From the NCBI RefSeq assembly GCF_001468265.1, contig NZ_LNRZ01000008.1:1-64000 (forward strand): a stretch of 64,000 bases of DNA, read 5' to 3'. The position numbers were made by a program, and so were the translations under genes. The DNA is from Sphingopyxis sp. H050. GTDB lineage: Bacteria > Pseudomonadota > Alphaproteobacteria > Sphingomonadales > Sphingomonadaceae. Below, in pieces: positions 1 to 64,000 of the stretch. The notes beneath the pieces were generated by a model, which ran no database searches, was not told the origin of the DNA, and worked only from the letters and a program-made list of their open reading frames with translations. Every line of letters starts with the position of its first letter. Within the stretch, counting starts at the first letter, position 1.

Positions 1-1053
1 GCAGCGCAAGGCCATCTTCAACAAACCAGCATCATATTATCCGAAAAGGGGGTCCCTCTTCGACGCCGATCGGGGGTCCCTTTTGAACGCCGTTTGACAC
101 TCCTCGTCAAGGCGATGCTGGGGGACTCCGTTGTCGCAACGGTGCTTCTCCTCGACGGCCTTGAGGCGGAACCCGAGGGCCCGGCGGTCGTCGTCGATGT
201 CGAAGCCCTTGGACTTTGGCCCGACCTCGACCGGCCCGACCTGATTGATGCTTTGTCCCGGCTGATCGCGCCCTTTGACCGCGTCGTCATTGCGTCACGC
301 TTCGAGCATCGCTCCTCATGGTCTGTCTTCTTGCGGGGCCATGATGTCGGCGGTGAGATATTGCTCGACCGCGACCTGCTGCACGGAGCCGTGGCGCTCG
401 GGCGGTATGATCAGCGGGACACAATCGTGCTGTCGCGCGGCCCCCTCGATCTGATCAACCGGCTTCAGAAGCGCCTCCTCGATCTTTTGACCGCGAGCGC
501 CGGCATCATCCTGCTATCACCGGTGCTTCTTCTTGTGGCCGCAGCCATAAAGCTCGAGTCGCCGGGTCCTGTATTTTTTCGCCAATGGCGCGTGGGACAG
601 GGCAACCGGCAGTTCAAGATCTTCAAGTTTCGTTCTATGCGCCAAGAGAGTGGCGATGCCGAAGGCACACAATCCGCGGGCCGCGATGACGCCCGGGTCA
701 CGGGTGTCGGCCGCTTCATACGGCGGACCAGCCTCGACGAGCTTCCTCAGCTTTTCAACGTCCTTCGCGGCGAGATGAGCATGGTTGGGCCGCGGCCCCA
801 CGCGCTTGGATCCACCGCCGGCGACGAGCTGTTCTGGCATGCTTCGAGGCAATATTGGCTTCGGCATGCCTTGAAGCCCGGAATTACTGGGCTTGCGCAG
901 ATCCGCGGCTATCGGGGGGCGACCGAACGGGTCGAAGATTTGGATTTGCGCGTCCGTTGCGATCTTGAGTATCTGTCGAACTGGTCGCTGTTGAGCGATA
1001 TCATGATCCTGTTGAAGACGGTGCGGGTGGTCATTCACAAGAATGCCTACTGA
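1..1053 (+). CDS. Polyprenyl-phosphate sugar phosphotransferase (partial, 5' end outside window)
   Basis: Likely the initiating enzyme of EPS repeat synthesis, moving a sugar-1-phosphate from a UDP-sugar to undecaprenyl phosphate at the inner membrane. The C-terminal half is a clear bacterial sugar transferase domain: a membrane-entry helix (LLDLLTASAGIILLSPVLL), then KIFKFRSM, RRTSLDELPQL, MSMVGPRPH and the KPGITGLAQI block. The frame has no stop back to base 1, so the gene probably starts outside the window; TTG at 94 and ATG at 115 are only internal candidates. Upstream residues resemble the end of the nucleotide-binding-like domain found in full-length family members of about 460 residues. 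The sugar cannot be read from the sequence. The Wzx gene follows after about 85 bp. Confidence 0.88.
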   Translation, partial: AAQGHLQQTSIILSEKGVPLRRRSGVPFERRLTLLVKAMLGDSVVATVLLLDGLEAEPEGPAVVVDVEALGLWPDLDRPDLIDALSRLIAPFDRVVIASRFEHRSSWSVFLRGHDVGGEILLDRDLLHGAVALGRYDQRDTIVLSRGPLDLINRLQKRLLDLLTASAGIILLSPVLLLVAAAIKLESPGPVFFRQWRVGQGNRQFKIFKFRSMRQESGDAEGTQSAGRDDARVTGVGRFIRRTSLDELPQLFNVLRGEMSMVGPRPHALGSTAGDELFWHASRQYWLRHALKPGITGLAQIRGYRGATERVEDLDLRVRCDLEYLSNWSLLSDIMILLKTVRVVIHKNAY

Positions 1054-1137
1054 GCGCGAACCATCCAGGGCGACCTCGTCAGATATGTTTCAATCGAACT
1101 TGCGGTGGCGCATTAGTCCGTCAGCATTCCTGGCCGC

Positions 1138-2523
1138 GTGCTGATGCGCCGCGGCTTATCCATGCCGAGCGCCTGGTTCGGACATTTCAATGCGGTCGGG
1201 TGGATCACCGCAACATATGTGGCCCAGCAGATCATTCGACTTGCTTCAAACGTCGTTCTGGCGTGGCTCCTTGCCCCGGCGCTTTTGGGCACCATGCTGT
1301 TGATCAACACTCTCCGAACCGGAGGTGAGCTGCTTACCGATGTCGGCGTCGGGCAAAGTATCGTCAACAACCCGCGCGGCAACGACCCAGCCTTCTTCAA
1401 CACCGCCTGGACCGTCCAGATTGTGCGTGGAGCGCTCCTGTCGCTGCTTGCACTGGCGCTGACCATTCCGATTGCCCATGCCTATGGCGAGCCCGAACTC
1501 CTCGTGCTCATTCCGGCCGCCGCGCCCATCTTCTTCCTATCCGGCCTCACTTCACCGGCGCGGTTCCTGCTTCAAAAACGGCTTGAAATACGCAAACTCG
1601 CGCTCTTCGATCTTGCAACCGCAATCTTCGGAAGCGGTGTACAGCTGCTTCTCGCATTTTTGATGCCTTCGATTTGGGCACTCATCCTAGCGCTTCTGAT
1701 CGGCGCGTTCGTCCCGATGGTCGCAAGCTTCTTCCTCATCGACTGGCGCATGCATCACTTGCGGTGGGAAAAGGAGGCGGTTCGATCGATTGTCCACTTC
1801 GGCAAGTGGGTGTTCCTCTCATCCCTCGTGTACTTTCTCGCCATGTATTTCGACCGATTGTATCTCGCGGACCTTATCCCCCTTGCACTGCTTGGCGTAT
1901 ACGGCATCGCGCGAACATTCGCCGACGCGTTTACCGAGTTGTTCCAGCGGATGGGAAACTTCCTGATCTTCCCAAAGATTTCCGCGACCGGCCTGCGCGG
2001 CCAGGAATTGCAATCGACCATCAATCCGATGCGTCTTGCTTTGCTGGGCTTGGTAGCGACTGGCCTTGCTCTGGCGGTCGCGCTCGCGGATCAGTTCATC
2101 TACCTCGTTTACGATGCGCGCTATCATGACGCCGGCTTCTTTCTGACTGTCCTGCTTGTCGGGACCTGGTTCGCCATCCTTGCATCCATGGCTGACGCAA
2201 TGATGATGGGGCTCGGGAAGCCATCGGGTGTCGCGTTCGGAAACTGCGTGAAGTTTTTCATCATCCTCGCAGGGCTGCCTATCCTTCTTCCCCGCTACGG
2301 CCTGAATGCGGCCATGGGAGCATTTGTCGTTGCAGAAGCAGCGCGGTACATCGTGGTGACTTGGCGCAAAAGAGGAGCTGGCCTTAGCTTCATTCGGCAG
2401 GACCTTATGCTAACCGTGTCGTTCTTCTTGCTGATCCTGCTATTCCGGGAGGCGGCTTACGCGGTTGGGCTGACGGGCAGCATCAGCGACTGGGCTCGCG
2501 AAGGGATCCAAGTGAATGGTTGA
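1138..2523 (+). CDS. Wzx-type oligosaccharide flippase (MATE/MOP superfamily)
   Basis: An integral membrane protein of 461 residues with about 12 hydrophobic segments along its whole length, the typical size and layout of Wzx/RfbX flippases that turn undecaprenyl-linked repeat units to the periplasmic face. The N-terminal stretch (GWITATYVAQQIIRLASNVV, then LLAPALLGTMLLINT) resembles the first helices of the polysaccharide biosynthesis family. The called start is GTG; ATG at 1144 and 1162 are in-frame alternatives. It lies between the sugar transferase and a glycosyltransferase on the same strand, fitting the Wzx/Wzy pathway that the Wzy-like gene at 28.3 kb completes. Confidence 0.85.
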   Translation: MLMRRGLSMPSAWFGHFNAVGWITATYVAQQIIRLASNVVLAWLLAPALLGTMLLINTLRTGGELLTDVGVGQSIVNNPRGNDPAFFNTAWTVQIVRGALLSLLALALTIPIAHAYGEPELLVLIPAAAPIFFLSGLTSPARFLLQKRLEIRKLALFDLATAIFGSGVQLLLAFLMPSIWALILALLIGAFVPMVASFFLIDWRMHHLRWEKEAVRSIVHFGKWVFLSSLVYFLAMYFDRLYLADLIPLALLGVYGIARTFADAFTELFQRMGNFLIFPKISATGLRGQELQSTINPMRLALLGLVATGLALAVALADQFIYLVYDARYHDAGFFLTVLLVGTWFAILASMADAMMMGLGKPSGVAFGNCVKFFIILAGLPILLPRYGLNAAMGAFVVAEAARYIVVTWRKRGAGLSFIRQDLMLTVSFFLLILLFREAAYAVGLTGSISDWAREGIQVNG

Positions 2524-2618
2524 AGAACGACGCAAGCGGTTGGCGCCCCGTGCGATGCCAAGGGCAGGCCGCGATCGGGCGACGCCGAGCGGGGCACACC
2601 GAGTATGACAATCCGGAC

Positions 2619-3797
2619 ATGAGCATTGCCTACCTCGTCAGCGATTATCACGCCGCATCGCACACCTTCGTTCGACGCGAGGTCTCGGCGCTACGAGCGC
2701 TAGGTATCGATGTCCTGCCCTTCAGCATTCAACCGGGCTCACAGATGGACGGCGCTCAGAATATTCTGGGCCGCCCGGCTCATCACTATCTGGCGGCGCT
2801 TTTGTCGGCGCTGTTCCGGCAACCGTTAAAGTTGCTCTCATGCTGGCGGCTGTCGCTTAGGCATCGGGTAAGCGGGATCCGACCTTTGATCTGGTCCCAG
2901 TTTCATTTTCTGGAGGCTGTTCTTTTGGCGCGCCTTCTGCACCGGCAAGGGGTCCGCCACCTTCACAATCATTTCGCGAACAGCGGCGCAACCGTGGGCA
3001 TGCTCGCCGCGGGTCTGGCCGGCATACCGTGGAGCGTTACGCTCCATGGCATTTCCGAGACAGATTATCCGGCGGGCCCGCTTCTGGGTGAGAAGATCGA
3101 ACGCGCAGCTTTTGTCGCCTGTGCGTCCTATTTCATGCGGGCGCAGGCGATGCGTCTCGTCGACGCCGACCAGTGGGGCAAAATGCACATCGTTCGCTGC
3201 GGCATCGATCTTTCGATTCTGCCTGGGAACAAGATGGCGCCAGCGCGAACCGACGACCCGGTGAAATTCATCAGCGTAGGCCGCCTTTCGCCGGAAAAGG
3301 GCTATCACGGCCTTCTGACCGCATTGGCGCGTCTCCGGGATCAAGGGCAGGATTTCTCGCTGACCATCGTTGGTGGAGGACCTTCGTCGCGGTCCATTCG
3401 CGCCGCGGCAGCTGCGCTGAACTTGATGGACCGTATCCAATTTACTGGCCCCCTTCCCGAAGACGCGACCCTCGCCGAAATCTCCAATGCGGACATCCTG
3501 ATCCTGCCCAGCCTGATGGAGGGATTGCCGGTCGTCCTGATTGAAGCGCTGGCGCTCGGTCGGCCTGTAATCGCGAGTTGCGTTGCCGGCATCCCCGAAC
3601 TTGTCGAAGATGGGCAGACCGGTTGGCTGTTCCCGCCGTCAGATTGGCAGCAGCTCGATCACCGGATTGGCGATGCCCTCGACGCCCGCGCTTCTTGGCA
3701 CCAAATGGGCGAGGCAGGGCGAGACCGGGTGAAAGCAGACTTTCGGAGTGACGTTTCAGCTGCTCGCATGGCGCGCCTGTTCGAGGCGGCGTCCTGA
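2619..3797 (+). CDS. GT4-family glycosyltransferase
   Basis: A cytoplasmic retaining glycosyltransferase with GT-B fold, probably adding one sugar of the EPS repeat. The N-terminal domain has LHNHFANSGATVG and SVTLHG. The C-terminal nucleotide-sugar domain begins near KFISVGRLSPEKGY and contains the EX7E pair in MEGLPVVLIEALALG. ATG at 2619 is preferred over the upstream TTG at 2520 because the family starts with a short beta-strand (MSIAYLVSDYHAASHTFVRR) and the 33 extra residues look non-conserved. About 392 residues, normal for the family. Donor and acceptor are not determinable. Its end is 13 bp from the convergent GT2 gene. Confidence 0.85.
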   Translation: MSIAYLVSDYHAASHTFVRREVSALRALGIDVLPFSIQPGSQMDGAQNILGRPAHHYLAALLSALFRQPLKLLSCWRLSLRHRVSGIRPLIWSQFHFLEAVLLARLLHRQGVRHLHNHFANSGATVGMLAAGLAGIPWSVTLHGISETDYPAGPLLGEKIERAAFVACASYFMRAQAMRLVDADQWGKMHIVRCGIDLSILPGNKMAPARTDDPVKFISVGRLSPEKGYHGLLTALARLRDQGQDFSLTIVGGGPSSRSIRAAAAALNLMDRIQFTGPLPEDATLAEISNADILILPSLMEGLPVVLIEALALGRPVIASCVAGIPELVEDGQTGWLFPPSDWQQLDHRIGDALDARASWHQMGEAGRDRVKADFRSDVSAARMARLFEAAS

Positions 3798-3810
3798 TAG
3801 ATCCGCGTGG

Positions 3811-4845
3811 CTACCAGTATCTGGCGGCGCCTCTTTTTTTCAAAAGCCGGTTCGCCTCGACGCTGGGCCAGATGTTGAGCAAGGTTGCGCCGATCGAGAA
3901 GGGCGCGCGGGCAAGGGCCCTGCCCACCCCCACACCCCGGAGATTGTGCAGTCGCCAGGTCAGCATTCGCGAGGGCAAGGCCCACGCCTTGCCGCGGACG
4001 TTTGCCGCGACGAGCCGGTCAATCCATTCGGGATCATCTAAGTTGAGCTGCTGAATATACGCGCCGACGTGGCGCTCGTGTTTCCCCGCCCAGAGATGCT
4101 CGAAGATCCATCCGTTTATGGTGGTGCCAAGGGTCATCCGGCGCTCGTGCCGGAAGAAACCGGCGACGCTGTGCGCCTCGAAATAATGGGTGGGCTCCGG
4201 CATGCGCGCTATTCTTTCCAGCCGCGCCGGCTCCGTGAAACCATTTGTGTGGATCATCGCCGACAGCACCCCGTCCTCTCCCGGCGTCGGCACGGGCAGC
4301 CATATTTTCCGCAACTCCCGCATTCGTGCGGCATAGAGGGATCCGTTGATTGCATGAGGTGCGGGTGTCTGACTGGAAACTTTCAAGGAAAACCAGTCTA
4401 TGGCGGTCTTCCGCGCTTTCTTGGCGATATCCTTTACGGGAAAACCTGACACTGCGATCAGTTGGCTGTCGCCAAGGAGCCGCGCTGCAAGCTCGCTGAG
4501 GACGTTCTCGTGGCGGAACTGGATGTCGGCGTCGAGAAAGATCACGATATCGCACGCGGGATCGAGAAGCTCATGAACCGCGAGGTTCCACGACCGCGCT
4601 TTTCCGCCCTCTGGCGTATCGTGAATCGTCCACCGAACGGCTGAATTCTCGAAAGCTTTCGCTGCGGCGCTTTCGGCGATGGCTGCGGTACCGTCGTTCG
4701 AGCCGTTGCTCACGATCAGCAAATCGCCTGTATGACCGCGCGAAAGCAGCGTCTGCACGGCAAGCTGATGAAGCAGAAGGCCGATCGTGTCCCCTTCGTT
4801 CCGTGCGATTACGCAGATCGCGATGCGGGGATTTCCGGACGACAA
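3811..4845 (-). CDS. GT2-family glycosyltransferase
   Basis: A GT-A fold glycosyltransferase of 344 residues. The N-terminus has the family nucleotide-binding signature (AICVIARNEGDTIGLLLHQL, then LLIVSNGSNDGT) and a metal-binding DxD in IVIFLDADIQF near residue 105. A GEDG motif lies mid-protein where acceptor-binding acidic residues occur. There is no strong transmembrane cluster, so it probably acts at the cytoplasmic face on lipid-linked intermediates. It is the distal gene of the minus-strand group whose upstream genes encode the kinase, chain-length protein, barrel and Wza-like protein, separated from the kinase by 59 bp. Donor sugar unknown. Confidence 0.82.
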   Translation of the reverse strand: MSSGNPRIAICVIARNEGDTIGLLLHQLAVQTLLSRGHTGDLLIVSNGSNDGTAAIAESAAAKAFENSAVRWTIHDTPEGGKARSWNLAVHELLDPACDIVIFLDADIQFRHENVLSELAARLLGDSQLIAVSGFPVKDIAKKARKTAIDWFSLKVSSQTPAPHAINGSLYAARMRELRKIWLPVPTPGEDGVLSAMIHTNGFTEPARLERIARMPEPTHYFEAHSVAGFFRHERRMTLGTTINGWIFEHLWAGKHERHVGAYIQQLNLDDPEWIDRLVAANVRGKAWALPSRMLTWRLHNLRGVGVGRALARAPFSIGATLLNIWPSVEANRLLKKRGAARYW

Positions 4846-4904
4846 CGCCTTAGCCTTATGAAATGGCGGCAGTGGGCCGCCGACATTTGAGCCGCAGTGT
4901 GACG

Positions 4905-5717
4905 CTAATCCGTGCCGTCGGCCGCATCGTCCGTTGCCTCATAATATTTCCCATAATGGCCGGTGCCGTAACCATAGCCGTAGCTATCGGCAAAGCCCCC
5001 CTCGTAGCGATTGAGGACCGAACCGATACAGGGTGTCGGATGAAGCATAGCGAGAACATCCTGCACGTGCTTGCGCGTGGTCCGGCCGCTATCGACGACG
5101 AGCAGATACCCATCGAGATGCTCAAGGCTTATCATGGCGTCGTCGTTAGCAAAGGCGGGAGGAAGATCGAACAGGATAATTGCCGCTTCGCACCTGTTTC
5201 GAAATATCTCGATCATTTCTGCAAATCGCTCGCCAGCAAGCAGTTCCGCGGTGTTGCGCTTGCGCCGGACGGCGGGGAACAATCCGAGCTGGGTGCCCTC
5301 GATCCTGACGCCGACCTGCGTCAAGTCCACGACCTCGCCCTCGAGAAAGCTCTCGATCCCCTGCTCGGTTACCAAACCAATTTCCTCAGCAAGCGAGGCG
5401 CGCCGTATATCGAGGTCGACGAGAAAGACCGGTTGTTCGGTCACGCGGGCGAGCGAGCTGGCAAGATTCAGCGAAAGATAAGACTTCCCGGCGGCTGGCG
5501 TCGCCGATGTGGTTCCAACGAGGCGAAACCCCTTTTCCTTCGTCTTCTTTGCCAAGCTGGTGCGCAGCAAATTGAAGGGGCGTGCGCGAATATCGCGGCT
5601 GTCGAAGCCGACGAGCTTGTGCGAGCTGATTCTCGACTTCTCTGGCGTAAAGACAGGCAAGTCTGCCAAACGCAGTGTGTCGCGGCTATTCAGAGTGGTC
5701 GGGTCGGCGTCGGCCAT
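4905..5717 (-). CDS. CpsD/CapB-type tyrosine kinase (BY-kinase) for EPS
   Basis: The cytoplasmic kinase half of a split Wzc-type system that controls EPS polymerisation and export by cycles of tyrosine autophosphorylation. Visible motifs are Walker A (TTSATPAAGKSYLSLN, residues about 69-84), Walker A' (VFLVDLDIRR, 97-106) and a Walker B-like IILFDLPPAF. The C-terminus is a tyrosine cluster (SYGYGYGTGHYGKYY), as expected for a BY-kinase phosphorylation tail. It is 23 bp downstream of the chain-length gene on the same strand, its likely activator. In Gram-negatives the two halves are often fused; here they are separate. An antisense open frame here is a codon-usage shadow. Confidence 0.88.
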   Translation of the reverse strand: MADADPTTLNSRDTLRLADLPVFTPEKSRISSHKLVGFDSRDIRARPFNLLRTSLAKKTKEKGFRLVGTTSATPAAGKSYLSLNLASSLARVTEQPVFLVDLDIRRASLAEEIGLVTEQGIESFLEGEVVDLTQVGVRIEGTQLGLFPAVRRKRNTAELLAGERFAEMIEIFRNRCEAAIILFDLPPAFANDDAMISLEHLDGYLLVVDSGRTTRKHVQDVLAMLHPTPCIGSVLNRYEGGFADSYGYGYGTGHYGKYYEATDDAADGTD

Positions 5718-5740
5718 TATCGTACCTTAGAAATCGGACG

Positions 5741-7177
5741 TCAGGATCGTCGGAGCGGGACGAATCTCCGCCAACCGCGAATGGGGACGCGAGTGAGTTC
5801 GATCACCGGGATGATGCCTAGTGGCGAGGCGCCGAGGATTGATTTCAGTGCCGCCGGATCCCGAATTGGACGCAGGAGAAGTTCAACCGCGAACGCAAGC
5901 AGGAAACCCAAGCCTAAGCCTCCGCCGAGGCCGATCGCCGCAAGCAGCAAACGATTGGGCCAGCTCGGCTTGTCGGGGATCACAGGCGGCTCGACGACCG
6001 AGAGACGCTCGGCCAGTTGCTCATCTTCAGCCCTTACGCCCGAGCGCGCCGCCATCAGCTGCTTTTGGACCTGCTCATACTGGGTGTTGAGCGCGGAAAG
6101 ACGCTGCTGCAGTTCACCCAACTGCTGCTGCACCAGCGGCGCGCGTGCCTGAGCCGCAAGGCGCGAGCTGACCTGAGCGTTTTCCTGCGCCTTCGCGGCG
6201 CGGAGGCTCGCGATCTGCGAATTGTTGAAGGCGATCTGCTCGTCGATCGATTCCAGAGGCAGCTTTTGCGTGTTGTCCTTTGCAAGGCGTTTGGCCTCCG
6301 CCAAGGCCTGCTTGGCGATGATCACATCAGGATGCGTTTCCGCATAGACTGCTCGCGCCGACGCCAACCTCTGTTCCGCGCCGACAACGATCGGATCGCG
6401 CGTGTCGCTGGTCTGGGCGTTGTTGCGCTGAAGGATCAGGGACTGATTGTCGCGCTGCAGTGCTGCGATCTGCACGTCATAACCGCCGGCGCCGCCGCTG
6501 ATCATCATTCCGCCGCTGGTCAGCACGCCGCCATTCTGCGACGTCACGGCCGCGATCTGATCCTGCAGTGTTCCAATTTGCTGCTCAAGGCCAGTGGCCT
6601 GATCGCTGAGGAACTGGACGGTATTCGTCGCCTGCTCCGCATTCCCGCGGGCGTCGAGCTGCAGGATACGGTCCATAAGGTCTTGGGCGACTGCCTGAGT
6701 TTGCGCCGGCTGGGAATATTCAAACGCGAGTTCGAATGCGATCGTCCGCTGGTCGGGGCGGTTTGTCTGGGCGACCACTTCAGTCGGCGCGAGACTGATC
6801 GATTTGCGCATTTTCTCGACAATCTCGGACAGCGGCTTGCGTTTGCGCTCGCTGGTATAGAGTCCGTGGCGCTCGATCAGTTCGATGAGGTCGGGCCGGG
6901 CGGTCACCTGCTGCTGAATCGCGGCGATGCGGCGATCGATCACGTCGTTGCGAGTGTCGATGCCGATGACATCCTCGGGAAGCTGAGGCGATTCCACGAG
7001 CATGATGGCATTCGAGCGGTAGCTCGGGGGAATAAGCAGCGCCGCCGCCAGCGCAGCAATCGCGCCGACGACCGTCGGGACGATGATCCACCATTTGCGT
7101 TGCCACAAAATCGAAGGAAGCTGACCGAGAAAGTTCCCGCCGCCCGTTCCTTCTTCAAGCACGTCCATCGGATCCAT
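5741..7177 (-). CDS. GumC/Wzz-type chain-length determinant protein
   Basis: An inner-membrane polysaccharide co-polymerase with a large periplasmic coiled coil. An N-terminal transmembrane helix (WWIIVPTVVGAIAALAAALL, about residues 29-48) opens the Wzz domain. A long Gln/Ala-rich coiled-coil region follows, and a second helix (LLLAAIGLGGGLGLGFLLAF) lies near residue 425. The family's usual Pro-rich segment precedes that helix (PPVIPDKPSWPNRL). It has no ATPase domain; the separate kinase downstream supplies it. Its ATG overlaps the stop of the upstream barrel gene by one base (TGATG), indicating translational coupling. It likely sets polymer length and bridges Wzy, the kinase and the outer-membrane exporter. 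Confidence 0.88.
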   Translation of the reverse strand: MDPMDVLEEGTGGGNFLGQLPSILWQRKWWIIVPTVVGAIAALAAALLIPPSYRSNAIMLVESPQLPEDVIGIDTRNDVIDRRIAAIQQQVTARPDLIELIERHGLYTSERKRKPLSEIVEKMRKSISLAPTEVVAQTNRPDQRTIAFELAFEYSQPAQTQAVAQDLMDRILQLDARGNAEQATNTVQFLSDQATGLEQQIGTLQDQIAAVTSQNGGVLTSGGMMISGGAGGYDVQIAALQRDNQSLILQRNNAQTSDTRDPIVVGAEQRLASARAVYAETHPDVIIAKQALAEAKRLAKDNTQKLPLESIDEQIAFNNSQIASLRAAKAQENAQVSSRLAAQARAPLVQQQLGELQQRLSALNTQYEQVQKQLMAARSGVRAEDEQLAERLSVVEPPVIPDKPSWPNRLLLAAIGLGGGLGLGFLLAFAVELLLRPIRDPAALKSILGASPLGIIPVIELTRVPIRGWRRFVPLRRS

Positions 7178-8388
7178 CAGCCGAGCTTTCCGAAGCGAAC
7201 CGTTACGCCAGCCATGATCGAAGCGTTGGATCTCGAACGCTGCGTATCGCCAAAGATTCTGGTGTAGCTGGGCGACACAGTGAAGGTCATCCGGTCATTC
7301 AACTTGCGGCTGTAAGTTGCGCTCACGCCCACGACCTCGCTGATCACAGTTTGCAAAGGCAGAACGACATTGGTGCCCTGGTTCGTCTTACCGTACCGAC
7401 CGGCAAAGGATATCCGATCCTTCTCGGTGAGAACCAGATCATAGTTGGCTGCCACTGCGGTAACCGAGGAAACGCCGCCAAGCGCCGTCGGCTGGGAGCT
7501 TCTGCTTGCGCTGATGCACAGATTCTGGCCCGGCCCACGATTGCAAAGTCCGACACTTCCCGAAAACGACGTCCGCTTGGCGTCAGACGCTGTTCCAATG
7601 TCGGTTATGACGTAAGAAATACCTGCGCTGGCAACGAACGTCAGCCGCGAGGTGAGTTGCTGCCGCAAACCTAGTTGGGGACTGATGATCCTGCTGTCCC
7701 CTGTATTCCGGCCAAGATAATTTACCGTGCCGGCCTGAACGGCGGCGGTCAGCGACATACGCTCGTTCAGTTTGCGCTCGTATCCGACCTGCGCTGAAAG
7801 ATTGCGGTAATCAAATCCGACGCCGTTGTCGAAAAACGACCCTGTGATCGAAGCGCCGGCGTTGACCGAACTGACCTCATCGATCGCGTGCGAGACATCG
7901 ACCGAACCGCTCGCCGATTGGGTGCGGCTCCGAATGCCGGCGATCGTCGTGTCGACCGGAGGGATTACGGGGATCGGATCATCCGGCGGGGTCAGCGGAT
8001 TCTCAGAGGGCAGAAAGAAATTGTCCTGGAGGGCCGATCGCAGCGACTGAAACGAGGACGAAAGGCTGAGGGTCGTTTTCTCGTCGAGTTGGCGATTGCT
8101 GGAGACGCCGATCCGCCCCGAAAGATCGTTGCCATAGCGGTTTGTATATTGCGCGACGCGGATTTCGCCATCGATCGCGGTCTGGCCCACCTCATCCTGC
8201 CACAGGATGAGTGGCCGAACGTTGAGATTTGCGGCACCCGCCGTTTCCTTGTCGACATAAAGGAACGGGTTGGTGGAAACCGAGCCTCCGACGGAGACAT
8301 CAACCGTGACTTGCGGCGCCTGTGCAAAGGCCGCCGCTGGAAAGCCGGAAGCAGCCAGCAAGAGCGTCGAGGATGCGAACTTCCTCAT
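7177..8388 (-). CDS. Outer-membrane beta-barrel protein of the EPS export operon
   Basis: A predicted secreted beta-barrel of 403 residues. A signal peptide (MRKFASSTLLLAASGFPAAAFAQ) is followed by alternating amphipathic strands rich in aromatic, Ser, Thr and Gly residues; the last segment is ASIMAGVTVRFGKLG. ATG 8388 is chosen over the GTG five codons upstream because a GGGGGAA ribosome site lies just before it. It sits between the Wza-like export gene and the chain-length gene, so it may form the outer-membrane pore or an assembly factor for the polymer, comparable to Wzp-type barrels reported in myxobacterial EPS pathways. Strand count and function are inference. Confidence 0.72.
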   Translation of the reverse strand: MRKFASSTLLLAASGFPAAAFAQAPQVTVDVSVGGSVSTNPFLYVDKETAGAANLNVRPLILWQDEVGQTAIDGEIRVAQYTNRYGNDLSGRIGVSSNRQLDEKTTLSLSSSFQSLRSALQDNFFLPSENPLTPPDDPIPVIPPVDTTIAGIRSRTQSASGSVDVSHAIDEVSSVNAGASITGSFFDNGVGFDYRNLSAQVGYERKLNERMSLTAAVQAGTVNYLGRNTGDSRIISPQLGLRQQLTSRLTFVASAGISYVITDIGTASDAKRTSFSGSVGLCNRGPGQNLCISASRSSQPTALGGVSSVTAVAANYDLVLTEKDRISFAGRYGKTNQGTNVVLPLQTVISEVVGVSATYSRKLNDRMTFTVSPSYTRIFGDTQRSRSNASIMAGVTVRFGKLG

Positions 8389-8407
8389 GAAAAATTCCCC
8401 CACCGCC

Positions 8408-9076
8408 TCAAGGAACGATCACAGTATCACCTGTTTCGATCCGAAGAATATTGGCACGCGCGATGTCGTTCGCGTCTGCGCCCATTTTGAACAGCGGAGC
8501 AAGGCGCACGCGCACCGTTCTCAATTCGTCACCCGCCTTGCGAATGATCACCACATTGTCAAGATTTGCAAACTCGCTGGGGCCGCCCGCCATGCTCAGC
8601 GCCTCGAGCACGTTGATGTAACGACCGGGCGTGAAGGTCCCCGGCGACTTTACGCGCCCCATAACCGAAAACTGAAGTCCCGCCGGTTGGACGACCGAGA
8701 CGGTGACTTGCGGCACCTGCCCCCGATATTGGTCGCGCAAACCGAGCGTGATCAGCGTCTCGACCTCGCTCGGCATATAGCCTTGGGCAACGATCTTTCC
8801 GACGAGCGGAAAAGCAATCGTGCCATCGGGAAGGACTTTTACCTTCCGCTGCAGGCGTTCCTCGCCCCAAACATAGATTTCCAGTTCGTCGCCAGCGTTG
8901 ATGCGATAGGCGGTGGCGCGAACGGTGCTCGGCGGCGGAGCGACGAGCGGCGGAGCCGGGACGGGCGCTTCTGCGGCGTCGGCCGAACGCTCGTCAGCGG
9001 CCGCGGTTTGAGCAGAGGCTAGGCTCGGCGCAGCAAGCGTCATGGCCAATCCGACCGTAATCAGTAATCTCATCAT
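8408..9076 (-). CDS. Wza-like polysaccharide export protein (PES plus one SLBB domain)
   Basis: A periplasmic or outer-membrane export protein for EPS. It has a signal peptide (MMRLLITVGLAMTLAAPSLASA) without a lipobox cysteine, a proline-rich linker, the polysaccharide export domain starting AYRINAGDELEIYVWGE, and a single SLBB domain (FSVMGRVKSPGTFTPGRYIN). The protein stops at GDTVIVP, right at the end of the SLBB fold, so it lacks the C-terminal amphipathic helix that forms the outer-membrane pore in E. coli Wza. ATG 9076 (alternative 9073) is supported by AGGGTGG upstream; an in-frame ATG at 9148 would add a non-signal leader. It heads the minus-strand group running to 3811. Confidence 0.85.
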   Translation of the reverse strand: MMRLLITVGLAMTLAAPSLASAQTAAADERSADAAEAPVPAPPLVAPPPSTVRATAYRINAGDELEIYVWGEERLQRKVKVLPDGTIAFPLVGKIVAQGYMPSEVETLITLGLRDQYRGQVPQVTVSVVQPAGLQFSVMGRVKSPGTFTPGRYINVLEALSMAGGPSEFANLDNVVIIRKAGDELRTVRVRLAPLFKMGADANDIARANILRIETGDTVIVP

Positions 9077-9146
9077 TCGGATAGCCACCCTGCAGCGCTC
9101 GGAGTGAGCGGTCGACATAAGATCATGCAACATTATAAGACGCGCC

Positions 9147-10751
9147 ATGGTCTTTGGCTACATTGTTAACCTAAAACATGAAATTCGGGCCCGCGCTGCC
9201 TTGTCGGCGGTTAGGTTTGCCTTCGCGGCCGCGCTTTTGGCGCCGCCCCTGTTGGCAGGCTGTTCGCGGTCCGAAGCGGCGGCGGCGGCGGATGCTACTC
9301 GCGCGCAGAGCCTGTTCGAACAACGCCGGTTCGCCGAAGCGAGAATGGCCATCAAAGAGGCGATCGCCGAGCAGGATGATGAGCCTCAATATCATATTCT
9401 GAGTGCGCGGATCGAGTTTGCGGTAGACGCCGTGCCACAAGCCTATGACGCCTACAGCAACGCTTTGGCGCTCGATCGCAGTAACATGGAAGCACTGCAG
9501 GCGGTGTCCCAATTGGGGCTGCAGACGGGCCATCTACGAGAGTCCCTCGATGCGACGGAAACAATCCTGTCGCTCGCCCCGGACGACACCAGCGCGCTGC
9601 TGACGCGCGGGCTTCATTCGATCGTCCGCAGCCGATTTGATGAGGCGAACGGATATGCAGACAAGATCCTGTCCCTCGACCCGTCCAACGAAGGCGGTGC
9701 AATTCTGAAGTCTCGCGCCATTTTCAGAAAAGGGCAGTCTCGGATCGCGCTTGAGGTCCTGGATAAATTCACGTCGGTGCGGCCGGCGACCGTCGGCGTC
9801 GCCATGACGCGGCTGGAACTGTATCGGGCCCTCAACGATGCCGATGGGATGCGCGCCGAATTCGCCAAGCTGCGCAGCTTGGCGCCAAACAATGACGCGG
9901 TTCGCATCGACGAGGCAAATTTTGCCTTCAAGGATGGACGGGCCGCCGAAGGCCTTGCGATCACAGCGGCGCTCCTGTCTGATCCGAAATTTTCAAGAAG
10001 CCAAGTTCCGATCATCCTCGACCTGTGGCAGGAGTATAGCCCGCAGGGTCCGTCACAAGCGGATCTTGGGAAAATCGCGGCGCAGGGATCGACGACGGCG
10101 CGCCGGGCGCTGGCGTCCTACTATCTTGAGAGGGGATTTCTCGCGCAGGCTCAAACAGCCATGTCGACCGTGACGGGCGCCGACCGGGTTGCCCTCGACG
10201 CCGGCTTGGCGCTGAAGCAAAAAAGATGGGACAAGGCGCTGGCGCTCGCCAACACGGTGCTGGAGGAAGACAAGAGCCACTGCCTGGCTCTGACCGTCAG
10301 GGCCGAGGTGCGGCTGAATGCGAATAACCTTCAAGGTGCTTTGCGGTCGGCGCAGGAAGCCGCTAGCCAGTGCCCGACGGAGACCTGGGCCTGGCAGCTT
10401 GCCGCGACGAGCTATACGAGGCGGGGCGATTTGGAGAATGCCGAACGCATGTGGCGCCAGGGTATAGACGCCAACCCCCAGAATTCCAGGATTGCGGGCG
10501 CAGCGGTCGCTTGGCTCGAAGCCAATGGCCGGAAGCGGGAGGCCGTGGCAGTCGCTCGGCGCTTAACCCATGATGCGCCTGCGCTCATGAGCGGATGGAG
10601 GATTTACGCCGGCGTCTGCGCGCGCACCGGGTCGAATTGCGCGTCCGATGCGCAGCGCGGACTTGCCGACGCGGCGAGAAGTTATGGAATTGACCTGCTT
10701 CCCGGTCAGCCGCCGCCTAACGGCCTCTTCGGACGTATAGTCACCCGATGA
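9147..10751 (+). CDS. TPR-repeat lipoprotein of the exosortase/EPS system
   Basis: A 534-residue protein with a lipoprotein signal (lipobox LLAGC near residue 39) followed by tetratricopeptide-like helical repeats along its length, for example in ARMAIKEAIAEQDDEPQYH and ANGYADKILSLDPSNEG. This matches the PrsT-type TPR lipoproteins that accompany PEP-CTERM/exosortase EPS clusters, thought to scaffold envelope complexes; the equivalence is inferred from layout. It is divergent from the Wza-like gene, with about 70 bp between the preferred starts, so both probably share this promoter region. The next gene starts four bases before its stop (ATGA), indicating coupling. Confidence 0.75.
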   Translation: MVFGYIVNLKHEIRARAALSAVRFAFAAALLAPPLLAGCSRSEAAAAADATRAQSLFEQRRFAEARMAIKEAIAEQDDEPQYHILSARIEFAVDAVPQAYDAYSNALALDRSNMEALQAVSQLGLQTGHLRESLDATETILSLAPDDTSALLTRGLHSIVRSRFDEANGYADKILSLDPSNEGGAILKSRAIFRKGQSRIALEVLDKFTSVRPATVGVAMTRLELYRALNDADGMRAEFAKLRSLAPNNDAVRIDEANFAFKDGRAAEGLAITAALLSDPKFSRSQVPIILDLWQEYSPQGPSQADLGKIAAQGSTTARRALASYYLERGFLAQAQTAMSTVTGADRVALDAGLALKQKRWDKALALANTVLEEDKSHCLALTVRAEVRLNANNLQGALRSAQEAASQCPTETWAWQLAATSYTRRGDLENAERMWRQGIDANPQNSRIAGAAVAWLEANGRKREAVAVARRLTHDAPALMSGWRIYAGVCARTGSNCASDAQRGLADAARSYGIDLLPGQPPPNGLFGRIVTR

Positions 10752-11539
10752 CCCCGACAGCCGGCGAAAGAACCGATTTCCTCGGACTTCAATTTGACCC
10801 GTGGGAATCGGCAGAGGTTCTACGGTCGATCATCAAGCTTGCGCAGGCGCCGACCTTCTCGTTCGTTGTCACGCCGAATGTCGATCATATCGTCCGGCTC
10901 CAGCGTATCGGCGACCCCGCTCTCAACAAAGCCTATGAGGCAGCGGCGCTGTGCATATGCGACAGCCGCATTCTCTCGCGTCTCGCCTCATGGTCAGGGA
11001 TCGATCTTCCCGCTGTGCCAGGAAGCGATCTGACGCGCGCCCTGCTCGCCGAGCATCTTCCGGATTGCGACGTTGCGGTGATTGGCGGCGACATCGAGTT
11101 GCACGGGGAACTCGAGGCGCGCTACCCCCGCTTCCATTGGCACTTCCACGTACCGCCCATGGGCGTCCGCACCGATAAGATGGCGCGCGAACAAATCGCC
11201 GCTTTCGTGGAAGCGTCGCGCGCCAACGTCGTATTCTTCGCGATCGGCGCCCCTCAGAGCGAAATTGTCTGCGCCGAGATAGGGGCAGGTGGCCGGGCCG
11301 GCGGCGTCGGACTGTGTATCGGGGCGTCCCTCGAATTTCTGACCGGGGCGAAACAGCGTGCACCGCGGTGGTTGCAGCGTGCAGGGCTGGAGTGGTTGTT
11401 CCGGCTCGTCTCAGAACCGCGGCGTCTGGGGCGCCGATATCTTGTCGAAGGGCCGCGGATATTCGGCATATGGCGCCGTTGGAAAAAACTTAGTTCGGAT
11501 CGCGCTCGGTTCGGTTCCATTCCGTCTGACGACGCCTGA
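10748..11539 (+). CDS. WecG/TagA/CpsF-family glycosyltransferase
   Basis: A GT26-family enzyme of 263 residues transferring a sugar, often a HexNAc uronate or HexNAc, to a lipid-linked intermediate. Family landmarks include TPNVDHIVRLQRI near the N-terminus, the conserved Asp in CDSRIL, PGSDL, the central FFAIGAPQSEI, and the C-terminal RAPRWLQRAGLEWLFRLVSE block that anchors these proteins to the membrane. It is coupled to the TPR lipoprotein gene by a four-base overlap. Its 3' end overlaps the convergent GT2 gene by 50 bp, so the two may interfere in transcription. Confidence 0.9.
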   Translation: MTPTAGERTDFLGLQFDPWESAEVLRSIIKLAQAPTFSFVVTPNVDHIVRLQRIGDPALNKAYEAAALCICDSRILSRLASWSGIDLPAVPGSDLTRALLAEHLPDCDVAVIGGDIELHGELEARYPRFHWHFHVPPMGVRTDKMAREQIAAFVEASRANVVFFAIGAPQSEIVCAEIGAGGRAGGVGLCIGASLEFLTGAKQRAPRWLQRAGLEWLFRLVSEPRRLGRRYLVEGPRIFGIWRRWKKLSSDRARFGSIPSDDA

Positions 11540-12659
11540 AAAAGGCGAGATAAATCGGTATCTTCCAGACAATATAGAGTGGTGCGCGAATGAGGTCGGC
11601 CAACGTTAACATTTCACGCGCCTCCCGCCCCCACGCCACGAAAAGCAAGAGCATCACGAGCGTAAGCGGAGCCAGTAGGACGATCAGGGGCGAATAGCTT
11701 CCCGTCGGCAATATAAGTAGCCCGACCGCTGCGATCGCCGGAACGACCAAGCCAATCAGAAGAGCGAGAGGGGGAATTAAGAGGTGGGCGCCAAGCGCCG
11801 CCAAATGCCGCGACCTACGTCTGATCGCGGTCGCCAGCAACGGCCCTGCTTGACGGGATGCCGTCTCGAGAAACCCGTGTTCCCACCGGCTACGTTGTCC
11901 CCGGCCGGCATTGAGCCCGGCGGCAGGGCTTGTCACCAGCACCGCATCGTCAAGGATCACCTTGATCCCGTCGCGTGCAAGTTCCAAGCCCAGATCGAGA
12001 TCTTCTACCATATTGGACGTCGCGAGCGGGATGCGCCTGAAGAGGATCCACGGAAACGCCATGCCCGTCCCGAAGAGCAGGGCCCCTCCCCCGATCCTCA
12101 TCAGGCCCCGCGCCCGCACCAGATTTTTGATGAGCATCGCAAAGTTCGAGAGTCCCACCAGTGGTGAGGAGTTGGCTGGAGCAACGAGAAGATTCGCGGC
12201 CTGAACCGGCGCGCCCGAAACGACGGCCCGCGCCGTCAGACGTCCCGCGCCCTCGGCGGTGATCCGACAATCGGCGTCGAGGACGAGAACAGCCTCGGGC
12301 GGAGCGAGCGAAAGATGGTCGCGCCCAAAAGCGAGTGCGAAGCCTTTGCCGCGACGTTCGCAATCGTGACGCTCCACAACTTCAGCACCCGCCGCACGCG
12401 CAAGGGCTGCCGTGTCATCGCTGCAATTGTCGGCAACGACCAATATGCGCGCGGCAGGGGACGTGGCGCGTAGAGATGCCACGGTGGCCGCAATGCCCGC
12501 CGCTTCATTATGTGCGGGAATGACGATGGCAAAAGCCGCAGCAGGCCCTTCGCCCGGCGAAAATCGGAGGGGCGCAAGACCCGCGGCCAGTTCGAGCGCC
12601 AGGTAGGACAGCGCGAAAGCGAATGGAGCCGCGATTAGCCAGGCAAGGAGTTCCAGCAT
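11490..12659 (-). CDS. Membrane GT2 glycosyltransferase (cellulose-synthase-like)
   Basis: A processive-type or membrane-bound GT2 of about 389 residues. An N-terminal transmembrane helix (LAWLIAAPFAFALSYLALEL) is followed by the GT-A core: AIVIPAHNEAAGIAATV, ILVVADNCSDDTA, the metal-binding LVLDADCR, then MVEDLDLGLEL and a QRSRWEHG motif like the QxxRW motif of processive synthases. Three or more hydrophobic helices follow near the C-terminus. ATG 12659 is preferred because the ORF's upstream 16 residues are charged and precede the helix. The last 50 bp overlap the convergent WecG-type gene. Confidence 0.82.
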   Translation of the reverse strand: MLELLAWLIAAPFAFALSYLALELAAGLAPLRFSPGEGPAAAFAIVIPAHNEAAGIAATVASLRATSPAARILVVADNCSDDTAALARAAGAEVVERHDCERRGKGFALAFGRDHLSLAPPEAVLVLDADCRITAEGAGRLTARAVVSGAPVQAANLLVAPANSSPLVGLSNFAMLIKNLVRARGLMRIGGGALLFGTGMAFPWILFRRIPLATSNMVEDLDLGLELARDGIKVILDDAVLVTSPAAGLNAGRGQRSRWEHGFLETASRQAGPLLATAIRRRSRHLAALGAHLLIPPLALLIGLVVPAIAAVGLLILPTGSYSPLIVLLAPLTLVMLLLFVAWGREAREMLTLADLIRAPLYIVWKIPIYLAFFRRRQTEWNRTERDPN

Positions 12660-12800
12660 GCTGCCCCGCGTGTAGCTTATACGCGCCGCACGGCAAGCTT
12701 TGCGCATCCTTTTGTCTCAAAGTGCGACCCTCACCACTCGGGCCTATGCAATTTCCTGGCGCCTGTTTAGAGAGAGCGCGTCAATAGGGGAATGATTTCA

Positions 12801-13760
12801 ATGCCGCGCGAATATTCTATGGCTCGCAGAGTACTCGTGACGGGCGGCGCAGGCTTCGTAGGCTCGCACCTCATAGATCGCCTGATCGAGCAAGGCGACG
12901 AAGTACTTTGCGTGGACAATCTGTTCACCGGCGCAAAAGCCAATATCGCGCATCTGCTAGGACATCCGCGCTTCGAGTTCCTTCGTCACGACATTTGTCA
13001 CCCGCTGTTTGTCGAGGTCGACGCGATCTTCAATCTCGCCTGCCCCGCCTCGCCGATCCATTATCAGCACGACCCGGTTCAGACGACTAAGGTCTCGGTA
13101 ATCGGCTCCATCAACATGCTTGGTCTCGCGAAGCGGATTAAAGCGCCGATCCTGCAGGCCTCGACCAGCGAGGTCTATGGCGATCCGACGCAGCACCCTC
13201 AAACCGAGGCATATTGGGGTAATGTCAATCCAATCGGGCTTCGCAGCTGCTATGACGAGGGCAAACGCTGCGCGGAGACGTTGTTTTTCGATTACAATCG
13301 TCAGCACGGCATCGACATCAAGGTCGCCCGTATCTTCAACACCTACGGGCCGCGAATGCATCCTGCCGATGGCCGCGTGGTATCGAATTTCGTCATGCAA
13401 GCCCTGCGCGGCGAGGATATCACGATCTATGGCGACGGCTCACAGACGCGCAGCTTCTGTTATGTCGACGATCTGGTCGAAGCGCTGCTCCGACTTATGG
13501 ACTCGCGTGACGGATTTACGGGTCCGGTCAATCTCGGCAATCCTGTCGAGTTCACAATTCGCGAACTCGCGGAACTGGTGATCGAGCTTACCGGAGCTCG
13601 TTCGAAGCTCATCCAGCTGCCGCTTCCCTCCGACGATCCGACTCAGCGGAAACCCGACATCGCGCTCGCGCGGAAAGAGCTTGATTGGGAACCTGGCATC
13701 GCGCTGCGCGAAGGGCTTGGTAAAACCATTGCTTACTTCCGATCACTAGGGAACCCATAA
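12801..13760 (+). CDS. UDP-glucuronate decarboxylase (UDP-xylose synthase), SDR family
   Basis: Probably converts UDP-glucuronate to UDP-xylose, a cytoplasmic donor for EPS synthesis. Residues show the NAD-binding [12 protein letters not shown] motif, the UXS-type FLRHDI and [16 protein letters not shown] blocks, the STSEVYGDP segment, and the catalytic YxxxK in [26 protein letters not shown] and [14 protein letters not shown] are also characteristic of this subfamily. ATG 12801 has a GGGGA ribosome site at good spacing; 12792 and 12819 are alternatives. Length of 319 residues matches soluble bacterial UXS. Its presence suggests xylose or a derivative in the polymer. Confidence 0.9.
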
Positions 13761-13770
13761 CTCAACGTCC

Positions 13771-13785
13771 GCGGCGCAAAGCCGC
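13771..13785. terminator. Short hairpin between convergent genes
   Basis: GCGGC and GCCGC arms surround a five-base loop in the 35-bp gap between the decarboxylase gene and the convergent acyltransferase gene. There is no convincing T-run, so termination here is only a possibility. Confidence 0.3.
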
Positions 13786-13795
13786 TTGTCCTGGG

Positions 13796-14830
13796 CTAGG
13801 AAGATGTTCGCGACGCGATAAAGCGGCCCGCAAGGCGCGTGAAAAGACGCTCATAATAGCGGGTCGAGAGGTGGGCGAACAGCAACGTCGCGAACAAAAG
13901 CGGCGGCCTTAGGGCGTATTTGACAAACTTACTTTCTCCGGCTCCGCCGAGCGGCGTTGCGGTCAGCATGCCGTGGATCACGTATATGGCGTAGCTGATT
14001 TCGGCCACGTAAGCCGCGGCCTTCCCCGTCCAAAGCTCTCGTGCCTTCTCCGGAAAACGATAGAGGGACAATCCGACTGCAAGCATCGCGATATAAGGGC
14101 GTAAATATGACGCAGGGCCCAGCGCCGGCAGGCTGACCACAGGAAGCGCGATCAGGAACAAGATTGGCGTCCACGCCGGTAGCCGGGTTAACAAGGCCTT
14201 GCCCCAACCGTTGATCCAGACCAGCGCAATCACCCCCCCGGCGAGAATCTCATCGATACGGTACCAAGTGACGATGCTGATCACTTCATCGTTGGAAATC
14301 CTGAGCGCTGTAATTGCGAAGCACGCTAGGGGAATCAGATATAGCGCTCTGCTCCCGGCGAGCGCCACTGCGACCGCCGCGAGCAGATAAAACTGCATCT
14401 CGACACACAGGCTCCACAAATGCTCGCCGCCCGGCAACAATGTCGCGGGAGGCAAGTTCGATATGAAGAGCAGGTTCGCGATGGCCTCCGCGCCGCTGGA
14501 TCGATTTACGATGATCAAGATCAACATCGCGGCCCAAGCGAGCGGAACGATCCGCGCAACCCGTTTGATCATAAAAACACCGACTCTGCTGTCGCTGTGC
14601 AAAAAGTTTGTGATCAGGAATCCCGAAAGGCAAAAGAACAACGCCATGCCCGAAGCGCCTATCGCATCATTCAGTTGGAGGGCGTGGGAGCCAACAGGCA
14701 ACCAATGCGCTGATAACACCAATATGATGCTTAAAGCGCGCCATCCATCCAGAATGGCGATGTGGGACCTCAACGTTGTGCCCACCGATATGGAGTGATG
14801 AATATCAAATCGGTGCCGAGAGCGAAACAA
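13796..14830 (-). CDS. Acyltransferase 3 family membrane protein
   Basis: An integral membrane O-acyltransferase (AT3, OafA/YrhL-like) of up to 344 residues with about ten hydrophobic helices. The first helix carries the family signature (ILDGWRALSIILVLSAHWLP) with the conserved Arg and His. FFCLSGFLITNFL and VEMQFYLLAA are other landmarks. Such proteins acetylate or acylate sugars of EPS or lipopolysaccharide with substrate taken from the cytoplasm. The start is uncertain: the ORF opens with TTG and a GTG lies 15 codons further in. A second AT3 protein is at 27168 and a third AT3 domain is fused in the 30288-32918 gene, so the polymer probably carries several substituents. Confidence 0.8.
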   Translation of the reverse strand: MFRSRHRFDIHHSISVGTTLRSHIAILDGWRALSIILVLSAHWLPVGSHALQLNDAIGASGMALFFCLSGFLITNFLHSDSRVGVFMIKRVARIVPLAWAAMLILIIVNRSSGAEAIANLLFISNLPPATLLPGGEHLWSLCVEMQFYLLAAVAVALAGSRALYLIPLACFAITALRISNDEVISIVTWYRIDEILAGGVIALVWINGWGKALLTRLPAWTPILFLIALPVVSLPALGPASYLRPYIAMLAVGLSLYRFPEKARELWTGKAAAYVAEISYAIYVIHGMLTATPLGGAGESKFVKYALRPPLLFATLLFAHLSTRYYERLFTRLAGRFIASRTSS

Positions 14831-15070
14831 ATCGCTCCAAACCGCTCCAAATTGCGCAAAAGCGGGGCTGAGATTGTCAGCAAAGGGGGAAAATTAAGCC
14901 TTTTCTTCCCATCACTAGAATAGGTTGCGCCGCAACGGCCAAGCAGCGAGCGAATGCTTCTCAACACGCGCATTGTGAGCCCCCTCCACCACTATGCTGC
15001 CTTGTACATATGCGAAACGGTCAGGCCAAGCAGCGAGATGGGCAATTGGCTGCACCGTGCGAACGACTGA

Positions 15071-16153
15071 TCAACGGCTTTGCAGCAAGCTTTCGATAAA
15101 TTGCTGGTACTGCATGGCGACATTTGGCCACGCGAAGCGATCTATGCCGTGCGCAACCCCATTTCGTTGCCGCCCCGCCGCAACCGCCCCGGTGAGCGAG
15201 CGACCAAGCGCGCCTTCGTCTTCGGTGTCGCAAAGAAAGGCCGAATTGTCGGCCAATATCCACCGCAGCCTCTCGGTATCATGGCCGACGATGGGCAGCC
15301 CGCTAGCCCAGGCTTCCAGAAAGACATTGCCAAAGGATTCAAGCAAAGAGAGATGGAGAAACGCATCTGCCGAGCGATAGAGCGCGGGCATCTCGGTCGC
15401 CGGCAGGCTTATCCGTCGGTATCGCCCAGGGAGCAGATTTGCCGCCATGGCCTCGGCATCACTGCGTAGGGGCCCGTCGCCCGCAACGACCAGATGTGCG
15501 CCATCCATGCGAGATAAGGCTTTTATTCCGTCCTCGACGCGCTTTGTCGGTATGAGCGCGCTAACCATGAGAACAATCGGCTTGTCCGTCGGCAGGCCGA
15601 GACGCTCCCGCTCGTCGGCTCCAGTGTGGAAGCGCCCCAGATCCACGCCATTCGGGATGACCGTGCACGACCACCGAGCCGAGTTTCGCTCGAAGTAATC
15701 GGGGTTCGTACAAACCAGACCGTCACACCAGAACGTGCGGTACTCCGAATTATCGGCATAAGCCGGCCAATCGCCGTTCTGAGTCACGAAAATTTGCAGC
15801 GGCGATGCGTTCGCGGGGCGCCGCAGCGCCCAATGCGTAAAGGGAAAGGAACAGGTGATCACGGCGTCAAAATCTGCCGGGCGGTAGGCACGGAGCAGGT
15901 TCGCCGCAAACGTCATGTCTTCCCATGCGGTCTCACTGCGAAGCGGCGGGAAGAAGGGATATTTCTCGAACCGCTCTCGGCGGACGGACGATACACGCCT
16001 ATATGCATAGGACGCCCCGGGGCGGGCCGGGCCGGAGCCTGCAACCGTAACAGCATGCCCCAACCTTGCGAGTTCCTCGGCGACCGAAAGAAGCGCAACT
16101 TCGGCACCGCGATCATATCGGTGAAATCCGGGCAAGGCGAAAAGCAGTCTCAT
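15071..16153 (-). CDS. GT4-family glycosyltransferase
   Basis: A GT-B fold retaining glycosyltransferase of 360 residues. The N-terminal domain starts MRLLFALPGFHRYDRGAE, with the EVALLSVAEELARLGHAVTV helix typical of family members. VIPNGVDLGRFH and IVLMVSALIPTKRVEDGIKA open the nucleotide-sugar domain, and SFGNVFLEAWASGLPIVG holds the second Glu of the EX7E motif. ATG 16153 gives a normal N-terminus. It lies 240 bp upstream of the acyltransferase gene on the same strand, with a short tandem repeat of GCTCCAAA in the gap near 14835. Probably adds one sugar of the EPS repeat; specificity unknown. Confidence 0.85.
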   Translation of the reverse strand: MRLLFALPGFHRYDRGAEVALLSVAEELARLGHAVTVAGSGPARPGASYAYRRVSSVRRERFEKYPFFPPLRSETAWEDMTFAANLLRAYRPADFDAVITCSFPFTHWALRRPANASPLQIFVTQNGDWPAYADNSEYRTFWCDGLVCTNPDYFERNSARWSCTVIPNGVDLGRFHTGADERERLGLPTDKPIVLMVSALIPTKRVEDGIKALSRMDGAHLVVAGDGPLRSDAEAMAANLLPGRYRRISLPATEMPALYRSADAFLHLSLLESFGNVFLEAWASGLPIVGHDTERLRWILADNSAFLCDTEDEGALGRSLTGAVAAGRQRNGVAHGIDRFAWPNVAMQYQQFIESLLQSR

Positions 16154-16302
16154 TCACAATTCCATTCTGGCGCCGCAGGGGTGGCCTACCTCGCACGCGT
16201 GGTAAGGCAGCCCGATGGACCTGCGACACCCAAAGCCGAGATAATGGCGAAGCGTTTAGAACCGGTTAGGGTCAAGGCCGACCGCTTCCAGCCTCGATCG
16301 GA

Positions 16303-17100
16303 TCAAGTTCCCAAGCACGCGATATAGTCGTTGAACCGGCAATCGGCCGGCGAGTTGACGGGCGCTAGCGAAGTGCGGGTCAGGCGCTTCTCAATCCCGA
16401 AAATCGCATAGCCGCGCGCCTTCAGGAGATCGCCGATCACCCCTCCTGCCCCCGTGCCTTGATCCTCGAACAGGATCGCGCGCGGTTTCAGTCGCTCGAG
16501 TTGCGGACCGATCGCGCGAAAAATCGGCTCTTCGTGCCCCTCCACGTCAATCTTGATGAGATCCACTCGCTCGAGCTTAGCAAAAAAGAGAGCGGCATCG
16601 ATCGCCGGTACAAGCAGATCACCATCATCACAGATTTTCGATGCCCCGCGGTTAGTCTCGTCGATCCGAAAGCGCAGGTCTGCTTCCCGGTCAGAGAGCG
16701 CCACGCGATGGATTTGCGCCCGCGTGCCGAACGGCTGCATATTTTTCTCAAGCAATTCGACGATGCCTGGCTGCGGCTCAACGCAAACGACGCTCGACCG
16801 CTCTACAAGCTTCAAAAAACATGCCGAGACATATCCGACGTTGGCGCCGATATCGACCATGACATCGCCCGCTCTGGCAGCATCGAGGAGGATTTGAACG
16901 ACCGAACGGTCGAATTTGCCCGAGAGGAGAATGTGTCGACCAATCAGATCATCTGCGCGCACATGGATGTCAAAATCGTCGCTGGTTCTTGCCAGACGTT
17001 CGCCGGAACCAAGGTCGATGTCGCGACCGAACCTGTCCAGAATCCGCCCCGAGCCATTTGCGAACGGCCAGTAGCGAGAGGCAAAAGCGGCTAGTTGCAT
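16303..17100 (-). CDS. FkbM-family SAM-dependent methyltransferase
   Basis: A predicted O-methyltransferase of 265 residues. The SAM-binding motif I is VMVDIGANVGYVSACFLKL, followed by VVCVEPQPGIVELLEKN (motif II region) and LIKIDVEGHEEPIFRAI, all hallmarks of the FkbM family. In EPS loci such enzymes usually methylate sugar hydroxyls, which can cap chains or change hydrophobicity. ATG 17100 is chosen over a TTG four codons upstream. It is divergent from the PEP-CTERM gene at 17.4 kb and 150 bp from the upstream end of the glycosyltransferase gene. The acceptor is unknown. Confidence 0.85.
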   Translation of the reverse strand: MQLAAFASRYWPFANGSGRILDRFGRDIDLGSGERLARTSDDFDIHVRADDLIGRHILLSGKFDRSVVQILLDAARAGDVMVDIGANVGYVSACFLKLVERSSVVCVEPQPGIVELLEKNMQPFGTRAQIHRVALSDREADLRFRIDETNRGASKICDDGDLLVPAIDAALFFAKLERVDLIKIDVEGHEEPIFRAIGPQLERLKPRAILFEDQGTGAGGVIGDLLKARGYAIFGIEKRLTRTSLAPVNSPADCRFNDYIACLGT

Positions 17101-17490
17101 CGCTCCGAGCAATAGCGGATTTAACCGTTAGAGCAATTGCGCGATGACATGTGCGTTGAGATTTACTCTCGCCCCGCCCCCATCTCGCCGCGGTGGAAGC
17201 CCCGGCTGCCTCCTGCGTTATTTGCAGCAACCGTCGCCGGGAGCCTCCCTGTCCATTAATGCCGAGATGGAGCCGTCCGTCCGGATAGCGATAAGAACCC
17301 ACTCGAATCTCGGGATTTTCCCGTCGAACGCGGTAGCCTAAGTTTTCGTAACCGTGCGAGACATCTGTCCGAGGGCGAACTGATCGAACTCAAACATCAG
17401 ATTTACATGGTTAAAACCATTCCAGAGTGGGACGCCAGCTACGTCACAAAGAGAGTTTCTCTTACCGCCAAATTAAGATATTCAGCTTGG
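17101..17490. other. Intergenic region between divergent methyltransferase and PEP-CTERM genes
   Basis: About 300-390 bp depending on which start is used for the plus-strand gene. It should hold promoters for both directions. The last 100 bp are richer in A and T than the surroundings (near 17395-17420). I see no clear hairpin terminator, no repeated element and no convincing conserved ORF. Confidence 0.4.
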
Positions 17491-18168
17491 ATGTCGGGAT
17501 TCGTAACATATCTTAAATTGCGGTCGCGCTTCGCTGCCGGCGTTATAGCCTTGATGCTGCTGGTGTTGGCGTCGGTGACCCTCCCGGCTTTCAACGGCGA
17601 TAGCGGATCCCTGATGGCGCAGACGTCGGAAGCGATCAGTCGCTTCATCGGCCGATCGCCGGGTGAGCGCGGCGAGACCGATCTCATCAAGACGAAAATC
17701 AAGCGCGCGAAGGGCAAGCCTGGTGGTAAGTTGCTTGCCACCGCCCCGCGGGCCAAACCCGCTGAAGCCGAAGAGCGCGCGCTTGGCAAGATTTTCGATA
17801 CGCCTCCGGAAGAGGCTGTTCAGTCGTTGACAGGCGTGCCGATAGGCCCGCTTGCGCTTGGAAACGTGTTTCCGAGCGATTTCGGCGATTTTGGTGACGT
17901 AGCGGGTGGCGGCGGCGTGCCCGGGGGCGGATTCCCCGGCGGGATCAGCACGGTAATTCCGTCCGCAACACCCGGCGGACCAACCGGTCCCACTGATCCC
18001 GCAAATCCGGTCGATCCCACTAACCCAACCAACCCCACCAACCCGACGGACCCGGTCGGCGCTGTCCCGGAGCCGGGAACATGGGTCATGATGATCGTGG
18101 GTTTCGCCCTTTGCGGCGCGTCACTCCGCCGTCGGCGCAAATGGTCGAGCGCACCGAGCGTCGCGTGA
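17491..18168 (+). CDS. PEP-CTERM (PEPxxWA-type) surface protein with Pro/Asn repeat
   Basis: A secreted protein ending in an exosortase sorting tail: VPEPGTWVMMIVGFALCGA followed by SLRRRRK. An N-terminal hydrophobic segment (AAGVIALMLLVLASVTLPAF) acts as signal. The middle is low in hydrophobics, with a Gly-rich stretch and a short tandem repeat of (D/N)PT-type units (NPTNPTNPTDP) just before the tail, likely an extended spacer. ATG 17491 is used; an in-frame ATG at 17407 would add 28 residues and neither has a strong ribosome site. Its stop overlaps the start of the L,D-transpeptidase gene by one base (TGATG), so the two are co-translated. Likely substrate of the exosortase at 21.6 kb. Confidence 0.78.
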   Translation: MSGFVTYLKLRSRFAAGVIALMLLVLASVTLPAFNGDSGSLMAQTSEAISRFIGRSPGERGETDLIKTKIKRAKGKPGGKLLATAPRAKPAEAEERALGKIFDTPPEEAVQSLTGVPIGPLALGNVFPSDFGDFGDVAGGGGVPGGGFPGGISTVIPSATPGGPTGPTDPANPVDPTNPTNPTNPTDPVGAVPEPGTWVMMIVGFALCGASLRRRRKWSSAPSVA

Positions 18169-18833
18169 TGCGAAAGTGGGTGGCCTGCAGTGCAGCCGTC
18201 GCTGCCTGTTCGATCACAGTCGCCGTCCTCGCCATACAAAGCTCCGCTGGTCCGTTGCGGGAGAAGAGCCTCGACCGCTCAACTGCAATCGTGCCTGCCA
18301 TTTCGCCCGATCGCGACTATCTGACACCTGCCGAAGCCGATGCCGCGCACCGCGCCCAACTTCTGCCAGCGGGCACCAAGTCGCTCCTCAAGGCCGACAA
18401 GCCGCTGCGGCACGGTGAATTCGAATGGAATGACAAAGATGTGCCGACAGGCAAGATCGTCGTCTGGGTCGATCTGCGGCGACAGATGATCTCGGTTCTA
18501 CGCGGCGGGCATGAAATCGGCACAGCGGTCGTCGTATATGGAGCGGACGGCATGGCCACCCCGACCGGCCGATTTCCGATTCTTTCGAAACACCGCGATT
18601 ATCATTCACGCGCCTACGACGCTCCGATGCCCTACGCGATGTTCATCACCAAGACGGGTGTCGCGCTGCACGGCAGTCCGATGTCAAGCAGGCATGCAAC
18701 GCATGGCTGCGTCGGCCTGCCAATCGAGTTCGCCCGCCTGCTTTTTGCTGTAGCAAAACCGGGAGACGAGGTCGGCGTGTTCAATTCCGACCCCACTGTT
18801 GCCCGACAGTTTGTCGCAACATTCATTAGTTAA
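18168..18833 (+). CDS. L,D-transpeptidase (YkuD family)
   Basis: A periplasmic peptidoglycan-modifying enzyme forming 3-3 crosslinks or attaching proteins to meso-diaminopimelate. It has an N-terminal membrane signal (WVACSAAVAACSITVAVLAI), a charged linker, then the YkuD fold beginning GKIVVWVDLRRQMISVLRGG. The catalytic motif is complete: HGSPMSSRHATHGCVGLP with the nucleophile Cys at about residue 181. Length of 221 residues is usual for a minimal member. ATG 18168 overlaps the stop of the PEP-CTERM gene, which supports this start and suggests the two proteins act together at the cell surface. Confidence 0.92.
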   Translation: MRKWVACSAAVAACSITVAVLAIQSSAGPLREKSLDRSTAIVPAISPDRDYLTPAEADAAHRAQLLPAGTKSLLKADKPLRHGEFEWNDKDVPTGKIVVWVDLRRQMISVLRGGHEIGTAVVVYGADGMATPTGRFPILSKHRDYHSRAYDAPMPYAMFITKTGVALHGSPMSSRHATHGCVGLPIEFARLLFAVAKPGDEVGVFNSDPTVARQFVATFIS

Positions 18834-18910
18834 GGCCTCTTAACCTTAACTTCTCACGCGGTCTTAGCAACCGCTGCACTAAGGCACGCCCCAAGACTTG
18901 GGGATTTGCC

Positions 18911-19723
18911 ATGCGAGTTTCTGGAAAAACAGCGTGCAAGGTCAGCTTTGTAGTCGCGTCCGCGTTTTTGCTCACGGGCGTGCAGTCGCGACTTGGTGAC
19001 CTCGACTATCGGTTGCTTGAAAGTCATAACCGAGAGCGTGTCTTGGCGGGCGTTCCGCAACTTAAGTGGAATGTCGATCTCGCGGAGGGCGCCCAGGCCT
19101 GGGCCGATCATCTGTCGGCGACGGGACGTTTCGAGCATTCGCCGAATGTTCCCGGAAAGCCGCTTGAGGGCGAAAACATCTGGGGCGGCACCCCCGGCGC
19201 GTTCCGTCCCGAGTCGATGGTCAATCTGTGGATCGAAGAAAAGAAGTTCTTCGTAAACGGAACATTTCCCGCAAACAGCAGCACGGGTCGCCCGCAGGAC
19301 GTCTCGCACTACACGCAGCTCATTTGGGCCAGTTCACAGGAAGTCGGCTGCGGGCTCAGCAATTTGGGCGCAGAGGAAATTCTCGTCTGCCGCTATTCCG
19401 AGCCCGGCAACATCCGTGGCCGCGATCCTTTTGCCCACCCCAAATCGCCCGCCCCGCGGCTAGCCTACTCCGACTTCAAGGTGCCCCTCGCCTCATCGGC
19501 AGCAAGCTTGGCCGGGTTCTCGTCCGCAGCAACCACGGCTTTCGAACCGGCGGCGGGAAGCGCTGTTTCGATGGACATGCGCCCCGCCGTCTCGTCGGCG
19601 ACCAGACGGGGTGACATGGGCCCGATATTCTGGCTTGGGACCATCACGGCGGGGTCGGGTATTGGCTCACCCAGATTGAGCTGCGGCTGGTCGGCGAGCA
19701 ACTGCTCTTGGCTGATGGACTGA
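18911..19723 (+). CDS. CAP-domain (SCP/PR-1-like) extracellular protein
   Basis: A secreted CAP-superfamily protein. The signal region (VSFVVASAFLLTGVQS) is followed by the CAP fold: LLESHNRERVLAGVPQLKWN, AQAWADHLSATGRFEHSPN, GENIWGG, DVSHYTQLIWASSQEVGCG and a closing CRYSEPGNIRGRDPF. Conserved His and Glu residues of the CAP cavity are present. The recognised domain ends near 19432. The remaining about 95 residues are low complexity and lie entirely opposite the 3' end of the convergent SleB gene, a 259-bp overlap. That tail may be a non-functional extension caused by loss of an earlier stop. Molecular role of bacterial CAP proteins is poorly known. Confidence 0.82.
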   Translation: MRVSGKTACKVSFVVASAFLLTGVQSRLGDLDYRLLESHNRERVLAGVPQLKWNVDLAEGAQAWADHLSATGRFEHSPNVPGKPLEGENIWGGTPGAFRPESMVNLWIEEKKFFVNGTFPANSSTGRPQDVSHYTQLIWASSQEVGCGLSNLGAEEILVCRYSEPGNIRGRDPFAHPKSPAPRLAYSDFKVPLASSAASLAGFSSAATTAFEPAAGSAVSMDMRPAVSSATRRGDMGPIFWLGTITAGSGIGSPRLSCGWSASNCSWLMD

Positions 19724-20445
19724 GTGAACGCGGTGCGCCGTCCCCACCCGCCAGGCCAGCGATAGAAAATATGATGTCCGACCTGGGTGATCTTGGCGAG
19801 CGACCGCGCCCAATAGGGCACGACATAGTCGGCATGATAATGCGTCGCCATCCCGACACTTGGTTCGACGACGCCTGACAAGGCGGCGAGGGCTATTGCT
19901 CGCGCCGAATTCCAACCTTCCCGAGACGGCCGGCGCCCAAGGCTCCCGTCGCAGGTGAAGGTAAACTGACATCCGGTCCGCCGCTCGGCCCCCTGATAGA
20001 CGACGCCGCAGATTGAACTTGGGAAGGCCGGATGACGGGCCCGATTCAAAATGACCTGGGCCACGCCGCGCTTTCCCTGACCGGACTCCTGCGCTGCTTC
20101 ATAATAAATCGCGGCGGTAAGGCAGTCGATCGCAGACCGGCGGCCGACGGCGTCGGCCGACCCAAGCGGTATAATGACTGGCGCCGCGCGCTCGACAGGC
20201 GCTGTAGAAAACGGAAGTGTCGCATTCTCTGCTAGCGCATCGTCGGGGGCTAGTGGCTTGTAGAGTTGGGGCTCGATCGGCGGCGGGGCCATTGCTGCGA
20301 CCGTCGGCGTGCGCCGTGGGGGCGGCTGCCCATGGGTCAACGCCCACCATGCGCCTCCTCCCGCCAGCGCGAAAGCGCCGAGCACGAGGGACCAGACGAG
20401 GAACCTGTAGCGCGGACTATAGGCACGGGTGTCTGCCTTGATCAT
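19465..20445 (-). CDS. SleB-type cell wall hydrolase
   Basis: A membrane-anchored peptidoglycan hydrolase of the Hydrolase_2/SleB family (326 residues). An N-terminal transmembrane anchor (FLVWSLVLGAFALAGGGAWW) and a Pro-rich linker lead to the catalytic domain: DCLTAAIYYEAAQESGQG with the conserved Glu, VILNRARHPAFPSSICGVVYQG, CQFTFTCDG, and THYHADYVVPYWARSLAKIT. A low-complexity Ala-rich C-terminus overlaps the CAP gene. The protein is paralogous to the SleB-type gene at 37241-38302 inside the type I secretion operon; they share the same motif order. A GAGAGACG ribosome site precedes the ATG. Likely trims peptidoglycan to make room for envelope machinery. Confidence 0.85.
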   Translation of the reverse strand: MIKADTRAYSPRYRFLVWSLVLGAFALAGGGAWWALTHGQPPPRRTPTVAAMAPPPIEPQLYKPLAPDDALAENATLPFSTAPVERAAPVIIPLGSADAVGRRSAIDCLTAAIYYEAAQESGQGKRGVAQVILNRARHPAFPSSICGVVYQGAERRTGCQFTFTCDGSLGRRPSREGWNSARAIALAALSGVVEPSVGMATHYHADYVVPYWARSLAKITQVGHHIFYRWPGGWGRRTAFTQSISQEQLLADQPQLNLGEPIPDPAVMVPSQNIGPMSPRLVADETAGRMSIETALPAAGSKAVVAADENPAKLAADEARGTLKSE

Positions 20446-20604
20446 CGTCTCTCTACCTCAGGCCCTCGCCTGAATGCGCAGCGCGGTCATGACGCCTTAA
20501 ACCGCGCAGGACGCTGAACGGCTCCTCCTGACGCCGCGATTTCGGCGTGCCGAAATTACCGCCATCATTCTGTTGGCCATTCTCCGAACAAGGTGGAGAA
20601 GCAC

Positions 20605-21237
20605 TCACCGCAACCCGCGCAGGAGATTTGCGCCCTGTCGAATGAGCGGCACCCGGTCGTACCACGCCAATGTCGCCACGTCGCTTCTTGACGGCCGCTG
20701 TCCCGCCATCTGCGGCAGCGCGAACAGGGTAGGTACGTGGGGATAAGCGCGGCGGAACCAAACATAGGCGGCGTCAATCGGGGGGTGGACGCCTTCCGGC
20801 TCAAGCTTCTCGAGATAGCCCGATACCAGTCGAGCGCCATTTGCCGTAAACCCCATCATATGCGAGCCCTGAATATCGCTGCGCTGGAGGTCTTCGGGGG
20901 TTTGCGCGGTATAGCCGCCGTAGAAGATGTCCCACCCGTCAGCCACACTGACCTTCTCAATCCCCGGGTAGAAGAAGCAATCATCCTCGAGGATCAAGAT
21001 TGACTCACCAGCGTCCGCCGCTTGCTTCAGCAGAATCTTCTGGCTCTCATAGCAACCTCGAGCGCCGATTGACGTGAAGGATCCTGCATCGTCGGGGCGA
21101 ATTGCATCGAAATAGGCGATGCGCGGATGCCTTGCGAGGCCGGCGCCGATCAATTCACGATCCATAGCCCGCCGACGGTCGGTACGCGCTGGCAAATTGA
21201 TGATCCTGATGCGGTCGAAATAGTCGAAGATCCTCAT
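20605..21237 (-). CDS. GT25-family glycosyltransferase (LPS biosynthesis type)
   Basis: A 210-residue member of the GT25 family known from lipopolysaccharide core galactosyltransferases. IRIINLPARTDRRRAMDREL and the metal-binding SILILEDDCFFYPG are the family landmarks, followed by GCYESQKILLKQA and SGYLEKLEPEGVHPPIDAAY. The start is firm: GAGGAGAAT lies immediately before the ATG. It lies between the hydrolase and exosortase genes, on the strand opposite to the latter. Probably decorates EPS or lipopolysaccharide; donor unknown. Confidence 0.82.
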   Translation of the reverse strand: MRIFDYFDRIRIINLPARTDRRRAMDRELIGAGLARHPRIAYFDAIRPDDAGSFTSIGARGCYESQKILLKQAADAGESILILEDDCFFYPGIEKVSVADGWDIFYGGYTAQTPEDLQRSDIQGSHMMGFTANGARLVSGYLEKLEPEGVHPPIDAAYVWFRRAYPHVPTLFALPQMAGQRPSRSDVATLAWYDRVPLIRQGANLLRGLR

Positions 21238-21562
21238 ATTCTCCTCGGTATAGCCCCGTAATTAGCGTTCCAAGCAAATAATAATCCAGAATTGGGACCG
21301 CCTTTCGCGGGCTTGCCTGCCACGCCGCTCTCATGGCGTGGGCGAGTGATCGCGTTCCCAAATCGGGAGGAGAGCAAATCTTGAGTTCGATGAGCAGGCG
21401 GTGGCACATGCCGGCTCCCTTCCGTCGAAGTCACATCAGCAGAAATGACTTGCCCCGCCGCTGTTCCTCGTTGGCACGTTTCCTTTTCAGGCACTTGCGG
21501 GCATTGGCAGCGCCGAGGGTTTACTCTATCGCTGGCTTATGTCTGAAGACGCTGGAGGATTG
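21238..21562. other. Intergenic region between divergent GT25 and exosortase genes
   Basis: About 325 bp that should contain divergent promoters. An 84-codon minus-strand ORF (21155-21409) runs through it and into the GT25 gene but lacks recognisable family features. No hairpin or repeat stands out. Confidence 0.35.
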
Positions 21563-22474
21563 ATGGCCACGCTGGTTGATCGAACGGAAATGCCGGCGTC
21601 CGGCCGCTTCGTTCGTAAGAAGCCTTCAATCGGCACGGTGATCCTGGCGATCGGCCTCGCTCTCTACATCGTCCCGACGATGATATTTGTTATTCGCGAG
21701 TCCTGGTCGGGCGAAGCCGGCGCCCACGGCCCGATCGTTCTTGCGACCGGTTTGTGGCTCTTGCATCGTCAATGGGACGAGGCGCGACACCTCCCAGAGC
21801 GACCGAATACAAGGCTCGTGTGGGCATCGCTCGCGGTGATCGTCCCCCTTTTCATATTCGCGCGCATAACCCAGATCGTGGAGATCGAGGGGTATGTGAT
21901 GTATACGACTCTGCTGGTGGTACTTTATAGCCTTATTGGAGCGCGCGCGATCAAGGCGCTTTGGTTTCCGCTCTTCTACCTCGCGTTTATCTTTCCGCCG
22001 CCGGAGACTTTTGTGGCCGCCGCGACCGTCCCGATGAAGATGTGGCTATCCAATGCAGCCGTCGGCTTTCTTCAGCTCTTCGGCTATCCCATAGGAGGCG
22101 AAGGCGTCCGCATCTATATCGGCCAGTACGAGCTGCTTGTCGCCGCCGCCTGCTCGGGGATAAATTCGATCATATCCCTCGCCGCAATCTCGCTCTTCTA
22201 CATCTACATGCGGCATCAAGCAGAGTGGCGCTACGCGCTCCTGCTCGTGCTGTTCATCATTCCGGTTGCGCTCATCGCCAACTTTTTTCGTGTACTCATT
22301 CTGATCCTTCTAACCTACCATGCTGGCGAAGCAGCCGCGCAAGGATTTCTGCATAATTTTGCTGGTCTCGTCATGTTCGGCATTGCGCTGCTGACGATCT
22401 TTGGGATCGACATCGTGCTCAAGCCGATCTGGGATCGCGCGATGAGAAATAAAGCAGGTGGTGTAAATGTCTGA
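21563..22474 (+). CDS. Exosortase (EpsH-family cysteine protease/transpeptidase)
   Basis: An eight-helix inner-membrane enzyme that cleaves PEP-CTERM tails after secretion and probably transfers the protein to a surface acceptor. The catalytic residues are visible: Cys in LLVAAACSGINSII (about residue 197), Arg in LIANFFRVLILIL (about 243) and His in GFLHNFAGLVMFG (about 264). FYLAFIFPPPETF is also typical. ATG 21563 follows GGAGG at short spacing, better than ATG 21539. The next gene overlaps by 8 bp and encodes EpsI. The subtype may be the Sphingomonadales V-type; I cannot confirm that by eye. Four candidate substrates lie in this window. Confidence 0.92.
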   Translation: MATLVDRTEMPASGRFVRKKPSIGTVILAIGLALYIVPTMIFVIRESWSGEAGAHGPIVLATGLWLLHRQWDEARHLPERPNTRLVWASLAVIVPLFIFARITQIVEIEGYVMYTTLLVVLYSLIGARAIKALWFPLFYLAFIFPPPETFVAAATVPMKMWLSNAAVGFLQLFGYPIGGEGVRIYIGQYELLVAAACSGINSIISLAAISLFYIYMRHQAEWRYALLLVLFIIPVALIANFFRVLILILLTYHAGEAAAQGFLHNFAGLVMFGIALLTIFGIDIVLKPIWDRAMRNKAGGVNV

Positions 22475-23180
22475 TCCATCGACAAAACCGACGAGCGTCA
22501 GCATTTCACGGCGCAACGCGCTGATCGGCGGCGTCCTTGCCTGCGCTTCGGGCGTCGCGCTTTTGCGCCAGCCGGCGATCGCAAATCCTGTTGTCCCTGA
22601 GGCGACATTCGAGAAATGGATCCCGGACAAGTTTGCTGGTTGGAGCAGCGTTTCCCAGGCGGGGATCGTTCTTCCGCCGCCAGATAGCATGCGGGACCGC
22701 CTTTACGACAATCTCGTCACCCGCGTGTATTCATCAGCGGATCTACCGCCGGTGATGTTGCTGCTCGCCTACAACAACTCGCAGGACGGCGTGCTGCAGG
22801 TGCACCGCCCCGAAGTCTGCTACCCGGTGGGCGGGTTCGATCTCAGCGAAACACGTCCGGTCGACGTGAAGGTCGGCACCCAAGTGATCCCCGCAAACTT
22901 TTTCACCGCCACCAGTCCGGAGCGGTTGGAGCAGGTTCAATATTTCACGCGCCTTGGCAATGCATTCCCCCGCCGGTGGAGCGAGCAGCGCTTCGCGGTC
23001 ATTCGCGCGAACCTTGCCGGCGAAATTCCCGACGGCATGATGATGCGTGTCTCGACGCTGGGCATCGGAAGTGCAGAGGCGGAGTCGCTCCTCGACAACT
23101 TCACGCGTGACTTCATTCAGAATTCGAACATCAAGCTTCAACAGCTGCTCCTGGGGACCAGCCATTCAAAAGGACTTTGA
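22467..23180 (+). CDS. EpsI-family exosortase-associated protein
   Basis: A periplasmic protein of 237 residues. A twin-Arg-like N-terminus (SISRRNALIGGVLACASGVALL) gives signal or anchor, followed by the EpsI domain: FEKWIPDKFAGWSSV, LYDNLVTRVY, PVMLLLAYNNSQDG, LQVHRPEVCYPVGGF. The conserved HRPEVCY Cys is present. EpsI is fused to the exosortase C-terminus in many bacteria; here it is a separate gene overlapping the exosortase by 8 bp. Its exact role is unknown, but it is required for EPS production in methylotrophs where it was described. Confidence 0.9.
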   Translation: MSDPSTKPTSVSISRRNALIGGVLACASGVALLRQPAIANPVVPEATFEKWIPDKFAGWSSVSQAGIVLPPPDSMRDRLYDNLVTRVYSSADLPPVMLLLAYNNSQDGVLQVHRPEVCYPVGGFDLSETRPVDVKVGTQVIPANFFTATSPERLEQVQYFTRLGNAFPRRWSEQRFAVIRANLAGEIPDGMMMRVSTLGIGSAEAESLLDNFTRDFIQNSNIKLQQLLLGTSHSKGL

Positions 23181-23182
23181 GT

Positions 23183-24028
23183 ATGTCTCGTATACCTATG
23201 GCGGCGATCGCGCTTTCCCTTTTCGCGCTTGCGGCTTGCGACAAAGAGCCGACGGGGCAGGTCGCCGCCGTCGTAAACGGCGACGAGATCACGCTGCAGG
23301 AAATCAACGCCGAGCTCGGAAGCGTCTCGATCCCCGAAGGTGTCGACAAGAAGGCCATCCAGCAGGCAGCACTCCAGCGCATTCTCGATCGCCGTATCCT
23401 CGCCCAGACGGCCCGAGAGGAAGATCTCGACAAAAGTCCGGAATATTTGCTGCGCGAGCGTCAGCTGCGGGACGCGCTTTTGGTTCAGATCATGGGACAG
23501 AAGTCGCAGCGCGCTCTGCGCGTTCCCGACCAAGCCCAAGTTGATAAATATATTGCCGAGAATCCGGTGATGTTCGCCGACCGCAAGCTCTACTCGCTTG
23601 ATCGTATTCAGTTTCCCTTTCCCAAGGACATGTCGCAACTGAAGGCCCTTGAGGACGACCACTCGATGGACGCCGTTGCAGCGCGGCTTAACAGCCTGGG
23701 TATCAAATTCGTCCGCGCCACCGCTCAGATGGACTCCGCTCAGGTCGGCGCGCAGCGCCTTCAGCAGATCAAGTCGCTTCCCGCTGGCGAGCCTTTCATC
23801 GTGCCTGAAAATGGCATGGTCACCGTGGGCGTGATCACGGGTGAAAAGCCGACGCCCCTCGTGGGCAGCGAGGCGCGCCCCTTTGCCGTGCAGGCGATCC
23901 AGAACAAGCAACTGGGCGACACGCTGCAGCAAAAGTTGAAGCAGGCGCGGGCGGCCGCTGAAATCAGCTATCAGCCGGGCTTCGCACCTGCGCCGGAGAA
24001 GAAGAAGACAGCGACTGCAGCAAAATAG
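23183..24028 (+). CDS. EpsD-family peptidyl-prolyl isomerase-like lipoprotein
   Basis: A SurA/PpiC-like chaperone lipoprotein associated with exosortase EPS systems. The lipobox is LAACD near residue 19. The SurA-N-like helices (AAVVNGDEITLQEINAELG, QQAALQRILDRRILAQTARE) precede a poorly conserved parvulin-like half. About 281 residues. ATG 23183 is two bases after the EpsI stop and better than the upstream TTG 23177. The three genes 21563-24028 clearly form one unit, closed by a strong hairpin terminator at 24263. Probably assists folding of exported proteins at the envelope; isomerase activity is not certain. Confidence 0.82.
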   Translation: MSRIPMAAIALSLFALAACDKEPTGQVAAVVNGDEITLQEINAELGSVSIPEGVDKKAIQQAALQRILDRRILAQTAREEDLDKSPEYLLRERQLRDALLVQIMGQKSQRALRVPDQAQVDKYIAENPVMFADRKLYSLDRIQFPFPKDMSQLKALEDDHSMDAVAARLNSLGIKFVRATAQMDSAQVGAQRLQQIKSLPAGEPFIVPENGMVTVGVITGEKPTPLVGSEARPFAVQAIQNKQLGDTLQQKLKQARAAAEISYQPGFAPAPEKKKTATAAK

Positions 24029-24262
24029 CGGATAGGAGCGATCTCGCGAGCGCCAGGGACGAGCTGCTAGACAATGAAACCCCTTTTTCGGCCGCGCAAA
24101 GGCACAGCTGCCAAAGGTGCGTTCAGCGCCCGAATACGGGCCACTCGTGCGTTTCGCCGATATCGGCTTGTATCGCCCTAACGGGTTATTTGCGGGACAT
24201 TACCTGCCAAAGTCAGCGTCGTTTGCGCCACGGCCGGCCGAACGCACAAAACCGCGGCAAAC

Positions 24263-24293
24263 AAAAGCCCCCGCCCCGAGGGCGGGGGCTTTT
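24263..24293. terminator. Strong bidirectional hairpin terminator
   Basis: A perfect 14-bp stem with arms AAAAGCCCCCGCCC and GGGCGGGGGCTTTT around a three-base loop CGA. T-runs flank it in both directions, so it can end both the exosortase operon on the plus strand and the PEP-CTERM gene on the minus strand, whose stop is only 20 bp away. Confidence 0.9.
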
Positions 24294-24312
24294 CAAAAGC
24301 GTTCAGAAAGTT

Positions 24313-24915
24313 TCAGACGAACCGTACGGTCGTTTTCACATCCCGGTACGCGCGCCGGCGCATCGCGAACCCGGCCAATGCGAAACCGAACATCATCATC
24401 GCCCAGGTCGCCGGCTCCGGCACTGCAGCAATCGCGACATCTACCGCGTTCCGGTTGTCGCCGCTGTTGCTATCCCAGTAGAACAGCTGAAGCGCCCCCG
24501 TATCCCACGCCGGGCCGTTGAACGAAGTGCCGAGCAACTTGTAAGTATTGCCGATCTTGCCCACGAGAGCGCCATAGGGAGCGGTGAACCCATCCTGCGT
24601 CCACGTGCCGAAGTTGACGCCGATCTGCGTTCCCGCCAGCTCGCCGGATTCATCGGAGCCCGTGGCGAATAGATCGCCGATCAAACCGTTCGCATTCGAC
24701 CAGCGGGGAAGCGCGCCTGCGCTCCAGAGGTCGGTTAGCGCAACCGTCGTAGAGAAGACATCTCCCGCATTGAAAACAAAGCCAGTGACGGCGCCGGAAC
24801 CGCCCGACGAGCTATTTCCCTGCGCATTGACGGTAACAACGGTTGCGGCGTGGCTTGCAGCCGGGGCACCGACAGCCGAAAGAGCGGCCGCGGCAAGAAT
24901 GAGAGAGCGTTTCAT
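24313..24915 (-). CDS. PEPxxWA-CTERM protein (unknown N-terminal domain)
   Basis: A secreted 200-residue protein. The N-terminal signal peptide (MKRSLILAAAALSAVGAPAA) ends near SHA. The middle is beta-rich with Gly, Asn and Ser and matches no family I recognise. The C-terminus is a textbook sorting tail: VPEPATWAMMMFGFALAGFA followed by MRRR and a longer basic end. GGGAAAG lies at good spacing before the ATG. The gene is the first of three adjacent minus-strand PEP-CTERM genes placed directly after the exosortase operon, so it is very likely an exosortase substrate. Confidence 0.85.
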   Translation of the reverse strand: MKRSLILAAAALSAVGAPAASHAATVVTVNAQGNSSSGGSGAVTGFVFNAGDVFSTTVALTDLWSAGALPRWSNANGLIGDLFATGSDESGELAGTQIGVNFGTWTQDGFTAPYGALVGKIGNTYKLLGTSFNGPAWDTGALQLFYWDSNSGDNRNAVDVAIAAVPEPATWAMMMFGFALAGFAMRRRAYRDVKTTVRFV

Positions 24916-25022
24916 TGGTCTAGTCTTTCCCTATTGGGCGCCGGAACGCCGAGTTGCGTCGTGTAAGACCGGATCGGATGAACTTAACCGACCTTTCCTT
25001 GTTCGCTCACATCCCGACTGAA

Positions 25023-25670
25023 TCAGGCGCGAACCAGCCGCCCCTCCGAGCGCTGGGCGCGGCGGCGGCGCATCGCGCCACCGATCACGGCAAAGCCCAA
25101 GATCACCATCGCCCATGTTCCCGGCTCAGGCACCGCAGCCGTCACGGAAACATTGTCGAGAGCCGCGCCGTAGGAGCCCGCATCCTGTGAAGCGAAGGAC
25201 AAGGTCGTCGAAGCACCTTGAGCAACGAAGCTGTAGGTGAAGTTCGTCCACCCCATGTTGGCCTTGTTGAATCCGGTAAAGTTGAAACTGTAAGTGGCGC
25301 TATCGGCACCGGTCGCCCCGACGAGAACCGTCTTGGTAATCGGGGCTCCATCGGGATTGCCGGCCAACCAGAAGCTGACATTGTACAGCGTGTTGGCAAC
25401 GGTATCGAAGGTCTGCTGGATGCCACCTTGGCCATTGCCGTTCAGATCGATGCTGCGCGACAGGTTCTGCGCGGTCCAGTAGCTGCCAATATAGTCGACA
25501 CTGTTGCCGGTGACGGTCCAACCGGTGATTGCGGCCGAATTGCCCCCGCCCACTGTGGTGAACGAGCCGGCGGGAATGCCGGACTCAAAGCTGCCGTTGA
25601 CGAAGCCGGCGGCATTGGCGGTGGCGGGAAGCAACGCGATAGCTGCAGCTGCAGCAATAAGACTACGCAT
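25023..25670 (-). CDS. PEPxxWA-CTERM protein with DUF642/choice-of-anchor-C-like domain
   Basis: A 215-residue secreted protein with a signal peptide (MRSLIAAAAAIALLPATANA), a beta-sandwich domain like DUF642/choice-of-anchor C (FVNGSFESGIPAGSF, ITGWTVTGNSVDYIGSYW, GGIQQTFDTVANTLYNVSF) and the tail VPEPGTWAMVILGFAVIGGA plus MRRRR. ATG 25670 follows AAGGGGCC; the ORF's TTG two codons earlier is less likely. Related domains bind carbohydrates in plant DUF642 proteins, so a role in holding the polysaccharide is possible but unproven. Confidence 0.85.
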   Translation of the reverse strand: MRSLIAAAAAIALLPATANAAGFVNGSFESGIPAGSFTTVGGGNSAAITGWTVTGNSVDYIGSYWTAQNLSRSIDLNGNGQGGIQQTFDTVANTLYNVSFWLAGNPDGAPITKTVLVGATGADSATYSFNFTGFNKANMGWTNFTYSFVAQGASTTLSFASQDAGSYGAALDNVSVTAAVPEPGTWAMVILGFAVIGGAMRRRRAQRSEGRLVRA

Positions 25671-26064
25671 AATCAATGGCCCCTTTTTTTTGTCGCGTCC
25701 CGATCGACAAGTGTGCCCACCGCATAACGACTCGTTAGCGGGCGTAACGGAAATTTACATCGAGGTAAACGATAGTTAACCAATCGGAAGCAGAGCATTC
25801 GGCGAAACGCAGCAATTGTCTCATTTTGACACGAACGTGGCTGGATTTAGACTGCTCGAGCCTTCTGCGCCGGCGGTTCGCTTGAAGGCTCGGGACCTGC
25901 GGGGGCGGCGCATCACGCCTAAATGGCAAGCGCGAAGCGTAGGGAGCGCGCCCCTCGTGGTTGTTCTGTCCCGGTCACGCCGAAGCACGGGCCGCAAACA
26001 AAAACAAAAAAGGCAGCCAAAGAACGGCTGCCTCAATTGCTCCCCAACGGCAAATGCCGGAGGA
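25671..26064. other. Intergenic region between PEP-CTERM genes
   Basis: About 394 bp. It holds the terminator of the upstream 26065-26712 gene (at 26001-26032) and presumably the promoter of the 25023-25670 gene. An A8/T8 homopolymer lies at about 25684-25691 just upstream of that gene. No credible ORF is present. Confidence 0.45.
26001..26032 (-). terminator. Hairpin terminator of the 26065-26712 PEP-CTERM gene
   Basis: Arms AGGCAGCC and GGCTGCCT form an 8-bp stem with a seven-base loop (26011-26032). Read on the minus strand it is followed by a long T-rich run (26001-26010), the expected layout for intrinsic termination 33 bp after the stop codon. Confidence 0.85.
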
Positions 26065-26712
26065 TTACGCGAATGCCGGCGGCGCAAATTTGTGACGGCG
26101 CCGCATCCCGAAACCAACAAGGCCAAAGCCGAGGAGCATAAGCGCCCATGTCGCCGGCTCCGGAACGGCATTGATCGTGAAATTGTCCGTCTCGAAAGCG
26201 TTGCTGGTCGAACTCAGACGAAGACGCGCCAACGAAGTAACTTCGCCACCCGTAACATTAAACCTAACGAGAGGGTTCAAATTCGGATCGGTCTGATTGC
26301 CGTTCGCTGGGTTGAAGATGTTCGAACCATTGAAGCTCGCCAGAACATTATTGGCCGCATCGAGAAATTCAATGGTATTATACGCGTCGACCGAACCCCA
26401 CAAAAAGCTGACGTTAAAGATGTCTCCGAACGAGGTCAGGTCCAAAATTCCTGGAGTGCCGTCGCTAGGGCCGACGGTCCAGAAAAACCCCGAACTTCCG
26501 AACGGTTGTGCACTGACACCCGACACCGACGTGTTGGTGATCAGGCCCCCTGTCGCCTGCGGCGTCGCCGTTTCGAAATCATAGGTCGGGGTCGGACCTG
26601 AATAAGGATTGGTACCGGGTGTCACAGATCCCAGCAGAATGGCCGCATTGGCGCTTGCCGGAATTGCGACGGCGGCTACCGCCGCAGCGACAATCTTTAA
26701 AAAGCTTCGCAT
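26065..26712 (-). CDS. PEPxxWA-CTERM protein (unknown N-terminal domain)
   Basis: A 215-residue secreted protein with signal peptide MRSFLKIVAAAVAAVAIPAS and sorting tail VPEPATWALMLLGFGLVGFG plus MRRRH. The beta-rich middle (SFGDIFNVSFLWGSVDAYNT, IEFLDAANNVLASFNGS) resembles Npun_F0296-like PEP-CTERM domains by general pattern, though I cannot assign it firmly. GGAGG precedes the ATG at nine bases. It has its own terminator downstream and a long AT-rich upstream region. Confidence 0.85.
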   Translation of the reverse strand: MRSFLKIVAAAVAAVAIPASANAAILLGSVTPGTNPYSGPTPTYDFETATPQATGGLITNTSVSGVSAQPFGSSGFFWTVGPSDGTPGILDLTSFGDIFNVSFLWGSVDAYNTIEFLDAANNVLASFNGSNIFNPANGNQTDPNLNPLVRFNVTGGEVTSLARLRLSSTSNAFETDNFTINAVPEPATWALMLLGFGLVGFGMRRRHKFAPPAFA

Positions 26713-27167
26713 CGTTCTACCTCCAAAAAGGCGACCTCAAAATCCGCGCGACTCGCTGTTTTGTTACGGAATTAGAGATTCTTAGATTAGATGGCATAAA
26801 AGGGCGAATCATAATTACAAATTTTTAACGATTTTTAAGGCATTGAAAATGAGGACTATTCCCGTTTTGGGACCGCCAATGATCCCTGTTGGGGACATGC
26901 CCGGCCTACAGATCACAGCGATTTCGTAACAAAATTGAATCGGCAGTGTTAACGTCAATTGTTTTCAGTCGACGCTTCATCACACCGGACAGCCGAGCGG
27001 TATGAGTAGCTCAATCTCGATGAAGTGCCGGTCATCGTCGCGCGCGTGTTAGATGGCGCTTGCGGCACTGAGTGATCTGACGCACCAAATTCAGGACGAG
27101 ACAAATCGCATGGGGTCGGACGCCCGCGCCGCAAGCGCTCATTAAATCGACCGGGGAAAGCTAGCCA
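26713..27167. other. AT-rich intergenic region upstream of divergent genes
   Basis: About 455 bp without a credible ORF. Bases 26750-26960 are clearly AT-rich against the GC-rich background, and likely carry promoters for the PEP-CTERM gene (minus) and the acyltransferase gene (plus). No strong inverted repeat was found. Confidence 0.45.
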
Positions 27168-28193
27168 TTGACCAGCACTGAAGACAATTACGGTGAGGCG
27201 AAGATCAGGACAGATCGATTGCTCGATATCGATCGGGCAAAGGGTTTTGCAATCGCACTGGTCGTCTGGGGTCATCTTGCGAGCGCTACGCTAGGGAGTT
27301 CCCCCCTCTGGTTTCTGATATCGATATCCACGATATACAGCTTTCACATGCCGCTGTTCATGTATTTCAGCGGCTTTGTCTTCTTCTATGTAAACGGCCC
27401 CGACCGATTCCTGAACGCGCCGCTGAGGCAGGCACTCTCGCGGTCGAACCGCCTTCTCGTCCCCTTCCTAGTCTTTGGCTTCCTAGTCGTTCTTGGTAAA
27501 TATGCAGCAAGCAATCTGGGTGGCGTCGTGGATCCAGTTGGCTCTCTGAGCGAAGGGCTGTCGAAAGTGGTCAGGAACACGCAAGACAACCCCTCCGCCT
27601 CCATCTGGTATCTACTCGTACTTTTTATATATACTATTATAACGCCAGTTGTATGGAAAATCGGGAAAAGGCGGATTTCCGTCATATTGCTTATAGGATT
27701 CGTCGGCTGGCTTTCGCAACTTCCGGAAGAATTCTATCTAAACCGGATTGCTAGTTATTATATATTCTTTGGGGTAGGGGCGCTTTGCGCCGTCAATGCG
27801 AAAATAATTCTACCAATCTTCTCAAGATTAAACTTAATTTTCATGGCTATATTTATATTTATAGTGATACATTATTTTGACAAGCCTCTTGGACTTCTGC
27901 TTTGCGGCTTGGCTTCGATTCCGGCAATCCACGGTTTGTTTCGGCAGCGCCTCTGGCAGGGTGACTCGATATTCTTAACGCTGGGCCGATATTCCATGGC
28001 CATATATCTTCTGAATACGATTTTTCTGGGCGTGGCGAAGTTGGCGGCTCTGCGCCTCACGGCGGATTATCACCTGCCCTTCACCGTCTATATCGTTACT
28101 CTCTTCACTATCGGACTCTGCGGTCCGATCGCGGTTCGCAGGGCTCTCGGTTATTTTCCCCACCTTCGGCCGGTTACCCGATATCTCGACTAA
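27168..28193 (+). CDS. Acyltransferase 3 family membrane protein
   Basis: A membrane O-acyltransferase of 341 residues. The first helix holds the family signature (DIDRAKGFAIALVVWGHL) with the conserved His at about residue 36, and HMPLFMYFSGFVFF follows. About ten hydrophobic helices are visible. The start is TTG after a GGGGAAAG ribosome site; no ATG is available near the signature. Bases 27600-27880 are strikingly AT-rich with many ATA and TTA codons, unlike the rest of the locus, suggesting recent transfer. Probably modifies sugars of the EPS repeat. Confidence 0.8.
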   Translation: MTSTEDNYGEAKIRTDRLLDIDRAKGFAIALVVWGHLASATLGSSPLWFLISISTIYSFHMPLFMYFSGFVFFYVNGPDRFLNAPLRQALSRSNRLLVPFLVFGFLVVLGKYAASNLGGVVDPVGSLSEGLSKVVRNTQDNPSASIWYLLVLFIYTIITPVVWKIGKRRISVILLIGFVGWLSQLPEEFYLNRIASYYIFFGVGALCAVNAKIILPIFSRLNLIFMAIFIFIVIHYFDKPLGLLLCGLASIPAIHGLFRQRLWQGDSIFLTLGRYSMAIYLLNTIFLGVAKLAALRLTADYHLPFTVYIVTLFTIGLCGPIAVRRALGYFPHLRPVTRYLD

Positions 28194-28279
28194 CAGGACC
28201 AACGCGACGCCTTAACCATAGCGGATTGAAATTTTGGCAATTAGCGATCAAACGAGCCCACTCCGATCGATGGGCCAAA

Positions 28280-28289
28280 GGGGGGGGGG
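28280..28289 (+). repeat. Ten-G homopolymer tract upstream of polymerase gene
   Basis: Ten consecutive G bases end 11 bases before the ATG of the Wzy-like gene, in or next to its Shine-Dalgarno position. Such tracts can change length during replication and alter ribosome-site spacing. A read-through frame from ATG 28270 passes the tract but is out of frame with the gene. Confidence 0.85.
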
Positions 28290-28300
28290 AAGACTGAGCC

Positions 28301-29659
28301 ATGACGTATGTTCTTGCCGCCCTGATCCTTTTGAGCTTTCCGATATTCATGGCCCTGCTGAAACGCTTTCCGCATCGCAGGTCTTGGGCCTATGTGGCTA
28401 TCGGCACGTTGCCGATGCTGACGAACCTTCCATTCGTCGGATTTATATATGGTTGGCCGTCGTGGAACGGGACCTCGCGAGGTCTTAGCGTATCTCTTCT
28501 TGTGATGATCGCAATCGCCCTCATCGCTACGCGGCCTCGGATGAACGGAAAGCTTCCCTTTTGGGGTCTTTTCGGCCTATATGGTTTGGCGCTTCTGATA
28601 TCGATTTTTTCGACCACCGTCTGGTTTGCCACAGTTTTTGCCTGGTGGCAGTTTGCGTCGCTGCTGATAGTTTTTGCCGCTGTGGGCGGCGAAGGAGACA
28701 AGCCGCGCATAAGGTCTGCCATCCTGACCGGCTTCGCGCTCGGGCTTATGTATCAGGCCGGCTATTCCATCTCACAGAAACTGAGCGGAGCAACCCAGGC
28801 TGCGGGCACATTCGGTCACCAGAATATCCTTGGGTTGGCACTGGAACTTGCGGTCTTACCGCTCGTGGCTGCCGCCCTCGGCGGCGATCGAAGTAAGATC
28901 ATCGTTACAGGAATTGGAGCCGCTTTGATAAGCACGGCGTTCTCGGGTTCCCGCGCGACCGTCGGCATCGTGTTTGCCAGCATTGCAGTGTTGGCGCTAT
29001 TGTCGCTCGCGCGGCGGCCAACTCCTCGCAAGTTTACGCTGGTCATGTTGGGCGCGGTCGCCTTCATGGGCGCGACGCCATTGGCTCTCGCCACGTTGAA
29101 TAACCGGTTTCAGGGCGGGTCGCTGCTGGTGGCGGATGAGGAACGCGTCAAGTTCGAACAGTCGGCAAGGAGCATGGCCGACAATCATCCCTTCGGGGTG
29201 GGAGCGAACCAGTTCGTGTTCGTATCGAACCGTGACGGCTACGCCGACCGGGCTGGCATTCCCTGGCAGCGGGCGGATCGATCCGTTCCCGTCCATAATG
29301 CCTATTTGCTCGCCCGTGCCGAAACGGGCTGGCTTGGAGAATTCGCCTTCATTCTGATTTTGGTTGTGCCGATGGTGATGGCGTTGCTTCTGTCATTTCG
29401 GGATCGGAAGCATCCTGGAGGCGAAATCCTGCTGGGTTGCACCGTCGGCCTCATAGCCAATATGGCGCATAACTCCTACGAGTTCGCCGTTCACAGTTTT
29501 GCGATCCAGGCTCTGCTTTTGATAAACATCGGCCTCATCGCCTCGGAGCTTCGCAGCCGGAAGGCGGCGGTGAGACTTGCCAGATTGCAGGCGAATTTCA
29601 GGATTGCCCAAGGTGCGACGGCGCGCGCCACCCAAAAGCCCGAGCCGTCGTCGCTTTGA
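28301..29659 (+). CDS. Wzy-type polymerase / O-antigen ligase family protein
   Basis: A polytopic membrane protein of 452 residues with about 11-12 hydrophobic helices. The Wzy_C signature region lies mid-protein (GHQNILGLALELAVLPLV, then FSGSRATVGIVFASIAV) with the large periplasmic loop after residue 255 (ADNHPFGVGANQFVFVSN, then VHNAYLLARAETGWLGE). These match the O-antigen ligase/polymerase family, where the loop His and Arg take part in glycan transfer. It probably polymerises the EPS repeat, completing the Wzx/Wzy set. The ten-G tract sits in its ribosome site, and the next gene overlaps its stop. Confidence 0.85.
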   Translation: MTYVLAALILLSFPIFMALLKRFPHRRSWAYVAIGTLPMLTNLPFVGFIYGWPSWNGTSRGLSVSLLVMIAIALIATRPRMNGKLPFWGLFGLYGLALLISIFSTTVWFATVFAWWQFASLLIVFAAVGGEGDKPRIRSAILTGFALGLMYQAGYSISQKLSGATQAAGTFGHQNILGLALELAVLPLVAAALGGDRSKIIVTGIGAALISTAFSGSRATVGIVFASIAVLALLSLARRPTPRKFTLVMLGAVAFMGATPLALATLNNRFQGGSLLVADEERVKFEQSARSMADNHPFGVGANQFVFVSNRDGYADRAGIPWQRADRSVPVHNAYLLARAETGWLGEFAFILILVVPMVMALLLSFRDRKHPGGEILLGCTVGLIANMAHNSYEFAVHSFAIQALLLINIGLIASELRSRKAAVRLARLQANFRIAQGATARATQKPEPSSL

Positions 29660-30219
29660 TCTATGGCTGGTCCCCCCAGATTGGTGACCCGACGATTTGG
29701 GGTTGGCTTACTGTCCTCAATTATCTCGCCGCCTTGTGCTGGGCGATCTGGGCTACCCGGGTCGACTGGAGAAACGCGAACTTCTGGCTGTTCGTGTCTC
29801 TTTCAATGCTTGCGCTCGGCATCAACAAGCAGCTCGACTTGCAAGGTCTGGTCGTGGCAATTGGACGCGAGGTCGCGTTTCAGAACGACTGGTACGGCGA
29901 TCGGCGGATGTATCAGAAGTGGTTTATCGAGCTCATTGCGGCAAGCTCTTTAGCTCTTACGGCGGCATTGGTTTACTGGAGCCGAAAATCCGGAAAACCT
30001 GTCATCGTTGCAACGATCGGTATCGTGCTCACCGCCGCATTCGTCGTGGCGCGCGCGGCTTCATTTCATCACATGGACGCCATGCTCTCGCTGACCTTTG
30101 TCGCGCTGAAGCTGAATCACATCCTGGAGAATACAGGCATCGGCCTCGTCGTGGTCGGCGCCATTTGGGCGGTAAAGTCGACGAAACGGCCGAAGGGCCC
30201 GCGCGCCCGACGGCGCTAA
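29656..30219 (+). CDS. Small polytopic membrane protein of unknown function
   Basis: A 187-residue protein with four or five hydrophobic helices (WGWLTVLNYLAALCWAIWA, FWLFVSLSMLALGINKQ, FIELIAASSLALTAALVYW, IGIVLTAAFVVARAASF) and a basic C-terminus. I do not recognise a named family. The charged segment GINKQLDLQGL between helices 2 and 3 looks conserved in style. It starts with TTG overlapping the TGA of the polymerase gene, so it is translated with it and may be a polymerase partner. Confidence 0.65.
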   Translation: MIYGWSPQIGDPTIWGWLTVLNYLAALCWAIWATRVDWRNANFWLFVSLSMLALGINKQLDLQGLVVAIGREVAFQNDWYGDRRMYQKWFIELIAASSLALTAALVYWSRKSGKPVIVATIGIVLTAAFVVARAASFHHMDAMLSLTFVALKLNHILENTGIGLVVVGAIWAVKSTKRPKGPRARRR

Positions 30220-30287
30220 GAATGTGGGACCCCTGGCGTCATCCCTGCGCCCGAACCATCACAATGTTGGCCCACAATGCGAAAAGC

Positions 30288-32918
30288 TCAGATGGGGTGC
30301 TTGGCTGAGAACATCGCGCGGTAAAGCTTCAGGCCGAACCAAAGCACCACGGCGAGGAAGACCGTGATCGGCAGGGCCATTGCGACGACCGTCGGGAGCC
30401 CCGAAGCCTTGAGACTATCTTTTATCGGCGCCACCAAACCGTGACCGATGAAGAGCGGGAAGGCGAGCATACCGCACACCACCGCGACCTGCATCGCGAG
30501 AGCTTGTCGCCCTAACGCCGAAATCCGCAAAGCACCGGCGTAGAGCAGCAACGTTGCTCCGGCGAAGGCTGGGATCGCAACCAATTCGCCGGCGTTATCC
30601 AGCCAGCCGCCGTCCGTCGAACTTACCATCACCCAACCAAGGCCGACCAGAATTGACCCCGCTTTCGCTGCCCTTGATATCATACTTTGGGCCTGCGTAT
30701 CGCGCTGGAGCCAGATTGCCGCAGCAAGTCCAAGCGCAGTGGCCCCAAGAAGCCGGGGGTAAGCGTAAGGGGCAACGAGCATGTGCCAGCCCAAACTTGA
30801 CCAACCGGTGTATGAATTTTCGGGCAGAACAGCTGAGCACAACAGATACGTCGCGTACGAGCCGATCGCCAGGACGAGACTTGCAAACAACGGGTCGTTA
30901 GCCATGACGATCCGCCGAAGCCAAAAAAGCGACGTCGGCACCATAATGAGATAGAACAGCAATACCTGATAAAACAGCTGCTCCGGCCAGACCGGGCCAA
31001 ACCCCTCCCCAGTAATATGCAGGCGCCAAGCCTGTGCGGCGCCAATCATAGCGACGCCTGCAAGGAGGATTTGTGTATTCCCCCACATTCGGCGCCTGAC
31101 CTGCGCGTCGTTTTGGCCGAGTTGGGCCATGAAGAACAGGCCAAGGCCCATCCCATAGATCATCGCAAAACCGGGGGTGCCAATCCGGAGCGCCGGTGAC
31201 AAATAGGACCACGCCAGAGCTCCAGCCGTTCCGGCGCGCTCGACGAAAAATGGTCCCCAGTGAGACAATATGATCAAAAGAGCAAAAACGCCGCGAAGGG
31301 CATTGAGGGCGTCCGCTCGGATCGACCGAAGGTCTCGAGCGGTTGCTGGCGGCTCTTCTTGGTCGATCGCAGCGGCGATCTCCGCGATGGTTTCTCCGCT
31401 GAACATACCCTGTATGGCATAGGGCGGCAGGCCAAGCTGCTCCGCCTTGATGATGACACCAATGGCCGATAGCGAGTCTCCGCCCAAATCGTAGAAACTA
31501 TCGTGACGACCGACCGCTTCGATACCCAGCGCCTCAGCCCAAATAGTGGCGATTTCGGCCTCCCTTGCCGACATTCGATCGAAAGTCACGAAAGCGGGAT
31601 CTGCGGCTTGGCCGATTTGGCGGCCCACTATTATATCTGCGAGCCGGGATCTTATCACTTTGCCGGTGTCGGTACGCGGCAAAGCGTCAACATCATGCTC
31701 GACAATATCAACCTGCTTCAGGCCGTTGGCTCTTGCCACCTCGCGGATGGCGCTAGGAAAAGCCCCACGCCCCGGTCCCGCAAACGCTATCGCTAGCTTC
31801 TCTCCACGAAGTTTATCCGGGATGACGCAAACGGCGAACTCGACGTCCGCCGGCACGCGCTCCCTGATCGACTTTTCGACCACTTCGGCCGAAACCTTGA
31901 CGCCACCCACGTTCGCCACGTCATCGACGCGACCCTTATACTCCAGCCAGTCGCCATGCAGTTGCCCAAGATCGTTCGTGCGCAGCCAACCGCAAGGGTC
32001 TGCAAAAGGCCTGATGACGCCATTCTCTATAAGACCGCTCGCGAGATGCGGTCCGCGCACCTCGATCTCACCTCCGGGAGCTATTCGAACGCCACCATCA
32101 TCGACTGGGCGGCCGACGGTCTCGAGTTCGTCATCGTTCGCCAGGTCGATTCGCAGAAAGGTCGATCGCGAAGCCTCGGTCAGCCCGTAATGCTGCATGA
32201 TGACGGCCTCGGGAAACAACTCCCGAATCTTTCGTTTTTCTGATGCAGCCAGATACTGACTTCCGATTTCTAGCCACCGCAGTTTCCGGCCTGCCCGTCC
32301 GATCAGTTGAGGATTGGCCAAAACACTCCGAAGCATCGTGGGCACAGCCGAGAGCGCATTAATTTCGTTTCTCTCAAGCATTTTTGCTATTTCGTCGGGT
32401 CGGAAACCGTTGCTCGGAAGATACACTTGTCCGCCCGATGCTGCGACCGCTCGGGCGCGAGCAAGACCAAAGCTAAAAGTCACCGGAACCGCTACATATT
32501 CGCGAATCGAAGCATCCATCTCCATGTGATGTTGCAGTCTGCCGACCGTATCGGATATCGCCCGCCGAGAAATAGCGACAAGCTTTGGCATACCGGTGGT
32601 ACCCGACGTAACGCTAATCTGTGCGATATTCTCCGAAGCATCTTCGTTGAAATCGCCGCGCCACCAGCCTCCACCAGATTCCACCCTAGCCGACGCTTTC
32701 GAGGAAGCGCCAAGAGGTTCTGTATCAGCAATGAGAAGCGTCTTCTTTTCGATCCACGCTCGCGATGCGACTTCGAGAAAGGCAACGCCGCTGGTCTTGT
32801 TAACTCGGAGTATGTCGAAGTCCGCGAGAATCATACCTTTAACCTGTAGATTTGCTGCGATGATTTTTTCGCGGGGCGTTTGGGGAAACGGGCACTTGCG
32901 ATAGGCACGGCCGAACAA
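30288..32918 (-). CDS. Adenylation-carrier-membrane acyltransferase fusion protein
   Basis: An 876-residue three-part protein. (1) An ANL-superfamily adenylation domain: SVTSGTTGMPKL at residues 102-113, QHYGLTEAS at 242-250, WLRTNDLG at 311-318, YKGRVDDVANVGGVKVS at 327-343, and the C-terminal catalytic Lys in PRTDTGK at 420. (2) A phosphopantetheine carrier domain with DLGGDSLSA, Ser482 being the attachment site. (3) A membrane acyltransferase 3 domain from about 534 (LNALRGVFALLIILSHWGP, His553) with about ten helices. The logic recalls DltA, DltC and DltB in one chain: activate an acid, load the carrier, pass it through the membrane. The start (TTG 32918) is doubtful, because the adenylation N-terminal subdomain is about 60-100 residues short and a TGA lies five codons upstream. 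Substrate unknown. Confidence 0.82.
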   Translation of the reverse strand: MFGRAYRKCPFPQTPREKIIAANLQVKGMILADFDILRVNKTSGVAFLEVASRAWIEKKTLLIADTEPLGASSKASARVESGGGWWRGDFNEDASENIAQISVTSGTTGMPKLVAISRRAISDTVGRLQHHMEMDASIREYVAVPVTFSFGLARARAVAASGGQVYLPSNGFRPDEIAKMLERNEINALSAVPTMLRSVLANPQLIGRAGRKLRWLEIGSQYLAASEKRKIRELFPEAVIMQHYGLTEASRSTFLRIDLANDDELETVGRPVDDGGVRIAPGGEIEVRGPHLASGLIENGVIRPFADPCGWLRTNDLGQLHGDWLEYKGRVDDVANVGGVKVSAEVVEKSIRERVPADVEFAVCVIPDKLRGEKLAIAFAGPGRGAFPSAIREVARANGLKQVDIVEHDVDALPRTDTGKVIRSRLADIIVGRQIGQAADPAFVTFDRMSAREAEIATIWAEALGIEAVGRHDSFYDLGGDSLSAIGVIIKAEQLGLPPYAIQGMFSGETIAEIAAAIDQEEPPATARDLRSIRADALNALRGVFALLIILSHWGPFFVERAGTAGALAWSYLSPALRIGTPGFAMIYGMGLGLFFMAQLGQNDAQVRRRMWGNTQILLAGVAMIGAAQAWRLHITGEGFGPVWPEQLFYQVLLFYLIMVPTSLFWLRRIVMANDPLFASLVLAIGSYATYLLCSAVLPENSYTGWSSLGWHMLVAPYAYPRLLGATALGLAAAIWLQRDTQAQSMISRAAKAGSILVGLGWVMVSSTDGGWLDNAGELVAIPAFAGATLLLYAGALRISALGRQALAMQVAVVCGMLAFPLFIGHGLVAPIKDSLKASGLPTVVAMALPITVFLAVVLWFGLKLYRAMFSAKHPI

Positions 32919-33403
32919 ACCACAAATGCCTCACTCACAGAATCCGTTCGCCTCCAGGATGGCCGGCAAATCTGTGTTGTCGACGACGTTTTTGTTAAGT
33001 TACACAGGCTTTCCATGCTCGCAACCCAAATTTTCTCGCGGATGGCGGGCCTCACCCAAATCATATCGCCATGAAATTCACGTGGAAATGCAACCGCTGC
33101 AAGATGGCGGCGTCGGATCATTTTTGACACCCGGTGTTAACAAATCCGGGGCCGTTGAATTGCCTCGACGGGCACCCCGTCAAGGCACCGAAGTTTGCCG
33201 GCTTCAGACGGATGGCCTTTTGCTTAGTGGCCCGACGTCATACGGCGACCTCGCCATTGTCGCCTAACGGCGTGCTCTACGGCGAGACCAAAAAAGCGGT
33301 CCCGATCACTCTCCGGCTGTGGCAGAATACCGAACGATTGCATACGGCGTCGCCGGGCGCGGGCAAGGGAAGCCTTAATCTTTTGGTGGCATTGTCACTC
33401 CTT
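32919..33403. other. Region between divergent fusion gene and protease gene
   Basis: Up to 485 bp, depending on the starts chosen. It should carry divergent promoters. On the minus strand, fragments in different frames look like the missing start of the adenylation domain, for example SEAFVVC around 32918-32940 in one frame and PAILEANGF in another, but frames are broken by stops. No hairpin or repeat was noted. Confidence 0.35.
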
Positions 33404-34513
33404 GTGACACGGCCAATTCGCCTTGGTTTCATCCGGTTGCTCGCCGCCGCCGCGTTGGCAGCGCCGGCGGCGACGCTTGCTGCTGATGCAGCACCGGGCG
33501 ACCCAAGCATCGTGGCAAACCGGAAATCGGCTGCCTTTCTGGCGGATGATTGCCGCAAAGCCGTGCGGCCCGCCCTCATGGAGAGGGCGATAGCGGCGAG
33601 ACCCGCCGCCGCGGCATTTTCGGCGCTCGAACGGACGCGCAATATCCAGGAAGGGCTGGAGCCAGGTCCTGCCGATGCCGCACCGGCAACCGCACCTCGC
33701 GCCGGCGATAATCGATTTGCGGGTGGCCTCGGCTGCCGCGGGTTCGAACCGGAAATTGGCAGGGGCAACGACCTTGAATTCGGCACGGCTGCCATCCCCA
33801 TCGAGCGCACGAGCTTTGACGACAGCTGGGACAGGGTGCGCCGACCCGCATCACGCCGCCTCATGCGGGCAGTGCTAAAAAAGGCCCAAGTCGGGAGCGA
33901 CGCAAGCGAAGCCGAGTTGCTCGCTCGCATCAATCTGTTCGTCAATCACCGCATCGCGTACCGTAGCGACGACCGCATCGACGGGACGAACGATAGCTGG
34001 TCGAGCGCTTCAGAAACGCTCGCGCGCGGAAGCGGCGACTGCGAAGATTTTGCGATCCTGAAGCTGCAGCTCCTCCGTTCTGTCGGCGTTCAAGGAGAGC
34101 GGATGAAGCTGATGCTGCTCCGCGATCTCGCGTTGAACGCTGATCACGCCCTGCTTCTTGTCCGCTCCGGGACTGCATGGGTCGCGCTAGATAACATGAC
34201 CGACCGGGTATACGATGCTTCGCCGCCGAGCACCGCGAGGCCGATCCTCTCCTTCAGCGAGGGGCGCCGATGGATACACGGCTACGTTGAAGAGCGGCCC
34301 ACTCTCTCTATCGCAGCAATTTCGCGAGCGACGTCGGACAAAGCCTCCAACGACGGAGGTTTAAGCCGTCCTCGTGGGACACCAGTCGAACGAAGAGCCG
34401 AGGTGGATGCGGATCGCACCAGTTTTGCAAGAATAGGCACGGACCACGGCCCTGCAGCGATCAGCGGAAAGGTATTGCAAATCTCGCGGCCACCCTTCGG
34501 GACCCAACGATAG
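33404..34513 (+). CDS. LapG-like transglutaminase-fold cysteine protease (BTLCP)
   Basis: A periplasmic protease of the bacterial transglutaminase-like cysteine proteinase family. A signal peptide (LGFIRLLAAAALAAPAATLA) follows the chosen GTG at 33404; the ORF stays open back to 33134 and the start is uncertain. The catalytic triad is readable: Cys in GSGDCEDFAILKLQLLRS (about residue 213), His in LNADHALLLV 35 residues later, Asp in AWVALDNMTD 15 residues after that. The DDSWDRVRRP and NHRIAYRSDDRIDGTNDSWS segments fit the LapG fold. LapG proteins cut the retention module of LapA-like adhesins after a di-alanine; such an adhesin is encoded in the operon ending 1.5 kb away. The C-terminal about 80 residues are low complexity. 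No LapD-type receptor is in the window. Confidence 0.82.
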   Translation: MTRPIRLGFIRLLAAAALAAPAATLAADAAPGDPSIVANRKSAAFLADDCRKAVRPALMERAIAARPAAAAFSALERTRNIQEGLEPGPADAAPATAPRAGDNRFAGGLGCRGFEPEIGRGNDLEFGTAAIPIERTSFDDSWDRVRRPASRRLMRAVLKKAQVGSDASEAELLARINLFVNHRIAYRSDDRIDGTNDSWSSASETLARGSGDCEDFAILKLQLLRSVGVQGERMKLMLLRDLALNADHALLLVRSGTAWVALDNMTDRVYDASPPSTARPILSFSEGRRWIHGYVEERPTLSIAAISRATSDKASNDGGLSRPRGTPVERRAEVDADRTSFARIGTDHGPAAISGKVLQISRPPFGTQR

Positions 34514-35010
34514 ACCAAAAATATGGTGTAAAGAAACAGCCAGATTGGTTGCGTTTTGGCCGCGACTCGGAAAGGCCATCTCAGCGCCGATCGCTACCAA
34601 AAGCAACGCAAGATTTAACAAGTTTCCTTAACACGCCACCGGTTTGTCACATTCTCGTCATTTCACGGTGAGTGAGCGAATCCAAAGGAATAGGCAGGTC
34701 TTCTCCTTTTTGCCGGACCAGAAGGCAAACAACATCTTGAATCAGAGAGATTTAATGAGAAAGGCCGCGTTCAAGGGAGGCACCGCCGGTTTTCGCTGCG
34801 GAATCATGCTATACCTCTTAAGGGGTAATCGGAAAATTGTGCGTGGATTCCCTTAGCTGCTTGTATAACCTTTATTCCTGTAATCGGTTTTCGAGAGTGG
34901 GATTTTAACATCACTTAACAGCCAGAAAGGAGGATCGGCGAGAGGTCGCCGTCGATCGAACCTCAAAGTCTTGAAGGGTTGCCTTGACTGAGAACTCAGG
35001 GGAGGCGTTA
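34514..35010. other. Intergenic region upstream of LuxR-type regulator
   Basis: About 497 bp with no convincing gene. Bases 34840-34920 are AT-rich and likely contain the promoter of the regulator. An inverted repeat CGGCGA-GAGG-TCGCCG lies at 34936-34951 in the putative leader. Small ORFs here (for example 34644-34856) show no family features. Confidence 0.45.
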
Positions 35011-35748
35011 ATGTCGCAAGTTATATATATTTCGATGCTCGCTAAAAACGAGATCGCACGAGAGGGACTACGGCAGATACTTTCGAGTGAGAGCTTCGTT
35101 GTCGAAGCGTCTGTTTCGGACGTATCCGGCCTTTTGGATGCGCAGGGGCAAATTCGGAACGACAGGCCCGATCATGTCATCGTAATCGATGGCGCAAGCG
35201 GCAGTGGTCGTAGCGCGTGCCGTGAGATTTCCGCCAGGCGCAGACAGGCGCGGATCGCTCTGCTGTTAGACCAATATAGTTTTGAAGAGGTCGTCGAGGC
35301 GTTTCAGCTCGGCGCGGATGGCGTCATCATCAAAGAAATATCGTGCGCACCGCTGGCGGAATCGATCCGCCTCGTGTCGATGGGCGAAAAGGTGTTTCCG
35401 TCGCAGATCGTGACGAACCTCACGAACTGGATCCCTGCGGCATCGGCCGGGGACTGGAAGCGGAGCGCGTCGGTTGCCGGCCTCTCCGACAGAGAGATAG
35501 AAATCCTCGAGAGCATCATGGCCGGCATGGCCAACAAGGTGATCGCCCGGCAGCTGAACATCAGCGAAGCCACGGTCAAAGTCCATGTGAAGGCGATCCT
35601 GCGCAAGCTGGGTGTTGAGAACCGCACCCAGGCTGCGACATGGGGAGTCAAGAATGGTTTAGGTGAGCCGGTGCAGCTCAACTTGCGGGAGATGCGGCCG
35701 GCGCGCGCGCTTTCGCGGCTGTCGCCGATGACCGTGCGCGCCGCTTGA
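35011..35748 (+). CDS. NarL/LuxR-family response regulator with atypical receiver
   Basis: A 245-residue two-domain regulator. The receiver-like N-terminal half keeps the fold and an Asp in VIVIDGAS and the Lys in GVIIKEIS. The usual acidic pair after strand 1 is missing (VIYISMLAKNEIAREGL) and the usual Thr/Ser position reads LLLDQYS, so classical phosphorylation is doubtful. The C-terminal LuxR helix-turn-helix is intact (LSDREIEILESIMAGMANKV, then SEATVKVHVKAILRKLGVEN). ATG 35011 has a near-ideal GGGGAGG ribosome site. It is convergent with the adhesin secretion operon, which it may regulate; no kinase gene is adjacent. Confidence 0.85.
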   Translation: MSQVIYISMLAKNEIAREGLRQILSSESFVVEASVSDVSGLLDAQGQIRNDRPDHVIVIDGASGSGRSACREISARRRQARIALLLDQYSFEEVVEAFQLGADGVIIKEISCAPLAESIRLVSMGEKVFPSQIVTNLTNWIPAASAGDWKRSASVAGLSDREIEILESIMAGMANKVIARQLNISEATVKVHVKAILRKLGVENRTQAATWGVKNGLGEPVQLNLREMRPARALSRLSPMTVRAA

Positions 35749-35755
35749 CGCAAAA

Positions 35756-35780
35756 GGGATCGGGTGCAATGCCCGTTCCC
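35756..35780. terminator. Hairpin between convergent regulator and HlyD gene
   Basis: GGGATCGGG and CCCGTTCCC pair with one mismatch around a seven-base loop, eight bases after the regulator stop. There is no T-run, so it may only slow transcription or stabilise the mRNA end. Confidence 0.4.
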
Positions 35781-35969
35781 TCGCCGAGGGTCGGAAGGAT
35801 GCGCTGAGCGCTTGCGCTGTGCGGGAGCTGCCGTCTTTCACCTGCCAAAGCGCTTATGGGCAAAGCTGCCGAACGACTGACCTGACCGCATTCCCACCAT
35901 TCGAAGAGGCACGCCGACCTGTGGCTCGCCGTTCAGGTATTGGAGCGCGGAGGCGCGCGCCCCTCCCCT

Positions 35970-37244
35970 TCAGCGCTCGGTGAACGCTTCGGAACGGGCG
36001 CGGAGGAACGGTTTGAAGAGATAGCTTAGAACGCTCTTCTTGCCAGTGATCACTTCGACATCGCAGATCATTCCGGGCGTGATCGGAAGACGCCGCGGTC
36101 CGCTGGTTAGAAAGGCCTTGTCGGTCTCGACGACCACGTTGAAATAGGCTTCCTTGCTAGCCTCGTCATAGATGCTGTCGGCCGAGATCTGGGCCACGCG
36201 GCCCGAAAGCCCACCATAGATCGCAAAATCATAGGCGGTGACCTTCACATTGGCGCGGTCGCCGACCTTGATGAAGGCGATGTCGCGCGGCGCGACGCGT
36301 GCCTCGACCAACAGCTTGTCGCCGACCGGAACCACCTGCATGATCTTTTGCCCAGCCTGAACGAAGCCGCCCTTGGTCGTGACCTGGACGTCATTGACGA
36401 TACCGGTCGCAGGCGAGCGGATTTCGCTGCGCTCGCGGCGACCAGCCGCGCCACGCAGAGATTCCGAGTTGACCGCCATTTTCGCCATCAACTGGTTGCG
36501 CTCATCCAGCGCCTCCTGCCTGAACTGATTGCCGGCCTCGGAAAGCTGCGCCTCGGCCTCGCTGATCGCGGCGGCCGCGCGGGACGCGCTCTGCTCGGCG
36601 GCGGCGAGCTTGCCCCGGATTTCGGTGGCCTCGCGCTTCGCGGTCAGCAGTTCGGTCTGTGGGACAATCGACTTTGCGGCGAGCGGCTCGAGCATCGCAA
36701 CCTGATTGTCGGCGAGCGAAAGGCTCGACCGGAGCGAGGCGATCGTCGCCTTCGCTTCGCTGAAGTCGCGCCGGCGCTGCTCGACAGCGGACTGCAGCGC
36801 AAGCTTGCGGCTCCTCTGCGTCGCGGCGCGCGCCGATTGCAGCGCGGCTTCCTGATTGCACTCGGCGAGCGTCTTGCCGCCATTGGCCGCGCAGTCTGCG
36901 CCGGCGACCCCGCTTCCCTCCCGGCCGAGGCGCGCGGCGCGCGCGGCGAGCGAGCGGTTCTCCGCCTCGATCTGTCCGATCGCCGACGAGGATTCGGTAT
37001 CGTCGAGGCGAACGAGGAGTTGGCCCTTACGAACTGGCTGGCCGGCGCGAACGACGATATCGAGGATCGTCGCCGGTTCGGAGGACTGGACGATCTGCGC
37101 CTTGCTGGACGGAATCACCCGTCCCTGCCCGCGCGTGACCTCCTCCACCTTCGCAAAGCTCGCCCAGCTCGTAAAAACGAATATCCCGACTCCTGCCGTC
37201 AGGATGACCCGGCGTGTCCCCGCATAAGGGCGCGTTCTTATCAT
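35970..37244 (-). CDS. HlyD/LapC-like type I secretion membrane fusion protein
   Basis: The periplasmic adaptor joining the ABC exporter to TolC. An N-terminal transmembrane helix (VILTAGVGIFVFTSWASFA, about residues 13-31) is followed by the barrel-sandwich lipoyl-like half (GQGRVIPSSKAQIVQSSEPA), a long Ala/Arg/Glu-rich coiled coil (about 85-265), and the second lipoyl half and beta-barrel (RSPATGIVNDVQVTTKGGFV, LLVEARVAPRDIAFIKVGD). Length 424 residues is normal. It is the last gene of the operon 50710-35970, its ATG overlapping the SleB-type gene by four bases. Confidence 0.9.
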   Translation of the reverse strand: MIRTRPYAGTRRVILTAGVGIFVFTSWASFAKVEEVTRGQGRVIPSSKAQIVQSSEPATILDIVVRAGQPVRKGQLLVRLDDTESSSAIGQIEAENRSLAARAARLGREGSGVAGADCAANGGKTLAECNQEAALQSARAATQRSRKLALQSAVEQRRRDFSEAKATIASLRSSLSLADNQVAMLEPLAAKSIVPQTELLTAKREATEIRGKLAAAEQSASRAAAAISEAEAQLSEAGNQFRQEALDERNQLMAKMAVNSESLRGAAGRRERSEIRSPATGIVNDVQVTTKGGFVQAGQKIMQVVPVGDKLLVEARVAPRDIAFIKVGDRANVKVTAYDFAIYGGLSGRVAQISADSIYDEASKEAYFNVVVETDKAFLTSGPRRLPITPGMICDVEVITGKKSVLSYLFKPFLRARSEAFTER

Positions 37245-38302
37245 ATGCCATTTCCTGCACTGCTGGTGTCATATTCTCCGGACTGCTGCTGCGCCATCAT
37301 CCGCGCCGATCGGCTCGTTTCCTCGATGGGCGGCAGGGCAAGCTCCCACCCCTTCGCGGGATCGATACGCCCGCCTGTGTCATTCTCGGCGCGCCGATCC
37401 TGCAGCGAGGCAGCGCCGCCTTGCCCCAGCGAGGCCTTGATGAGGCCGCCCTCGCCGCCCACCCCCGGCTGCACCACGGCGCCGCGCGGCAGGATCGCAG
37501 GGATCGCTTCCCTTCCGCTGTAATGGCCGGAGAAAGCCCCCGGCATGCCCCAGCGGCCCGGCCAGCGATAGAAAATATGCGCGCCGATTTGCGTGATCTT
37601 CACCAGCTTGGGCGCCCAGTAGGGCGACACATAATTGGCGTGATAGTGGGTCGAATAGCCGACCGACGGCTCGACATAGCCACCAAGCGCCGCCGCGGCG
37701 ACGTCTTCGGCCTCTTTCCAAGCTCGCGGGTTCGGCGCGCGTTTGAGCGATCCGTCGCACGTAAAGCTGAACTGGCAGACCGGGCGGTTCACGCCCTGAT
37801 ACACGACGCCGCAGACCGACTTTGGGAAGGCGGGATGCGCGGCGCGGTTGAGCACGACCTGCGCGACGGCGCGGCGTCCCGCCATCGGCTCGAACCCCGC
37901 TTCATAATAGACGGCCTGGGTCAGGCATTTAAGCGCCGTCATGCGCGCCACCTCCCCCACACCGACGGGATGGAACGGCCGCGCCGAGACGATCGGCGCC
38001 TGCGCAAATGGGATTGCCTCATTCAGCGCCACCGCCTTTTCGGGCGCATAGGCCGGGACCGCCGAATTGTCGCCGGTGAGTTCGATGAGCTTCTTCATTT
38101 CGGCGTCGGGGACGAAGGCAGCGGAGCCCTGCTGCTCGGAATAATCATTCTCTTCGGCGCCGAGGAAGCTCAGCACCTGACCCCAGATTGTTTCGGAAGT
38201 CAGAAGCGAGACAAGCATAGCGATGCCGACGAGCCACAGGATCGTGCGGCGATCGTCGGTTTGGGGCGGCGGGCCGTAACGGCGGATGGTGGCACCCGTC
38301 AT
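37241..38302 (-). CDS. SleB-type cell wall hydrolase inside type I secretion operon
   Basis: A 353-residue membrane-anchored Hydrolase_2/SleB protein. A transmembrane anchor (TILWLVGIAMLVSLLTSE, about residues 19-36) leads through a linker to CLTQAVYYEAGFEPMAGRR with the conserved Glu, VVLNRAAHPAFPKSVCGVVY, CQFSFTCDGSLKR, and THYHANYVSPYWAPKLVKIT. It is a paralogue of the 19465-20445 protein. It overlaps both the ABC exporter gene (38299-38302) and the HlyD gene (37241-37244) by four bases, so all three are made together. A hydrolase is not a standard type I secretion subunit; it probably opens the peptidoglycan for the secretion complex or the adhesin. Confidence 0.88.
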   Translation of the reverse strand: MTGATIRRYGPPPQTDDRRTILWLVGIAMLVSLLTSETIWGQVLSFLGAEENDYSEQQGSAAFVPDAEMKKLIELTGDNSAVPAYAPEKAVALNEAIPFAQAPIVSARPFHPVGVGEVARMTALKCLTQAVYYEAGFEPMAGRRAVAQVVLNRAAHPAFPKSVCGVVYQGVNRPVCQFSFTCDGSLKRAPNPRAWKEAEDVAAAALGGYVEPSVGYSTHYHANYVSPYWAPKLVKITQIGAHIFYRWPGRWGMPGAFSGHYSGREAIPAILPRGAVVQPGVGGEGGLIKASLGQGGAASLQDRRAENDTGGRIDPAKGWELALPPIEETSRSARMMAQQQSGEYDTSSAGNGI

Positions 38303-40479
38303 GCCGGCGTCCGCTGGGCAAGTATCTCGTCGCGCGGGCCGTCAGCAACGATCCGGCCATTGTCCATGACGATGAGACGATCGACCAGTTCCAACACCGC
38401 CATGCGATGCGTCGCAACGACGAGCGTCGTTTGCGGCGGGATGGCGGTGCGGAGCCGCTCGACAAAGATCTGCTCGGTCTGGCTGTCCATCGCCCCCGTC
38501 GGCTCATCGAGAAAAAGGAGACGAGCGGGCGCCATCAGCGCGCGCGCCAAGACGAGGAAGCTTCGCTGGCCACCCGAAAGGCGCGAGCCGCGCTCTCCGA
38601 TGTGAAAGTCGAACCCCGTCGCGTCGCGGCCGAGGAAGATATCGGCCCCCGACCGCTTGACCGCGTCGATGACCTCTGCGTCGCTCGCTTCCGCGCGCCC
38701 GACGAGGAGGTTCTCGCGCACGGTGCCACTGAACAGCTCCGCATCCTGGCCTACAAAGCGAAGTGTCGAGCGCAGATCGTGCGGATCAAACTGCCGGCTT
38801 TCGAGGCCGTCGATGCGGTAGCTTCCCGAGCCCGGCTCATAGAGACCGCAAAGCAGGCGTCCGAGCGTGGATTTGCCCGAGGCGACGCGGCCGATGAGGC
38901 CGACCCGCTCGCCCGGCGCAATGACCAGATTCAGCCCGCCGAGCGATTCCCGATCGGTCCCCGGATAAGAGAAGGAAACGTCGTCGAGTTGCAGCGCACC
39001 TTCGCGCACTTCGGGCGCGATCGACTGCGCGCCCATCTCGCGTTCGTCTTCCTGATCCATCAACAGCTGGAGGCTGTACAGGGTGACAAAGGCCTGGCGC
39101 CCGCGTGTCATCAAAAAGGCCAGCTGCCCGACAGGCGCCAGCGAGCGGCTTGCGAGCATTACGACCGCAATGATCGCGCCCATGGAAATGAGGCCCGCAT
39201 TGAACAGATAGAAGCCGCCCATGATCAACGCGACGCTCGTACCCTGCTGACACAGGGTCGCAAGGTTGACAGCCGTCGCCGTCAGTCGGCGCATTTCTTC
39301 CTGCGTATAAGCATTGGACGCCGTCAGCCGGCGCCACTTGCCGAGCATGCGGCCCTCGGCACGGCAGGCCTTGACCGTCTCGAGGCTGCCGATCGACTCG
39401 ATGAGCGTCGTCTGGAGCAGGCTTGCATCGACCTGCGCATCGGTCACCGCTTCGCTCATGCGGCGTTGGAGACGCCATCCCAGCACCAGCATAACGCCGG
39501 CCGCGATCACGGGAACGATGGCGAGCCAGCCGCCGATCACGGCGATCAAGCCGACGAACACGAAGAGGAACAGGATATCGGTGATGAGCACGATCGTCGT
39601 CGAGGCAAAGAAGTCGCGGACCTGCTCATATTCGGTGACGCGGCGCGCGAGCGCGCCGGTACTGCCGCGCTGGGTCGCGAGCGGAAGGTTGAGCACCTTG
39701 TCGAGGAGACGCTGGGAAAGGCGCGCATCGATGCTGCGGCCGACCTCGTCAATAAGGCCGGTGCGAGCGAGGCGAAGCGAATATTCAACCGCGATTGCAA
39801 AGATCGCGCCGAGTGCCAGAACCCAAAGGCTTGACGCAGCCTTGTTGGGGATGATGCGGTCGTAAACATTCATCGTGAAGAGCGGCATGGCGAAGGCGAC
39901 GAGGTTGATTAGCAGCGAGGCGAGCATGACCCAGGCATATTGGTCCCGTTCCTTGCGAACCTCGCTCCAGAACCAGTGACGTCGCGGCGCGGCGTCCCAA
40001 GGCCGCTCGCGCGCCGCTTCGCTTCCAGGATCGTGGCGCACAATAACCCCGCTGCCCGAATAGGCCGCCTCAAGATGCGCCCGATCAAGTCGGATGTCGC
40101 TGCTGCCCGCCGGCAGACGCACGACGCATTTATCATCCTCAATCGCTGTCACGACGATGGGACGGTCGCCGGCAAGGAAAAGGATGGCCGGCACGTCTTC
40201 GGCCTTCCAGTTCGCGAGCGAACGGCGCACCAGTTGACAGCGAAGACCGACGGCCTCGAGCGCGTGGTCAAGCTGATCGAGGGGGAGCAAGCCGTTCTCG
40301 TCGAGCGCGATCCCCTTCTTGATCCGCGGTTCCGAAAAGGGCCGCTCGAACATCTCGGCGATCCGGGCGACGGCGCCGAGGAGTTGATCGCCGTGCGCAG
40401 GCGCCGCACCCAGTAGGTCAACGCTCGGCGCAGGCTGCGGAACCCGACGCCTACCGCCAATGTGGGCAGGAAAATTCAT
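38299..40479 (-). CDS. LapB-like type I secretion ABC transporter
   Basis: The inner-membrane exporter for the giant adhesin (726 residues). The N-terminal about 150 residues form a C39-peptidase-like domain (LDQLDHALEAVGLRCQLVRR, AILFLAGDRPIVVT) without a clear catalytic Cys, as in LapB-type exporters that do not process their substrate. Six membrane helices follow, then the ATPase: Walker A GRVASGKSTLGR (about residue 530), signature LSGGQRSFLVLAR (about 633) and Walker B LLFLDEPTGAMD. The start overlaps the TolC stop by four bases. Exports folded-after-secretion proteins directly from cytoplasm to outside. Confidence 0.92.
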   Translation of the reverse strand: MNFPAHIGGRRRVPQPAPSVDLLGAAPAHGDQLLGAVARIAEMFERPFSEPRIKKGIALDENGLLPLDQLDHALEAVGLRCQLVRRSLANWKAEDVPAILFLAGDRPIVVTAIEDDKCVVRLPAGSSDIRLDRAHLEAAYSGSGVIVRHDPGSEAARERPWDAAPRRHWFWSEVRKERDQYAWVMLASLLINLVAFAMPLFTMNVYDRIIPNKAASSLWVLALGAIFAIAVEYSLRLARTGLIDEVGRSIDARLSQRLLDKVLNLPLATQRGSTGALARRVTEYEQVRDFFASTTIVLITDILFLFVFVGLIAVIGGWLAIVPVIAAGVMLVLGWRLQRRMSEAVTDAQVDASLLQTTLIESIGSLETVKACRAEGRMLGKWRRLTASNAYTQEEMRRLTATAVNLATLCQQGTSVALIMGGFYLFNAGLISMGAIIAVVMLASRSLAPVGQLAFLMTRGRQAFVTLYSLQLLMDQEDEREMGAQSIAPEVREGALQLDDVSFSYPGTDRESLGGLNLVIAPGERVGLIGRVASGKSTLGRLLCGLYEPGSGSYRIDGLESRQFDPHDLRSTLRFVGQDAELFSGTVRENLLVGRAEASDAEVIDAVKRSGADIFLGRDATGFDFHIGERGSRLSGGQRSFLVLARALMAPARLLFLDEPTGAMDSQTEQIFVERLRTAIPPQTTLVVATHRMAVLELVDRLIVMDNGRIVADGPRDEILAQRTPA

Positions 40480-41876
40480 GCTGGGTCCCTGAGCGCTTCC
40501 GGGTTCACGGCAGGGGTCGGCTTGACCTCGAAGCGTTCGCGCGCGTCGGCGGTCGCGGCCTTGGGCGGCGCCACTTCCATTGCGTAGAGAAGGTCGTTCA
40601 GCGCGGCGAGCAGTTTGAACTCGGCATAGAACTGCGCGAATTTGGCCGTCTCGGTGCGGACCTGGACGTTGTAGCGGGTGTTTTGCGCATCGAGCACGTC
40701 GAGGAGCGAGCGGCGCCCGACGTTGAACTGCGCCTGGTACGAGCGGAGCAACTCGTCAGAGACCTTGCTCTGCTCTTCGAGTTCCTTGACGAGCTTGCCC
40801 TGCGCATCCCAGGTGTTCCAGGCAACGCGGACATCTTCTTCGGCCTCGAGGATCATCTGGTCGACGCGAAAGCGGGCTTCCTGCTCGCGGCGGTACATCT
40901 CCTGCACCTTCGAGCGCTTCGCGCCGCCGTTGAAGACGTCCCAGCGCATCACGACGCCGGCCTCAAGATCGTTGGTTTCGCCACGAAATCCGTCGATGTC
41001 GTCGCCGATGCGAGCGCTGCCCTCCAGCGACACGGTCGGCATGAGCTCCGCCTTCGCCTTCGAGACGACCGCATGGGCGGCGTCGAGGTCGGCCCGCGCC
41101 TCGCGCACGCGCGGGTTGCGCTCGCGGGCGCGATCAAGTGCTTCTTCGAGCGTCCCCGGGATGGCATTGGCGAGCGAGGGAGGAAGCATCCCGCCGTCAA
41201 CCAGATCAAGACCCGTCAGAGTACGGAAGGATGCGGAGGTGTTGAGGAGGTCGAGGTTCGCCTCGGTGAGCCGTGAGCGCGCCGCCTGCTGGCGTTCCTC
41301 GGCCTGTTGCTGGTCGGCGATGCTGAGAGAGCCCTTCGAGACGCCCTCGCGCAGATCGGTGACGAGCTTGTCGTGGAAACCGATATTGTCCTCGGAAGCC
41401 GCCACGATGCGCTGCTGGAGAAGATAGTCGAGATACTGGCGCGTCACCTGAAGCGCGATGAATTGGGACCGTTCTTCGACGCGAAAGGCCGCGCCGTCGG
41501 TGCGCGCTGCCTGGCGCTTCACTTCCTGCCTCTTTACGCCGCCATCGAACAGGGTAAAATCCATCCGCACCGCGGCCTCGGCGGGAAAAAGTTCGTTGTT
41601 GGCGATGTCGAGCGAGCGGCGGGTGGCATTCTCGAGACGGCGTACGCCAACCGAGCCTTCGACCGAGATGCGCGGATAGAAAAGGCGCTGCGCCTGCTCG
41701 CGTTCGAACTCGATCGCGCTACGGTTCTCGCCCGCCTGATTGATCTCGGGATTGGTCTGCATGGCGGTTTCGACCGCCGACTTGAGTTCCAGACGCTGCG
41801 CCTGCGCGGGCCGCGCGTTCAATGCAATCACGGCGGCTGTCAGCAGCAGGATGGCAATACGCTTTCTCGGCATCAT
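40476..41876 (-). CDS. TolC-family outer-membrane channel (adhesin secretion)
   Basis: The outer-membrane exit duct of the first type I system. A signal peptide (MPRKRIAILLLTAAVIALNA) is followed by paired TolC repeats with long helices: ALDRARERNPRVREARADLD, GDDIDGFRGETNDLEAGVVM and VGRRSLLDVLDAQNTRYNVQ. Length is normal for LapE/TolC. ATG 41876 follows a strong GGGGGGAAG site and gives a clean signal peptide. An in-frame ATG at 41918 overlaps the adhesin stop as ATGA and may allow coupled translation of a longer form. A second TolC gene at 55062 serves the other system. Confidence 0.9.
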   Translation of the reverse strand: MMPRKRIAILLLTAAVIALNARPAQAQRLELKSAVETAMQTNPEINQAGENRSAIEFEREQAQRLFYPRISVEGSVGVRRLENATRRSLDIANNELFPAEAAVRMDFTLFDGGVKRQEVKRQAARTDGAAFRVEERSQFIALQVTRQYLDYLLQQRIVAASEDNIGFHDKLVTDLREGVSKGSLSIADQQQAEERQQAARSRLTEANLDLLNTSASFRTLTGLDLVDGGMLPPSLANAIPGTLEEALDRARERNPRVREARADLDAAHAVVSKAKAELMPTVSLEGSARIGDDIDGFRGETNDLEAGVVMRWDVFNGGAKRSKVQEMYRREQEARFRVDQMILEAEEDVRVAWNTWDAQGKLVKELEEQSKVSDELLRSYQAQFNVGRRSLLDVLDAQNTRYNVQVRTETAKFAQFYAEFKLLAALNDLLYAMEVAPPKAATADARERFEVKPTPAVNPEALRDPA

Positions 41877-41914
41877 TCTTCCCCCCATTTGATCTCCTCC
41901 GGCGCGTCCCGCGC

Positions 41915-44900
41915 TCATGCCTGGCCTGCAGCAGCAGCCTGTTCGAGCTGCACTGCCGCGTGCTGTTCGGCCGTACCCATCACGAATGTTTGACCAAGCA
42001 GCGCGCTGCTCTCGCCCATCCAGCTGCCCGCGTCGGACAGCATCGCAGCAGGCGGCGGTGCTGCCTCACCCGAACTGCCAAGCATTGCGCCAAGATCGAC
42101 AGACGGGCCTTCGAGCGCCGCCGTCACAAGATCGGAAATGCTCGCCGTTGGCGCCTGATCGGATGCTGCGTGTGCATCCAGGGTGCCTGGCGTTGCGGCG
42201 GCTGGGTCCGGAGTGGCGCCCTCGGGCAGGACCTGCTGGACGAGCCCTCCGCCGTCCACAGGTGCGGCATCGTGCAGCGAATCTTGCGAGCCCCCTGTTT
42301 CGGCTTCGCCCGGCAGCTCGCCATAGGGCCTCGCGCCCTCGGCCATATCGGCCGTCAGCGCGAGTTCGCTTTGCGGCGGGTCTTCGCTGCGGTGCACGGC
42401 ATCGTCTTCCGGTTTGCCGATCTTTACAGTCTCAGGGCCCGTCCAAAACTCATGGACCATGCCAGCCCGCTCCGCGGACGTTGCCGCCCCTCCCGCTGCT
42501 TCCGGCGCGATCGCAGTAACCAGCGGCGGCGCGGCATCGACGAGCGGGGCGGTCGTAGGCTGCGCCGCAAGGGGCGCCGCGGCGACGAGGCCGGCGGCGA
42601 GCATCGCAGCCGAAAGACCGGTCGATCCCGGTGCCGTGCGCTGCTGCTCGGCGGCAAAATTGGTCGCGAAGGCGGCGTCGGCAAGTTTTCCGGTACTGCC
42701 GTCAGCGCGTGTGTAGGTGGCTTCGCCCCTCACCTGAACCTCGCCATTGGCGGCGGTGTAGCTCCTGTTGTCGGAGACGAGCGAGATGCTCACGATCTGC
42801 GCGTCGACGAGCGAGCGATACTCGCCCGGATCGGTTACGCCATTACAGTTCGCATCCTGCCAGATGCCGAACTTTGCGAAATCCTTGTCGGCAGCGTCGA
42901 GCTTGCCGTCGCCGTTGCTGTCGTAAGACCGGGCAAGGCCTTCGAGGTCGCTGACACCGGGCTTGCCGAACACCAGCTCGGAACCATTGTCGATTTTGGC
43001 GTTGCCATTCTTGTCGATAGCGAGAAGGCCGTCGTCGCGGCCCGCCCAGGCCGTTGTCTCGGCAACGCCGTCGCCGTCATAGTCGAAGGCGACGTTGGCC
43101 GCGCTCGAAACAAACTCGACGCCGTCGCCATCGAGATCGATAACGATCGGTGGTGCCAGCGCGGTGATCGTGATCGAGAGATTGGCGCTGGCGGTATCGC
43201 CGTCACGATCGGTGAGGACGTAGGAAAAAGTCTCGGTCGCGGTGACGGTGATCGGGGTCGGCGGCTGGTAGAGATATTGGCCGGTCGCGAAGTTGAGCGT
43301 AAGGGTGCCGCCCATCGGCGTTGCGACGGCGTTCAACGTCGATCCTGCGATCGACCCGCCGGTCGAAACCGCAATGCTCGACGTGCCGTCCCAGATATAG
43401 GTCGTCCCGCCCACGGCGATCGACAGGATGCGGCCCCCGTCGCCGCCGAAGGCGTCGTTGGCATCCAGGTCGCCGGTCACCGCCGACGGGACGATCACCG
43501 ACAGCAATGTCGATACCAGGTCCTGGAAATCGTCCACCAGAATCGGGTTGTTTCCGGGCGCATCATTGACGTCGATATCGCGTAAACGCTGTATGTTGAG
43601 CGGCTGAAGGGGGTTGTTGTCGATGCCGATAGCGGTGACGTTGACGCCATTGCCATCGATAAAGCTGTTCCACGCACTCGCGACGACCGGCGTCAGTGAG
43701 TTGACGACCATGGGCGGAATGCCGGCGAACTGGACCTGCTGATTGGGGTTCCCATCGCTGAGGAAAAAAACCTGGTTGCTCGCGCCGGGAATCGCCGAAA
43801 AGTTCGCAAGTGCGGTCTGAATCGCACCGCTGTAGTTGGTGTTAAGGCCGATTTGCTCGGCCGAGGGCCGTTCGCCGCCCGCAAGCGGGTTGAGCCCGTC
43901 AAGATAGGCGTTTGCGTCGGCGGCGCTTGCGAATGTTGGCGATGCGAATGCACCCGAGGAGAAGATAACGAAGCGGATCGTCATTGCCCCAGTGCCGGCG
44001 GCGTCGAGCTGCGTGAGTGCGCCTTGTACAGCGCCGATCATCGTGTCGAGTTCGACGCTGTCGATACTGTCGCTGAAATCAAGGATGAAGAGGGTGTTCA
44101 CGTCCTGTGCGGGCTGCGCAGAGGTGCCGGTCTCGCCAGCCGCGGTCGGCGCGTCATCTTCGATGACGACCTCGATCGCGCCGACGTTGGTGGTGGTTAC
44201 GCTGCCGTCGAACACCGAGACGGGGACGAAGAAGCTCTTGATATCCTCGGTCCCCGACGCCGAATGGTCGACGGGCTTCGAAAGCGTGACGTTGTAGGCG
44301 CCATTCGGTGCGATCGTGATGCGGATGACCTCGACGCCGCCCGCCGACCCAATCAGCGTTCCTGTGCCAACGCCGCCCCAGGTCACGGGCACGCCGCCGG
44401 AGTTCAAGACAGGTCCGGGGCTGCCGAGGGCGACGGTCAGCGTCTCCCCCGCGTCGGCATCGGCAATGGTGAGCACACCTGCCGCCACCACATTATTCGT
44501 CGTATCGAGCGTCGGGTTCGGCAAGGCATCCGGGTTGCCGCCCGCAAGTCCCTCTTCGGAGACGCGGGCGATCGTGGTTCCGATCATCGGCGCATCGTTG
44601 GTTCCGAAGATGGTGATGGATAGCGACGAGGAAACCGAGAGCGTTCCGTCGCTGATGGTATAGGCGAAGCTGTCGACAAGGGTCTGTCCGGTGTCCAGCG
44701 CGTTAACCGCCGCCCGGTCCTCGTCGAGTGTGTAGGTGTAACTGCCGTCGGCGGCGATCACGAGCGTTCCATAGATCCCTGCGTAAGTGCCCGCCGAGGT
44801 TACGGTGATCGGTTCGAGATCAGGGTCGTTGTCGGCGACATCGGCGAACAGGCCTATCGGCGCGCTGCTATGGATGATGTCCTGGAGGACGTTGCCGATT

Positions 44901-47900
44901 GCCTTGGGATCGGAGCCACTCGCTCCGTCGAGAACCCAGTTGGTGTCCGCACGCGCGATCGGAAAATCATTGGCCCCGGTTATGATGATACGGATGGCCG
45001 CTTTCGATGTGTCGCCGTCGGCATCGCTCACGATATAGAAGAAGGTTTCGGTGAGAGTCTCGTCCGCGCCGAGCGCGATTACCGCCGGATCCCCCGCGTC
45101 GAGTTGATACCGGTAGTTCCCGTCAGCTTCGATAATGATCTCGCCATATTCGCCGGCGAATGCGGTCCCGATCGTTCCGGAAGCGCCTGCGAATTCGACG
45201 CCCACGACCTTGAGTTGACCATCGGCGCCGCTCCGGTCGGCCGCGCCGTCCATTCCGTTGTCATCGCTGCCGCCGATCCCAGTCAGCACATTGCCATCGG
45301 CAAAGCTCTGCCCATCGCGCGCCACATTATCCTCATCATCGACGGCAAGCGGCGCGTCATCGCGGATTGCGAAATGGCCGGTGATGTCGGCTGTCGCCGC
45401 GGCGGTGTCGCCGTCGCCGTCGGTCATGAGCGCCGTCAGCGTGATCAGATTGCTGCCCGAGAGGAAAAGCGTCTGGTCGGGGCCGGCATCCGGCGCGTGG
45501 ATGACGGCGCGCGATTGGTCAAAGGTGACGATGCCGCCGCCGGCGACCGAGATCCGGAATACCTCATGTGACGCGGTTCGGCCATATACGACCCCGCCTT
45601 CGATCGAGAGGATGACGGCCTCGCCCGACCGGGCATCGACAAGTCCGCTCGCCCCCGCCTTGACGCCGAGCATATATTGGGCGGTCCCTGGCCCGTCGGC
45701 CCCGAAATCCGTTGAGACTGCAAACAGTCCCGAGAGATCGACCACTGCATTGGCCGAGAGATCGCTCTCGTCCACCACGAGAGTGGGCGCCGTACCTCCT
45801 GCCGATACCGAGGGTCCGTCGTCGGCGAAGCGGATATTGCCCCCAAGATCGAGGACCGCGGTGTCCGATTGCCGGTCCCCGTCGCGATCCGTGATCGTCG
45901 CCATGCCGCGAAGCTCGACGAGCCCAGTCGCGAGCTCGATAAATTGGGATGCGTAACTGCCGGCGACGCCCGGAAGGGGATGATCGATCTCGGCGAACTG
46001 CTTGAGCGTGACTATGCCCGTGGCGGAATTGACCGAAATCGAAAAGATTGGCGTGCCGCCCGCGCTCCCCAGTATCTCTCCGGAGACGAGAGCGAGCGTG
46101 ACCGGCACGCCGTTGCTGGTCAGGGCGGTGGTCGCGTCCGCCGTGGCCATTGCAAGCGAGTAAGACCAGCTGACCTGCCCACCGCTGGCGGGGCCGTCGG
46201 CGCCAAAGCTTGCGCTCGCGATCGAAAAGGCGCCGGCAAAATTTGCGGTTGCAGTATCGAACGCAGCGCCGCGGGTGTTGCCATCGGCGGTCGTGAGCTG
46301 GATGCTGTTGGTGTCTGCGCTCGCCGCGTCGATGATCGGGCCGTCGTCGCGGAATACGAGGGCATTGCCCATCGAAATCGTCGCCGAGGCGCTGTCACCG
46401 TCGCCATCGACCACGGTCGCCGTCAAACGAATGACCGTCGACGCGAGGGACACACTGTCATCGGGGTTCGTCGTATCGGCATGTTTGATCGCGCGCATCT
46501 GGTCGAGGGTCGCGGTTCCATCAGGCGCAACGGTGAGCCGGAAGGCTATCGTCGAGGGCACGTCGAGCAGTCGGCCTTCGACGACATTGCCGTTGGCCTG
46601 GAGGATGATCTTTGATCCCGTCGCGACATCGGTGAGGCCCGAGGCAGTGGTCACGTCGAAGCGGTAATCGATGCGGCCCCCTGCCTGGTCGGCACCCAAC
46701 ACAAGATTGAAGAGTGTCCTGATGTCCGCGGTGGCGTCGGTTCCGAGGCTCGTTTCGTCGACAGTGAGCAGCCCGGCCGCTGATCCGGCGGCGGTGATCT
46801 GGGGCACATCGTCCGAGACCGCGACATGGACAATGCCCGAAGCTGCGTCGCCATCGGCATCAAGTGCTACGACCGCGATCGAGCCAAGATCGGCCAAATC
46901 ATCGCGCGTCACGTCGGGATGCAATCCGTAATTCTGAACGAGCGTCGCGGTTACGGTCGCGCCGTTTCCGCTCACGCCGAGTTCGAGGACGACCACCGGG
47001 TTGAGATCGGCATCCAGGCCGATGATGCGGGTCTCAGATTCCAGTTCCCAGCTGAGGCCTCCATCGAGACCCGCCAAATCGCCGAACCCGATCGAAACGA
47101 TCGCATCGGAGCCCTGCGCGAAATGGATCGTACCGCTCGCCGAAACGGGCTGAGATGAGGGCGACGAGCCGCTCTCGAGATGCTGATCGTCTACGGTGAG
47201 GGTGATGGGCGCGCTTGCCGTCGGCCCCGCACCGTCAGCGACGCGGATTTGCTGGACGGCGGATGATGTATCGCCGTCCCCGTCGGTGATCGTATAGGTA
47301 AAGTCGGCGTGGACAGGAAAAACGCTCGTCTGGACGGCCGGATTGAAGCTCCACGCGCCGCTCGCCTCGAAACTGTAGGTTCCTGCGGAATTGGTATATT
47401 CCGTGGTGCCGGCGGCAGCTATTGCGATCGTGACACTCCCGATCGTCACCGAGGTGACCACGGCGCCATCGGCCCCGCCACTGTCATTCTCGAGGAGGTC
47501 TCCGGTGATGGCTGGCGCGTCTTCGGCGACCGTGATCGAGGGTTCTGGATGCGCGATCGGCGCATCGTCGACAATGGTGACGTCGAGGCTCGATGTTGCC
47601 GCCGAACCGTCGCTATCGGTAATGGTCACCACGAAGCTGTCGCGGAGCGCGGTATTGGCGGCGCCGGTGTGAAGGAGGCTGTTGGCGGTGAGTTCGTAGC
47701 TGTAGCTCACCGTCCCGGCGACAAGTTCGCCGCTTGAATCATATACGCCGTCGAAGCCGGTGATAGTCAGGATGCCGAGGTTGGTGACAATCGTAAGGCC
47801 CGGCACGATGTCACTGCCGTCGAACAGCGTCTGGCCGCCGATTTTGATCGATGCAGCGCCATCTACCGCGCTGAAATCGAAACTGCCGCTCTGGATGAGT

Positions 47901-50710
47901 GCGGACAAGTCTTCGACCGTACCGCCGGGCAGATTGGCTTCGGAAACAGTCAGTTCGCCGCCGGCAGCCGAAAGGCCGGTTATGGCGACGCCGTCATCGC
48001 GCCCGCGGATGGTTAGGGTCAGCGTGGCGGTGGCCTGATCGCCGTCACCATCGGTGATGGTATAGGTGAATGTCTCGACGAGGACGTCGTCGCTGTCGAG
48101 ACCCTGAACATCTATATTGTCGGGGTCGACGACATAGACGTAGCGGCCGTCCGACTCCAGTTCGAGCGTTCCATAGGCGCCCGCTGTCAGACCGTCGACT
48201 TCGCCACTGGCGCCTTCGAAGGTCACGGCGGTGACGCTCGCCCCGTCGGCCCCGGCGGTATCGGCGCTCCCGTCGCTGGCGTTGGCATCGCTTCCGCCTG
48301 CGCCGGTCAGCACATTTCCGTCGGCTCTTCCCGCGCCGCTCGTCTCCAGAAAGTCCTCTTCGTCAACCGCAGTCGGCACGTCATCGACGATCGCGATACT
48401 GAGGGTGCCGATAGCGCGGTCGCCATCAAGGTCGGTTACCACCACGGCGAAAGTCTCGGCCGCGTCGTCGCTGCTTGCCGGATCGGTGAGAGTATAGCTG
48501 TACGTGATACTTCCGGCGGAAATGCCGGTAATCGTCAGCGTTCCGAAATTGCCCGCAATAAGCTGCCCGATGGCGGTAACTTCGACCCCGCCGATCGTGA
48601 TCTTTCCAAGTCCGTCGACGACGGTGTAACTGATCGCGCCCGACGTGGTCGCTGTGCCGCTCGCCGGGTACGAACCAACGGCAAGCCCTGCTTCGGCAAC
48701 GCTCCGCCCGTCGTCCGAGCCGTTCGGCAGGCGAAGCGTCACGCCGCCGTCGCCGATCGCGATGGTTAGCGTTGCGCTCGCCGTGTCGCCATCGCCGTCT
48801 GTGAGTTGATAGGTGAAAACGTCGTTGACGCCGCCCGCCGAGCCGGCGTTGCGGACATAGCTGTAACTGCCGTCGGCCAGCAGCGTAAGCACGCCATAAA
48901 GACCCGCGATCGGAACGCCTGCGATCCCGCTGCCCGAAGCCCCGGTGACCAGAGTCACCACTGCGCCGTCCGCGCCCGTGAGATCGGCGCCTCCGTCATT
49001 TTCGGCGTCGGTGATCACGTTGCCCGTCGCCGCGGCGAAGCTTCCCGCGGGGACGCGGTCGATGTCCGCGGTCGCGACGGGTGCATCGTCGTTTATGTCG
49101 ATGACGAAGCGCGTGCTCGCGCTATCCCCATCGCGGTCGGTCACGGTCACATTTATCGGCTGGGTCGCCGGCCCGATAGAGTTGGTCGCGAGCACGAAGG
49201 CATATTCGATCGAATCCGGGTTGATCGAGATGACATAGAGCATACCCCTCTCGAGCTCGATCGTCTGTCCCTCATCCGTGATTTCGACGCCCTCGATGGT
49301 TATCTTCGCCGGACCGTCGGGAGCCTTGAACGCGATGACGCCTGTCGTGACGTCGGAACTGTCGCCAGACCGCGAGCCAGGCGCCCCGCCGTCGTCGCGT
49401 TCCGAAAGTCCGGCCTCCTCGACCCGGGTCCCGTCCTCGCCCGGAACGGGCGCGACAATGCTGACGGCGCTATCCCCGATCCGGATCGTGAGCGTCGCGG
49501 TCGCCGTGTCTCCGTCACCGTCGGTCAGCCGATAGGTGAAGACGTCCGACACGCCGCCCGGCGTGCCGGAATTGCGGAGATAGATATATGTGCCGTCGGC
49601 CGTGATCAGCAGTCGGCCATATTGTCCGGCGATCGGCGCGCCGGGCGGCGAGAAGACACTCCCCTCGCCCGCGGCGATCCCGGTCACAAGCGCGCCGTCG
49701 GCGCCCGGTGTATCCGCTCCGGCGGCGCTTGTAGCAGTTCCCGCACCAGAGATCACATTCCCCGTTTGCGGCGTGTAGGTTCCGGGCAAAACATCGTCGA
49801 TATCGGCGCGCGCTGTCGGCGTGTCATCGGAGATGTTGAGCGTTAGCGTTGCGGTCGCCACATCGCCATCGCGGTCGGTGACAATGATCTCCACAATATC
49901 TTTGGCATCAGCAGCGGTGGTGTTGTCGGTGAGCGTATAGCTGTAACCGATCGCACTCGGCGCAATGCTGGTGACGGTGATAAGCCCCAGCGGCGTCGCA
50001 ATCGTCTGGCCGACGACCGTGACGGCAGTCCCGCCGATGGACACTGTGCTTGGGCCGTCTATCGAACGGATTTCGATGGTGCCGCTGATCGTCTCTGCTT
50101 CGGAGACTTGGTCGGAGCCGGCGGGCTCGGTCCCCCGCGCGGGAAGCGCTGCCTCCGCCACGGTGGCCGTGGCGGAGGCAGCCCCAGCCGGCTGATCGGG
50201 GGTAGTGATCAGAATCGCCGGCTTGTTGTCGATGGCGTCGGGAATGAGTTCGCTGTCGTCGACAGCAGCCAATGCAAAGTCGGTCGAAGGAAGCAGGTCG
50301 CCAAGGCCGAAGGCATTGCCGATGTCGCCGGGCGTCTGTTCGAAATTGCCCCCCGAGCTTTGCGGCGCCCCCGCGGCTGGTTCGGGTTCCTGACCGGCGA
50401 TCAGAGCGGCGACGGTGGGAGCCGGAATATTGATCGTGCCGATCTTGATCTGCGGAATATGGAGCGCGCCATCGACGATGATCAACACCTGACCGTCTGG
50501 GAGCGTCACAAGCAGATCGTTGCCCGAAAGCCTGATCGCATCGAGGCGGGTACCGGAGGGCAACTGGATCACACCGTCGACAGGGATTATCCGCTGCGCG
50601 CGTGCCGCAAGGAGCATGAGAGGCGTCGCCGCTGCTACGTCTGGCGCTGCTTGCCGGGCATTAGCAGCATCAGCGCCCTCGAAATGCTTCCGATCCCGAC
50701 CTAGCTCCAT
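41915..50710 (-). CDS. Giant BapA/LapA-like repeat adhesin (type I secreted)
   Basis: A 2931-residue predicted surface adhesin. Residues about 35-105 (IIPVDGVIQLPSGTRLDAIR and following) match the N-terminal retention module of LapA/BapA adhesins that plugs the secretion channel. A PAAG di-alanine at 111-114 is a candidate LapG cleavage site. Residues about 200-2190 are tandem Ig/VCBS/DUF5801-like units of about 200 residues, each closing with a TDGDGDTATATLTI-like strand. A von Willebrand A domain (about 2205-2405) has an intact MIDAS (DFSDS at 2211-2215, SDGNPN). Next come EF-hand-like loops (DLDGDGVEF, DSNGDGKLDAAD) at about 2520-2640 and an Ala/Pro-rich tail; RTX nonapeptides are absent. 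It is first in the operon with TolC, ABC, SleB and HlyD genes. Confidence 0.9.
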   Translation of the reverse strand: MELGRDRKHFEGADAANARQAAPDVAAATPLMLLAARAQRIIPVDGVIQLPSGTRLDAIRLSGNDLLVTLPDGQVLIIVDGALHIPQIKIGTINIPAPTVAALIAGQEPEPAAGAPQSSGGNFEQTPGDIGNAFGLGDLLPSTDFALAAVDDSELIPDAIDNKPAILITTPDQPAGAASATATVAEAALPARGTEPAGSDQVSEAETISGTIEIRSIDGPSTVSIGGTAVTVVGQTIATPLGLITVTSIAPSAIGYSYTLTDNTTAADAKDIVEIIVTDRDGDVATATLTLNISDDTPTARADIDDVLPGTYTPQTGNVISGAGTATSAAGADTPGADGALVTGIAAGEGSVFSPPGAPIAGQYGRLLITADGTYIYLRNSGTPGGVSDVFTYRLTDGDGDTATATLTIRIGDSAVSIVAPVPGEDGTRVEEAGLSERDDGGAPGSRSGDSSDVTTGVIAFKAPDGPAKITIEGVEITDEGQTIELERGMLYVISINPDSIEYAFVLATNSIGPATQPINVTVTDRDGDSASTRFVIDINDDAPVATADIDRVPAGSFAAATGNVITDAENDGGADLTGADGAVVTLVTGASGSGIAGVPIAGLYGVLTLLADGSYSYVRNAGSAGGVNDVFTYQLTDGDGDTASATLTIAIGDGGVTLRLPNGSDDGRSVAEAGLAVGSYPASGTATTSGAISYTVVDGLGKITIGGVEVTAIGQLIAGNFGTLTITGISAGSITYSYTLTDPASSDDAAETFAVVVTDLDGDRAIGTLSIAIVDDVPTAVDEEDFLETSGAGRADGNVLTGAGGSDANASDGSADTAGADGASVTAVTFEGASGEVDGLTAGAYGTLELESDGRYVYVVDPDNIDVQGLDSDDVLVETFTYTITDGDGDQATATLTLTIRGRDDGVAITGLSAAGGELTVSEANLPGGTVEDLSALIQSGSFDFSAVDGAASIKIGGQTLFDGSDIVPGLTIVTNLGILTITGFDGVYDSSGELVAGTVSYSYELTANSLLHTGAANTALRDSFVVTITDSDGSAATSSLDVTIVDDAPIAHPEPSITVAEDAPAITGDLLENDSGGADGAVVTSVTIGSVTIAIAAAGTTEYTNSAGTYSFEASGAWSFNPAVQTSVFPVHADFTYTITDGDGDTSSAVQQIRVADGAGPTASAPITLTVDDQHLESGSSPSSQPVSASGTIHFAQGSDAIVSIGFGDLAGLDGGLSWELESETRIIGLDADLNPVVVLELGVSGNGATVTATLVQNYGLHPDVTRDDLADLGSIAVVALDADGDAASGIVHVAVSDDVPQITAAGSAAGLLTVDETSLGTDATADIRTLFNLVLGADQAGGRIDYRFDVTTASGLTDVATGSKIILQANGNVVEGRLLDVPSTIAFRLTVAPDGTATLDQMRAIKHADTTNPDDSVSLASTVIRLTATVVDGDGDSASATISMGNALVFRDDGPIIDAASADTNSIQLTTADGNTRGAAFDTATANFAGAFSIASASFGADGPASGGQVSWSYSLAMATADATTALTSNGVPVTLALVSGEILGSAGGTPIFSISVNSATGIVTLKQFAEIDHPLPGVAGSYASQFIELATGLVELRGMATITDRDGDRQSDTAVLDLGGNIRFADDGPSVSAGGTAPTLVVDESDLSANAVVDLSGLFAVSTDFGADGPGTAQYMLGVKAGASGLVDARSGEAVILSIEGGVVYGRTASHEVFRISVAGGGIVTFDQSRAVIHAPDAGPDQTLFLSGSNLITLTALMTDGDGDTAAATADITGHFAIRDDAPLAVDDEDNVARDGQSFADGNVLTGIGGSDDNGMDGAADRSGADGQLKVVGVEFAGASGTIGTAFAGEYGEIIIEADGNYRYQLDAGDPAVIALGADETLTETFFYIVSDADGDTSKAAIRIIITGANDFPIARADTNWVLDGASGSDPKAIGNVLQDIIHSSAPIGLFADVADNDPDLEPITVTSAGTYAGIYGTLVIAADGSYTYTLDEDRAAVNALDTGQTLVDSFAYTISDGTLSVSSSLSITIFGTNDAPMIGTTIARVSEEGLAGGNPDALPNPTLDTTNNVVAAGVLTIADADAGETLTVALGSPGPVLNSGGVPVTWGGVGTGTLIGSAGGVEVIRITIAPNGAYNVTLSKPVDHSASGTEDIKSFFVPVSVFDGSVTTTNVGAIEVVIEDDAPTAAGETGTSAQPAQDVNTLFILDFSDSIDSVELDTMIGAVQGALTQLDAAGTGAMTIRFVIFSSGAFASPTFASAADANAYLDGLNPLAGGERPSAEQIGLNTNYSGAIQTALANFSAIPGASNQVFFLSDGNPNQQVQFAGIPPMVVNSLTPVVASAWNSFIDGNGVNVTAIGIDNNPLQPLNIQRLRDIDVNDAPGNNPILVDDFQDLVSTLLSVIVPSAVTGDLDANDAFGGDGGRILSIAVGGTTYIWDGTSSIAVSTGGSIAGSTLNAVATPMGGTLTLNFATGQYLYQPPTPITVTATETFSYVLTDRDGDTASANLSITITALAPPIVIDLDGDGVEFVSSAANVAFDYDGDGVAETTAWAGRDDGLLAIDKNGNAKIDNGSELVFGKPGVSDLEGLARSYDSNGDGKLDAADKDFAKFGIWQDANCNGVTDPGEYRSLVDAQIVSISLVSDNRSYTAANGEVQVRGEATYTRADGSTGKLADAAFATNFAAEQQRTAPGSTGLSAAMLAAGLVAAAPLAAQPTTAPLVDAAPPLVTAIAPEAAGGAATSAERAGMVHEFWTGPETVKIGKPEDDAVHRSEDPPQSELALTADMAEGARPYGELPGEAETGGSQDSLHDAAPVDGGGLVQQVLPEGATPDPAAATPGTLDAHAASDQAPTASISDLVTAALEGPSVDLGAMLGSSGEAAPPPAAMLSDAGSWMGESSALLGQTFVMGTAEQHAAVQLEQAAAAGQA

Positions 50711-50868
50711 TGCTCAGTTAGCCCCCTTGAACACGCACTCACCAGCGCGAGACGCTTGCCTTGTTGGGAAACCAACAAAGTAGGCGACAAGCGCGTTTCA
50801 CCCGGACCGATGACGGTCAGGAACCGGGTTATCCGCAGCTGTGATTGTGCCAGGTTCTACTTTGGCGA

Positions 50869-50919
50869 CCTGTGCCCGTGCCCTCTCACTGTTACGGCAA
50901 ATACAGTCCTGTGCCCGTG
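50869..50919. repeat. Two direct repeats CCTGTGCCCGTG upstream of adhesin operon
   Basis: Identical 12-base copies lie at 50869-50880 and 50908-50919, 39 bases start to start, close to four helical turns. They lie between the candidate promoter and the adhesin start and could bind a regulator. Confidence 0.6.
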
Positions 50920-50970
50920 ATTCTGCAATGGCAATTTCCGGTGACTGGCACTATACTTTTGTATGAAATC

Positions 50971-50998
50971 ATTATCTTTTGGGTTAAATATTAGTAAA
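50971..50998 (-). promoter_or_regulatory. Candidate promoter of the adhesin operon
   Basis: On the minus strand, TTTACT and GATAAT are separated by 16 bases inside the AT-rich block. The match to the housekeeping sigma consensus is four and five of six. Transcription would start about 250 bases before the adhesin ATG. Judged by eye only. Confidence 0.35.
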
Positions 50999-51152
50999 CT
51001 TAATGAAAATAATTTAACTGATTATCTATAGAGTGTTACATTATGAGAATCTGTTCCGTAAAGGTCACCTTAAGATTGAACGAGAGACGAAGTTACCCTT
51101 GCTATTTTGCGATTGAGTGACCTGTATATCGGTGTTTTCGGCCTTTCGATCT

Positions 51153-52130
51153 CTATCGCAGGACAGCGATGACCTCCATGTCTCCAACAACGCGATCGCC
51201 GCGAAGCAATCGATACCGACCCGTATAGCGTCCTTTTGCCCACCCCTCGCCGGTGGGACGCTTGCCGCTGTAGGCGAACCAGCTGAGGCCGCCGTCCTCG
51301 ATGACATCGACTTGGCGGTGAAGAGTGCCGCCCCCGGGTGCGACAATGGTGAATTCCTGCTGGTCCCCAGCACGCGCGCCGAACACGTCTGCCCACAGGA
51401 TGATGGGGGCGCGAATATCGTCGAGGCCTGGTGCCGGATCGCGCTCTGTCACGCCGCGAGGGGGTACGACGGACGCCAACCCGGCCGCGATGACGCCGGC
51501 CGGGGCGTAGGCGAGGCGGGATGCGCTTCGATGATCCCAAAGGTTCGCAGCGATGGGATCAATACGGCAATTCGGAGCCCCGCCCAGCGGGAGGAACGGA
51601 TCAAGAGCCATCCCGCCGCTCCGAACGGTGAAATGGAGATGCGGATACTCGCTGTTTCCGGAAAGACCGATCAGGGCGATCGGCTCGCCTGCCGTCACCT
51701 TCTGACCGGGCCGAACCTTGAGGCTGCCTTGGCGAAGATGGCTATATTGCGTTTCCCAGCCCCCGCCATGGTCGATGACCACCGCATTGCCCGCGTCCTT
51801 ACCTCCCTCGATAGCCCTTGCACGGACACCGACGTCCGGTTCGCCATCGCGAATACGCACGACTGTGCCGGCTTTGGCGGCGAAGACGCGAACGCCCTGC
51901 CGCAGGTCCGCCATGGTACGGACCCGGATATCGGTCCCGTCATGTCCATCCGTCGTCAATTTGCCGCAGCGAAAGTCGCTGCGTCCGGCGGCAGGGTCAT
52001 GATCGAAATATTTCTGGATGAGACAGGTCTTGCCCTGCTCGCAATCGACCGGAAATACGAACTCCGGCCCTTGTCCCGGCGCGGCGGCGGTCAGAGCCAA
52101 CAGGGCGAACGTGAGATCGAGGAAGGTCAT
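51153..52130 (-). CDS. M23-family peptidoglycan endopeptidase
   Basis: A secreted zinc metallopeptidase of 325 residues. A signal peptide (FLDLTFALLALTAAAPGQG) leads to the LytM/M23 fold: the HxxxD ligands in TTDGHDGTDIRVRT, the central GNAVVIDHGGGWETQYSHL, KVTAGEPIALIGLSGNS, and the HxH ligands in EYPHLHFTVRSGG. All metal ligands are present, so it is probably active rather than an activator. A C-terminal beta-rich segment of about 130 residues follows. It lies upstream of the adhesin operon on the same strand but with its own long gap, and may prepare the wall for the secretion machinery. Confidence 0.87.
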   Translation of the reverse strand: MTFLDLTFALLALTAAAPGQGPEFVFPVDCEQGKTCLIQKYFDHDPAAGRSDFRCGKLTTDGHDGTDIRVRTMADLRQGVRVFAAKAGTVVRIRDGEPDVGVRARAIEGGKDAGNAVVIDHGGGWETQYSHLRQGSLKVRPGQKVTAGEPIALIGLSGNSEYPHLHFTVRSGGMALDPFLPLGGAPNCRIDPIAANLWDHRSASRLAYAPAGVIAAGLASVVPPRGVTERDPAPGLDDIRAPIILWADVFGARAGDQQEFTIVAPGGGTLHRQVDVIEDGGLSWFAYSGKRPTGEGWAKGRYTGRYRLLRGDRVVGDMEVIAVLR

Positions 52131-52287
52131 GGGATCGCGTGTCGCACCTTATCGCATCGAAGCGTCGGCAGCATAAACACTGAGCGACACCGGCCGCCGC
52201 CAAGGGGGCTATGGCGGCGGACACGGTGGGTCAGCAGGGGGTGCCGACCTGAAGCTTGAACCTTCCCCGCAGGAAGAGTGGGGTGGA

Positions 52288-52308
52288 TTGTACGGACAAT
52301 TTGTACAA
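52288..52308. promoter_or_regulatory. Inverted repeat upstream of M23 peptidase gene
   Basis: TTGTAC and GTACAA form a perfect 6-bp inverted repeat with nine bases between, about 160 bp before the peptidase start. A second TTGTAC copy is contained in the right half, giving an overlapping direct repeat. Possible operator; no regulator assigned. Confidence 0.4.
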
Positions 52309-52515
52309 ACTGGCCCAAAGCGAGAGATCTACTTCTACATCGCCTGCCTTTCTGCATAGGGCAGGGAGCTGATTATACCGCGACCCACCAGCTCAAGATG
52401 GAGCGTGCCCGCGAACGGAGAACTGGCCAATTCCCGGATGGGGACACTATGGCGCCGGTCCGACGGCGCCCAATTGTTGCGCCCTCCCCTGCAGACGGCG
52501 CCTCGACACATAAAA

Positions 52516-52550
52516 AGAGAGAGCAGGGCCAAGGGCCTGCTCTCTCTCTT
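52516..52550 (-). terminator. Intrinsic terminator of the RTX gene
   Basis: Arms AGAGAGAGCAGG and CCTGCTCTCTCT form a long stem with an eight-base loop about 45 bp after the RTX stop. Read on the minus strand it ends in a T-run (52512-52516), a standard intrinsic terminator. Confidence 0.8.
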
Positions 52551-52593
52551 GCAAAGGTGTGCCCGGGAGGTGGTGTGTCCCGGGCAACCCTTT

Positions 52594-54783
52594 TTAGACG
52601 AAGGTAATCGCGTCGTAGGACGCATTGCCCTGGCTGTACGCGTTGAGCGCGGCAACCGAGTCATATGCACCTGCCGCAGCGAGCGCCTGGATCGGGGCCG
52701 AAGCACCTTCCCAGAAGTCCTCGATCAGGACCGAGCCGGCCGAGGTGAAGACAAAGACGTCGAGCGCATCGCCCTGGCCGTCCCAGTCGCCCGTAATGAC
52801 GAACATGTCGGCCGACGGATCGAAGCCGGAGTCGACGTCAAAGACGAGCGTGTCGCGGTTCGCGAGGTTGAAGTCGCGGCCCGAGCCGAGGCTGAACGGC
52901 GCACCGATGACGTCGTTGCCGAAGCCCGGCGACGAGTCGGTGCTGTCGAACTTGAACAGATCCTTGCCTGCGCCACCCGACATATGGTCGTCGCCCTCGC
53001 CGCCGGTGATGCTGTCGTTGCCCGACTCGCCTTCGAGATTGTCATCGCCAAGTCCACCGTCGATGGTGTCGTTGCCGGTGTCGCCGCGAATGGTGTCATC
53101 GCCGTCATCGCCGTTCATCACGTCGTTGCCGAAGCCACCGCTCATATAGTCGTTGCCGTCGCCACCGCTCATGGTGTCGTTGCCGCCGCCCGGGTTGCCC
53201 AGGTTTTCGAACAACGTGTCACCATACATGATGTCGTCGCCATCGCCGCCGTTCATGGTGTCATTGCCGGCATCGCCTGCGAGCGTGTCGTCGCCGTCAT
53301 TGCCATTCACGACGTCGTTTCCGGCACCACCATAGATAGTGTCGTCACCGTCATCGCCCGACAGGTTGTCGGCCCCGGCATTGCCCTGGATGAGGTCATC
53401 GTCATCACCGCCGGACACGACGTCAGCGCCGTCATTGCCCTGGATGTTGTCGCTGCCGGCGCCGCCCGAGATGTTGTCGTTCCCAGCGTCGCCGCCGATC
53501 ACGTCATCGCCGTCATTTCCTTCGATAACGTCGTCGCCTTCGTCACCGTTGAGCGTATCGTCGCCGGCACCACCCGAGATGAAGTCGGCATCGGTGTTCG
53601 ACGGATCGAGCGGATCGAAGAACGGATCTCCGTTGCCGCGAATGACGTCGTCGCCGGCGTCACCGTAAAGCGCGTCGTCGCCGCCCTCGCCCCAAATGAC
53701 GTCGTTGCCGCCGTCGCCATGGACGAGGTCGTTGCCGTCGTTGCCGTTCAACGTGTCATCGTCGGCGCCGCCGCCAATGTCATCGTCGTCGGCTCCACCC
53801 TGGACGAAGTCGAAGCCAGCGCCGCCGCGAATCACGTCGTTGCCGGCATCGCCGTCAAGTTCGTCATCGCCGTCGTTACCGGCAAGGTTGTCGTCGCCTT
53901 CGCCGCCATCAACTTGGTCGAAGCCTGTGCCGCCGGTGATGGTGTCGTTGCCGTCATCACCCCAGAGAAGGTCATCGCCGCTGTCACCCGCGATGGTGTC
54001 GTTGCCGCCTTGTCCGAAGACTTGGTCGTCGCCGGCGCCGCCCGAGATATTGTCGGCATGGCCATTGCCCGGATTGTAGCCGCTCTGGTTGTAGGCGAAA
54101 TCCGGATCGGCCTTGCGGCCCGTCCCGTTGTCGCCGAAGATTACGTCATTGCCGTCGCCACCCGAGAGCTGGTCTACACCGTTGGCGTTTGTGCCGCCTT
54201 CGATATAGTCGTCGCCATTGCCGCCGCTCACGACGTCGGTTTCGGTACCGCCGAACAGATTGTCCTGTCCGTCGCCGCCGTTAATGACGTCGTCGCCGGC
54301 ATTGCCTTCGACGCGGTCGTCGCCCGATTGGCCGTTGAGGGTGTCGTTGCCGGCGTCGCCGCGGATATAATCGTTTCCGCCGCCGCCCCATGCGGTGTCG
54401 TTGCCGGCGCCGCCGAGCAGGGTGTCGTTGCCGTCGGCCCCGCCGTTGTCGACGCCCGTGTAGACTACGTTGCCGGGCCCAACGACTGCGAAGGTCGCTT
54501 GGTCGCCGATCAGCGTGTCATTGCCTGCACCGCCGTCGACGCGGTCGTTCCCGCTGCGGCCGATGACGGCGTCGTCACCTGCATCGCCATAGAGATCGTT
54601 GTCGAGGTTGTTCCCGTAGACCGTGTCGTTCCCGCCGTTCCCACGCGCGTTATACGGCAGCGTGGCGGTCGAGACGATCGCATTCAGATCGATGAAGTCG
54701 ACGGAGTTCGTTCCGAGAACCTGACCTCGCGAGGTCGGATTCTTGGCCGCCGTCGGCGCGTTGGATGGAGTTACACTCGGCAT
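52594..54783 (-). CDS. RTX calcium-binding repeat protein (type I secreted)
   Basis: A 729-residue protein made almost wholly of several dozen GGxGxDxxx nonapeptides (for example GGDGNDVIFGDNG, GGAGDDTLNGDEGDD) from about residue 50 to 640, which fold into calcium-filled beta-rolls outside the cell. No enzymatic domain is visible. The last about 90 residues (GSGRDFNLANRDTLVFDVD, VFTSAGSVLIEDFWEG) form the usual C-terminal capping and secretion signal region. ATG 54783 follows AGAGGA at eight bases; ATG 54801 lacks a site. It lies 280 bp downstream of the second TolC gene and is the probable substrate of the second type I system. Could be a structural surface layer or matrix protein. Confidence 0.87.
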   Translation of the reverse strand: MPSVTPSNAPTAAKNPTSRGQVLGTNSVDFIDLNAIVSTATLPYNARGNGGNDTVYGNNLDNDLYGDAGDDAVIGRSGNDRVDGGAGNDTLIGDQATFAVVGPGNVVYTGVDNGGADGNDTLLGGAGNDTAWGGGGNDYIRGDAGNDTLNGQSGDDRVEGNAGDDVINGGDGQDNLFGGTETDVVSGGNGDDYIEGGTNANGVDQLSGGDGNDVIFGDNGTGRKADPDFAYNQSGYNPGNGHADNISGGAGDDQVFGQGGNDTIAGDSGDDLLWGDDGNDTITGGTGFDQVDGGEGDDNLAGNDGDDELDGDAGNDVIRGGAGFDFVQGGADDDDIGGGADDDTLNGNDGNDLVHGDGGNDVIWGEGGDDALYGDAGDDVIRGNGDPFFDPLDPSNTDADFISGGAGDDTLNGDEGDDVIEGNDGDDVIGGDAGNDNISGGAGSDNIQGNDGADVVSGGDDDDLIQGNAGADNLSGDDGDDTIYGGAGNDVVNGNDGDDTLAGDAGNDTMNGGDGDDIMYGDTLFENLGNPGGGNDTMSGGDGNDYMSGGFGNDVMNGDDGDDTIRGDTGNDTIDGGLGDDNLEGESGNDSITGGEGDDHMSGGAGKDLFKFDSTDSSPGFGNDVIGAPFSLGSGRDFNLANRDTLVFDVDSGFDPSADMFVITGDWDGQGDALDVFVFTSAGSVLIEDFWEGASAPIQALAAAGAYDSVAALNAYSQGNASYDAITFV

Positions 54784-55061
54784 TTTCGCTATCCTCTTCA
54801 TTCTGGTCGCAAGGATGCTGCTTCAATTTCTGAATCAAAGCCCCACCCGCCGGCCCTCGAAAATCCGGGGCCTTGAGAGGGAATATGACTGGGGGTCTGG
54901 CGCCGATATTCCTGCATGGGGACATGGACTAACTTTTTTGAAATTGGCCCAAAACGGGTCAGCTGGACCACGCCCGCGGCGGCCGCACGCTTTCCTGTCG
55001 CGCTCGCGCGAAAGCGAAAGTCTGCTGATTATTTGCTAGTGCTGCGTGCCCCTCGAGGCGA

Positions 55062-56636
55062 TCAGTCCATCCGCCGCCCGAGGCGAGAGGCGGCAGGGCG
55101 CGACGCGTTTTCCACGCTCGCATCTTCTGCAGGAGCGCGGCCATTGTCGGCAGCGTTGGTCGGCGGGGTCGCAGCAGGGCGCTTCGCGTCCTCACTGCGC
55201 ACCGCGGACGCGATAACCGGCGGCTTCGGGTTGCCGAGCGCGGAGGCGGGCGGCCGTCCAAGGGGCGACCCGTCAGGCCGCGGCGCGGCGCCGGACCCGC
55301 AGCAACGTCCCTCGGCAATAGCATCGACATCGAGTCGCCCGATCGAGGCGAGAACGGCGGCGCGCGCAACGAACTCGTTCCGACGTGCCCGCTCCAAGGT
55401 CACTTGCGCCGACAGAAGCGAATTCTGCGCGTCCAGAACCTCGGTCAGCGTCCGGTTGCCGCCAACGGCCTCGGTCTTCAGTCCGGCCACGGCCTTCTCG
55501 GTGGCTGCGACCGCGGTCTCGGCGTTGACGATCGTGCTTTTCGCGGAGAGCCAGCGAGCCCAGTTGCTCGCGACCTCTTCGGCAACGGTCCTTTCCGCCC
55601 CCTCGATCTGGACAATGCGCTGATCGCGAAGAGCCCGCGCACGGCGGATCTCGGCATGATCCTTGGGCAGGAATATCGGTACGCGAAGCTCGAGCCCCCC
55701 GTAAACCGAGGAGCGGTCATCGGGAAGCTTCCCCGTGAACAGGTTCGCCACCCCGCCAGTCAGATACTCATATCCACCAACGGCGTCGAGCTGCGGCAAC
55801 AGTGCACCCAGGGCAAATTGCGCCCCGGCCTTGCCCGCGATGGCGTTGAGACGCGCGGCCCGAAGGCGCGGCGCTTCTTCAGCCGCAATCCGCTGCGCTT
55901 CTGCAAGCGAGGACGGCAGCTCCTCCAACGCCGGAAGCGCTGGGGCCGTTGTGCCCGACTGGCCGCTGACGGTGCGGAAGCGAAAGCCGCTGACGTTCAG
56001 TTCCTCCGTTGCCGCTAGAACAGAGGCCTGCGACGTCGCGAGCCGAGCCCGGGCAAGCGCCTCGTCGGTCTGGGTCGCTTCCGAAAATTCGAGTTTGCGT
56101 GACGTGGCGCGCAGCTGGTCGCCGATTGCGTCGCTCTGCATTTGCGAGAATTGCAGGATTTTGCGGTTGAGATGCACGTCGGCAGCGCTTGTAAGAAGTT
56201 CGAGCAACGTGTCTGAGACCGTGCCGTCGAGTCCGGCCTCGGTCGCAGCAAGCTCGGCCTTTGCAATCTCGACGCTGTTATACGTGCGGTTGCCGTCGAA
56301 AAAGCGGAGACGCGCCTCGACCGCGACGTGTCCCGATGTGTATTTAGAATCGTTTCGGGTACCGTTCCTGACGTCGATCTCGCGGCGCTGTACCGATCCA
56401 TTCGCCTCGATCGTGGGCATATAGCCAGCCTCGGCGCCCTCGAGTCGCGCCTGGGCAACTCGAACTTGATTGCGCTGCGCCTGGATGTCGGGATTGTCGT
56501 CGACGACCGTACGCGCGAGGGTCGCCATGCTAGACGACGGCGCCACCGCCTGCGCGTGAGAAGGCACGTAAATCAAGGCGGTAGCGGCGAAGGCCGCGCA
56601 GCTGGCACCTGCCAGCAAGATCCGTTGTTTAAGCAT
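55062..56636 (-). CDS. TolC-family outer-membrane channel (second type I system)
   Basis: A 524-residue TolC/PrtF-like channel. The signal peptide (MLKQRILLAGASCAAFAATA) ends near SHAQ. The two TolC repeats show AQRNQVRVAQARLEGAEAGY, LRFFDGNRTYNSVEIAKAEL and TEVLDAQNSLLSAQVTLERA. The C-terminal about 60 residues are Pro/Ala/Arg-rich and longer than in most TolC proteins. A GAGGGG ribosome site is next to the ATG. It is divergent from the regulator and exporter genes and in line with the RTX gene, so the channel and substrate may share a transcript. Confidence 0.88.
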   Translation of the reverse strand: MLKQRILLAGASCAAFAATALIYVPSHAQAVAPSSSMATLARTVVDDNPDIQAQRNQVRVAQARLEGAEAGYMPTIEANGSVQRREIDVRNGTRNDSKYTSGHVAVEARLRFFDGNRTYNSVEIAKAELAATEAGLDGTVSDTLLELLTSAADVHLNRKILQFSQMQSDAIGDQLRATSRKLEFSEATQTDEALARARLATSQASVLAATEELNVSGFRFRTVSGQSGTTAPALPALEELPSSLAEAQRIAAEEAPRLRAARLNAIAGKAGAQFALGALLPQLDAVGGYEYLTGGVANLFTGKLPDDRSSVYGGLELRVPIFLPKDHAEIRRARALRDQRIVQIEGAERTVAEEVASNWARWLSAKSTIVNAETAVAATEKAVAGLKTEAVGGNRTLTEVLDAQNSLLSAQVTLERARRNEFVARAAVLASIGRLDVDAIAEGRCCGSGAAPRPDGSPLGRPPASALGNPKPPVIASAVRSEDAKRPAATPPTNAADNGRAPAEDASVENASRPAASRLGRRMD

Positions 56637-56993
56637 CTGCCCCTCTTCGAAAAGGGCTCAAATCAATGAGAGCCGAGCCATTTATCGTTGGGGCGCAGCG
56701 TAATGCCGGGCGGGCCGCCAAGAAACTATCCGAACGGATATGTCCGAGGGGATAATAGACTCAATCCGCGGAATCGAAATAGATAGCCTCCGTCGGCCAC
56801 CCCCGTCACGGTAGCCGATGTCTTTTCCAGACAAGCTGGCTGAGACTTACTCTGACCAAAACAAAAGCAAGCAAGGTCGGGGCGCGACGCTCGTCCTCAG
56901 TTGGACGTGCGTGGCTGACATCATGGTCGCGAGTGCATCTCCTGCTGCAAACTCAACAGTTTGCAGCGGGCCAAATGTTTCACGGGGGACCAC
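56637..56993. other. Divergent promoter region of the second type I secretion system
   Basis: About 357 bp between the TolC gene (minus) and the LuxR-type regulator (plus). It holds a perfect 10-bp inverted repeat close to the regulator start. No credible gene. Promoters for both directions should lie here. Confidence 0.55.
56944..56967. promoter_or_regulatory. Perfect 10-bp inverted repeat (operator-like) upstream of regulator
   Basis: GCTGCAAACT and AGTTTGCAGC are exact reverse complements separated by CAAC, ending 26 bases before the regulator ATG. Size and symmetry suit a dimeric LuxR-type protein binding its own promoter; a hairpin in the mRNA leader is the alternative. Confidence 0.6.
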
Positions 56994-58184
56994 ATGTCGT
57001 CTGATATCGAACTGGCATTGCATTATGACGGGGCAAGCAGCGGATCTTTCTACGCAGACGACATCAACGATGCCCATGAACATCTGCCCCCTGCAAACGA
57101 CCCGGCCGACTCGCAGTTCGGGGCACGGACGCGAAAGATCTGGCACGACTATCTCTCGCAGTTCGGAGTGAACTCCGCCATCCTGACCGTCACGGCAGGA
57201 AATGCGCAGCGCCACGCCTTCCTCATCGGCTTCGATCATGTGCGGGGTATGAAGAACGAGACCGAGAATCTCTTGGCGCTAGTCGATGCTGTTCTTGCGC
57301 GCAGCGGCGAGCAGCCGGTGCATCACTTCCAGTTCTCGCGCACCGACCTTGCCCCGTCGGCGGCGCAGGCCAGCGACCTGTCAGGCCAGTTCGACTGGGG
57401 CATCTCGATCCGGATGAAACACGGCTGCGACGTGATCCGCGCGCTGTTCTTCCGGCGCGAAGACGAGGGACGGTTCACCGAACGCGACGCCATGTCGCTG
57501 CAGCTCGTCGCGCCCATTCTGGCGGAGTCGGCCACGCGCATAGCGCAGCTTGCCCGTCAGTCACGTCGTTCCGCGATGCTCGAAGCGATGTTCGACCGCG
57601 TATCGATGTCGATGGCCCTGCTTTCGGCCGACGGACAGCCGCTCTTCATGAACAGCGCGGCGAGCGCGCTCCTTGCCGAGCGTCGCTGGCTCATCCGCGG
57701 GGCCGACGGCAGCATCGTCCCCGCGAACAGTTCGCAGGCCAAGGGAATGCGCGAGGCGATCCGCCGCGCGGCGACGGCACATTTCCCGGTCGAAGAGGTG
57801 TTCCGCCTCGACTGTCGCGACGGCGACTGGCGGCTTGCTTATGTCGTATCGGCAAAGTCGCGTGCGGGCGGCGATGTGGCGCGATGCGCCATGGTGATCG
57901 TCATGGGGCCGGGTAAGGTCGATGCGCCAAGTTCGCTTCTGGAGGCACTTGGCCTTCTTCCCTCCGAGCAGCGGTTTCTCGGGTACTTCCTGAAATCGAG
58001 CAGTCTTGGCAATGCCGCAGAAGGTTGTGGGCTATCAGAAGAGACGGCCCGCACTTATCTGAAACGTGTCCGCGCAAAGCTTGGCGTCCATCGCCAGATG
58101 GAGCTGGCCGGCCTTATTTCGGGGCTCGTCCTGCCGCTGCGGCAAGGCGACGCGCCTTCGATTGGAGATCGCCGGGATGTCTGA
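56994..58184 (+). CDS. LuxR-type HTH regulator with PAS-like domain
   Basis: A 396-residue regulator. The N-terminal about 190 residues match nothing I can name. A PAS-like segment (MLEAMFDRVSMSMALLSADG, PLFMNSAASALL) follows, and the C-terminal LuxR helix-turn-helix reads LLPSEQRFLGYFLKSSSLGN then LSEETARTYLKRVRAKLGVH. ATG 56994 follows GGGGGA; the ORF's upstream start at 56961 is less likely. The gene overlaps the exporter gene by eight bases and lies just behind a perfect inverted repeat, so it likely controls the second secretion system and perhaps itself. Confidence 0.83.
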   Translation: MSSDIELALHYDGASSGSFYADDINDAHEHLPPANDPADSQFGARTRKIWHDYLSQFGVNSAILTVTAGNAQRHAFLIGFDHVRGMKNETENLLALVDAVLARSGEQPVHHFQFSRTDLAPSAAQASDLSGQFDWGISIRMKHGCDVIRALFFRREDEGRFTERDAMSLQLVAPILAESATRIAQLARQSRRSAMLEAMFDRVSMSMALLSADGQPLFMNSAASALLAERRWLIRGADGSIVPANSSQAKGMREAIRRAATAHFPVEEVFRLDCRDGDWRLAYVVSAKSRAGGDVARCAMVIVMGPGKVDAPSSLLEALGLLPSEQRFLGYFLKSSSLGNAAEGCGLSEETARTYLKRVRAKLGVHRQMELAGLISGLVLPLRQGDAPSIGDRRDV

Positions 58185-59958
58185 GGCGCGCCAGGGCGGC
58201 CGCCGGATCGCAAAGGGCGACAATTTACTGACCGCCAGCCTGCGGTTGCAGCGTCCCATCGTACTTCGCCTGATCTTCTTCTCGGCGATCAGCAACATGG
58301 CGGCCCTCGCCATGTCGCTTTATATGATGCAGCTATTCGACCGGGTGCTGACGAGCCAGAGCAAGGATACGCTCTATTTCCTCGCGCTCGCGATCATAAT
58401 GGTGATCGGTCTTGCGGGCATTCTCGACGGGATTCGTCAGCAGGTCGCGAACCGTATCGGCACGTGGCTTGCGCAGCGACTTGCGCCCGACCTTTTGGAG
58501 CGGTCCCTCGAGCAGCGCCTGATCGCGCCCAACACGCGCCTCGAAGCGCTTCGCGAGCTTGCCCAGGTCAAGAATTTCATTTCGACGCCCACCGTCTTCA
58601 GTGTTGTCGATATGCTCTGGGTGCCCGTCTATCTCCTCATCGTCTTTTTGCTGCACCCCTTGTTCGGATTGATATCCGCGACAGGCGCGGCAACGCTCTT
58701 TGGACTGACCTGGTATAACGAGCGGCTGACGCGCGATGCCATCAAGGACGCCCAGAAGCTGGCGTCGAGCAACATGCAATATGCAGAATCGCTGGTAAGA
58801 AACAGCGAAGTCATCGACGCCATGGGCATGGCGAAGAACAGCATCTCGCACTGGCGGGAGAACTACATCGCAGAGACCAATGCGGTCGATGCTACGCAGT
58901 TCCAGTCTAGCCGGATCCTCGCATTGATAAAGTTCGTCCGCAATCTCGTGCAGGTCATTCTGCTCGGGGTCGGCGCCCTCCTCGTGCTGGATCAGCAATT
59001 GACCGGGGGCGCGATGATCGCTGGGTCGATTCTGATCGCGCGGCTGCTGGCGCCGATCGAGGCGGCCATGAGCTATTGGAAACAGTTTGTGCTGGCCCGC
59101 GAGAGCCTCGAGCGCCTTTCGAGCTTCTGCGATCTGCCGCCCGCGCGGGTCTCGCAGATGGAGTATCCCAAACCCGCCGGCCGGATATCGGTCGAGACCC
59201 TCTCCTACGCCGCGCCGGGCATGAAGGGCGCGATCCTGCGGAACGTCAGCTTCGAGATCGACGCGGGAACTTCGCTCGCGATCGTCGGTCCGTCGGCGTC
59301 GGGCAAGACCACCCTGTCGCGCCTTCTCGTCGGTGTGCTGAAGCCGAGCGCCGGCCATGTCCGCCTGGACGGCGCCGATACGTTCGAGTGGATGCGGAGC
59401 GATTTCGGGCCCAATGTCGGATATCTTCCGCAGGATGTCGAACTGCTGCCGGGAACGATCCGGCAGAATATCGCGCGATTCCTGCCCGATGCGACCGACG
59501 GGGACGTGATCGCAGCGGCAAAGCTCGCCGACTGCCATGACATGATTCTTCAGATCGACGGCGGCTATGACCGCATGCTGACCGATGGGGGACATCAGCT
59601 CTCCGGCGGCCAGCGCCAGCGCGTCGGCCTGGCGCGCGCCTTGTTTCGTTTGCCGCCGCTGGTGGTTCTGGACGAACCCAACGCCAGTCTTGATGCCAGG
59701 GGCGATGCCGCACTTCTGGCCACGATCAAGAAGCTGAAGGCGCTCAACATGACGACGATCATCGTGTCGCACCGCTCGAACCTGCTCGAACTCTCCGACA
59801 AGATTCTCCTGCTGATGGGCGGGCAGGTTGCAAAGTTCGGGGATGCACGAACCGTGATCGAACAGATGGCCGGTTCCCGCCGGGCGATCCCGCCACAGGA
59901 CGCCGCTGCGCCGCGGCCCAAGCCGCCGCTAGTCGGGGAAACAGGAGTGGGCGCGTGA
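58177..59958 (+). CDS. PrtD-like type I secretion ABC transporter
   Basis: A 593-residue exporter half-transporter. The N-terminal membrane domain (LIFFSAISNMAALAMSLYMM, then YFLALAIIMVIGLAGIL) has the order of PrtD/AprD family proteins, which lack the C39-like domain found in the other exporter here. The ATPase is intact: Walker A GPSASGKTTLSR (about residue 370), signature LSGGQRQRVGLARAL (about 472) and Walker B VVLDEPNASLD. ATG 58177 lies within the end of the regulator gene. It probably exports the RTX protein encoded at 52.6 kb. Confidence 0.92.
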   Translation: MSEARQGGRRIAKGDNLLTASLRLQRPIVLRLIFFSAISNMAALAMSLYMMQLFDRVLTSQSKDTLYFLALAIIMVIGLAGILDGIRQQVANRIGTWLAQRLAPDLLERSLEQRLIAPNTRLEALRELAQVKNFISTPTVFSVVDMLWVPVYLLIVFLLHPLFGLISATGAATLFGLTWYNERLTRDAIKDAQKLASSNMQYAESLVRNSEVIDAMGMAKNSISHWRENYIAETNAVDATQFQSSRILALIKFVRNLVQVILLGVGALLVLDQQLTGGAMIAGSILIARLLAPIEAAMSYWKQFVLARESLERLSSFCDLPPARVSQMEYPKPAGRISVETLSYAAPGMKGAILRNVSFEIDAGTSLAIVGPSASGKTTLSRLLVGVLKPSAGHVRLDGADTFEWMRSDFGPNVGYLPQDVELLPGTIRQNIARFLPDATDGDVIAAAKLADCHDMILQIDGGYDRMLTDGGHQLSGGQRQRVGLARALFRLPPLVVLDEPNASLDARGDAALLATIKKLKALNMTTIIVSHRSNLLELSDKILLLMGGQVAKFGDARTVIEQMAGSRRAIPPQDAAAPRPKPPLVGETGVGA

Positions 59959-61313
59959 ACGTACCCGTAAATCTGTCGCGCGGCGGTCAGCTCGCCCTTC
60001 CCGCGCCGTCCGGCGACATTGGCGCAGCGCCGAAGGTGAAGGGGTCGCTCCGCGTCGCGTTCGTCTCAATCGCGCTCTTCATCCTCGCCTTCAGCGTCTG
60101 GGCCTGGGCGGCGCCGCTCAACAGCGCGGCCATCGCCAGTGGATATCTTGAAGCTGCCGGGGGCGGGCGCCGCACGGTGCAGCATCTGGAAGGCGGCATC
60201 GTCCGGGAATTCCTGGTCAAGGAAGGGCAGTTTGTACGTGCGGGCCAGCCACTCGTGCTTCTCGATGCCACCCAAAGCGACGCCTCGGACGCCGCGCTTC
60301 GATCGACCTTCTATGGCCTGCTTGCGCAGGACGCGCGGCTTGATGCCGAGCGGCGGGGCCTTCGCGCGCCGGTTTATCCGGTCGAGCTTACGGCCCAGGC
60401 AAGCGATCCCGAAATCCGGGACATCATCCAGACCTCGAACGAGGAATTCGCCTCGCGGCAGCGGGGACTGTCGGAGCAAGCCCAAATCTATACGCAGCGG
60501 ATCGGCCAGACCTATGCGGACATTCGCAGCTCGGAAGCGCAGATCGCGTCGCTGAGCGATCAGGGAAAATTGCTCGCGGATGAAGAGATGGGCGTCAATA
60601 TGCTGGTCGACGAGGGACTTGAGCGCAAATCGCGCCTCCTCGCGCTTCAGCGCCAACGCGCCTTTGTGACCGGCGAGCAAGGAAAGCTGACCAACGCGCT
60701 GGATCGATATCGCAACACCATCGGAGAGTCGCGCGCCCAAATGGCGTCGCTGCGCAGCCAGATGGCGGCGGAGGCGGCGGCGCAGCAACCCGAAGTGCAG
60801 CTCAAGATCGCAGAGACGCGCGAGAAGATGAAGGTCAGCCGGGACATTCGCAGCCGTCAGCAGATCGTCTCGCCGATTGACGGGCGGGTATCGAACCTCC
60901 GGCTGATCACGCCGGGCGGCGTCCTGGGCTCCGGCCAGCCAGTTCTAGATATCGTCCCTACATCGGAGAAGATCGTGGTGTCGGCGCGCCTGAAGCCCAC
61001 CGATGTCGATGTGGTCCACGAGGGCCTCCAAGCTGAGGTCAAGCTCACGCCCTACAAGGCACGCGTTATTCCCAATCTTTTCGGCACCGTCCGCGAGGTC
61101 AGCCCCGACGCGATCTACGACAAGGACGCGAACCAGATTTATTACAAGGTCATCGTGGAAATCTCTCCCGAGCAGCTGAAGCGCTACCCGTCGGTCAAGC
61201 TGATGTCCGGGATGCCGGCGGAAGTCTTCATCGATCTGGGCTCGAGTTCGCTGTTCAGCATGTTCTTCCAGCCGATGATCGACAGCTTCAACCGATCGTT
61301 CAGGGAATCCTGA
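59955..61313 (+). CDS. HlyD/PrtE-like type I secretion membrane fusion protein
   Basis: A 452-residue periplasmic adaptor. The transmembrane helix (VAFVSIALFILAFSVWAWAA, about residues 34-53) is followed by the lipoyl half (YLEAAGGGRRTVQHLEGGIV), an Arg/Ala/Gln-rich coiled coil (about 130-300), and the C-terminal half with SPIDGRVSNLRLITPGGVLG and KVIVEISPEQL. GTG start overlaps the ABC gene stop by four bases. Partner of the exporter at 58.2 kb and TolC at 55.1 kb. Confidence 0.9.
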   Translation: MNVPVNLSRGGQLALPAPSGDIGAAPKVKGSLRVAFVSIALFILAFSVWAWAAPLNSAAIASGYLEAAGGGRRTVQHLEGGIVREFLVKEGQFVRAGQPLVLLDATQSDASDAALRSTFYGLLAQDARLDAERRGLRAPVYPVELTAQASDPEIRDIIQTSNEEFASRQRGLSEQAQIYTQRIGQTYADIRSSEAQIASLSDQGKLLADEEMGVNMLVDEGLERKSRLLALQRQRAFVTGEQGKLTNALDRYRNTIGESRAQMASLRSQMAAEAAAQQPEVQLKIAETREKMKVSRDIRSRQQIVSPIDGRVSNLRLITPGGVLGSGQPVLDIVPTSEKIVVSARLKPTDVDVVHEGLQAEVKLTPYKARVIPNLFGTVREVSPDAIYDKDANQIYYKVIVEISPEQLKRYPSVKLMSGMPAEVFIDLGSSSLFSMFFQPMIDSFNRSFRES

Positions 61314-61381
61314 TCGCCGGACCGCATGGAGAGAGGGGACGTCGCGGGGAACAAGATCCGCCGCGATTTTGGGAGAATGGG

Positions 61382-63277
61382 GTGTCCGGATACGGTCTCT
61401 TATTCCGGGGAATCCAATACGCCGTGCAGGGAACTGCGCTTGGCGCCGCGGCGGGTGTGACCGTAACTGATGCGGCCGCGATGGAAGCGCGCGCGCCCGC
61501 CATCCTGCACTCCGGTCAGCAGCGGGAGGCCTGGACCGATAACGCCAGAAGCATGCTCGCCGACATGCCATTGACCGGGGCGAACCCGGATGCCGCGCCG
61601 ACAGATGGCGCGCGACCGTCACCGGTGCCGATAGCCGGTCCATCGGACCCGGGCGACGATGCGCTTCCGGAAGCCGATCCAACCGCGCGCATGACGATGC
61701 CGAACGGATTTACGGGAGAGATCGGCGCGGTCGCTGTGCCGCTGGTCGAGGGCGCCATATCTCCAATTCTCGACGCGCCGCCGCCCCCCGCACCCGCTGC
61801 GGTCGCCAAACCCCCGCGCATATCGGCACTCCATCAGAAATCTGCGAAGCCGCCATCGTTCGACGCGCCCTCAAGGCTTGCGCAGGTGTCTGTGGCGCAA
61901 GAGCAGGGCACATCGACAGCGATCGGCGAGCCAAGCCTGATCGCGGGGCTGGAGATCGGCGCGCCGTTGTCGGCGAAGCGCAATGCAAGACCATCGCCAT
62001 CCCAACTGGGCCTGCAATCCGCTTTGCGTCCCGGGGCGATCGAAGATAATGCTCCGAGATATGCGGCCGCCAATTACGAGGTAACGCCCGTCGGCGTACC
62101 TGGAACTGCCGGAGTTGAAATCGATGGCGAGGGTGATACGGCGGCAAGAACCGGGCAAGCGACGGAAGGAGATATCCTCAAGCTTCAGACTCTCTCGCGC
62201 GGGGGCCTCGCTGTTTCAGGCGGCTATTCTTCGATCGAAGGCCCCGTCGCTTCGGTAAAGCTGGCAAGAACGAATATCGGCGCGCCGGGGCGCGACCTGA
62301 CCTTGTCCGGCCGCTATTCGAAGGTGCAGGCGCTCATGGAAATGGGAGCCTCCGACAGGAATTTTGCGGGGAGCGGCTTCGCGGTTGCTCCGGCATTCTT
62401 CTACTCGCGGTCGAAGGCGGTGGGCTTCGACCGTAACGTCAATAGCGGCCTCTTCGTACAGACAGCCCGCGGCCTCAACGTTTATCTTGGCCGGCCCCTG
62501 ACCCGAAAGCTGCGCTTCGCAGCCAATTACCGCTTTTCGGACGAGGACTTCCTGATCCGCCGCAAGAATGCCCTGTGCGACATCAGTGTGCACGGCAGCG
62601 TGTTCTGCAACGCGATCGGCCGTTCCAGCAGTTCGGTGCTCAGCGTCGCCCTGAGCCTCGATCGGCGCGACAGCACGGTCGATCCTCGGCGTGGATTTCA
62701 GCTCAGGGTCTCGCAAGATGTTGCCGGTCTCGGTGGAGACACGCGGTTTGTCCGCTACCGGGCCTCGGCAACCTTTTATCAGCGGCTGGGCGATAACATC
62801 GACCTGGCGCTCGGCCTCGAGGGAGGGTACGCATCGGGCTACGACGGGCGCGACGTTCCCCTGTTCGACCGTTTCTATATCGGCGGTAACAGCATGCGCG
62901 GCTTCGATCTGCGGGGCCTTGGTCCAAAGGTCGTTCCTGCCGGGGCTTCGCCGGATAAGGCGACCGCCATCGGCGGCGAGGCCTATTATGTCGGGCGAGC
63001 AGAACTCTCGTTCCGGCTGACCGGCGACACTCAACGCTTCGGCGCGGTGCCGAGCGTCTTCGTCGATGCCGGTTCGGTCTTCGGTGCCAGGAAGTCCGAG
63101 CTTGCCGCGGGGGAAATGTTGATCGGCAACTCGGCCACCCCGCGCGCCGCGGTCGGCATCGGGATGACGTTCAATCTTGCGCCCGGAAAGCTGCGCTTCA
63201 GCGTGGCGCAACCCGTCAAGCGGCAGCAGGGCGATCGATCGAAGATCTTTGCGATCTCTTTTGGCACGGCTTTTTAG
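61382..63277 (+). CDS. Omp85/BamA-like barrel protein without visible POTRA domains
   Basis: A 631-residue outer-membrane protein in the second secretion operon. The C-terminal about 370 residues match the Omp85 surface-antigen barrel: YKV-like strands from about 265, the DRRDSTVDPRRGFQL segment, the loop-6 motif in YIGGNSMRGFDLRGLGP, and a final strand ending ISFGTAF with terminal Phe. The N-terminal about 260 residues are Ala/Pro-rich and disordered-looking, with no recognisable POTRA repeat; signal peptide quality is poor. TpsB or BamA members normally need POTRA domains to recognise substrates, so this protein may work differently, for example by anchoring the RTX product. Confidence 0.75.
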   Translation: MSGYGLLFRGIQYAVQGTALGAAAGVTVTDAAAMEARAPAILHSGQQREAWTDNARSMLADMPLTGANPDAAPTDGARPSPVPIAGPSDPGDDALPEADPTARMTMPNGFTGEIGAVAVPLVEGAISPILDAPPPPAPAAVAKPPRISALHQKSAKPPSFDAPSRLAQVSVAQEQGTSTAIGEPSLIAGLEIGAPLSAKRNARPSPSQLGLQSALRPGAIEDNAPRYAAANYEVTPVGVPGTAGVEIDGEGDTAARTGQATEGDILKLQTLSRGGLAVSGGYSSIEGPVASVKLARTNIGAPGRDLTLSGRYSKVQALMEMGASDRNFAGSGFAVAPAFFYSRSKAVGFDRNVNSGLFVQTARGLNVYLGRPLTRKLRFAANYRFSDEDFLIRRKNALCDISVHGSVFCNAIGRSSSSVLSVALSLDRRDSTVDPRRGFQLRVSQDVAGLGGDTRFVRYRASATFYQRLGDNIDLALGLEGGYASGYDGRDVPLFDRFYIGGNSMRGFDLRGLGPKVVPAGASPDKATAIGGEAYYVGRAELSFRLTGDTQRFGAVPSVFVDAGSVFGARKSELAAGEMLIGNSATPRAAVGIGMTFNLAPGKLRFSVAQPVKRQQGDRSKIFAISFGTAF

Positions 63278-63295
63278 CGCACAGCAACCGCGCGT

Positions 63296-63310
63296 GTCCC
63301 CATCGGGGAC
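63296..63310. promoter_or_regulatory. Short inverted repeat downstream of Omp85 gene
   Basis: GTCCCC and GGGGAC form a perfect 6-bp inverted repeat around ATC, 18 bases after the Omp85 stop and about 130 bases before the XRE gene. Could be a weak terminator stem or an operator for the XRE protein; no T-run follows. Confidence 0.35.
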
Positions 63311-63437
63311 TGGCGGCAAAAGTTGCCGCTAAGCATAGCCGTCTGGCAGGGAAACGCGCGCTTGAGGGGACGCGGATGCCACAGAGAAAATATATGTCCG
63401 CACGCGAGACGTCGGCTGCTTTGCGGAGCCGCATGGA

Positions 63438-63854
63438 ATGAGCGCATCATCGGAACCCGTCGGCAATTCGGCCGAACAACTGTCCCAACGGCTTCGCCGC
63501 TTTCGTGAGGAGCGAGGGATGACCCGCTCCGAGCTCGCCGAGCGCGCAGGCTTGAGCAGGCCCACAATCTGGGCGTGGGAATCCGGCAAAACGCAGCCGC
63601 GAAACAGCAATTTGCAGACGCTTGCCTCCGCACTGGGCATATCGGAACTGGAGCTCGTGGCGGGTCGGGAAAATACGGGCAGCTCGCCCGACGAGTTTGA
63701 CGTGATCGGCCCCTCGGCCTGGGAGAGCGGTGAAATCCCTGCCGGCCTCGCTCACCCCCATCGGCTTCGCATCATGATTTATGCCGCGAAGCTCGGCATT
63801 GCCGCGCTCGCAGGCATCAAGGCTCAGAACGTCAAAATTTCGATCGAACTTTGA
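63438..63854 (+). CDS. XRE-family HTH transcriptional regulator
   Basis: A 138-residue DNA-binding protein. The helix-turn-helix is clear (LSQRLRRFREERGMTRSELA, ERAGLSRPTIWAWESGKTQP, then LQTLASALGISELELVAGRE). The C-terminal part of about 60 residues (LRIMIYAAKLGIAALAGIKA and following) resembles no domain I can name and may bind a ligand or partner. It is 160 bp downstream of the secretion operon on the same strand, with its own probable promoter. Target unknown; it could regulate the neighbouring genes. Confidence 0.83.
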   Translation: MSASSEPVGNSAEQLSQRLRRFREERGMTRSELAERAGLSRPTIWAWESGKTQPRNSNLQTLASALGISELELVAGRENTGSSPDEFDVIGPSAWESGEIPAGLAHPHRLRIMIYAAKLGIAALAGIKAQNVKISIEL

Positions 63855-63987
63855 TGGGCAGTTTGCCCACCGGCGAACCCCCAAACATACGGCGACAAAA
63901 AATGTCATGAGTCCGCAACCGGGGACTGATCGAGGCGAAGCGGTAGCCTATTTCTGTTGACGTTCGATTCGGTCGGGAGACGTCGGC

Positions 63988-64000
63988 ATGGCACGGAACA
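63988..64000 (+). CDS. Possible start of a gene cut by the window edge
   Basis: An ATG at 63988 opens a frame (Met-Ala-Arg-Asn) behind a GGGAG ribosome site at about nine bases. Only four codons are visible, so this may be chance. Confidence 0.25.

Follow-up and report, generated by a model that had tools for sequence, protein, structure and literature searches.

A putative carrier-fed transmembrane acyltransferase fused to its own adenylation and carrier domains in an exopolysaccharide locus of Sphingopyxis sp. H050

Within the 64,000-nucleotide stretch of Sphingopyxis sp. H050 DNA analysed here (the window), a single gene of an exopolysaccharide (EPS) locus encodes, in this order, an adenylation (A) domain, a carrier or thiolation (T) domain and a membrane C-terminus. 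The reading we favour, with some reserve, is that of a self-contained, carrier-fed transmembrane acyltransferase (TmAT) acting on EPS. The A–T–TmAT reading frame (30288..32918, minus strand) runs through 876 codons without interruption from a TTG at 32918. Its first ATG, at 32834, would give 848 aa, and both are possible starts because similarity to the Novosphingopyxis homologue extends back to residue 13. Across residues 13–870 the protein is 55% identical to a homologue of another genus. Omega lies between 0.01 and 0.16 for the A, T and membrane parts in all three related pairs, which consist of relatives and do not include the window protein itself; all three parts are thus under purifying selection in these pairs.

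In the proposed mechanism, the short A domain would use ATP to adenylate a single specific carboxylic acid of small size, and the acid would be loaded onto the 4′-phosphopantetheine arm at Ser482. The loaded arm would then reach into the fused TmAT-like domain, much as the arm of holo-DltC is modelled as entering the membrane enzyme DltB (PMC9338922, in the part available). The membrane domain, with Arg542 and His553 in its first helix, would carry the acyl group across to the outer side and attach it there to a hydroxyl group in the repeat unit of the exopolysaccharide made by the neighbouring Wzx/Wzy locus. The A–T head would be a portable cassette, joined in relatives to AT3s or to a cytosolic hexapeptide enzyme. 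We infer every chemical step and the identities of both acid and acceptor; at the level of domains, the arrangement agrees with the Dlt-like logic put forward in the preliminary description.

The short A domain (aa about 36–430; 31629..32813, minus strand) was delimited with Pfam AMP-binding (PF00501) and an alignment of 16 of the 18 known heads, leaving out one cut by a contig end (L059) and one that is frameshifted (L032). PF00501 matches at aa 74–295 (6.4e-29; 101.3 bits, cut-off 29.9) over profile positions 140–382, with the first 139 positions missing, and its N-terminal subdomain is very roughly 65–95 aa shorter than usual, according to which start is taken. Short ANL proteins exist, as the solved structure of a 358-aa acyl-CoA synthetase-like protein (4gs5) demonstrates. 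The match above cut-off, the core motifs, which include A3 (TSGTTGMPK, aa 104–112; 32583..32609, minus strand, from the sequence and the head alignment), and the catalytic Lys420 of A10 (PRTDTGK; 31659..31661, minus strand) place the domain among the ANL enzymes. Invariant in all 16 aligned heads are Lys420, Ser149, Phe150, Arg154, Arg156, Ser190, His243 and Arg251, the last two bounding a segment (HYGLTEASR; 32166..32192, minus strand) to which motif position suggests a pocket role.

The T domain (aa 455–518; 31365..31556, minus strand) matches Pfam PP-binding (PF00550; 1.3e-7, 32.2 bits, cut-off 20.8) and contains, by sequence comparison, a predicted phosphopantetheine attachment site at Ser482 (GGDSL, within DLGGDSLS; 31473..31475, minus strand), the features expected of a phosphopantetheine carrier. 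A carrier that retains the attachment Ser occurs at least once in each of the 16 aligned heads, and omega for this domain is 0.01–0.14 in the three related pairs. One ACPS-family gene was found in the Sphingopyxis sp. H050 genome, the sole gene of a PPTase family detected there. The A–T–membrane acyltransferase fusion that had been proposed earlier is supported, and the SGTTGMPK, Lys420 and Ser482 features named with it are present and conserved among relatives.

Profile comparison suggests that the C-terminus (aa about 533–870; 30309..31322, minus strand) belongs, as a distant member, to the AT3/TmAT group. Its first hydrophobic helix carries R542-X10-H553 (31260..31295, minus strand), a motif described as the AT3 hallmark in the available part of PMC9833829; His553, singled out in the preliminary description, closes this motif. 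R-X10-H occurs in 16 of 17 fused domains, Lys replacing Arg in L058. For this protein the earlier AT3 label stands at the superfamily level only, through this motif and the remote AT3/TmAT profile matches; at the level of Pfam it fails, PF01757 giving no match at E ≤ 0.1. A strict hydropathy scan found six segments, against the ten helices first described.

Compared with stand-alone AT3s alone, the window-type domain scored 27%, and with broader AT3/TmAT profiles 81–84%; without the most divergent sequence, L058, the match to one broader profile was 44%. Controls with unrelated membrane proteins and reversed sequences reached at most 1%. A weakly PF07786-like group scored 25–29%, and the window membrane domain did not match HGSNAT_cat (PF07786, no match at E ≤ 1). 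A DUF1624/HGSNAT-like assignment was considered; a mixed profile scored 72.5%, but the idea was rejected as a specific assignment because pure DUF1624 sequences scored 0.4–2.8%. Membrane domains of the window's type (type a) and of a second type (type b) do not match each other directly (0.5%), so a shared fold can be proposed only through AT3. Searching the PDB with a profile of the type-a domain gave no match at E ≤ 10, and AlphaFold2 models from a two-sequence alignment (the window protein and its Novosphingopyxis homologue) were poor, both at full length (mean pLDDT 35.9, pTM 0.22) and for the C-terminus (mean pLDDT 45.2, pTM 0.33).

The EPS setting is defined by genes on the plus strand: a priming sugar transferase (94..1053; PF02397; Novosphingopyxis homologue 74%) about 29 kb from the A–T–TmAT gene, exosortase V and V-type EpsI of the same EPS/PEP-CTERM locus (21539..23180), a stand-alone AT3 (27168..28193; PF01757, 6.1e-23) and a Wzy_C polymerase/ligase (28301..29659; by Pfam; Novosphingopyxis homologue 39%). 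In Novosphingopyxis baekryungensis DSM 16222 (L026), sugar transferase, A–T–TmAT and Wzy genes form a tight run with an 11-nt overlap followed by a 12-nt gap, as reckoned from mechanical gene starts, and homologues of all three are present in the window. Two further loci (L052 and L053) lie next to a sugar transferase homologue and an AT3 homologue. EPS genes are close by in four of six type-a loci (window, L026, L052, L053), or in about three independent ones, because L052 and L053 are near relatives. The EPS setting first claimed for the window thus extends to relatives of the same subtype, for which the linkage is good. It does not extend to the family: a family-wide link was rejected because relatives outside the window's subtype mostly lack EPS neighbours where sampled, and the distant three-domain kind is not confined to EPS loci. 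No EPS genes were seen among the few sampled neighbours of L054 and L058, or among nine scanned neighbours in six type-b loci (three of the nine without a Pfam match).

These distributions bear on the acceptor. The same architecture might act on a small molecule, a lipid or a peptidoglycan-linked sugar, its EPS location being incidental. Such an acceptor, which we consider possible though rather unlikely, would suit the position of the window gene, alone on its strand, the scarcity of EPS neighbours outside the subtype and a Rhodococcus fusion directly upstream of iron ABC transporter genes; it sits poorly with the EPS genes near most type-a loci and with the tight Novosphingopyxis run. An EPS acceptor for the window protein remains the reading we prefer.

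The A–T heads form one group (support 100/100) against two outgroup sequences, and their partners are AT3-like domains of type a, b or c or a serine-acetyltransferase-like hexapeptide domain. Clear PF01757 matches occur in related fusions (L055, 5.5e-30; L056, 4148–6985, 1.4e-30), and in L056 two adjacent genes have very different heads and AT3 domains of one cluster (at least 35% identity). Because the partners vary while the acid pocket hardly changes, the head probably offers one acid to several acceptors. We put at about even the chances that it is a portable acid-loading cassette, with a fixed pocket, shuffled among acyltransferases of unrelated folds (TmAT/AT3, hexapeptide), so that AT3-type enzymes would be fed by a tethered carrier, not by CoA. 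In Metabacillus, genes for an ACP, an AMP-binding protein and an MBOAT, and one further gene, precede iron ABC transporter genes, so that an MBOAT stands where the Rhodococcus fusion has AT3, a parallel that we count in favour.

A distant three-domain lineage, widespread in rhizobia and Rhodococcus, is common on rhizobial, roseobacter and actinobacterial plasmids; at least 80% of the Shinella protein is covered in 76 of 102 matching records, and those listed are annotated as AMP-binding protein or similar, or not at all. When viral contigs were searched with the head alignment, 34 pattern matches came up, none of them a relative. A literature search, with most subscription papers outside its reach, found no recognisable description of an A–T–AT3 protein or its function.

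RXXR, a standard AT3 motif in helix 3, is absent from all 17 fused domains, while RXXR...P is found in 29 of 33 stand-alone AT3s (30 with S_L068, where RXXR was assigned by eye). Counted by 35% identity clusters, RXXR is present in 10/11 stand-alone vs. 0/6 fused clusters (p = 5.7e-4); by 25% clusters, one of them mixed, the counts are 3/4 vs. 0/2 (p = 0.4). The second Arg is kept in four of six closely related type-b proteins (by eye), and a loose basic cluster remains at this position in type a. The window protein also keeps the Arg of R-X10-H, which simulations likewise place at the CoA 3′-phosphate (PMC9833829, available part). Loss of the CoA 3′-phosphate site, an idea weakened by these basic residues in some or all fused domains and by the result at 25%, cannot be claimed; the absence of RXXR fits a donor other than CoA without proving one.

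Alternatively, the membrane domain could use acyl-CoA like ordinary AT3s, the head having a separate task or releasing its acid as a CoA ester. We consider this unlikely. It would accord with the review PMC9558356, the available part of which holds AT3 donors to be acyl-CoAs rather than ACP and gives acyl-CoA as the donor of the AT3s tested (CmmA, TmaT and OatA), with the best scores of the A domain, obtained with acyl-CoA ligase models and CoA ligases of solved structure, and with the retained basic residues. It is countered by the carrier Ser in every aligned head, the constraint on the T domain, the exchange of the head among acyltransferases of different kinds and the missing RXXR. Carrier feeding itself has a precedent in DltC–DltB, where DltC is loaded by AcpS (PMC9338922, in the part available).

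As to the acid, among family models the A domain scores highest with those of acyl-CoA ligases; in a profile comparison with solved structures, oxalate- and malonate-CoA ligases come out on top by a small margin. In enzymes that activate alpha-amino acids, Asp at the GrsA Asp235 position binds the alpha-amino group. With GrsA numbering, which we take to locate this and the other pocket positions in the head, the residue is Ser149 in all 16 heads (by motif alignment). Because the Asp is replaced and the top structures are those of the two CoA ligases, an alpha-amino acid is an unlikely substrate, and the amino acid substituent suggested in the preliminary description is disfavoured. The loaded acid is presumably small and polar or acidic; a glyceryl group, as in gellan, was considered, and a literature search brought no useful result or evidence for it.

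The poly-amino acid synthetases Pls and PosA are likewise single proteins with A, T and transmembrane parts, and a polymerase or peptide-forming enzyme of that kind is conceivable on layout, yet very improbable given Ser149, a membrane part with R-X10-H and AT3/TmAT profile similarity, and the lack of a condensation domain by Pfam, the mark of an NRPS; Pls and PosA polymerise amino acids and contain no AT3-like domain known to us. A decayed, inactive remnant, as the short A domain and the Pfam-negative membrane domain might suggest, is scarcely credible beside the intact core motifs, the 55% homologue in another genus, purifying selection in related pairs and the short ANL structure 4gs5.

O-antigens, capsules, EPS and peptidoglycan are all decorated by AT3 enzymes, for which acyl-CoA is the accepted donor. 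If our favoured reading is right, a tethered-carrier AT3 would broaden the range of attachable acids, including non-CoA acids on exopolysaccharides; the cassette would be a second, independently evolved answer to the problem that Dlt solves. A single protein could then serve to assay how the acid is chosen, loaded and passed through the membrane. It would also offer a natural test of donor recognition in the AT3 pore, namely whether the CoA 3′-phosphate site changes with a donor that lacks this phosphate. That the head is exchangeable points to a route to predicting substituents in polysaccharides of unknown structure. Since the genes are annotated merely as AMP-binding protein or similar among the records listed, enzymes that modify the cell surface in this way may form a sizeable class that has escaped notice. 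The three-domain architecture, in its distant lineage, is already widespread in sequence records; the substrate and chemistry of the window protein are predictions.

The same activities occur elsewhere in other arrangements. AlmE, AlmF and AlmG of Vibrio cholerae, an A domain, a carrier and an acyltransferase, decorate an envelope glycan, but as three proteins, with glycine and with an acyltransferase of another family. In a Parabacteroides polysaccharide locus, ACP, AMP-binding and acetyltransferase activities lie in neighbouring separate genes, and R. leguminosarum perhaps has a split version too, where a hypothetical protein of 80 aa is guessed to be the carrier; these split-gene acyltransferases are annotated as acetyltransferase or UDP-GlcNAc acyltransferase. 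The exosortase-A-associated AMP ligase TIGR03098, which by its name shares the exosortase/EPS setting, is the NCBIfam model that the Shinella-type protein matches best, but far below cut-off (145.5 bits, cut-off 592); it is a ligase without carrier or membrane domain, and the window locus has exosortase V.

AT3 proteins of PF01757 (OafB, OatA, ExoH, OpgC) resemble the window protein in R-X10-H, the membrane domain, carbohydrate O-acylation and, often, an EPS locus; they differ in the acyl-CoA donor of the members tested (PMC9558356, available part), whereas the window protein lacks RXXR and is fused to its own acid-loading head. AT3 domains with accessory domains are described in that review as AT3–SGNH and AT3–racemase (VanT) fusions; the SGNH domain is considered to work downstream of membrane transfer, and VanT bears a racemase, whereas the partner in the window protein would make the donor. 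The closest logic is that of Dlt (DltA, DltC, DltB, DltD), with adenylation, carrier loading and membrane acyl transfer to a surface polymer. The window protein lies outside that system, with no Pfam MBOAT match, a profile similarity of 0.2–0.3% to the one MBOAT sequence tried and no Asp235 equivalent: Dlt uses separate proteins, D-alanine and the MBOAT DltB, whereas the window encodes one protein with a TmAT-like domain.

The gene at 30288–32918 (reverse strand) is an open frame of 876 codons with two candidate starts, TTG 32918 or ATG 32834, and residues 13 to 870 of its product align with a Novosphingopyxis homologue (locus L026) at 55% identity. The adenylation (A) domain and carrier (T) proposed in the preliminary description are borne out: AMP-binding (residues 74–295) and PP-binding (455–518) each exceed the Pfam cut-off, and motifs A3, A5, A8 and A10 and the carrier motif DLGGDSLS are all found. 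The acyltransferase 3 (AT3) domain assigned to the C-terminus stands only as a remote relative, with TmAT/AT3 profile similarity and a kept R-X10-H motif; the last 350 residues give no Pfam match over cut-off, PF01757 is absent at E ≤ 0.1, as is PF07786 at E ≤ 1.

Short A-T heads are joined to AT3-like membrane domains of types a, b and c, the window protein being type a. In profile comparisons, type a scored 27% against stand-alone AT3s, 71% against nine AT3s that included two fused ones, 81% (E 1.2e-5, 103 columns) against a broad set, free of fused proteins, of sequences matching AT3 or HGSNAT_cat, and 84% and 85% against the broad set plus three fused type-c domains; the broad-set match drops to 44% without the divergent locus L058. 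A weakly PF07786-like group gave 25–29%, types a and b did not match each other (0.5%), and Wzy, Wzx, exosortase, MBOAT and reversed-sequence controls stayed at or below 1% in the comparisons with stand-alone AT3s and the broad set. R-X10-H is present in 16 of 17 fused domains, with Lys replacing Arg in L058. Together, the profile matches, control scores and retained R-X10-H suggest that the membrane domain is probably a remote member of the TmAT/AT3 superfamily.

The A-T head is one family, but ACYLTRANSFERASE is not one family. In an alignment of 16 of the 18 known heads, the A10 lysine Lys420 is invariant and the pocket nearly frozen; in a tree with two outgroup sequences of the Shinella kind (more distant three-domain proteins with a full-length A domain), the 16 heads separate with support of 100/100. 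Type a comprises the window protein, L026, L052, L053 and L054, and also L058 (21% identity to the window protein); type b comprises L049, L060, L027, L029, L031 and L030, and also L051 (21% identity to L049); type c comprises L055 (Pfam AT3, 5.5e-30) and L056. L057 carries a hexapeptide domain nearest to serine acetyltransferases (PDB, 1.5e-20; EpsC model 94 bits, under the cut-off of 150). Type b and the Shinella domain are AT3 by profile comparison (95%). Five acyltransferase labels require four changes on the head tree, the minimum possible; type a requires two, because L058 groups with type b, a group of weak support (47/11) in a tree with 5 of 15 inner branches open. At L056, a short-head gene adjoins a Shinella-head gene (Pfam AT3, 1.4e-30); the two, at 538–3006 (+) and 4148–6985 (−), differ in their heads and share one 35%-identity AT3 cluster. 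We read this pair, and the varied acyltransferases on one head family, as pointing to module exchange.

A direct search of 60 genomes, the window's own included, found two further proteins of the window kind in the genus. A six-sequence profile (E ≤ 1e-70, best few candidates per genome scored) matched 4/80 genomes of the genus and 12/397 of the family, the window's own among them in each, and 1/386 of the class, its own only. Plasmids hold two more intact copies (Paracoccus, Novosphingobium) and one frameshifted copy (L032, Neorhizobium galegae, 11824–14040). Proteins of the Shinella kind are widespread. Among 72,556 plasmid records, 102 gave a match (E ≤ 1e-20), 76 of them with coverage of at least 80%; the 102 include 54 from Rhizobium, 17 from Leisingera and 7 from Rhodococcus. 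Of 241 whole genomes from the class, 4 matched at E ≤ 1e-60, one spanning the query and three in the A domain only. Taken broadly, the A-T-membrane acyltransferase architecture is fairly widespread; literature searches for it found no description.

According to one study (PMC9833829), none of the four residues that make up the R-X10-H and RXXR motifs is dispensable in AT3s; its simulations have the R-X10-H Arg, the second RXXR Arg and two others binding the CoA 3′-phosphate. RXXR...P occurs at the helix-3 position in 29/33 stand-alone AT3s vs. 0/17 fused domains (p = 6e-10, ignoring kinship), in 10/11 vs. 0/6 clusters at 35% identity (p = 5.7e-4), and in 3/4 vs. 0/2 at 25% with one cluster mixed (p = 0.4); the mixed cluster has RSAR in 7 of 9 stand-alone members and KxxQ there in three fused type-c domains. 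By eye, five further Shinella-kind proteins lack RXXR at this place, two carrying such a string further on. The second RXXR Arg is kept in 4 of 6 close type-b proteins, type a retains a basic cluster, and the R-X10-H Arg is kept. Loss of RXXR in fused domains fits a relaxed need for CoA, short of proof.

The EPS locus of the preliminary description is upheld for the window, and EPS genes also lie close by in Novosphingopyxis, L052 and L053; among the neighbours sampled or annotated for other relatives, no EPS link was found beyond a Wzy_C gene about 4.4 kb from L057. A Wzx/Wzy-type EPS locus takes up the left half of the window; it includes exosortase V, whose pair with EpsI is surrounded by three PEP-CTERM proteins (17407–18168, 24313–24915, 25023–25676). 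In Novosphingopyxis, the A-T-TmAT gene lies between a sugar transferase (11 nt overlap) and Wzy (12 nt gap), all three sharing one strand; the window homologues are a sugar transferase (74%) some 29 kb off and a Wzy (39%) in the next gene but one, and in the window the A-T-TmAT gene stands by itself on its strand and is convergent with 29656–30219. L052 and L053 have homologues of that sugar transferase and of an AT3 as neighbours, and L055 adjoins a stand-alone AT3 and a gene for an outer membrane efflux protein. EPS is the probable acceptor for the window's subtype. With two stand-alone AT3 genes (13796–14830 and 27168–28193) in the locus, this polymer may bear several acyl groups. Elsewhere in the window, genes for a LapG-like protease (73 bits with the LapG model, whose cut-off is 320), HlyD, a cell wall hydrolase, an ABC exporter with a C39-like domain and an outer membrane protein (33134–34513, 35970–41918, 41915–50710) accompany a 2931-aa frame; the set looks like a LapA-type adhesin system. 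A 735-aa protein at 52594–54801 has 17 matched RTX calcium-binding stretches. Iron ABC transporter genes lie downstream of A-T-AT3 in Rhodococcus opacus B4 pROB01 (L099, 7959–14574) and of ACP, AMP-binding, MBOAT and one further gene in Metabacillus pB218 (L097, 5328–12939); the two sets perhaps share an iron-related product.

Specificity positions, read by motif from an alignment by eye and by reference to GrsA numbering, are Ser149, Phe150, Ala153, Ser190, Leu216, Ile218, His243, Arg251, Ser252 and Lys420. An amino or hydroxy acid had been thought possible: this predicted pocket lacks the Asp for an alpha-amino group but has charged residues that could contact an acidic group or a hydroxyl. 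In the PDB, the head profile best matches oxalate-CoA ligases (2e-30) and malonyl-CoA synthetase (1.3e-26), with 4-coumarate ligase close (7e-26); the window protein alone best matches NRPS proteins such as PvdL, partly via the carrier. Our low-confidence proposal for the substrate is a small acid, either polar or dicarboxylic. At L058, a TauD-type dioxygenase gene (8178–9134), which may serve acid oxidation, ends just ahead of the A-T-T-AT3 gene, whose first T reads GGDPL, not GGDSL.

Omega is 0.01–0.16 for every domain in three related pairs. Carrier loading in the window's host appears possible, since AcpS loads DltC (PMC9338922) and a search of the genome yielded one ACPS-family gene. On the best reading, the window protein is a one-protein acylation system, Dlt-like but, unlike Dlt, contained in a single protein and TmAT-based.
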